From a virus: DNA of 25,641 nt. Each line of letters starts with the position of its first letter. Positions within the stretch are counted from its first letter, which is position 1. The DNA is taken from IMG/VR virus record IMGVR_UViG_3300047668_002652, positions 1-25,641 of that record; one strand, written 5' to 3'. Under the pieces are notes generated by a model, which saw nothing but the letters and a program-made list of their open reading frames with translations, searched no databases and was not told the origin of the DNA. Shown here piece after piece: positions 1-25,641 of this stretch. A program made the translations under genes and the position numbers.

Positions 1-3000
1 AAGCCCGCAAAAGACGACCTATCTTCAGCATTTATTTTTTCTATTATGTTCGGGTGAGTGCTGTCCCATACTGTATAGTCTTTATTCCCAGCAGCCCTTT
101 CTATAAATTTTGCACTAAAACCTATCCCACCACTTTCTGCATAAATATTCTTTAATTTTGATTGATCAACGAAAGGTTTATTACCAAAGTAAGCGTTTTC
201 TAGAATTTCCCTTGGTGAATTATCAAAGGCAGTTGTGACTGCGGGGGCAAAATTAGGAGCAAAACCACCGGCCTTAGAGTGACCTTGTATAGTTTTTGAG
301 TTTCTTGTTGCATTCTTAATCCCTTCTGGATGATCACGTTTTACTGCAGAGAAGTTATTTTGGGTATTTCCGTCCCTAACGTATGTACCGACCTGTTTAT
401 TATAATCAACTACAGGCCTTCCGCCTAGAGCTCTTTCGGTCTTTATAGCTCTAGAAACCCCTTCGCCAATAGGAGAAAAAGACGGAACAAAACCAGTAGC
501 GGCTCCTCCTATTGGCGCAATCGTTATTTTTTCCACAGCTCTTTCTAGAGCGCTAGCAGCTTTTGACAGAGAATCCGCTGAACCGCTAAAATTTGAACCT
601 TTTAGTGAACCAATTAACGCTTCATTTAATTTCTGCTGGTGCTCAGCATTTTTTTGAGAATTTTTTTCATTAGTTTCGGAAAGACTTTGAATGCTTTTGC
701 TTAATTCATCCGGATTCAAGCTTTTGTTTACTGCCTCGGCAATTTCTGGTCCTATGTTTAAGGACTCTGCAATTGAAGAGCCTATTACTTCGGCCATTTT
801 TGAAGCTAGTAAGCTAATGCTATCTTCTTTTATTTCTATTAATTGAGCCGCTTTTACTTCTTTTTCTCCTTTCACCCCTCCTTCTTCTCGTCTAGCTAGT
901 GCGTCTTGGAGAGATTTTAGTGCTGCTCTGAAAAATTTAGACCTATCAGCAGAAAGACCTTTAGTGCCTCCTGCTCGGACCAGCTTACTAATCTCTATTC
1001 TTAATTCTTCCAGCGAACCTCCTCCTATTTCCTTACCGGTAATTCCCGAAAAAGCAGCTCTAAGATTTTCCAACTCACTAGCTTTAGCTTTAATCTCGGT
1101 TAGCTCTGCTAATATATCCTGATCAGCGCCTATAGAAATTAAAGTAGCTATACCGTTATTCATTTCAGTAATTTTTTCCAATGAAGTCTTTGCGGTTGTC
1201 CCGTCTTCTTTTAAAATCTTATCAAAGTTTTTGAAAACGTTTATTTGCTGTTCGCTAAACTGTGTGTTCCTTAAGGTCGCTATCTGCTGACTTTTTAAAG
1301 CTGCTAATTGAGCTCTAGCGCTAGCTTCTGCCATTTTTTGGCTTGCCACTTGAGTTGCGTTTATAGCTCTTAGTTTTTGCAAAGCTTCTAGCGCTACCTT
1401 TTTTTCTTCTGGGCTGCCTGTCTTCTGAACTTGAAGTAGCGCCGTTAAAGCTTCTTTGCTAGAAACGTTTCCTCCTTTAACCCCCTCTATCAAAGTCTTC
1501 ATACCTCCCGACAAGACGGTGCCTGACTCTTTGTTAGCTTTGATTAAATCAGATGCAAAAGACCTAAGAACCTTTTTTGTTTCTTGCGTTGATTTTAATA
1601 AATCGTTTTGTATTTTTGCTGCGGAAGTTCCTTTTATTGAATTTTCTTGAGTAACTGTACCGGTAGCTTGCTGCCTTTCTGATCTTGACTTAACATCTAT
1701 TTGACCGATATTATACAAAGCATTAAAAGCTCTATCAGAACTTTGTCCTGCAATTTCTAATGCGGTGCCCAGTTCATTTATTTTTTTACTTAAGTTTACT
1801 ACCGGATTTTGAGCTGCTTTAAAAGCGTTCTTTGCTGTTATTATTGCGCTAGAGTAATTTGATGAGGCTTGCACTTGCTTAATAATGCCTTGAGTTATAC
1901 TTTCGTTATTACGAATCCAACTCCTAGTTGGAGCGTCAAACTCCCCTAAGATATCCTGCAGCCCTAATAATGCACGAGAAGCGCTATTTGAGGAAGGGTC
2001 GAAATCTTTCAGTGATTTAGATAGCTTTTTAATCTTATCGTCTGAAAGTCCGGACGTTAATAAGTCGGACATTGATTTTATCTCATCGGTAAACTGACTT
2101 ACGTCAACGCCTTTTCCTACATCAAAAATGCCAAGAAATTGTTTACTGTCAAGCTCTTCATTGAATTTTTTAACAACGCCCGCAAAGTCATTCGAGAAAG
2201 TTTTTAAATTCTTTCCTTGTTCGGCCAGACTTTTAAATGTTTTTATAGACTCATTAAATTTATCAGTATCTCCAATACTATTTATTAAATCCTCAAAAGC
2301 TTTTGGATTAAGTGATCGTATACTCTTTGCTTGCTCAAAAATATTTTGCAATATTTTTCCAGAAGCTTCAATATCGCCTTTGCCTGTTGCGGCGCTAAAT
2401 TTAGCTGCTGAAGTTGCGAATTTATCCAAGCTCTCTATGTTTTGGCTAATTATATTTATAGACTTCTCTCTTGTAGCTATTTCTAACTCTAAAGCTTTTA
2501 TATTATTAACTTCCGCATCATATAAATTTCGGTATATGTCGTAAGCAATGCCGGCAGCAACACCAACTACCGCTAAGGCTTTACCCACTATGCCTAATTT
2601 ACCGATTAAATCTGGAAATACAGCGGCAAGTCCAGAGATGCCTGCTACGGTAGATTGCGTTCCTGTAGCGCTAACACCCATCGTGGAAGTTAATGTAGAT
2701 AAGGCGAATTCTAACGCAAAAACTTTACCTAGCAAACCATCAGACGATTTAGTTTGTTTTGATAGTGCGCCTGCTGTTTTTGACGCCGCCTTTCCAAGCT
2801 TTTTGGTCTCATTTGCCATCTCTTTGAATTTAGGAGACTGAAAATTAGTTTGCTGAATACCTCCTCCTGATATATAATTAGGAACATATCCTCCGGACAT
2901 TCCTTTTCCGTGATTTTTTGGATTCAAGCCTGTTGATATAGCTCTATCAACTCCCTGTGAACCGTTTAAAGGTTCGTCTCTGGTGTTAGCTACCAATAAC

Positions 3001-6000
3001 CCCATTGGGTTTTTAGACCCCTTCAGTCTTTTGTCTTGGTCTACATATACTTTTGCACCAGAACCCTGATCTGAAAGCACGCTTTTTTCACGAACTATAG
3101 ACTCCTCTAATGAATTAGCAAAATTAGGTACAAAGCCAGAAGAGGCGATAGCCATACCTTGATCCTTATCAGCGAATGAGCTTTTATTCAAAATAGCAAC
3201 CTCGTCCTCAAATGCAAATTTTTTAAATAAATCAGTATCAAGCCATCTTTTCATGTGAAAACCTATAGGCTTTTTTCTCGCTTGGTTGGCGAACCATTGT
3301 ACTGACTTAGCTTCGCTCCAATCCCTTCTTTTCATTAAGAAATTTACTAATTTATCAACCTTCCTAGGATTGTACATCCTTTTATGACTCATGCTTGTTT
3401 TTCCTATAAAACCCTGCTTAGATGGGTCTTTTGTAGTTGCAAAATCTCTAGCTGTTTTAATATTTGTCGAAGAAGATATTAAAGATGATGTTTTTTCATT
3501 CTCTACGTGAGATCGCAAATAGTCATGAAGAGTATTAAGATCATAGACGTCACTAGCTTTAAACTTTCTGGATCTACGGGGATCAGATTTGTATATATCC
3601 TTAGACTTCAAATTTGATCCTTTCGGCGCCTTTACTCCTCTAAATAAGTCCATAAAATTAGGAACATGGCCAGAAGCGAAACCTCTCTTAAAAAATGGCA
3701 AACCTTCAAGTTCTACCATTCTCTTTTCATTAGGGTCAACTCCTAAAGTCTTCAAGCTACTGATTAATTCTTGCTCTTCTCCAGATAAATATTCGCTTCC
3801 ATCGGCAGTTATGTCATCCTTATAGGAATCCAACTTCATCATTAAACCTGAAGGGTTAAAGGTTCCTTTGATTCTTGTTAATGGTGGCGATTTCTTAGTC
3901 TTTCTCGTTCTGTCTAATAACTGCTTTCCCTTAACAAGCACAGATGGTATTCTTGGCCCAACCACCGTTCCCGCGTCTATGTCAGAATATGGCCTTCCAC
4001 TTTTGTCTGCATTTATTAATGTTTTTAAAATGTTCCTAAAAATTCCTGCTCCTTCTCCGGCAAACCCCCTGATATATTGCACATCAAGAGTTCTTCTCCC
4101 CTTAATCGTCTTATCTTTTATCATACTATCTCGCCCAAAACCTTTTAACTTTTCCGCGTAATTAGGGGTGAATCCACTAGCTGCTGGAATTGTCTCGTCC
4201 GAGATCCCTTCAGATCTTTTAAGAATATCTTTGTTAAATATAGCAGACTCCTCTGAGCCAGCAGCCCCCTCTATTTCATTCGCGAAATTTGGCACATACC
4301 CTCCTGCTCGAGCAGGAATAAACCCAGAAGCCCTTCCTCCAGTCGGCTCTCTTATGAATTTTTTCATAAAGCTTAATTTATTACCAGTCCCACCTAAGGT
4401 AGTCTTAATGTCTCCAAATTTAGCTTGCTTTAACCCAAGCACCTCCTGCTCTTTTTGCGTAATGTTGTATAAATCCCAATTATCATTATCAAGCCTAGAG
4501 TGGTATGTCATTTCTTGATTATAAGCCTTAAGGCCGCTATTTAAAAGTTCTTCAAAAATTCTACCAGTAGAAGTTGACTTGCTTCCTTTGTTGTAAGCTT
4601 CTATCTGCTTGATATAATAATCTTTATTATTATCTAATATTTTTGAATAATTATTCCTCCAGTTGTCGTCTATTTTTGCGGATGTTTTTGGAAATATATC
4701 TTTATCACTGTTAAGTATATCCCCTATGTTTATATTACCTTTTCCTGTTTTTGGGATATTTTTTCCTAAATACTGCTTAATTCTTTCTTGAATTTCTCTA
4801 AATCCTATTTCAGTGCTGTTGGCCTCCGGCGGTCTTATCGAAACTGAATCGAACCCATAATGCGGCTCCTTTATGTAATTTTTAAGTTTTGGCCGTACTA
4901 TTGACTTGCCTTTTTCTTTGCCTAGATTTTCTATTTTAGAGCTCCAGTCTGGAGTTTTTCTTGAACTATTACTATAAATATAAGCGGCTGCATTACCAAC
5001 TATACCATACTCTTTACTCTTCGACTTAAAGTCTCCTTCTGTTATACTCGGATAATGCGTCCTACCAAAATTAGTTCTTGCGTCCTTATCTCTTGCAAAG
5101 TTATTGTTTATTACGTTTCTGTACTTTTCGTTTCTTAAATTTTTTATTAAATGAGGAAGTAATTTTTTCTTAGGAAACTGTTTTTTAAAATCTTTTTTAT
5201 CTTGATCGCTCCTTCTTGTTATGTTTAAAATATCAGAAACGTTAAATTGTGACCCTGTTTCAGGTTGAGATTTCATAGCTGCCTTAGACAGCCCATTATT
5301 GTCTTGAAAGACATAATTTGGAATAAATCCTTCTGACCTTGCAGCGACAGAACCTTGCCCCTTCTTTCTCTCTTTAGACCTCTCTCCCTTGGTCATTTTA
5401 TTTCCCGCTTCAAAAAATGGTCTCCAGTGCTGTTCGTAAATACTCTCTAAAGGTTCCTTGAAGTGGTTTTTATGACTTTTTTGAACTACCTCTCTAAGTG
5501 ATTGCGCTCCGCCAGATCTTTTCGCATCGCCTTTTGATATGCCATATCCTTGAAAAAATATATCTTGCATGTCCTTGGTGATTGGACCGCTTTCTTCAAA
5601 ATCCCAAATACCGTCATGCTTGTCTCTCCCTAGGCTCTTCGCGGACTCTAAACTCCCAAGTCTTAATGCGGATTCGAATATACCTCCCTCGACTGACGGA
5701 GAAACTATAGATTGATCAACGTTTGCCTTATCTCTTACTTGATTGACTAACCCTTTTCCCACTTCGTCCCCAAGTATTCCATTGTAAATTCTGGAAGCTA
5801 CAGAAGCTACGGCATTTGCTATATTAGGCTGTATTATATCGTTTATCGCTCCAGCTTTTCCTTCTACTTTGCTCGACACTTCAGGGCTTGACATTTCCGT
5901 TATAGAGGATGTTCCAATATTACTAAATGTAGTTCTCTTTCTTGCTATTACTGTTGAAATAAATTTTTTATCGTCTTTAGTCAACTTGGATCCTGATATT

Positions 6001-8126
6001 TTTTCAATAATTGAATTATTCTCTACAGGGGTAAATGCTGAGATCTGCTTTAACGAGGAAGACTGCCTACCCCTGACCCCTTTTGCAGAAAGCATTCCAA
6101 AGCCTCCTAATTGTCTCTCTACATCAATATCAAGACCGTCTTGAGACGTTAAAAACTGTTTATACTTCTTGTCTTTTTCTAAACTTGAAGCGAAGTTAGG
6201 TATATATCCACTAGCCACTGGAATCGCTCCGTCTGGAACTCCTCCAGATTTTTTAATCATATTCTTATTAAATATAGCAGAACCGCTACTACCCCCAAAT
6301 TTAGGGACTATTACTTCATCTGTGTTTGCTACTATAGTTTGATTTCTTCCTCCCCCCATTGGGAAGTTTTTTAATACTTTCGGCTTGGCTGATCTAGAAG
6401 CTCCTCCCTCTCCAGCAGATATTGCAGCTCTTTCTGAACTTATAGCTCCCTCTATTCCGTTTGCAAAATTTGGCACATACCCTCTTGATCGAGCAGGAAT
6501 AAACCCAGAAGCTTTTGCTGTTGAGCTTACAGCGGCTCCAATTGCGCGGGAACTTGATATTCTAGAAATTAATTTTTGCTGTAGCGCATAAGCGTTGTTT
6601 TGTTGTTTAATGGTTTGCAAAACCAACTCTTCTTTCTGCTCGTGACTAAGCGCCGAATTAGATATGGCCTCATATAAACTTTTGTTATTCTTCAACAGAA
6701 AGCCGATCTTAGCTTCAGTTTCTGCTATTTTATTAGTAGCGCTGCCAATTTTAAATATTTCCTTTACTGCTTTTAAGCTTTGTCCGGTAATAAATTTAAA
6801 GAGCTTAACAAAAGCTACACCAATTAAAATCAATCCGGGTCCAGATATAAAACCTCCAATAGCCTTGAACATTCCCTGCATTAATTTACTGCCTTTTTCT
6901 GGGTCTAAAGCTTGCCCCAAAGCCCCTGATATCGAATTAAATAAATTCAATAAATTCTCTATAGCTGGTGTCGCTATTAAACTTCCTAAAGTTGACGCTA
7001 ATTCCTTAGCGCTGACCGCAGCTTCGTTAATAAGAGTTGATAAAGTGCCTTGAAGCTTTTCATTTCTTCTGACAGCTTCGTCAGTTGCGCTATTTGATTG
7101 GGTTAGAGCTCGTTCGTATATACTATAATCACTTCCTAAATCCTTAACCAATGCTTTAAGGTTATTGATTTGAAAAACACCAGCTATCAATTCGTCTGTG
7201 AAAGCTTTTTGAGAGTCCGTTAAAGACCCGTAAACCCCTGAGTAATCTTTCAGAATGTCTAAGGCTCCCCTGATATTGCCAGCAGCATCAGTCGTAGCCA
7301 CTCCAATCTCCTCAAGAGCTTCTCTTACGCCTCCTCTTTGTAGTCGCGTAAAGATACTCTTAAATGCATTGCCTATAACAGCTCCTCCTCTAGCAGTTGT
7401 TTGCTGCACACTCGTAACGGCTGCGAGTAATTGATCTAAATCTACTTTTGCTGACTGTGCGGTTGCTCCGGCTCTAGCAAGGCCATTAGCCAAGTCTTCG
7501 GTACTTACGGCAAACGCAGCATCAACAGTGGCTAGTTTATTCACTATTTCAGTCGTCGTGATTGCGGTATCTCCAAAACTATTTACTGCAGCGGTTAAAG
7601 TTTCTACTGATTTGGCAGCCTCCATACCTGACAATCTAGTCAATATCATTGCGTCATTAATCCTGCCTAACGTCTCTTCTGCCCCCAAGCCCTGTCTAGA
7701 TAGTTCAACAGCAGCCTCAGCTACGGTTTGAAAACTTTGCCCCGTATTCTTTGCTGTATCAAAAAGCTTCGAAGAGAAATCTGCCAAGCTTGAGGCGTTA
7801 AGGTTTAAAATAACATTAATATCAGTAAGAGCTTTCTCGACCTCTACAGCGCTTGAGATCATGGCTTTAAAACCCTGCGTTACGGCATTAAGGACTCCAA
7901 CCGCAGCTCCGAAGGCTAAAGTACGAGCTACAGATGCATCCAGAGACTTTTGGAATTCTGCTATATCACCTGATATTCTCCCTAATGGCTGCCTAAACCC
8001 CTTATCATTAAGGGAGACCGACATTGGACGTATCTTCTTCTCGGCGGTGCGAACCTGCCGTACAATATCATCTGTTAGGCCGCTAGCGCCTACATTGATT
8101 TGAATATTTCCACTTCCTAATGCCAT
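1..8126 (-). CDS. Phage tail tape measure protein, TP901 type, with embedded enzyme-like cassettes (C-terminus beyond left edge)
   Basis: One frame stays open from ATG 8126 to the left edge, at least 2708 codons; the C-terminus is not seen. Residues about 70-400 look like the TP901/PhageMin_Tail core: helical, Ala-rich, with segments such as SRQGLGAEE and TARGGAVIGNAFKSIFTRL. Hydrophobic segments lie near 425-447 and 1835-1870, as is usual in tape measure proteins, which fix tail length and are ejected before the DNA. Residues about 1870-2540 are mainly charged helical, coiled-coil-like sequence. Between about 540 and 1750, and after 2548, ten G-aromatic-x-P-N-F/Y motifs punctuate non-tape segments, including nuclease-like and ADP-ribosyltransferase-like domains listed separately. 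AAGGAA six bases upstream is a fair ribosome binding site. Tape measure identity is strong from sequence, size and gene order; cargo function is inferred. Confidence 0.93.
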   Translation of the reverse strand, partial: MALGSGNIQINVGASGLTDDIVRQVRTAEKKIRPMSVSLNDKGFRQPLGRISGDIAEFQKSLDASVARTLAFGAAVGVLNAVTQGFKAMISSAVEVEKALTDINVILNLNASSLADFSSKLFDTAKNTGQSFQTVAEAAVELSRQGLGAEETLGRINDAMILTRLSGMEAAKSVETLTAAVNSFGDTAITTTEIVNKLATVDAAFAVSTEDLANGLARAGATAQSAKVDLDQLLAAVTSVQQTTARGGAVIGNAFKSIFTRLQRGGVREALEEIGVATTDAAGNIRGALDILKDYSGVYGSLTDSQKAFTDELIAGVFQINNLKALVKDLGSDYSIYERALTQSNSATDEAVRRNEKLQGTLSTLINEAAVSAKELASTLGSLIATPAIENLLNLFNSISGALGQALDPEKGSKLMQGMFKAIGGFISGPGLILIGVAFVKLFKFITGQSLKAVKEIFKIGSATNKIAETEAKIGFLLKNNKSLYEAISNSALSHEQKEELVLQTIKQQNNAYALQQKLISRISSSRAIGAAVSSTAKASGFIPARSRGYVPNFANGIEGAISSERAAISAGEGGASRSAKPKVLKNFPMGGGRNQTIVANTDEVIVPKFGGSSGSAIFNKNMIKKSGGVPDGAIPVASGYIPNFASSLEKDKKYKQFLTSQDGLDIDVERQLGGFGMLSAKGVRGRQSSSLKQISAFTPVENNSIIEKISGSKLTKDDKKFISTVIARKRTTFSNIGTSSITEMSSPEVSSKVEGKAGAINDIIQPNIANAVASVASRIYNGILGDEVGKGLVNQVRDKANVDQSIVSPSVEGGIFESALRLGSLESAKSLGRDKHDGIWDFEESGPITKDMQDIFFQGYGISKGDAKRSGGAQSLREVVQKSHKNHFKEPLESIYEQHWRPFFEAGNKMTKGERSKERKKGQGSVAARSEGFIPNYVFQDNNGLSKAAMKSQPETGSQFNVSDILNITRRSDQDKKDFKKQFPKKKLLPHLIKNLRNEKYRNVINNNFARDKDARTNFGRTHYPSITEGDFKSKSKEYGIVGNAAAYIYSNSSRKTPDWSSKIENLGKEKGKSIVRPKLKNYIKEPHYGFDSVSIRPPEANSTEIGFREIQERIKQYLGKNIPKTGKGNINIGDILNSDKDIFPKTSAKIDDNWRNNYSKILDNNKDYYIKQIEAYNKGSKSTSTGRIFEELLNSGLKAYNQEMTYHSRLDNDNWDLYNITQKEQEVLGLKQAKFGDIKTTLGGTGNKLSFMKKFIREPTGGRASGFIPARAGGYVPNFANEIEGAAGSEESAIFNKDILKRSEGISDETIPAASGFTPNYAEKLKGFGRDSMIKDKTIKGRRTLDVQYIRGFAGEGAGIFRNILKTLINADKSGRPYSDIDAGTVVGPRIPSVLVKGKQLLDRTRKTKKSPPLTRIKGTFNPSGLMMKLDSYKDDITADGSEYLSGEEQELISSLKTLGVDPNEKRMVELEGLPFFKRGFASGHVPNFMDLFRGVKAPKGSNLKSKDIYKSDPRRSRKFKASDVYDLNTLHDYLRSHVENEKTSSLISSSTNIKTARDFATTKDPSKQGFIGKTSMSHKRMYNPRKVDKLVNFLMKRRDWSEAKSVQWFANQARKKPIGFHMKRWLDTDLFKKFAFEDEVAILNKSSFADKDQGMAIASSGFVPNFANSLEESIVREKSVLSDQGSGAKVYVDQDKRLKGSKNPMGLLVANTRDEPLNGSQGVDRAISTGLNPKNHGKGMSGGYVPNYISGGGIQQTNFQSPKFKEMANETKKLGKAASKTAGALSKQTKSSDGLLGKVFALEFALSTLTSTMGVSATGTQSTVAGISGLAAVFPDLIGKLGIVGKALAVVGVAAGIAYDIYRNLYDAEVNNIKALELEIATREKSINIISQNIESLDKFATSAAKFSAATGKGDIEASGKILQNIFEQAKSIRSLNPKAFEDLINSIGDTDKFNESIKTFKSLAEQGKNLKTFSNDFAGVVKKFNEELDSKQFLGIFDVGKGVDVSQFTDEIKSMSDLLTSGLSDDKIKKLSKSLKDFDPSSNSASRALLGLQDILGEFDAPTRSWIRNNESITQGIIKQVQASSNYSSAIITAKNAFKAAQNPVVNLSKKINELGTALEIAGQSSDRAFNALYNIGQIDVKSRSERQQATGTVTQENSIKGTSAAKIQNDLLKSTQETKKVLRSFASDLIKANKESGTVLSGGMKTLIEGVKGGNVSSKEALTALLQVQKTGSPEEKKVALEALQKLRAINATQVASQKMAEASARAQLAALKSQQIATLRNTQFSEQQINVFKNFDKILKEDGTTAKTSLEKITEMNNGIATLISIGADQDILAELTEIKAKASELENLRAAFSGITGKEIGGGSLEELRIEISKLVRAGGTKGLSADRSKFFRAALKSLQDALARREEGGVKGEKEVKAAQLIEIKEDSISLLASKMAEVIGSSIAESLNIGPEIAEAVNKSLNPDELSKSIQSLSETNEKNSQKNAEHQQKLNEALIGSLKGSNFSGSADSLSKAASALERAVEKITIAPIGGAATGFVPSFSPIGEGVSRAIKTERALGGRPVVDYNKQVGTYVRDGNTQNNFSAVKRDHPEGIKNATRNSKTIQGHSKAGGFAPNFAPAVTTAFDNSPREILENAYFGNKPFVDQSKLKNIYAESGGIGFSAKFIERAAGNKDYTVWDSTHPNIIEKINAEDRSSFAG
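3192..3662 (-). other. ADP-ribosyltransferase-like segment inside the tape measure protein
   Basis: The segment starts directly at the linker motif SGHVPNF (Pro 1489) and ends about 20 residues before the next linker (Pro 1667). It contains MDLFRGV (R1496), then SLISSSTNIKTARDFA (Ser 1551-1553, Thr 1554), then FAFEDEVAIL (E1640-x-E1642). R, then an S-T-S-like strand followed by A-x-x-FA, then E-x-E near the C-terminus is the R-S-E signature of mono-ADP-ribosyltransferases. R to S is about 55 residues and S to E about 89, within the range I expect for the fold. Known phage ADP-ribosyltransferases such as T4 Alt are virion proteins injected with the DNA. Activity and substrate here are unknown. 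Confidence 0.55.
3912..4082 (-). other. Unassigned globular segment, weakly acetyltransferase-like, inside the tape measure protein
   Basis: Residues about 1349-1405, between linker motifs at 1321 and 1489, contain YIRGFAGEGAGIFRNILKTL, then DIDAGTVVGPRIP, then KGKQLLDR. A basic residue followed by a Gly-rich turn (R1353 to G1361), a helix, a strand and another helix recalls the acetyl-CoA binding loop region of GNAT acetyltransferases. The match is short and the Gly spacing is not canonical. The strongly patterned GTVVGPRIP stretch indicates a real folded domain rather than tape-like coiled coil. Confidence 0.3.
4263..4331. repeat. Direct DNA repeat copy 2 (pairs with 6444-6512)
   Basis: This is the second copy of the 69-base repeat, encoding ASGFIPAR-AG-GYVPNFA and IEGA. 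It is followed almost at once by the SAIFNK segment that also follows copy 1. In copy 1 the two blocks are separated by about 50 extra residues (roughly 565-615), so the two copies differ by an internal insertion or deletion. Confidence 0.9.
4389..4574 (-). other. PD-(D/E)XK nuclease-like segment B inside the tape measure protein
   Basis: Residues about 1185-1246 read TGRIFEELLNSG (E1192), then NDNWDLYNI (D1218), then KFGDIKTT (D1239-x-K1241). The spacing is 26 and 21 residues, close to segment A. Both copies share a G-x-IFE-x-x-L start, a W-D-aromatic or aliphatic centre and a G-D-x-K end, but little else, so they are divergent paralogues or independently acquired relatives. The segment lies between linker motifs at residues 936 and 1279, at the C-terminal end of a cassette of about 340 residues whose first part I do not recognise. 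Confidence 0.6.
5512..5693 (-). other. PD-(D/E)XK nuclease-like segment A inside the tape measure protein
   Basis: Residues about 812-872 read GGIFESALRL (E818), then HDGIWDFEES (D842), then SKGDAKRSGG (D867-x-K869). A Glu in a helix after IFE, an Asp after a hydrophobic strand, and a D-x-K about 25 residues later is the order of catalytic residues in the PD-(D/E)XK restriction-endonuclease-like fold. The E-to-D and D-to-DxK distances are 24 and 25 residues. The segment lies between linker motifs at residues 643 and 936. A second copy in the same protein has the same signature, which makes chance less likely. Fold and activity are inferred from motifs only. Confidence 0.55.
6444..6512. repeat. 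Direct DNA repeat copy 1 (pairs with 4263-4331)
   Basis: This 69-base stretch matches 4263-4331 at a constant offset of 2181 bases (727 codons, so in frame), with seven mismatches that I count, about 90% identity. It encodes the double linker ASGFIPAR-SR-GYVPNFA plus the following IEGA segment. Such identity inside one gene, flanked by unrelated sequence, points to a recent duplication or to gene conversion. Confidence 0.9.
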
Positions 8127-8157
8127 AACAATTCCTTGTTACTATATACACTAGTTT

Positions 8158-9150
8158 TTATGAAAAATTTTGAAAATCTTCTATAGTGAGAGAGCCTTTT
8201 TTCTTTGCTAGCTCAAATGGACTAATGTCTGTTTCGTTTGAAACCCCCATTTCCCCCATGTCTTTTTTGGTAGCGCCCATAACACTGAACCCCTGCTTAT
8301 CCTTGCTTCTTTCCCTTACTTCCTTATTCTTGCTTTGAGATTCTGCGAATGATAATAATTCATCAGGATCTTGCTTTATATTTTCTGGAACATTTTCTAC
8401 ATTCTCAATTATAGAATTTAATATTTTAGCGTAATTCAATAAATTTAATTGATAATAAGATAATGAATATATATTTTCATCAAAGAACTTATATAAATTT
8501 TCTTGCCCCAATACATTATAATATATAGAGAAAACATTACTTATCGATAAATACTTGATATTATCTATTGAAAGATGCTCGGTATTCTGCATATACCCCG
8601 TAAACATTGCCTGAAGCTCTCTTTTTGGGACTTCACAGAATTCATCCCAAGTAAAGTAAGCTTTATTTAAATTTTTATTTTTATAAAAACTCAAATATAT
8701 ACTATAGTCGTTATTTTTATTCGAAGCGTAGCTTTCGCATGTAGAGGTAAACAAAGAGCCTCTCTTAGATAGTAATACATTTAGACTTTCCTCAGCCTTA
8801 CTAATGTCTTTATTTATTACCTCTATTTGGCTTGGAATTATTAAATTCTTTTTTGTTTCCTTCAGGTTAGTTGAATAAATCTTCAATTCGTCAATCTCTC
8901 CCTCTTCTTTATTAGACCATATACCCTCCCTAATCAAAAGCTCTAAAGTTTCCTTCTCTGTGGGTAAGCCATTTTTTTTAGCTTTTTCAAAAACTTCTTC
9001 ATAATTGCCCTCAAGCAAGCATTGATCGTTGTTAGAAAAATGCTTGACAAAAACAGTCCTTTCGTTTAAGTGGATTTTTGTATATCCATCCACAATTTCA
9101 GATAGAACCTTTCTTAAGGCTGTATCTTCTGGCGCGGTTTTCTTTTCCAT
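8158..9150 (-). CDS. Tail assembly protein of unknown fold, upstream of tape measure
   Basis: This 330-residue protein sits 31 bases before the tape measure gene and 16 bases after the previous gene, the position usually held by the second tail assembly chaperone. I recognise no domain. It is charged and helical. Residues about 100-135 are Lys/Glu-rich, the middle is rich in Asn and Tyr (ISNVFSIYYNVLGQENLYKF), and the last 60 residues are hydrophilic. The start ATG 9150 has no good ribosome binding site (AGCAACAGGCGCA precedes it), so translation may be coupled to the upstream stop. Phage tail chaperones are often made by a programmed frameshift, but the frame relation here does not support one at the visible junction. 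A structural role is inferred from position only. Confidence 0.7.
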   Translation of the reverse strand: MEKKTAPEDTALRKVLSEIVDGYTKIHLNERTVFVKHFSNNDQCLLEGNYEEVFEKAKKNGLPTEKETLELLIREGIWSNKEEGEIDELKIYSTNLKETKKNLIIPSQIEVINKDISKAEESLNVLLSKRGSLFTSTCESYASNKNNDYSIYLSFYKNKNLNKAYFTWDEFCEVPKRELQAMFTGYMQNTEHLSIDNIKYLSISNVFSIYYNVLGQENLYKFFDENIYSLSYYQLNLLNYAKILNSIIENVENVPENIKQDPDELLSFAESQSKNKEVRERSKDKQGFSVMGATKKDMGEMGVSNETDISPFELAKKKGSLTIEDFQNFS

Positions 9151-9166
9151 TGCGCCTGTTGCTTAT

Positions 9167-9315
9167 TTACCCCTTCTTAGCCTCTTCCTTTGGTTCTGCC
9201 TTAGCCTCTTCCTTTGGTTCTGCCTTAGCCTCTGCCTTAGGTTCTTCCTTAGGTTCTTCCTTAGGTTCTTCCTTAGGTTCTTCCTTAGGTTCTTCCTTAG
9301 GTTCTTCCTTTAAGT
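9167..9315. repeat. 12-bp tandem repeat encoding K-E-E-P units
   Basis: On the plus strand the unit is close to ggttcttcctta. It is nearly perfect across about 9239-9310, then degenerates toward 9170 with GCC-containing variants. Translated on the minus strand it gives six KEEP units, then about five KxEA/KxEP units. It produces long spurious open frames on the plus strand. Copy number is likely to vary between relatives by slippage. Confidence 0.9.
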
Positions 9316-10126
9316 CTGTTTCTTCGCTCATCTCTTTAAGCACTGCATCAAAGTCATCTTGCTCTTGGACTCCGCTCATGTACCATATAGTAGCTATCGT
9401 ACTAAGCCTGTCTATTGAGTTAATAAAAATATCATCTTGATCCTCGTCCGCTTCCTGATAAGACAAATATTTTTCTTCATAATCTGAACCCGGAAATAAC
9501 GGGACTTCTTCAGCATCATCGCTATCCCCCTTGATGTAATAAGCTAAATGAAGGAGAAACCATGTTATGGTTTTATTTCTTGCCTTAACGTCTGCGGTAT
9601 GATCAAAAATAGAAGCTTGAGCAGCCTCGAAATCAGCGAGCTGTTTTCTGATTACAGCCAAGTCTGAAATTGATTTCTCAAGTCTCTCGGATTCATCATT
9701 ACTCATTGCGTCTCTATCTTTTGAGCTATACCTAATTACATTTTGCTGCTTTTCGAATAATTGCAGATATAGTTTAGCAAAGTTCATTTTATCGTCTTCA
9801 TTTAAAGATCCGCCGATATCTACTTGTTTTTTTGCTAACATTGCTCTTGTAAGCAATCCCATTTTTATAAATTTATTTAACCATATACTGTAAAACATAT
9901 CGCCGTCTTCTACTTGAGTTCTAGTAGGCTTTTTTAGAAAAACCTTTACTGGCGTTTTCTCCACGGTAGTCTTTATAACTGTCTCTTCTACCTTCTCAAT
10001 TTTTCCGGTTTCTTTGTTTTTCTTTTCTACTTCCTTTATCACTTCTTTTTCGATCTCGTTTTCGATATCAATACTAAAATTATAAAGTTCTCTTTTTTTC
10101 TTTTCCTTTGTTTTCTTTTCTTTCAT
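9167..10126 (-). CDS. Probable tail assembly chaperone with acidic-basic tetrapeptide tail
   Basis: This 319-residue protein has three visible parts. Residues 1-60 are very Lys/Glu-rich. Residues about 60-260 are helical and probably globular, with FYSIWLNKFIKMGLLTRAML and a heptad-like region near 120-160. Residues about 273-319 are a run of four-residue units, mostly KEEP, then KAEA/KAEP/KEEA variants. An FYSIWLNK-like motif followed by a Leu-rich helix, with the position before the tape measure, resembles first tail assembly chaperones, which coat the tape measure during tail building. The start has AAGGAAAAGGAA just upstream, a good site. The stop TAA is 16 bases before the next ATG. Family membership is inferred. 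Confidence 0.75.
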   Translation of the reverse strand: MKEKKTKEKKKRELYNFSIDIENEIEKEVIKEVEKKNKETGKIEKVEETVIKTTVEKTPVKVFLKKPTRTQVEDGDMFYSIWLNKFIKMGLLTRAMLAKKQVDIGGSLNEDDKMNFAKLYLQLFEKQQNVIRYSSKDRDAMSNDESERLEKSISDLAVIRKQLADFEAAQASIFDHTADVKARNKTITWFLLHLAYYIKGDSDDAEEVPLFPGSDYEEKYLSYQEADEDQDDIFINSIDRLSTIATIWYMSGVQEQDDFDAVLKEMSEETDLKEEPKEEPKEEPKEEPKEEPKEEPKAEAKAEPKEEAKAEPKEEAKKG

Positions 10127-10136
10127 TTCCTTTTCC

Positions 10137-10424
10137 TTATTTAATTGTTAAATTAAATTGATCTAATTGACCAATTATTTCGCGTAAAGCGTCGTTTCCA
10201 TTGTCCAGTATTTTCTTCCTCAAGAATTCCATCCTCGATTCGTCCCAATAATCTGCCTGATTAATTAGCTCAACATTATTCGGTAATGCATGTTTTAATT
10301 TTGCATAATTACTTCGATGTTGATCGTGCATATCTTCCATTATAATTAGAAATGATTTATATAAATTTATAACATTTCTATTTACCTGAAAGCCCAATAA
10401 TTCCTTTAACTTACCTTGATCCAT
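10137..10424 (-). CDS. Small conserved-looking protein of unknown function, tail module
   Basis: A 95-residue protein, predicted mostly helical, with NVINLYKSFLIIMEDMHDQH and a charged C-terminal half (DESRMEFLRKKILDN). It lies 10 bases before the next gene and 34 bases after the last tail-tube-like gene. I recognise no family. Its place between tail tube proteins and tail assembly proteins suggests a small tail assembly factor, but nothing in the sequence proves it. No convincing Shine-Dalgarno site precedes ATG 10424; the leader is A/T-rich. Confidence 0.65.
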   Translation of the reverse strand: MDQGKLKELLGFQVNRNVINLYKSFLIIMEDMHDQHRSNYAKLKHALPNNVELINQADYWDESRMEFLRKKILDNGNDALREIIGQLDQFNLTIK

Positions 10425-10458
10425 AACATATATTATGAATACTTGGCGACTTTTTCAA

Positions 10459-11241
10459 TTATAGATATTGAATAATTGAAGCCGAGTTGATTTCGTCTTG
10501 CTCAGAGGATACCGTAGAGGTTCTTTCTTGCATGTGTCCGAAAATGCTTAACGATCCTAAACTTTGATCGTCACAGCCAAATGCTGATATAGTATAGTTT
10601 TTAGGAGGCAAGACGCAAGAATCAGTTGATGTCATTAATTGCCCAGCTAAACCTTCTCCTTCGACATTAATGGTTATTTGGCCTTCTGAGAATATGATAG
10701 TAGGAACTACCTCTCCTAGTAAATGATACTCTTTATAAGATTGAGAGAATGACCAGTCAACCGAACTAATGTTTTCTAAATTCCCAATATTACTAAATCC
10801 TCCTAGAACTATATTTTCTGAAGTAATTGGATTCAACACCGGGCTAGAGGGTGCAGGGGAAGCTCCCACAAACAAGCTGCCAAAATATTCGAAAGACCTT
10901 GATACCGTAATAGGCTCTCCAACCTTTATACTTACCGACATGCTGGTCATTATGGATGGAGATGGAGCCGAATATGGGCCAAATTGAACAGATACATCTT
11001 GATCATTATTGCCTTTCAATGTATTGAAAATACTCAAATCAGTCGTTAGATATGAATCAATATTAATTTGCCCTTTTGGCACTTCTGTATTAAAGACTGC
11101 GCTAGACCCTTTTACACCTAGCGATAAAGCAGTTTGTAAATTTAACCCTTCAGAGAGATTAACTGAATTACCGTATACCTCATCAGCAGAAGAGTCTCCA
11201 TATGTAATTATGACTGGAAAGTTTTTATAACAATTACTCAT
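10459..11241 (-). CDS. Tail-tube-like protein, paralogue 4
   Basis: A Ser/Thr-rich, beta-type protein of about 260 residues. It is a clear paralogue of the preceding gene: both contain P-x-G-x-x-x-ID-x-Y-x-TT near residue 60, GP followed by a LMTS-like SVSI strand near residue 100, SFSQSY/F near 170, and an ER-x-[ST]-x(3)-S-E strand near the end. I take ATG 11241 as the start because it overlaps the upstream TGA (ATGA) and has GAGGA eight bases before it. A TTG two codons earlier would sit directly on that ribosome binding site. Its role is probably a minor or alternative tail tube component, inferred from paralogy and position. Confidence 0.75.
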   Translation of the reverse strand: MSNCYKNFPVIITYGDSSADEVYGNSVNLSEGLNLQTALSLGVKGSSAVFNTEVPKGQINIDSYLTTDLSIFNTLKGNNDQDVSVQFGPYSAPSPSIMTSMSVSIKVGEPITVSRSFEYFGSLFVGASPAPSSPVLNPITSENIVLGGFSNIGNLENISSVDWSFSQSYKEYHLLGEVVPTIIFSEGQITINVEGEGLAGQLMTSTDSCVLPPKNYTISAFGCDDQSLGSLSIFGHMQERTSTVSSEQDEINSASIIQYL

Positions 11242-12056
11242 GGACAATCCTCATCTTTTACGTACTTCTGCGTTATGGTAATACTCTCAATAACCTCCGA
11301 ACCCGGAGCGGTGGAGATAGAGCGCTCTGTTAAATACCCCGACATAGGTAGATCGCTTACGTGATTGCCGCATAAATTATATAAATTAACCTCCGCAATT
11401 CTTGCCGTAAGCCCGGTCTGCCCGTCCTGAGAGAGACATAGCCCTGATGATCCAGTCATAGCAGTCTTATCAAAGTCAATGTCTGACATTAAAACTTCTA
11501 ATGATAAATCTTGAGAGCCTCCATTAAATACAACCTTACTTGGCTGCTCCCCTGATATAGAGTAATTAACATCAAATGACTGACTAAAAGAATAGCTAAA
11601 ATTTAAAAATCTACTAACCCCCAACGAATCTAATTGTCCGCTAGAGGAAGCTCCGTGAGCAGGAATAATTGTTACGTCGCTCTTTGAAGGGCTACCGCCG
11701 CTGGTCATTTGTCCGTAATAATTGTATGTGGCCGAACCTTTTATTATAGAAGAAGGATCTCCATTTACCGAAAAAGAAGTAAGTAAAGCTTTTTTCATGA
11801 TGAATGGTCCGGCCCTTACTTCACTAAAGGCTGCAGATCCATAGCTATTCTTTATATTACTAATCTCATTGCCGGTAGTTATATAAAAATCAATAGAAAA
11901 GGTTCCCTCTGGAGGGGCTGAAGCTATAACGCCTTGTGATTTCGTTCCGAGTGCGCTAAAATATTCTAAATCTATACTTTCTGATATGGATATTGATTCT
12001 GCAAAATAGTCTTGACTGCCCACCGAAGCCTTCATATTCTTAAATTGAACGCTCAT
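11238..12056 (-). CDS. Tail-tube-like protein, paralogue 3
   Basis: A 272-residue beta-rich protein with many alternating Ser and hydrophobic residues (SISISESIDLEYF, FSYSFSQSFDVNYSISGE). It is paralogous to the following gene along the whole length and more distantly to the two preceding ones. AGGAGC lies nine bases before the ATG, and the gene overlaps the upstream gene by ATGA, so the pair is probably translationally coupled. The N-terminus begins with a short strand-rich segment instead of a signal peptide, in line with an intracellularly assembled virion protein. Tail tube or tube-decorating function is inferred. Confidence 0.75.
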   Translation of the reverse strand: MSVQFKNMKASVGSQDYFAESISISESIDLEYFSALGTKSQGVIASAPPEGTFSIDFYITTGNEISNIKNSYGSAAFSEVRAGPFIMKKALLTSFSVNGDPSSIIKGSATYNYYGQMTSGGSPSKSDVTIIPAHGASSSGQLDSLGVSRFLNFSYSFSQSFDVNYSISGEQPSKVVFNGGSQDLSLEVLMSDIDFDKTAMTGSSGLCLSQDGQTGLTARIAEVNLYNLCGNHVSDLPMSGYLTERSISTAPGSEVIESITITQKYVKDEDCP

Positions 12057-12910
12057 GAGAACACTGCTCCTAAATCTTCAATTTCACTATAATTACTTTC
12101 ATAGGATATGCTCGCTGTCATATTTGATCCTATTGATGCCGAAACGCTAGAATCTTTAATTTTTGAATCAGCTAATGTAAAAGTTTGTATAGTTACATTT
12201 TCGCAGGTTTTCAATTCTATCGATAAATCATCAATAAAGTCATTAGAACAAATCGCGTCAAGTAAATTTTTACTTTCATAATCATTCACCAACATATCAA
12301 AAGATGTTGTTATCTTAATAGGCGTACTTAAATTAAACTGACTAGGAATAAACATATCACCCATTTTGTATACCGGGTCTCTATCTATAGACAAACTTAA
12401 ACTATAAGACTGTATTCCGTTAGTAGACCCAAACGGAGTGGTTAAAATAATAGAGTTAGCGATTGCTGGGGTTGCACTTATATTAGTATAACTTCTCGAT
12501 TCACTGTTGATCTTCCCAACCCCCCCATAAGCGCTCATTGAAAAATCAGCAGTAGCAATTTCACCTATAGAGCAAGAAGAGTCATAACCATTAATGTAAG
12601 ACTTTTTAAAATTAAATACTTTATCAAATGATTCATTTTTACCATATATTAAATATCCATCAATAGATGAATTAAATAATAATGTAATTGGATCATTTTG
12701 TTCTACTATTAATCGATTAACAGAAATCTCACCAACCAAAGACCCTTCTATTTCGCTACCCACAAATTCGTACCCAGCAGCTAACATATCAGAATTCGGT
12801 ATAGACCAACTACCATCAAAAGACTGAACTCCCTTGACCTCGCTCGCCGTAGAGCCTTCCTCGCCAATAAAAACTTGATGATCTGAATAATAATTTCTTC
12901 CGTAAGCCAT
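12053..12910 (-). CDS. Tail-tube-like protein, paralogue 2
   Basis: A 285-residue beta-rich protein. Its C-terminal half aligns by eye with the preceding gene: SLSL/S-x-D-R-x-P-x-x-[IM]-G-[DN]-[MV]-F, then an ICS-x(5)-D strand, then [FY]-T-[LM]-x-[DS]-x-[KQ], then a S-[AS]-[ST]-IG-x-N/D strand. The first gene of the group is the likely major tail tube protein, so this is probably a second tube subunit or a neck/tail-tip tube variant. It is the first gene after the terminator at 12932-12960 and must be read by readthrough or from an unseen promoter. The ATG has only a weak AGGT upstream. Confidence 0.75.
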   Translation of the reverse strand: MAYGRNYYSDHQVFIGEEGSTASEVKGVQSFDGSWSIPNSDMLAAGYEFVGSEIEGSLVGEISVNRLIVEQNDPITLLFNSSIDGYLIYGKNESFDKVFNFKKSYINGYDSSCSIGEIATADFSMSAYGGVGKINSESRSYTNISATPAIANSIILTTPFGSTNGIQSYSLSLSIDRDPVYKMGDMFIPSQFNLSTPIKITTSFDMLVNDYESKNLLDAICSNDFIDDLSIELKTCENVTIQTFTLADSKIKDSSVSASIGSNMTASISYESNYSEIEDLGAVFS

Positions 12911-12931
12911 ACCTATATGGTATTACACAAA

Positions 12932-12960
12932 AAAGCCTCTGAGTAGAACCCAGAGGCTTT
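12932..12960 (-). terminator. Rho-independent terminator after the major tail tube gene
   Basis: A perfect 10-base-pair stem (12932-12941 with 12951-12960, AAAGCCTCTG on the minus-strand side) encloses a 9-base loop. It is followed on the minus strand by a T run. It lies 31 bases after the stop of the major tail tube gene, so it probably ends or attenuates that transcript. Confidence 0.9.
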
Positions 12961-12991
12961 TAAAGTTATAATGATTTACTTAGCTGTTGTC

Positions 12992-14080
12992 TCAAGTTGT
13001 TCCAGAAATGAATACTCCATTACCGGTATCACTTGGACCACCAATTTGAGTACTGAAGGTTAGATCTACAGATTTATTATCTCCAATTGTGGAGCTCATG
13101 TTCTGTGAGTCTAATTGAGCAGACTTCATTGTGTAAACTACGCTAGTCCCTCCTCCGCAACGATTATTCATTGTGATTGTGATGTCACGAGTAGAAGCCT
13201 CTGAGCAAATAAGCTCTTGTAAAGTTCCTGATGAAAGATCTGTTAAGTTAGCGGATACGCTTAATGTCGCATTGATTGGAAAGTCAAGCTCTCTTGAGAA
13301 TGGGAAAACATTCCCGATTCTATTCAAAGGAGTCCTGCTTAAAGGCAAGTCAAGGCTAAAGTTTTGAACGTTTGCTGTGGATTTTCCAACAGCTGTCATT
13401 CCGGGCAAAATAGCTCCACCCATTTGAAGATTACTAGCTCCAAAGTTAATAGTAACATCTCCGGGGCGAAGCGCTGCAGCTGATAAAACTCCCGTGGTAG
13501 ACACTGGAATATTTACCGTACCTCCTAATGGAGTACCATCTTCAACGTCAATTGCTGGATTTGGAATTCCGCTACTTGCTGTATCAAAACGAAGATTTGA
13601 AGCTTCCACAGAAACGCTAGCAGAAGGAATGTCTCCAACCGAAGCTGTCATTCCGTAACTAGTAATGTAACCGTTACCTATTCCGATAGCTCCGTTAGTA
13701 GTTCCAGCTCCATAGTTAGCAGTTCCATTAGAAGCGTCTTCGCCTTCAGGAACTGTTAATATGAAATAATTTTTCTCAGCTTCAACAGTGTTTTCTTTCA
13801 TAATTCCTGAAAGAGCACTGGTTGATCCATCAATAGTAAAACCTAAGTTTTTTTCATTTATTCCATCTACTACAAAGTAGGTGAAATCTAAGCTTACTGT
13901 GGGGGATTCAATTACTTCGCGACTTAAAGCTGCTAATTTACCGAACTCGTTTACATCAGTCCTTGTTACCTCAACAGAATGAGATACGTCTTGGATACGA
14001 TGTAACTGAGTTGGCGCTGCGACTCCAGTCTTCCCTGCGTAGAGGGCTTCACTTTGATATATAATACGTTTTCTAGCCAT
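12992..14080 (-). CDS. Probable major tail tube protein
   Basis: A 362-residue beta-rich protein with a stretch typical of phage major tail proteins: an N-terminal strand-rich domain (LHRIQDVSHSVEVTRTDV), a Ser/Thr-rich middle with an immunoglobulin-like feel (about 165-215), and a C-terminal half shared with the next gene. It has its own terminator just downstream and a 58-base intergenic leader upstream, and its codon choice looks more balanced than its neighbours. All of this fits a highly expressed virion protein. It stands between neck genes and tail assembly genes, the usual place of the tail tube. No signal peptide is seen. The start has no clear Shine-Dalgarno site but an A/T-rich leader. 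Confidence 0.82.
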   Translation of the reverse strand: MARKRIIYQSEALYAGKTGVAAPTQLHRIQDVSHSVEVTRTDVNEFGKLAALSREVIESPTVSLDFTYFVVDGINEKNLGFTIDGSTSALSGIMKENTVEAEKNYFILTVPEGEDASNGTANYGAGTTNGAIGIGNGYITSYGMTASVGDIPSASVSVEASNLRFDTASSGIPNPAIDVEDGTPLGGTVNIPVSTTGVLSAAALRPGDVTINFGASNLQMGGAILPGMTAVGKSTANVQNFSLDLPLSRTPLNRIGNVFPFSRELDFPINATLSVSANLTDLSSGTLQELICSEASTRDITITMNNRCGGGTSVVYTMKSAQLDSQNMSSTIGDNKSVDLTFSTQIGGPSDTGNGVFISGTT

Positions 14081-14102
14081 AATAAAGATATTTGTTCATT
14101 TT

Positions 14103-14131
14103 AGTATACAGTTAAAAGCAACAAAAGAGAA
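14103..14131 (-). promoter_or_regulatory. Possible late promoter upstream of the major tail tube gene
   Basis: In the 58-base gap before the tail tube gene the minus strand has TATACT (14103-14108), a good -10 candidate about 20 bases before the start codon. No convincing -35 is present at 16-18 bases (TTCTCT at best). It is offered because the gene also has its own terminator. Confidence 0.3.
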
Positions 14132-14138
14132 CTTTTAT

Positions 14139-15041
14139 TTACAACTCTAGCTTGGGAAGTCTAGGAGTGCTTAATGTAAAATCTACAAATCCAATTCTCA
14201 TGTTCCTAGGTATGTTCATTGCAGAGCTCGATGAGTCATATAATTTCGTACAACTCACCTTGTCTATGAATGCATAATTAGCTCCGCTTATTTTTTCATT
14301 ATAAAGTTTTAGATAGTCATATGGGGGTTCTTTTATATGAAAATACTCACCAAATGGGAACTCTTCAAAATCAATCATAGGCACACAAACTTCAGAAGAG
14401 TCTCTAAATAAAGAAAGAGTAGCGTCTAATGTAAAATTATCATTAGCTATAACTACAGCTCTTAAATTGCTTTTAGTATCCTGCATGCCTCCAAGAGCGA
14501 ATGGTTTATTAGTGCTTGAATTATAGCTTATAAACGCAGCAGGAACAGTGTAATTTAAAGAAGACAGCCCGGTTATTGATTGCAGAAAAGTCTCGTCATT
14601 TTGATCTGCCAAAAGGAAGTCCGAATTAAATAAAAGCTCTTCTTCGCTTTCGTTTGTTATATAACAATTCACTGTCTTTCTGTCAAAATTTCCACTAATC
14701 GCTAAATTAGTTCCAACCGCAGAGTTCATAACAACCCTGCCTTGATCAAAATCAATCATCAATCCAGTTGTGTCAGAAGGGTTTTGGTCTACCAGTGTAT
14801 ATGAGTTTCCAAATGAACCCCCACTAATATAAACTCCAGAAGGAACCCCTGTTCCATTTGCTACGAATTGCCTATCCGGACTATAATATGCTATTTGATT
14901 AATAGGAATATCGACACTATTGCTTGAGTAGTAAAACTGTTGACTAATCCCTGTCTCTGTTGCTTCTGCGTATCTGGTTAGCCTATCATCAAACCACAAA
15001 TAAAAACTACTCAATACCTTATGATCAAATTGCGGCTTCAT
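14139..15041 (-). CDS. Neck or tail-terminator-position structural protein, unknown family
   Basis: A 300-residue protein, mainly beta and rich in Ser, Asn and aromatic residues, with no signal peptide or membrane segment. It begins MKPQFDHKVLSSFYLWFDDRL and ends in a strand-like IGFVDFTLSTPRLPKL. I do not recognise the fold. It overlaps the upstream gene by ATGA and lies just before the major tail tube gene, where tail terminator or tail completion proteins usually sit. It is longer than typical tail terminators (about 130-180 residues), so it may instead be a larger neck protein. Virion association is inferred from gene order. Confidence 0.7.
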   Translation of the reverse strand: MKPQFDHKVLSSFYLWFDDRLTRYAEATETGISQQFYYSSNSVDIPINQIAYYSPDRQFVANGTGVPSGVYISGGSFGNSYTLVDQNPSDTTGLMIDFDQGRVVMNSAVGTNLAISGNFDRKTVNCYITNESEEELLFNSDFLLADQNDETFLQSITGLSSLNYTVPAAFISYNSSTNKPFALGGMQDTKSNLRAVVIANDNFTLDATLSLFRDSSEVCVPMIDFEEFPFGEYFHIKEPPYDYLKLYNEKISGANYAFIDKVSCTKLYDSSSSAMNIPRNMRIGFVDFTLSTPRLPKLEL

Positions 15042-15643
15042 AATCTTTTTAAGCTTGATTCGATATTTCTAAGCATTTCATCTAAAATTCTCGTCATGTA
15101 TTCTGCCGGATTAGAATTCATTTGTTGGCTACTAAGCTCTCCGTCTATTTGTACCGCACTGCCAGATCTACCTTTCTTATGATTTTTAGTATACAGATAC
15201 TGTCCTAATCCGCTAAGACCTCGCTCCACAGCATCTACCCAATTGTCAGTAGACCAAGGCATTGGAGCTATTGCTTTTATCTGCTCTATAGTAGGCACTG
15301 AAAAACTTAACGTAAAGGCTAGGATATTTCTTTTTTTTCTTATCGTCCTGATCTGTATGGATTTAGCAAGCAAACTCCTTAAAGGGGAGATTGGGTCGCT
15401 GCCAGATTCAAACCCTATAAAGGTAAATAAATTACCATACCCTCCTAGAGTATTAGAGGAGTTTGAAGCGCTAGGACCACCATCTATTTCTTTAGTAATC
15501 TCATGACTCTCGAAACTTTTTAATAGTTGTTGTCTTTCTTTATCAAACGCGCTCCTTATTCTTTGCTCTACTAAAGGTTTAAATATTTTATATCCTTTTT
15601 GCGCTATTTCGGCATTAAGCCCTCTCATGTTAATTCTAGCCAT
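15038..15643 (-). CDS. Head-tail joining protein, HK97 gp10-like position
   Basis: A 201-residue protein starting with an amphipathic helix rich in Lys/Arg (about 12-45), then a Gly/Asn-rich turn (TLGGYGNLFTFIGFESG, about 65-81), then mixed strands and a C-terminal helix. An N-terminal helix followed by strands, placed third after the capsid gene, fits the gp10-like neck/tail-completion group. Its start is preceded by AAGGAGGT eight bases upstream, the strongest ribosome binding site in the window. That site is embedded in the last codons (Arg-Arg) of the previous gene, whose stop overlaps the start as TAATG. Confidence 0.7.
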   Translation of the reverse strand: MARINMRGLNAEIAQKGYKIFKPLVEQRIRSAFDKERQQLLKSFESHEITKEIDGGPSASNSSNTLGGYGNLFTFIGFESGSDPISPLRSLLAKSIQIRTIRKKRNILAFTLSFSVPTIEQIKAIAPMPWSTDNWVDAVERGLSGLGQYLYTKNHKKGRSGSAVQIDGELSSQQMNSNPAEYMTRILDEMLRNIESSLKRL

Positions 15644-16089
15644 TAATCTGACCTCCTTAAGTATATAGTATAAAATTTAACCTTGAAAGGTCCGACTTTT
15701 GAAGGGTCGCTAACAATCCTGAAGATCTCTCCGTCTATTTCAATCTTAGAAGCTTTAGTAAAAAGTACGTAACCAGCTTCGTCAATTTTTACTCTAACAG
15801 AACCCTCGCCCATCTGAACGTTGACTTGTGATCGAGTTCCGGGCAAGTCCATTTCCTTTTGCTCTTGCTGGTAAAGTATTCTTGCTTTTATTATAGATCT
15901 AGTGACTTTTGACCTAGTGCTCTGTTCATTTTTTATCCTTGAGTATAGAGCGTTATAAGTACCATTAGTAGCTACAAATATTTCGTTCTCTCTTTGGAAT
16001 ACTACTATATCCCTAGAAAAGGTATCATGAATATCATCAAATACATTTCCTATTGCATTTTTATCCGAGTCTGGTATGAGGGAGCCCAT
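15643..16089 (-). CDS. Head closure / stopper protein
   Basis: A 148-residue small beta-type protein with FDDIHDTFSRDIVVF near the N-terminus, a strand pair VRVKIDEAGYVLF at about 105-117, and IEIDGEIFRIVSD near the end. This pattern (N-terminal helix, then a barrel ending in dG-x-x-[FY]-x-[IV]) is typical of head closure (stopper) proteins that plug the portal-adaptor channel after DNA packaging. It is the second gene after the SAP-like gene, as in SPP1 gp16 or HK97 gp7 order. Start and stop overlap both neighbours by one base (TAATG), which suggests translational coupling. The family is inferred. Confidence 0.72.
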   Translation of the reverse strand: MGSLIPDSDKNAIGNVFDDIHDTFSRDIVVFQRENEIFVATNGTYNALYSRIKNEQSTRSKVTRSIIKARILYQQEQKEMDLPGTRSQVNVQMGEGSVRVKIDEAGYVLFTKASKIEIDGEIFRIVSDPSKVGPFKVKFYTIYLRRSD

Positions 16090-16562
16090 TATGCATTGTC
16101 ACAATTTCCAGAAACTAAACCTCCGTCAGTTCCAGCTGTCTGTCTAGGCATCGCCTGATAAGAGTTATAGGAGTATACTAAATCTTTTAGTTGCGCTGAA
16201 GAGTCTTGGGATAAATTCATATAACTTCTTGAAGTATCTATCTTGTTACTACGAACAATCGTAGTGTCCCCTTCTGTCAGTCTCGTCCAATCCAAACTCC
16301 CAGTCGAACCTCCAATTAGTACTGATCTAGACTGCTTATTATAGTAATCCTTAAGGTACAATTGAGTCAAAATACTTTCCTCTTCTTGAAGGAAACTATC
16401 TCCAGTCCCAAAACTCTGATAAGTTAAATTATTAAATTGTCCTACATTAGCTTCCAGCCATCCAGATATCGACTCGATCCGAAACTCTCTTTCGAGTTGA
16501 GTTGGAGCATCTCCAAACTCATTATCATAAACTCTAGTTGCTATTTCGCCAATGCTAGACAT
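16089..16562 (-). CDS. Head-tail adaptor (connector) protein
   Basis: A 157-residue protein with an N-terminal helical half (IATRVYDNEFGDAP, ISGWLEANVGQFNNL) and further helix around 60-80 (EEESILTQLYLKDYYNK), ending in a low-complexity tail. Small helical proteins directly upstream of a stopper are normally adaptors that bind the portal after packaging. It overlaps the next gene by one base and starts one base after the stop of the previous one. AGAAGG lies a few bases upstream of its ATG. No sequence-level family match is claimed; the assignment rests on helix pattern and gene order. Confidence 0.65.
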   Translation of the reverse strand: MSSIGEIATRVYDNEFGDAPTQLEREFRIESISGWLEANVGQFNNLTYQSFGTGDSFLQEEESILTQLYLKDYYNKQSRSVLIGGSTGSLDWTRLTEGDTTIVRSNKIDTSRSYMNLSQDSSAQLKDLVYSYNSYQAMPRQTAGTDGGLVSGNCDNA

Positions 16563-16563
16563 T

Positions 16564-16953
16564 TTACATACCTTCTTGAGAAATCTTTAATATATTAGCC
16601 GCCGCATTGCTTGAGGGATCAATCAATGGTTTATTGAATCCTATATTATATCCTGCGCCCGCGCCTGCATGAGATTTAAATGCTTTTGTGATTTTGTTCT
16701 TAAGTACTAGTTTGTTACCGCTTGGTAATATCCCAATTTTAATTGCAAAAGTCTGTAGATCAGTAATGCTCATCTCGTTGATTTTTTCTGCGAGCAATTC
16801 CTTACTTGTCGTACCGAACGGGTTGGTTTGCTTCACCCCAAGAAGATCTTCTAAATCTTTAATTTTTTCGATTTCACTTTTTCCATCGGCTACATTAAGT
16901 GATTGTATTTTTGCTACCTTAGTTTTGGGGGATTTATTTTTTTTGATTGGCAT
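16564..16953 (-). CDS. SAP/Rho-N-like small phage protein after the capsid gene
   Basis: A 129-residue basic protein. Residues 1-30 are Lys-rich and probably disordered. Residues about 40-95 (NPFGTTSKELLAEKINEM, DLQTFAIKIGILPSGNK, LKNKITKAF) form a three-helix pattern like SAP or Rho-N-terminal nucleic-acid-binding domains: L-x-x-M, DLQ-x-[FL]-A-x-K-x-G, then LK-x-K-[IL]. It is the first gene of the transcript that begins at the promoter at 16979-17006. It may bind DNA at the portal or be a minor head protein; I cannot tell which. The start ATG has an A/T-only leader without a Shine-Dalgarno site. Confidence 0.7.
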   Translation of the reverse strand: MPIKKNKSPKTKVAKIQSLNVADGKSEIEKIKDLEDLLGVKQTNPFGTTSKELLAEKINEMSITDLQTFAIKIGILPSGNKLVLKNKITKAFKSHAGAGAGYNIGFNKPLIDPSSNAAANILKISQEGM

Positions 16954-16978
16954 AATAATAATTGATTAGTAATACTAT

Positions 16979-17006
16979 ATTATAACTGCATATACACAAA
17001 AATCAA
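16979..17006 (-). promoter_or_regulatory. Sigma70-like promoter for the neck gene operon
   Basis: On the minus strand TTGATT (17001-17006) and a perfect TATAAT (16979-16984) are separated by 16 bases. The site lies just after the capsid-gene terminator and about 26 bases before the ATG of the SAP-like gene. Position and consensus quality both support a real promoter. Confidence 0.8.
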
Positions 17007-17021
17007 CTTTCAGAGAATAAA

Positions 17022-17049
17022 AAAACCCGCCCCCTAAAGGGCGGGTTTT
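17022..17049 (-). terminator. Strong rho-independent terminator after the major capsid gene
   Basis: A perfect 11-base-pair G/C-rich stem (17022-17032 with 17039-17049; core CCCGCCC/GGGCGGG) has a 6-base loop and a T-rich run on the minus strand. It lies 22 bases after the capsid gene stop. The flanking A tract on the other side could also support termination of plus-strand transcripts. Confidence 0.95.
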
Positions 17050-17071
17050 AATAAGTGATCTGATCTTATAA

Positions 17072-18187
17072 TCAGTGTCCAGAGACAACAACACCGGTTA
17101 ACACACGGTTATCAATAACCATGCGGCCCTCTTCAAGAGAACCATAGTAACCAATTTTTTGTTGACGAACGCTGTATTGATCATCAGCAGAGAGAGAGAA
17201 CTCGGATCCGCTTTCAGCATCAGTAGCAACCGCACGAATCAAAGATTCGCGAGAACGGTCAATACCCATAACTAAATCGTCTCCAGCTGCAAAACTAACC
17301 GCACCAGCAACATTGCTAGAAGATTGGAACTGCTCGAAGAGGCGACAGAATTTACGGTTCGGTCCTAACTCATTAAGCTCCATAAGCCCAATACCATAAA
17401 GCTCAGGTACGCCACCATTGGTGAATACGCTAGAACGGTATGATTCAGGAGCAGCGATGTCGTTATTAGCGGCAACGTTATTGCTCTTTGTGTTTACTGG
17501 GTTATAAGCCATTGCTCGAAGGTCTTCCATAGTTTCAGGAGAAACAAGGAGGTCTGTAATTCCCTTAATAGCTCCATCAGGAGTTCCACCCGTCCAAGCA
17601 GTATTAATACGCTTTGCAAGAGTGATAAGAGAGTTAAAGTCGGCCAAGGTAAATCCTATACCACTAGATACTTGATCCTTAACATGAGGCTTATTATTAG
17701 TAATGCCATCAGCCAAAGAGCCGAGTAAAAGATTAGCGGAGGTAGATTCTTGCTTAAGCAAAACTTCTTGTGCAATTCTAGTAAAAGATTTGCCAACTAC
17801 ATCAAGGCGAGACTGAGCAGCATAACGACGATCAAAGCTAATTGCGCTATCGAGACGATAGGTTGTAAACTTTAATTCGCTAGCTGTCGGAAGTACTTGG
17901 TTGGTAGGAAGCCCACCGGGAACCGTAGTACTATAAACCTTAATATAATCATCAGCATTGATATCATAATAGAGATCAAGCGGAAGACTAGGATTGCTAT
18001 CAGCGCTAAACTGGAATGCAGTAAACAAGTTACTCAAAGTAGGAGCTTGATTAATCACTTCAGCGAGAACGGGGCCCATGAATTCAGCCAAAGCGGCTTG
18101 AGCTTCATAAGCTACGTCACGATTGCGCGAAGCCATTGCTTTTACAAGCTCGACTTGTTCTTCTGTACGTTTAAGAGTAATATTCAT
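17072..18187 (-). CDS. Major capsid protein
   Basis: A 371-residue protein with features of HK97-fold major capsid proteins: an N-terminal helical arm (about 1-45), an extended strand region (DLYYDINADDYIKVYSTT), a long helix pair (ARIAQEVLLKQES-like, about 135-155), LLVSPETMEDLRAMAYNP at about 214-231, which fits the A domain, and a C-terminal SLEEGRMVIDNRVLTG. It follows portal, protease-scaffold and decoration genes and is closed by the strongest terminator in the window. Its base use is more balanced than in neighbouring minor genes, consistent with high expression. It has no clear Shine-Dalgarno site, only an A/T-rich leader. Whether the prohead protease trims the N-terminal arm cannot be told. 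Confidence 0.93.
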   Translation of the reverse strand: MNITLKRTEEQVELVKAMASRNRDVAYEAQAALAEFMGPVLAEVINQAPTLSNLFTAFQFSADSNPSLPLDLYYDINADDYIKVYSTTVPGGLPTNQVLPTASELKFTTYRLDSAISFDRRYAAQSRLDVVGKSFTRIAQEVLLKQESTSANLLLGSLADGITNNKPHVKDQVSSGIGFTLADFNSLITLAKRINTAWTGGTPDGAIKGITDLLVSPETMEDLRAMAYNPVNTKSNNVAANNDIAAPESYRSSVFTNGGVPELYGIGLMELNELGPNRKFCRLFEQFQSSSNVAGAVSFAAGDDLVMGIDRSRESLIRAVATDAESGSEFSLSADDQYSVRQQKIGYYGSLEEGRMVIDNRVLTGVVVSGH

Positions 18188-18204
18188 AATATTTTTTCTA
18201 TAAA

Positions 18205-18855
18205 TTAGCAGTTAATACGAATTACAGCGTATTTCCCAGCGTTACCAGCAGCGCCGGTTCCAACTGAAGATCCGGCGAATTGATCGTCAGAAACACCACG
18301 ATTAACACGTTGACCAGTAGCCAAAATTTGACCAATGTTATTGGCATGATGACCTCCAGAGTGACCACTGATTTTACCAGCGTTATTCGATAATCTCACG
18401 AAATGTCCAACTTGCTGAGTTCCGTCAAGAACTGTAGCAGTATCAACAGTGACGATTCCTTTACCAAGAACAGGAACAGCTTCACCGGTCAAGACCGATT
18501 GTGTTTCCAATTTCTTTTGTGGGTAATAAAGAAGTTTTTCATCGTTTTCATCTTTCAATGCGGTTTGGAATAAAGTAACTCCAAGGCATGAATCTCCAGC
18601 ACTTGCTGCTGTGACTTTTAATGGGACAACAGGGTACTGATTGCGTCCAATGAAAGGATAGTCCGTCTTACCGAGGTAAGAATTACTTTCGTATCCAATG
18701 GGATCAGCGCTGAAATCCCCAGCACTTACTTTAACGAAAACGCCTGCGTCACCTTTGCCACTGTCACTAACTTTATCGTTAGAATCAGTATTTGCAAATA
18801 AGTTAACAACGTCTTCCTCAGCGTACTGACGGAATGGTAATAATCTAATAGCCAT
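18205..18855 (-). CDS. Head decoration-like protein
   Basis: A 216-residue Gly/Ser/Val-rich beta protein. It has YPVVPLKVTAASAGDSCLGVTL at about 73-94 and GKGIVTVDTATVLDG at about 131-145, the sort of small beta-barrel sequence seen in capsid decoration proteins, and a His/Gly-rich loop (SGHSGGHHANN). It lies directly before the major capsid gene (17 bases) and two bases after the scaffold gene, the usual place of decoration or cement proteins. Codon use resembles the capsid gene, suggesting similar high output. It could alternatively be a head fibre base. No enzyme motif is seen. Confidence 0.78.
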   Translation of the reverse strand: MAIRLLPFRQYAEEDVVNLFANTDSNDKVSDSGKGDAGVFVKVSAGDFSADPIGYESNSYLGKTDYPFIGRNQYPVVPLKVTAASAGDSCLGVTLFQTALKDENDEKLLYYPQKKLETQSVLTGEAVPVLGKGIVTVDTATVLDGTQQVGHFVRLSNNAGKISGHSGGHHANNIGQILATGQRVNRGVSDDQFAGSSVGTGAAGNAGKYAVIRINC

Positions 18856-18857
18856 AA

Positions 18858-20480
18858 TTAATATTTAATGTTTATGTTTTCTTTAGAGAAAGCTTGTGTA
18901 AATTTTTGACGAAGAGATGCATCTTTAGTTGAGGCTGCTTCGTTGTTGTTAGAAATACTAGCAGAAGACTCTTCTTCTACGGATTCTAAAACTTCTTCAG
19001 CGACTTCTTCAGCGACTTCTTCGGTTTTTTCAGCGACTTCTTCGGTAGAGGCTTCGCTCGTGGATAAACCTTCAACTCTTTTCTGCACTGCTGCTTCAAG
19101 TTTTTCGTTGAATAATTTTTCCTGTTCTTCAATATGAGCTTTTGTCTTGTGGTTCCACATGACTGTTAGCTTTTCTTGATAAGAAGCAAAAGCTTCTTCT
19201 GTGTTTTCGATATCTGAAATTTCAGAAGCTACGATTTTAAGGTCTTCTTCATTCAAATCAAAAGCTTCTGTAACAGATGCCATTCTTGAGTTAAAGAGGT
19301 CCTTTGCTTCGCGCAAACGCTTTTCTTCGGCCAGTTCGTTCCATTGTAATTCAGTAGCTGTTAATTTTTCCTTTAGGCCTTCAACTTCTTGAGAGAGGGC
19401 TTCATGGCGCTCGGTAGCCTCGGAAATAGCTTTTTCTTTCTCAGCTTTTTCGTCTGACCATTGAACGTCTTTTTCTTTAATAGCATCCATCATAACTTTA
19501 GAAACGCTAGCGACGGCTTCTTCGAATTGTTGACTGTCGCCAATTTTTTCCGAGAGCATGCCTTCGATTTGTTTTAGTAGATCTTGAGTATCCATAGTTA
19601 GTTTGTTTGTTGTGTTTACATCTTTTTTATGTAAAAGGGAAGTTTTATTTTGAGTTTCTTTTGCTTGGTGATACGAATCCATGTTGTTTACATGAAATTT
19701 TTCTGCTTGAGTTTTGTCTTTTTTAATTAAAGTCTTTTCTTGGTTTTCTACTATCACCCCTTCAACTTCTGCGGCTGGATTAGAGGTAAAGCCTATTCCA
19801 AGTGGGTAAATATCTCCGACTACTAATCGGTTGACTAAAGTTCCATCTTCCATTTGCCCTTCTCCGTCATAGGCTCTTAGGTATTTTTGAAGCTCCTTTA
19901 TCTGAGCTTCGTTTGTAACGATCTCGGCTTCTCTTAAGTCATTACTTCCTACAGCTATATAATAATCATTAAAGCCAATTTCCCAGCTAGCTGATATTAA
20001 ATTATGAAATTCATCACCAGAACCTGTCTTTTCTAGCATTGCCGCAAAATCTGGATTTACAATCTTATAGACTAAAGCTCCCAGAGAAATATTAAATGGA
20101 TCATTATCGTCTCCTACTTGATCAGCTTGTAAAAGTTCGCTTGTATTAATATCACTAAATGAAGATGAGACTATGTGTCCTACAACCTTTTCTTTATTGT
20201 GTTCTATATTAGTTGGCTTATGTATGAAGTATTCAGATACTGCTAGTGCTGTCTTAGTATCTATTCCGTCTCCATTTTTATTAAACTTATTAACTACTGC
20301 TGCATTGAAAGCTACTCCGAGCAAATCAATATTCTTAGTTAGGTCTACATCTTCAGGTATTAAAGGTTTTAAATTATCTAATGAAGCTTTACTTATATTA
20401 AATCGCTTGCAGGTTCCATCAACACATGAGGCTGATATTTCATTAGAAAAAGAACTTATATACTTAAATGGCGTACTCAT
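18858..20480 (-). CDS. Prohead protease fused to scaffold
   Basis: A 540-residue two-part protein. Residues 1-245 look like a herpes-type/prohead serine protease: NIEHNKEKVVGHI (His94) and ISASWEIGF (Ser163 or Ser165 as nucleophile candidate), followed by strand GDIYPLGIGFTSNPAAE. Residues about 296-500 are a long, strongly acidic coiled coil of scaffold type (KQIEGMLSEKIGD, EKAEKEKAISEATERHEAL), with a short EEVAE repeat at about 475-500 and a basic end. Prohead proteases cut scaffold and capsid subunits during maturation. An in-frame ATG at 19595 (Met296) begins exactly at the scaffold part, so a separate scaffold product is possible, but no Shine-Dalgarno site precedes it. The protease family is inferred from the H and S motifs. 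Confidence 0.85.
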   Translation of the reverse strand: MSTPFKYISSFSNEISASCVDGTCKRFNISKASLDNLKPLIPEDVDLTKNIDLLGVAFNAAVVNKFNKNGDGIDTKTALAVSEYFIHKPTNIEHNKEKVVGHIVSSSFSDINTSELLQADQVGDDNDPFNISLGALVYKIVNPDFAAMLEKTGSGDEFHNLISASWEIGFNDYYIAVGSNDLREAEIVTNEAQIKELQKYLRAYDGEGQMEDGTLVNRLVVGDIYPLGIGFTSNPAAEVEGVIVENQEKTLIKKDKTQAEKFHVNNMDSYHQAKETQNKTSLLHKKDVNTTNKLTMDTQDLLKQIEGMLSEKIGDSQQFEEAVASVSKVMMDAIKEKDVQWSDEKAEKEKAISEATERHEALSQEVEGLKEKLTATELQWNELAEEKRLREAKDLFNSRMASVTEAFDLNEEDLKIVASEISDIENTEEAFASYQEKLTVMWNHKTKAHIEEQEKLFNEKLEAAVQKRVEGLSTSEASTEEVAEKTEEVAEEVAEEVLESVEEESSASISNNNEAASTKDASLRQKFTQAFSKENINIKY

Positions 20481-20508
20481 AATATAGCACTACTTAAATT
20501 AATAAAAA

Positions 20509-20934
20509 TTAATATTTAGGCTTTTTTGATGATTCACTATCATCGCCTTCTTTGCTTTCTTTCTTTTCACCTTTTTCTTTGTCCTTGTCTCCGGTTTTTT
20601 TATCTCCGTCTTCTTCATCTTTTTTCTGAAAAGGAAAGCCTGACTTTTTTTTCTTGGCTTCTATTTTTTTTACGATCTCTGCTTTTGTTTCTTCAGACAG
20701 ATTAGAATCAGATAATAGGGAAATTGATCTCTCAATTTCTTCTTGACTCGAAATTGGAAAGTGCCTCAAAGACCTAGGTATTGTCCTGCCAGTATGATCC
20801 TTTTTTCCTCCAGCCTCAATGTAGGCAAAATTCTCATCCGTTAATTGATTAAGTTCTGCTTGCGACTGCCTGAGGCCGAAGATATCAGTAAGACTTTTAG
20901 AGTCTTTAATGTTTTTTGAAAAGTCTAGTTCCAT
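20509..20934 (-). CDS. Small charged head-module protein (DUF6582-like)
   Basis: A 141-residue protein. The N-terminal 90 residues contain FAYIEAGGKKDHTGRTIP and RSLRHFPI, followed by a helix (QEEIERSISLLSDSNLSEE), a pattern I associate with small phage proteins of the DUF6582 type (AY-[IV]-x-x-GG, TxPRSxRHFP). The last 45 residues are an extreme Lys/Asp/Glu tail. It sits between portal and protease, 37 bases after the portal gene and 29 before the protease gene. It is likely a head assembly factor; its biochemical role is not known to me. Confidence 0.7.
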   Translation of the reverse strand: MELDFSKNIKDSKSLTDIFGLRQSQAELNQLTDENFAYIEAGGKKDHTGRTIPRSLRHFPISSQEEIERSISLLSDSNLSEETKAEIVKKIEAKKKKSGFPFQKKDEEDGDKKTGDKDKEKGEKKESKEGDDSESSKKPKY

Positions 20935-20970
20935 AGTTTTAAAAGTTATACAAATTAATACACAATCTTT

Positions 20971-23031
20971 TTACTTTTGAGAACCTTCTTGTGATTTCTT
21001 GCTATGATAATAAATAGCCGAAGGGTAAAGCTCCATGTCGTTCTCATGAGATTCGTTTAATATCTCTGGCATTGGTAAGAGTTTTTCAATAAGGTTAAAG
21101 TCCTTTAAACACGCGCTCACCTGACCTTCCCATTCTGACTTTTCACAAGAAATTATAACCGTCTTGCAGAGCTCGTCTAGCAAGCCTTTCCTCTCTTTTG
21201 ACAACCTCTTAACTCCTTGCCTTGACTTTAATTCTTTTTGAGCGAAAGAAAATAAACTTTCAGTATTGTATATGGTTTTTTGCAGGTCCTCTCTGCCAGC
21301 TAGTCCGGTCTTGCCGTTCTTGTTGGCTCCCGCTGGCCTGCCAGACTCTTGAGGTGTAGATTTTTTTTGATTAGGATTGCTTACTGAAGTTGGCGCCTCC
21401 GGTTGGCTTTTTTGTTCAATCTCAGATTGCTGCTCCATCTGCTCTTCACTTAAAGGGACTGGCTGTCCTCCTACTAAAGGAGTGTACAAACCTTTTTGCC
21501 TATCTTCTAGATATGAATCTTGACCTTCTCCTACCTTATCTGATTCTGGATAAAGCCCTGTTTTGATTGTTTGGATACCTTGCTCTGGAGTAAGAATTCC
21601 TAACTCCATCAGTCTAGTAGTGACTCTTTGTAATTGAACTTCATCTTTTAAATCAATCTCTTGGAACTTAACAAGCGGATACTTCCTGAAGCCTAAATTC
21701 TGGCAAACTAGTTTTATTTGAGGTTGAAGAAAATCATTAATAAAAGCATTTCTAGCTTCTTTAAGTCTTTCAAGAAATATCTGAGCCTTAACTTGCGTGT
21801 TACTGTATCTTTCGCTACCGACCACAACGTTCTGCAAAGCTTCCTTAATATCCTGATCTACTATTTGATATTTTTCTGGCCCTAATACTTTGTTTAAGTC
21901 CGGTATTATAAACTCAGCTTTTGTCGTATAGTCGCTTACCAAAACACGCCCTATACTTTCATTTGAAAATAAAGATTGCATAGCTTGCAAGTTATGAGGA
22001 TTAATACCTCCCTTGTCAGGGCTATTACCCATGGTTATTAAAAGAATAACATTCTCTATAGTTCTAGTAACAGCTTGGTCTACTTTTTTCAACTCAAGCT
22101 TCCAATTTAAATCATCCAAAACTGGATAACCAAAAGGAATAGCAAAAGGTTCATAATCTTGTTTTTTATAAAAAGAATAAATTAATTTATCTACATCTAA
22201 ATTGATAAAAATTCCATCATTCCCAAATTGCCCTTTTCTAATTGCCGCCTGATCCTTTGGGTCGAGACCGTCCATCACTTCTTTATCGTATTCAGTTTTT
22301 GGATCCTTAAGTCTTTCAAGTTCAAACTCAGAAAGCACCTTCCTGTAAACTTGCCCATTAAAATTAGAAGACTTTACCGTTGCTATATCATAAGGGTTTA
22401 ATAAAATATAACGAATAGGAATTTGTCCCGGCTTCATAAATTCTGAGCCATATATCGTAGACATCCTACCAAAATCTTCCTCTGTAAATTTAGTGTCAAG
22501 GCGATACATAAATACATTCCCACTTCTATAATACTCCCTAAAATACTGATCCTTAACAGCCCATATCTTCACCTTCTGGAGCCACTTGTCTATAAAGTTT
22601 CTTGATTTCTCAGTACCCCCTTGAAGGTGCAGTTCTGTATTTGCAAACTCCGACATTATGTCTATGACATTTCTGAAAATTGGGATATTAGCATAAGCCT
22701 TCTGACATAACATGATAGCGTCCCTAATGTCACATCCTGACTTTCCATAAGAGTAGGGCAACTCTCCTTCCCTAATGTTGGCGTACTTAAATGATTTTTT
22801 TCCTACTGCCGCCGAGTTGGATCTAGTATTAGTTCTTGATGTTCCGCTTGAATTGTTTTCGCCAGTCCTTTCGTAATTTGCTTTTGCGCTCTGGGTATAA
22901 TAGGCATCCCCCCCTAAGGTTGGCTCCCATTCCTTAGATGACCCTTGAGACTGACTGATTAAATCTTCAAGATTATTCTTGTTAAACTTTTTCCAATATT
23001 CTGATTTCTTATTATATTTACGCTTAGACAT
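20971..23031 (-). CDS. Portal protein
   Basis: A 686-residue protein. Phage portals form the dodecameric channel at one capsid vertex through which the terminase pumps DNA. The N-terminal 75 residues are basic and polar. Residues about 95-170 hold the portal-like AYANIPIFRNVIDIMSEFAN and a helix-rich region, residues 185-260 contain YYRSGNVFMYRLDTKF and IPIRYILLNPYDI, and residues about 400-470 contain a wing/stem region with SERYSNTQVKAQIFLERL. Residues 520-600 form a Gln/Pro/Ser-rich linker, then a helical C-terminal part. The length exceeds that of HK97 or SPP1 portals, mainly through this linker and tail. It lies directly after the terminase gene (61-base gap). Identity is strong from pattern and synteny. 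Confidence 0.9.
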   Translation of the reverse strand: MSKRKYNKKSEYWKKFNKNNLEDLISQSQGSSKEWEPTLGGDAYYTQSAKANYERTGENNSSGTSRTNTRSNSAAVGKKSFKYANIREGELPYSYGKSGCDIRDAIMLCQKAYANIPIFRNVIDIMSEFANTELHLQGGTEKSRNFIDKWLQKVKIWAVKDQYFREYYRSGNVFMYRLDTKFTEEDFGRMSTIYGSEFMKPGQIPIRYILLNPYDIATVKSSNFNGQVYRKVLSEFELERLKDPKTEYDKEVMDGLDPKDQAAIRKGQFGNDGIFINLDVDKLIYSFYKKQDYEPFAIPFGYPVLDDLNWKLELKKVDQAVTRTIENVILLITMGNSPDKGGINPHNLQAMQSLFSNESIGRVLVSDYTTKAEFIIPDLNKVLGPEKYQIVDQDIKEALQNVVVGSERYSNTQVKAQIFLERLKEARNAFINDFLQPQIKLVCQNLGFRKYPLVKFQEIDLKDEVQLQRVTTRLMELGILTPEQGIQTIKTGLYPESDKVGEGQDSYLEDRQKGLYTPLVGGQPVPLSEEQMEQQSEIEQKSQPEAPTSVSNPNQKKSTPQESGRPAGANKNGKTGLAGREDLQKTIYNTESLFSFAQKELKSRQGVKRLSKERKGLLDELCKTVIISCEKSEWEGQVSACLKDFNLIEKLLPMPEILNESHENDMELYPSAIYYHSKKSQEGSQK

Positions 23032-23092
23032 ATATCATAATACACCGAAGTTGCCTAAAAGTCTAAGAAAAGTCGAAAGTTAACTTTTAACT

Positions 23093-24964
23093 TTACGCCA
23101 CAAACATTGGAGTGAATGTTGCCTGAACATTACTTTGCTCAACATTCATCATGTCGTAATATATTTTTATCATCCAATTCCCTAATACTAAAGCGGAGTA
23201 AGAGTCTTTCCTAGCCTTCTCTGGTCCGGTTGTTCTTTTTAGGTTGTCTGGAAGATCAAAGGTCTGCGTTCCATGCGCAGTAGTTTTAATTTGTATCAAA
23301 GCACATTCCCCTTTTGTTTTTTCCATTAAGTCTATTTGATATTCTACTAGATCAATCATTTTAGCGGCAGCGCTTTGCTTTTCATCCTCTATACTTCTTA
23401 AAAATTTTAATTCCTTGATTGGTATCTTTTTATTTCTTTGCTTCTGGTAGTCGTCATTAACAGCTCTAGATCCAAAGAAAATTCGCTTGTGGTCAAAATT
23501 AGCTTGCAATAATTCATTAGAATTTCTAATCCATTGGGAAGTCGGCTTGCGCAAGATGCAGATTCTTTTTTTATCTAAGTTATATTCTAATTTAGCATCG
23601 CGCAATGCCTGCTGATAATTTTCCAAATTATCAAGTTCTACACTAATAGTTTTAATCTCTAAGTTGTTTTGCTTGAAAAGACTGCTCTCATTGCAGGCGT
23701 TAAGGAATTGCACTCCCCCGTTATAGTCTCCTACCATTGCTACTATATTAAAATTTGTTAACAAATAATGTAAATAGAAAATATGATCTTTCAGGCGAGC
23801 GCCTGACATGGCGTAGTTATGAACTAAAGTGCCGTGCTGGTTCCCGTCATTAAGCTTGAAAACCTGAATGGCAAAGTCATCAGAGCTTTCGCTCTCTGCC
23901 CAACTAGGGTCAAAAGATAATAAATATTTATCAGATGGCTCTCCAGCGACCTCCACGCATGGGCTCTGGCCGTCAGGGACAGTACAGGAAGCCATTTTTG
24001 ATATCTTAAAGTACCCAGAGCTATCATCAGTAAATACAGCGCCAAATTCTCTATCAAACTGACTCTGACTCATACTTGCTCTAGCTTGATTGATTAAATT
24101 TTGATCATAAAGTTGCTGCGGAGCACAATCATAACTAAAATGCATAATAGTCCTGTGCGCAGTGCCTTTCTCCGGTATATCGCCATTTATTAATAATTCA
24201 AATTTCTGATATAATTTATACATATATTCAAATTTATACGAAGCGGAAGAAAGCATAATTAATTTATTGTTCGGCCAGACATGTCTGTCCACCTCTTTCA
24301 TTTTTCCCTCTTTTATCATTCGAGTTTCTAAATTATACAAATCCTCCCTCTCGGTTGGATTTTCAACAACAGAAAGAAAAGGAACTATAACTTCGTTATA
24401 AATCCTTTCTGGCATAAGGAGAAACTCATCAATTATAATTCTATGAAATCGAAAACCACGAAGTTTCTCTCCGTCGCCCAAAGGTAATGCATGAATCTTG
24501 CTGGCTCCTATTTCTAAAGTCCACTGGTCATTAGCTTTTGATTTTCTAGTCACACATTGAGCTAGCATAGCTGCTTCTGGCTTATTAAGTATGTCTTCTA
24601 TTTTCTTAAATATCATTTTTGCCTGACGGAAAGATTTTGATACGATACCAATTTCTACTCCTTGATTCAATAAGGCGTCAAGAAAAGCAAACACTCCAGT
24701 GGTAAAAGATTTCGACATTCCTCGACTCCATACTCCCATAAAATAATCTGATTCTAGCATTGCCTTGATTGCCATATGCTGAAAGGGAAAGAGCTTTACG
24801 CCACTAAGCATGTCCACTGCAAAAGTAGTATTGCCCCTCAAGAATTCATAAAGCAATAGTTTAGCTTCGTGCTCTTCTATGAAACCTTTCTTTGCTAAGA
24901 TTTTTTGGTTGATATTCGAAGAGTACTTGATTCTCTCTTGTTGCTTTCCTTCTTCCCAGCTCAT
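23093..24964 (-). CDS. Terminase large subunit
   Basis: A 623-residue DNA packaging ATPase-nuclease. The N-terminal ATPase has a Walker A variant WSRGMSKSF (residues 79-87, Ser where Gly is usual before the Lys), Walker B IIIDE (176-180) and a coupling motif LSSA (238-241). The C-terminal RNase H-like nuclease has SFDPSW (Asp352), VGDYNGG (Asp413) and KDSYSALVLG (Asp587) as metal-binding candidates. It cuts the concatemeric genome and drives it through the portal encoded next. It overlaps the preceding subtilase gene by ATGA, so the two are translationally coupled. No small terminase subunit gene is visible; it may lie beyond the right edge. Confidence 0.95.
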   Translation of the reverse strand: MSWEEGKQQERIKYSSNINQKILAKKGFIEEHEAKLLLYEFLRGNTTFAVDMLSGVKLFPFQHMAIKAMLESDYFMGVWSRGMSKSFTTGVFAFLDALLNQGVEIGIVSKSFRQAKMIFKKIEDILNKPEAAMLAQCVTRKSKANDQWTLEIGASKIHALPLGDGEKLRGFRFHRIIIDEFLLMPERIYNEVIVPFLSVVENPTEREDLYNLETRMIKEGKMKEVDRHVWPNNKLIMLSSASYKFEYMYKLYQKFELLINGDIPEKGTAHRTIMHFSYDCAPQQLYDQNLINQARASMSQSQFDREFGAVFTDDSSGYFKISKMASCTVPDGQSPCVEVAGEPSDKYLLSFDPSWAESESSDDFAIQVFKLNDGNQHGTLVHNYAMSGARLKDHIFYLHYLLTNFNIVAMVGDYNGGVQFLNACNESSLFKQNNLEIKTISVELDNLENYQQALRDAKLEYNLDKKRICILRKPTSQWIRNSNELLQANFDHKRIFFGSRAVNDDYQKQRNKKIPIKELKFLRSIEDEKQSAAAKMIDLVEYQIDLMEKTKGECALIQIKTTAHGTQTFDLPDNLKRTTGPEKARKDSYSALVLGNWMIKIYYDMMNVEQSNVQATFTPMFVA

Positions 24965-25641
24965 CTCGGTCTAGCTGGATCGTTGTTGTATCGCTCGTCC
25001 CAGTCTATACCCCAGTCAACTGGTTCGTATTCCTCTTCAGCGTATTGGTAAATCACAATACCTAAACAAACTAAAGCAAAAACGCCAGCGACAATCCATG
25101 CGATATTTTTCTTAACAAAAGAGCTCTCCTTTTTTGGAGGGGGCGTAGAGCTCGGAGGTTCTGTCTTTGGCTTGGGTGTTGTAGTGGTAGGCTTAAAAGT
25201 CGTGGTAGTAGGTTTAAGAGTGGTAGTAGTAGGCTTAAGAGTTGTGGTGGTAGGTTTGGAGCTTTCTCCTGTTATTAACTTTTCGATATCGACAACTCCA
25301 TAACCCCAGTCGTTGTCTTTTCCGACATTACCCTTATCATTAGTATACTTCAGTAAATGTTGACGTATATCTTCGACTGTCTTACAGTCATTCTTTCCTG
25401 TCTCTTTTTCTTGCTTTCTATGTTTTGAAATCATTAAAGCGATTATAGCGGCCATGAATGGGCAAGCCATAGACGTTCCACTCAAGGAAGCATAAGAGTT
25501 TTTTAAATAAGTACTATATATATTAGCTCCGGGAGCTGCCCAATCAACCTGTGAACCACGAGAAGAAAAGCCAGCAATTTTTCCATACTGATCAAAAGCG
25601 CCAACAGCAATTGTTTCTGGGAAAGCGGCAGGGTATCCGAC
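24961..25641 (-). CDS. Subtilisin-family (S8) serine protease with C-terminal membrane anchor (N-terminus beyond right edge)
   Basis: Only the C-terminal 226 residues are inside the window; the frame is open to the edge. The visible part matches the end of a subtilase catalytic domain: YPAAFPETIAVGAFD, FSSRGSQVDWAAPG, then SGTSMACP with the catalytic Ser (codon 25471-25473), then WGYGVVDIEKL. The catalytic Asp, His and oxyanion Asn lie outside. After the domain come four LKPTTTT-type repeats, a Pro/Ser linker, one strong hydrophobic helix (IAWIVAGVFALVCLGIVIY) and an acidic 27-residue tail. The residue usually His after the SMA-x-P stretch is Phe here. The topology suggests a membrane-tethered protease, which is unusual in a packaging operon. 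Its substrate is unknown. Confidence 0.92.
   Translation of the reverse strand, partial: VGYPAAFPETIAVGAFDQYGKIAGFSSRGSQVDWAAPGANIYSTYLKNSYASLSGTSMACPFMAAIIALMISKHRKQEKETGKNDCKTVEDIRQHLLKYTNDKGNVGKDNDWGYGVVDIEKLITGESSKPTTTTLKPTTTTLKPTTTTFKPTTTTPKPKTEPPSSTPPPKKESSFVKKNIAWIVAGVFALVCLGIVIYQYAEEEYEPVDWGIDWDERYNNDPARPR
25170..25258. repeat. 21-bp repeats encoding LKPTTTT units
   Basis: Four imperfect units of 21 bases give four Lys-Pro-Thr4 blocks between the protease domain and the membrane helix of the subtilase. The low-complexity Pro/Thr composition is that of an extended stalk. On the minus strand the codons vary mainly in third positions, so the protein repeat seems maintained rather than newly expanded. 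Confidence 0.85.

Follow-up and report, generated by a model that had tools for sequence, protein, structure and literature searches.

Polymorphic toxin systems combine a conserved delivery scaffold with toxin-like domains that are swapped, and a conserved motif marks the border. Polyvalent proteins of phages and conjugative elements combine several enzymes in one polypeptide, and Iyer et al. 2017 (PMC5512222) predict that they pass into the host together with the DNA; that description does not mention tape measure proteins. Tape measure proteins themselves leave the tail lumen before the DNA (summarised in PMC11126660 and PMC13277306). The tail of mycobacteriophage TM4 becomes ∼20 nm shorter when an enzyme domain of 114 residues is deleted from its tape measure protein, which matches the prediction of 0.15 nm per residue (PMC1796659), and in the injection system protein Tme a C-terminal endonuclease has been shown (PMC11126660). 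Here we analysed one IMG/VR virus record of 25,641 bases (the window), whose tape measure protein carries an array of segments bordered by a repeated motif, together with relatives of this protein in IMG/VR. We regard it as likely that this tape measure protein, with its conserved scaffold and exchangeable array of enzymes, is a polyvalent modular cargo carrier.

The tape measure gene of the window

The initial annotation called the gene a tape measure protein, and profile searches agree: the largest ORF of the window matches PF10145 (E 8e-28, 98.1 bits against a curated cut-off of 33.2) and many tape measure PHROGs, which identify it as a tape measure protein (Table 1). Its N-core is 38–72% identical to the N-cores of 34 relatives. 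The ORF lies on the same strand as the paralogous tube-like and small genes that precede it, and from their position these genes may have tube and chaperone roles. Two adjacent proteins encoded at 10459–12056 (−) are paralogous (27% identity, E 1e-12) and are probably tail tube proteins; the products of 12053–12910 and 12992–14080 resemble this pair by eye. The protein encoded at 9167–10126 occupies the usual place of the tail assembly chaperones and bears an (EEPK)n tail that stems from ∼10.7 copies of a 12-base unit at 9183–9310. The stretch at 24961–25641 (−), immediately upstream of the gene for the terminase large subunit, encodes the C-terminal portion of a subtilase (PF00082, E 2e-20). 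It shows a stalk of Thr/Pro repeats and a hydrophobic anchor at the C-terminus, and the subtilase is a candidate processing protease. Apart from the terminase and the protease, nearly all structural proteins of window positions 8158–23031 are without a PHROG or Pfam match, which points to a lineage without cultured relatives.

Searching the window protein for G[FYHWTV].PN[FYM] returned nine exact motifs (starting at aa 549, 640, 933, 1276, 1318, 1486, 1664, 1746 and 2621), against a mean of 0.004 in shuffled versions of the protein. Together with the variant GFVPSF at aa 2545 these make up the ten motifs that had been read from the sequence in a protein of at least 2708 residues. Eight of the nine exact motifs fall within aa 549–1751, in accordance with the concentration at 540–1750 first described, and the motif region, originally placed at 237–6512, measured 249–6506. 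Two GFIPAR half-motifs stand directly ahead of the motifs at aa 549 and aa 1276, and the DNA of the entry doublet (aa 541–554) is almost identical to that of the doublet at aa 1268–1281, an intragenic duplication. The array of the window is flanked by hydrophobic segments at aa 422–443 and aa 1840–1864. Placement of the array between two membrane segments was considered as a rule for the family and dropped, since it holds in just 29 of 116 relatives by the hydrophobic-segment test.

Table 1. Features of the tape measure gene in window coordinates (aa, residues of the tape measure protein)
Feature	Residues (aa)	Position	Strand	Basis or remark
Tape measure protein ORF	1-2708	3..8126	−	2708 aa; C-terminus beyond the 25,641-base window; PF10145 and eleven tape measure PHROGs
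PhageMin_Tail domain, inside the conserved N-core (aa 1-540)	123-308	7203..7760	−	PF10145 match
Hydrophobic segment preceding the array	422-443	6798..6863	−	Hydrophobic-segment test
GFIPAR + GYVPNFA doublet, array entry motif	541-554	6465..6506	−	Motif search
Short spacer module 1	549-645	6192..6482	−	Cluster 0, 152 members; commonest module type of the family
Motif GYIPNF	640 (start)	6192..6209	−	Motif search
Cassette A	640-938	5313..6209	−	PD-(D/E)XK signature E818, D842, D867xK869, K883
Motif GFIPNY	933 (start)	5313..5330	−	Motif search
Cassette B	933-1281	4284..5330	−	Family of cassette A (GRIFEE..WDL..FGDIK); cluster 1
Shortened spacer module 2 with doublet GFIPAR + GYVPNFA	1268-1323	4158..4325	−	Motifs, clustering, DNA comparison
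Cassette C	1318-1491	3654..4175	−	Alpha/beta domain with IDAGxVVGPRIP block; 7-member family
Cassette D	1486-1669	3120..3671	−	ADP-ribosyltransferase-like FRG..SSST..ARDFA..EDEVAI
Short spacer module 3, array exit	1664-1751	2874..3137	−	Cluster 0
Ruler part	1752-2544	495..2873	−	Common to L092, L138 and L265; hydrophobic segment aa 1840-1864
Short spacer module 4, GFVPSF..GFAPNF	2545-2626	249..494	−	Motifs, clustering
Further C-terminal segment, beginning only	2627-2708	3..248	−	ORF; window end cuts off the rest

Catalytic-residue signatures of two enzyme folds had been proposed for the intervals between motifs, and they fared differently. The PD-(D/E)XK signature in aa 640–938 and 933–1281 is upheld by conservation: cassettes A and B, judged by their residues, have the active-site pattern of this nuclease fold. 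They belong to the commonest cassette family, in which, across 70 sequences, the E is present in 68, the D in 69, and the D or E and the K in all 70, with the acid preceding the K being D in 50 and E in 20; all four positions are carried by 67 of the 70 at a typical identity of ∼18%. By profile, this family aligns with another cassette family over the active-site block (94.5%, E 7e-8). The ADP-ribosyltransferase signature in aa 1486–1669 stands at the level of motifs, with the R, STS, ExE triad visible in the sequence and a weak profile match of cassette D to other ART-like cassettes (E 0.003, probability 11%), so that cassette D can be called ADP-ribosyltransferase-like in a weak sense. This is the signature-bearing interval that had been seen to begin exactly at a motif (GHVPNFMDLFRG), which it does. 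A search of IMG/VR for relatives of cassette D found none.

The initial annotation had counted a prediction of nothing but coiled coil or disorder in all intervals against an enzyme array. AlphaFold2 (AF2) models of cassette A (pLDDT 74.9) and of the alpha/beta cassette C (overall ∼75, mostly ∼70–90 in aa 20–165 of the model) do not give that picture; for cassette D, confidence was mostly below 50. Foldseek matched the cassette C model to no known fold and the cassette A model to no fold in PDB or BFVD, and a profile of cassette A had no match in PDB. Since the AF2 alignment of cassette A was very divergent, the missing Foldseek match is not proof against the fold, and its assignment to the nucleases rests on residue conservation.

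A motif-bordered family of tape measure proteins

The full window protein, searched directly in IMG/VR with patterns that fell in variable parts, had no match. Relatives were then sought with DNA patterns for the motif and with an N-core profile. The DNA pattern for GFVPNFA occurred in at least 119 stretches and that for GYIPNFA in at least 120; among the matches listed, the tape measure N-terminus was present in 131 of 215 motif-bearing ORF pieces, and many of the other pieces were cut off by contig or locus ends. Because selection on the motif had to be avoided, a profile built from 35 N-core sequences was used for retrieval blind to the motif, and it gave at least 564 stretches with a coded relative of the window N-core. 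Related tape measure proteins without the motif had been named beforehand as a refutation of the modular reading; of 80 relatives kept from these stretches, 75 carry the motif, and the other five are two truncated ORFs and three proteins with the variant EIPNFA. Complete motif-bearing ORFs that lack the tape measure N-domain hold one motif copy each, so motif arrays were seen solely in this tape measure family. Three ORFs of ∼1830 aa (in L112, L088 and L024), in which a single GGFVPNFANQ lies towards the C-terminus and the N-core profile does not recognise a tape measure N-domain, possibly represent another tape measure lineage.

Past residue 530, the family contains 740 occurrences of G..PN[FYLMWI], against ∼124 of PN[FYLMWI] in any context expected from composition, and the family consensus is [AS]-x-G-[FY]-[IV]-P-N-F-A. 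The amino acids of the motif are near-invariant. Since synonymous codons there follow background usage, selection acts on the motif peptide, and this codon usage rules out a DNA recombination site as the sole explanation of the motif. Queried by tblastn with two relatives as well as with the window protein and the array of the window, 50,697 phage records returned distant similarity to tape measure N-termini only, and neither cassettes nor matches to two arrays were found in this collection. Family members also occur in a small number of MAG contigs; six were checked, and three of these are labelled Flavobacteriales or Flavobacteriaceae; across 296 genomes from the order of one labelled MAG, that genome alone matched.

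The relatives follow one layout, in which an N-core of ∼540–630 residues leads through an optional entry spacer of ∼84 into the cassettes, an exit spacer and a C part of ∼1100–1500 residues. Each protein holds 0 to ∼7 motif-bounded cassettes of ∼60–400 residues. Across 85 complete genes, array length ranges from 0 to 1809 residues; total length rises with it at about 1:1 (slope 1.1, r 0.62), and the C part varies in length almost independently of the array (r 0.13). The first set of inter-motif segments falls into 82 sequence clusters, 55 of them singletons. Of the places where homology ends, 36% lie no more than 5 residues from a motif (5.7% at random) and 55% no more than 10 residues from one (11% at random), figures that are inflated by the motif's own conservation and come from pairs that are not independent.

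Individual pairs show the exchange at closer range. The DNA of L094 and L202 is 96% identical as far as the first motif, beyond which the cassettes differ; by BLAST, their N-cores are 98.5% identical and their nuclease cassettes 27%. L083 and L202 have N-cores at 68% identity yet a common cassette at 93.6% (BLAST). L014 and L085, at 92% identity as far as residue 1412, have one different cassette beyond it, and the N-cores of the window and its near relative L266 are 80% identical although their arrays differ. The clusters, the common layout, the homology ends and these swaps bear out the modular reading first given to the locus, with the motif bordering exchangeable, domain-sized cassettes. 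Hydrophobic segments number 0.03 per 1000 aa in the cassettes versus 1.43 in the N-core. Cluster medians of cassette dN/dS lie between 0.07 and 0.36 for pairs of at least 60% identity over aligned columns; these medians are rough and single extremes should be ignored, because some of the alignments may be short. The cassettes appear to be under purifying selection.

Breakpoints at motifs, and the intragenic duplication of the window doublet at the DNA level, are also what one would see in a recombination mosaic that has no common delivery function and in which the motif is a tolerated site between spacer modules. To this we give very little credence, as the near-invariant motif amino acids, with synonymous codons varying at background rates, and the selection on the cassettes both stand against it. 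The recombination seam suggested in the initial annotation accordingly stands as a pattern, with breaks at motifs, and falls as a mere seam in the DNA. Because the modules are interchangeable and the same motif stands at each border, the tape measure protein of this family is probably a reloadable carrier of first-strike enzymes.

Enzymes in the array and how they could act

That enzymes are embedded in the tape measure protein, as first proposed from the window alone, is seen most directly in relatives where recognisable cassettes share a polypeptide with PF10145. In L270 the partner is the PF01743 PolyA_pol head (1e-13, 55.4 bits against a cut-off of 23), and since the same cassette also matches solved CCA-adding enzymes in PDB (2e-15), it is by homology a CCA-adding tRNA nucleotidyltransferase. 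Clustering places segment 1540–2062 of L281 with it; both cassettes (L270:13604–15049 and L281) apparently include an HD domain (H..HDxxK by eye). In L344 the partner is GNAT (24.9 bits against 20.7), and a further cassette, searched as a segment, matches SNase above the cut-off (24.8 against 21 bits). From motifs or weak Pfam matches, other cassettes look kinase-like, P-loop, HAD-like or ParB-like. A cassette with a P-loop and a cytidylyltransferase-like region (L344:13124–14617, weak PF01467) may, from these features, act in NAD or nucleotide metabolism. Most of the 130 cassettes scanned had no family match in Pfam, and none had a match in NCBIfam.

The window cassettes without a fold match could instead be structural, that is, degenerate inserts that lengthen the ruler or dock to the tube and whose enzyme likeness is a relic, and the embedded domain of TM4 does count as ruler (PMC1796659). 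We consider this quite improbable: at an identity of ∼18%, the catalytic residues belong to the few positions that stay near-invariant, the cassettes with the CCA enzyme and with GNAT exceed their curated cut-offs, and the array varies from nothing to its full 1809 aa, with different cassettes behind almost identical N-cores. The same TM4 result makes doubtful the earlier expectation that the array does not act as ruler and that the tail is shorter than the protein length predicts. If the TM4 rule is valid here, relatives with the same scaffold and different arrays should differ in tail length.

Another way to account for an identical peptide at each border is a polyprotein, with the motif as the site of the phage's own protease and the cassettes cut out in the producing cell, where they would act unless packaged elsewhere, leaving a tail-bound tape measure protein without cassettes. 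Low AF2 confidence at the cassette ends, the subtilase gene near the terminase gene and the processing proposed for polyvalent proteins (PMC5512222) fit such an arrangement. A late-gene position and fusion to a tail protein are, however, an odd site for producer-directed enzymes, and a search of the literature gave no known site with the motif strings, so that on the whole we hold the polyprotein to be unlikely.

For the cargo carrier, we propose that swappable soluble enzyme cassettes sit within a conserved scaffold of N-core and ruler part, each starting and ending with the peptide A-[AS]-x-G-[FY]-[IV]-P-N-F-A. The tail tube would assemble with the cassettes extended, and, as tape measure biology suggests, the protein would be ejected ahead of the DNA. 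Because a tape measure protein leaves the lumen before the DNA, its embedded soluble enzymes would be some of the earliest molecules to arrive in the host, where the cassettes could refold and act as first-strike enzymes (nucleases, tRNA 3′-end repair, protein modification). The most likely function would be early interference with nucleic acids and proteins of the host or of rivals, together with repair of damage from host defence; with a CCA-adding enzyme, tRNA ends would be restored. As for the motif, it is most likely a flexible peptide that some partner recognises, be it a processing protease, a tail chaperone or the tube wall, and it would also permit cassettes to be swapped by recombination with their neighbours undisturbed.

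Several points weigh against a cargo carrier: folded domains of 150–350 residues would have to unfold to fit the tail lumen, the models of cassettes A and C have no fold match and that of cassette D is of low confidence, most of the scanned cassettes have no Pfam family, and the motif's conservation may partly draw the homology breakpoints, measured on non-independent pairs. In its fullest form, the carrier reading is that throughout an uncultured lineage of tailed phages the tape measure protein serves as a reloadable carrier of multiple enzymes, and that these swappable, motif-delimited enzymes are packed unfolded, are released at G[FY][IV]PNFA after ejection by cleavage or recognition, and vary among close relatives so as to overcome host defences or rivals. 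We offer this fuller version tentatively, as plausible but somewhat short of probable.

If true, infecting phages would hold a modular protein-delivery array inside a structural protein that has been treated mainly as a ruler. With G[FY][IV]PNFA in arrays as a sequence tag, cargo domains can be picked out automatically across hundreds of uncultured viruses. It becomes testable whether cytoplasmic effectors pass through the tail lumen, whether embedded domains act as ruler, and what a phage gains from injecting a CCA-adding enzyme or nucleases. For work on protein delivery, the family would offer a case from nature in which the peptides at the borders allow cargo to be exchanged.

Comparison with known systems

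Already known are polyvalent proteins, the single embedded cell-wall domain of TM4 and the one-domain tape-measure effectors of contractile injection systems. The open-access literature searched contained no case of a phage family with a motif-delimited, exchangeable enzyme array within its tape measure protein. TM4 likewise has an enzyme domain inside its tape measure protein, and that domain helps infection (PMC1796659); in contrast to the family described here, it is one small cell-wall domain (the peptidoglycan hydrolase motif mt3), with no array and no border motif. Tme (PMC11126660) and Sle1 (PMC13277306) are similar in that a tape-measure-like scaffold with an exchangeable functional domain is loaded in a tail-like tube. 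They differ in having a single C-terminal functional domain, with no internal array or repeated motif described for them, and in belonging to bacterial injection systems rather than to infecting phages.

The polymorphic toxins share with this family the conserved scaffold, the swapped domains and the conserved border motif. Whereas they have a single C-terminal toxin tip, the cassettes here are internal and multiple, and whereas a neighbouring immunity gene is typical there, none was identified here in an unsystematic look. Polyvalent proteins resemble the array in carrying several unrelated enzyme domains per polypeptide, and the repertoires have GNAT, Pol-beta type nucleotidyltransferase, ParB-like, kinase-like and ART-like domains in common. 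The zincin-like metallopeptidase, frequent but not obligate in polyvalent proteins, is absent from the Pfam matches of the 130 cassettes. Unlike in polyvalent proteins, the carrier here is a tape measure protein with a ruler part, one fixed motif delimits the cassettes, and nuclease signatures dominate.

Follow-up and report, generated by a model that had tools for sequence, protein, structure and literature searches.

The right-hand end of a 25,641-nucleotide stretch of viral DNA (IMG/VR virus record IMGVR_UViG_3300047668_002652, positions 1 to 25,641; hereafter the window, to which coordinates refer unless a contig is named) carries the 3' part of a gene for a subtilisin-like (S8) protease with a predicted C-terminal membrane anchor. 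On balance we judge it probable that this protease is an intracellular-type, self-inhibited subtilisin held at the inner face of the host inner membrane and that it serves an accessory role in host manipulation; the molecular description, taken without the role, we regard as likely. Subtilisins are familiar chiefly as secreted enzymes. In this lineage of uncultured viruses, a subtilisin of the intracellular type is retained and comes with an anchor, a stalk that changes freely and a tail that is conserved. Should the predicted topology be true, this would be a spatially restricted viral protease, undescribed in the open-access literature that we searched, and a test case for how a phage may attack membrane-associated proteins of its host or of rivals while leaving its own assembly unharmed.

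The protease gene and its viral family

The protease frame (24961..25641, minus strand, as are all its parts) is free of stop codons over 226 aa and open at the right edge of the window. Its product matches Pfam Peptidase_S8 (PF00082; 1.7e-20, profile positions 164-288) and phrog_3677, 'protease' (3e-26). The C-terminal part of the subtilase catalytic domain (25273..25641, corresponding to PF00082 positions 164-288) includes an intact GTSMA with the catalytic serine (25465..25479), which is invariant in the family alignments. It is followed by a Pro-rich stalk (25135..25257), composed of four KPTTTT[L/L/F/P] units (25174-25257) and then KPKTEPPSSTPPP, whose DNA was scored by Tandem Repeats Finder as 3.2 copies of a 21-base period with 82% matches. 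Next come the lysine-rich segment KKESSFVKKN (25105..25134), a single predicted transmembrane helix, IAWIVAGVFALVCLGIVIY (25048..25104; hydropathy 2.64 over 19 residues; helix 356-378 in the structure model), and an acidic C-terminal tail of 28 aa (24964..25047) with the conserved motif IDWDERYNND at 24979-25008. The stop codon overlaps the terminase start in an ATGA (24961..24964). The GTSMA, four-unit stalk, single C-terminal helix, acidic tail and ATGA overlap listed in the initial annotation are all borne out.

The missing 5' part, comprising the first 176 codons and with them the catalytic Asp and His and the oxyanion Asn, was taken from contig L002, which extends beyond the edge of the window and differs from it by 3 mismatches in 6000 bases. 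The complete protease in L002 is 402 aa long, with a stop codon a few codons upstream of the start, and its DTG, NGHQTHC, AAGN and GTSMA motifs complete the catalytic set of Asp, His, Asn and Ser; its N-terminus contains neither a signal peptide nor a hydrophobic stretch. Looking rightward, as the initial annotation had proposed, thus recovered all of the catalytic residues and no signal peptide. The full-length protein covers the whole of PF00082 (7.5e-46, positions 1-288) and homologues are found in dozens of viral contigs, so that the S8 match is not due to chance. The Asp/His/Ser triad and the oxyanion Asn are invariant in the alignments, and the structure model has an S8 fold. These complete catalytic residues uphold the proposal of a tethered subtilase, which appears to be active; that proposal had been tied to retention of the Asp and His and to presence of the gene in at least some relatives, and both hold.

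A profile built from 12 members retrieved 66 loci in viral contigs, 52 of which have the anchor (about 42 distinct sequences). The stalk unit varies across homologues (PTTTT, PEPK, PEPE, PQPK), as would be expected of a spacer. The tail motif, in contrast to the changing stalk, is kept: with near copies counted, 42 of 52 anchored loci have it, in its fullest form as YIDENGNVDWDKKF or PYIDENGNVDWDKKFEEE and minimally as a D[WFI]Dx[KR]-like sequence, and it is retained even in members with only 42-47% overall identity; it is absent from L112, L116, L117, L019, L123 and L126, where the protein stops right after the helix. The tails of anchored members can have as many as 43 residues, which is much for a simple tail anchor. 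Apart from the protease, nothing encoded in the fetched flanks carries the motif: the single match, in L048, is likely a protease copy cut by the contig end, since it has the same terminal letters as the L124 protease. Four cysteines (C84, C108, C167 and C236) are invariant in the alignment.

Distant viral relatives (L156-L165 and L168-L171, on contigs of up to 527 kb) are soluble, with no stalk, helix or tail. On a tree of the catalytic domain the anchored forms fall into one group (support 92/90), which is why we think that the anchor probably arose once. Directly upstream of the soluble S8 gene, large viral contigs encode a conserved, moderately hydrophobic protein of about 150 aa (L156:5550-6002, L159:5489-5968, L162:5513-5959, L170:5560-5976 and L171:5508-5987), possibly a membrane partner of the soluble enzyme in trans. 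Two further loci (L153:4635-7155 and L154:4647-7155) have a tandem S8-like protein (358/362 aa) without catalytic motifs beside the active anchored protease; each gene of the pair is followed by a small related ORF, and the arrangement resembles protease/pseudoprotease pairs.

Predicted topology and proposed self-inhibition

Neither a signal peptide nor an N-terminal hydrophobic segment was detected in any anchored member with a complete N-terminus, and no twin-arginine was found in the N-termini of anchored members. The hydropathy of the C-terminal helix ranges from 1.75 to 2.96 in these proteins. Counted over 15 residues on each side of the helix, lysines and arginines average 3.95 on the N-terminal side and 1.07 on the C-terminal side, and the net charge bias favours an N-in/C-out orientation in 41 of the 42 distinct anchored members; in the window, the lysine-rich segment before the helix is the corresponding signal for the cytoplasmic side. 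From hydropathy, charge bias, a signal-less N-terminal domain and a single C-terminal helix, we predict a tail-anchored protease with its catalytic domain in the cytoplasm, at the host inner membrane, and its tail outside. Invariant cysteines are compatible with a reducing cytosol.

A profile search of solved structures returned two intracellular serine proteases as its top matches, 7xr8 (4.7e-85) and 7y6m (7.2e-84), in alignments that begin at family-profile positions 2-3, that is, at the very N-terminus. Intracellular subtilisins (ISPs) carry a short inhibitory propeptide whose LIPY/F motif lies across the active site (PMC6220982). The viral protease resembles them in having no export signal, and an [LVI]Px[hydrophobic] sequence lies near the N-terminus of every anchored member in which that end is complete. 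However, the strict LIPY/F pattern, [LVI][IFLV]P[YFH], does not occur in the anchored clade, whose members have LPx[FYIV]; it occurs only in some of the soluble viral relatives, as LLPY. We therefore call the protease ISP-like rather than an ISP.

An AlphaFold2 model built from 51 sequences had a pLDDT of 88.6, lowest in the stalk; an earlier model from 12 sequences (pLDDT 62) was discarded. Residues 3-5 and 10-15 form strands in the model, which superposes on subtilisins with an overall Z of about 42-45: about 44 for pro-subtilisin E and pro-Tk-subtilisin (model 1..301) and 41.9 for the B. clausii ISP precursor (model 1..307). Its N-terminal segment aligns with the N-termini of ISPs and is superposed on ISP precursors from residue 1, which we take as support for its predicted position in the active-site cleft. 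Self-inhibition by this segment is an analogy backed by the model, given that the anchored clade departs from the strict LIPY/F pattern. We think it likely that the protease is made in the cytoplasm, that its C-terminal helix inserts to leave a tail-anchored protein with the protease inside and the tail outside, and that the N-terminal segment, by occupying the active-site cleft, would keep the enzyme inactive until the segment is removed. The outside tail (YIDENGNVDWDKKF-like) might, in addition, dock on or sense a partner across the membrane and so aim or switch the cytoplasmic protease, the target being, for example, an incoming phage or a defence protein bound to the membrane; this would define a new class of viral inner-membrane protease, but we hold the idea to be rather doubtful.

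Genomic contexts and possible roles

The gene downstream of the protease encodes a T4-type terminase large subunit (23093..24964, minus strand; PF03237 1.6e-10, phrog_2 4e-26), which has no close relatives among cultured phages (identity under 27% among the matches listed). This order is found in the present clade only. The initial annotation had coupled the protease to the terminase and suggested a survey of related phages. Among loci found via the terminase, at 88-100% terminase identity, most indeed carry the protease immediately 5' of it, either overlapping by 4 or separated by 0 or 19, so that the coupling stands for one terminase clade; in L009, L015 and L022, however, with 89-91% terminase identity, a 318-aa gene abuts the terminase in its stead. 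The 318-aa product is of C2H2 type at its N-terminus and contains a DTREQKP motif that, read by eye, is suggestive of an ERCC4-type nuclease; it has no Pfam match over the cut-off. In this lineage, any gene that comes before the terminase tends to overlap with it.

As a general rule the coupling fails. In another clade the protease lies 3.5-5.3 kb upstream of the terminase; it follows a PhoH gene in most of L119-L150, lies near one ribonucleotide reductase gene in L145, L147 and L166 and among unrelated genes in L114, L115 and L118, and in G003 and G004 is about 64 kb from the terminase. Anchored members occupy at least four gene contexts, no gene partner is constant across loci, and placement labels on the catalytic-domain tree require 9 changes where the possible minimum is 6. 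An S8 match was present in 12 of 40 records; all of these records are fragments, so that others may carry the gene beyond their ends. The varied contexts, together with the other gene that abuts the terminase in relatives, make the terminase coupling a local feature; the protease is an optional accessory gene outside the DNA-packaging machinery. In L143, L149, L151, L152, L155 and L167 it sits between the genes for the large and small subunits of ribonucleotide reductase.

Accessory distribution, shifting contexts and cytoplasmic tethering lead us to favour a host- or rival-directed role over virion processing, as does the clade that places the protease beside nucleotide-metabolism genes. During infection the protease may cut targets located on or close to the inner membrane, conceivably membrane proteins of the host, defence effectors bound to the membrane or proteins that a rival phage injects, and the tether might restrict its reach and thereby spare cytosolic phage assembly proteins. 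A narrower form of this explanation, in which the protease is a specific anti-defence or superinfection-exclusion effector that destroys one membrane-bound defence protein or one injected protein, would suit a patchy, relocating accessory gene with a conserved catalytic core and tail. Yet no anti-defence gene was recognised beside the protease, matches to a defence model (IetS) reflect the common S8 fold, and we consider so specific a function unlikely.

Action outside the envelope, as in the envelope damage or surface-protein removal suggested by the initial annotation, is contradicted at the sequence level by the absence of a signal peptide and by the N-in/C-out charge bias in 41 of 42 members. 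It would call for an exported, mycosin-like protease whose catalytic domain lies outside the inner membrane and serves late envelope damage or the stripping of surface proteins. S8 domain, Pro-rich linker and C-terminal helix follow one another as in mycosin, the mycosin model TIGR03921 matches all 51 members, and hydrophobic signals at the N-terminus are common in cellular relatives that have a C-terminal helix. The anchored members, however, lack both a signal peptide and a twin-arginine, their charge bias is the opposite of that required, the mycosin cut-off is missed (166 versus 278.75 bits) and the four invariant cysteines suit a reducing cytosol, which leaves export improbable.

We give a similarly low probability to a virion or head-assembly protease that is made with the terminase and acts at the membrane to process virion proteins, such as those of the head or the tape measure. 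Its place directly before the terminase, with the ATGA overlap, fits such a function in this clade, as does the upstream position at 3.5-5.3 kb in another; but some close relatives have another gene at the site, the protease is found elsewhere, including between ribonucleotide reductase genes, and an overlap with the terminase tends to form with any preceding gene in the lineage. A prohead protease gene would be expected to keep its place in the head module across relatives, whereas this gene changes position and is missing from the site in some close relatives. Moreover, the head region downstream of the terminase holds a separate conserved gene of 540 aa (18858..20480, minus strand), kept with or without an S8 gene next to the terminase, whose sequence makes it a candidate head protease/scaffold fusion: H94, H102, S163 and S165 are invariant, and 3 of 20 members weakly match the scaffold peptidase Phage_GPO (best 1.7e-4). 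It is not recognised by PHROGs and has weak matches only, mostly coiled-coil, among solved structures. This gene fits a prohead-protease role better than the S8 gene does, and its presence leaves the earlier suggestion of virion-protein processing unsupported. Cutting of tape-measure linkers had also been suggested. The tape measure (window 3-8126) does contain ten G[FYH]xP[NS][FY]-type (PNF-type) repeats, but the link to the protease is unsupported because they are also present in the tape measure of G019, a record (fragment) without an S8 match. On our reading the protease is neither a packaging nor a virion-maturation enzyme. That it is functionless cargo, decaying or acquired by chance, as its patchy distribution and the one tandem paralogue without catalytic motifs in L153/L154 might hint, is hardly credible, for the catalytic residues are retained in the sequences checked, the frames are intact and the tail motif persists in distant members.

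Comparison with known proteases

No phage subtilase with a membrane anchor is described in the open-access literature searched. The subtilases of cultured phages (Moorella phage MTATph1 and Bacillus phages SP-15, FADO, vB_BcoS-136 and Goe3) share 36-40% identity with the catalytic part, with coverage of the query below 80% in each. They are without a strong C-terminal membrane helix, that of Goe3 ending in a short hydrophobic, basic tail, and within the 10-11 kb around each no annotated terminase gene adjoins. The soluble S8 proteins on viral contigs (L156-L165, L168-L171) are 34-43% identical, most with LLPY/LPPY-type N-termini. Among 75 scored cellular relatives, a limited sample, no signal-less N-terminus occurs together with a C-terminal helix, N-terminal hydrophobic signals being frequent in those that have the helix. 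The arrangement described here was not seen among the cultured-phage or cellular relatives examined. Matches to the IetS defence model are weak and explained by the common S8 fold.

Mycosins (MycP, of type VII secretion) share with the phage protease an S8 domain, a Pro-rich linker, a C-terminal helix and a short tail, and the NCBIfam model TIGR03921 matches all 51 members. They are, however, extracellular tail-anchored proteins with N-terminal signal peptides (PMC10924467), facing outward, whereas the phage protease has no signal peptide and is predicted to face inside, in the opposite orientation. Identity with mycosin was rejected on this absence and on a TIGR03921 score of 166.1 bits, below the equivalog cut-off of 278.75 bits. 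The ISPs (B. clausii 2wv7/2x8j, Planococcus 6f9m, 7xr8 and 7y6m) resemble the phage protease in having no signal peptide, in their S8 core, which the model matches, and, by prediction, in a short N-terminal segment in place of a prodomain. To this plan the phage protein adds a stalk, a membrane helix and a conserved tail, and its N-terminal motif is LPx[FYIV] rather than the LIPY/F of ISPs (PMC6220982).
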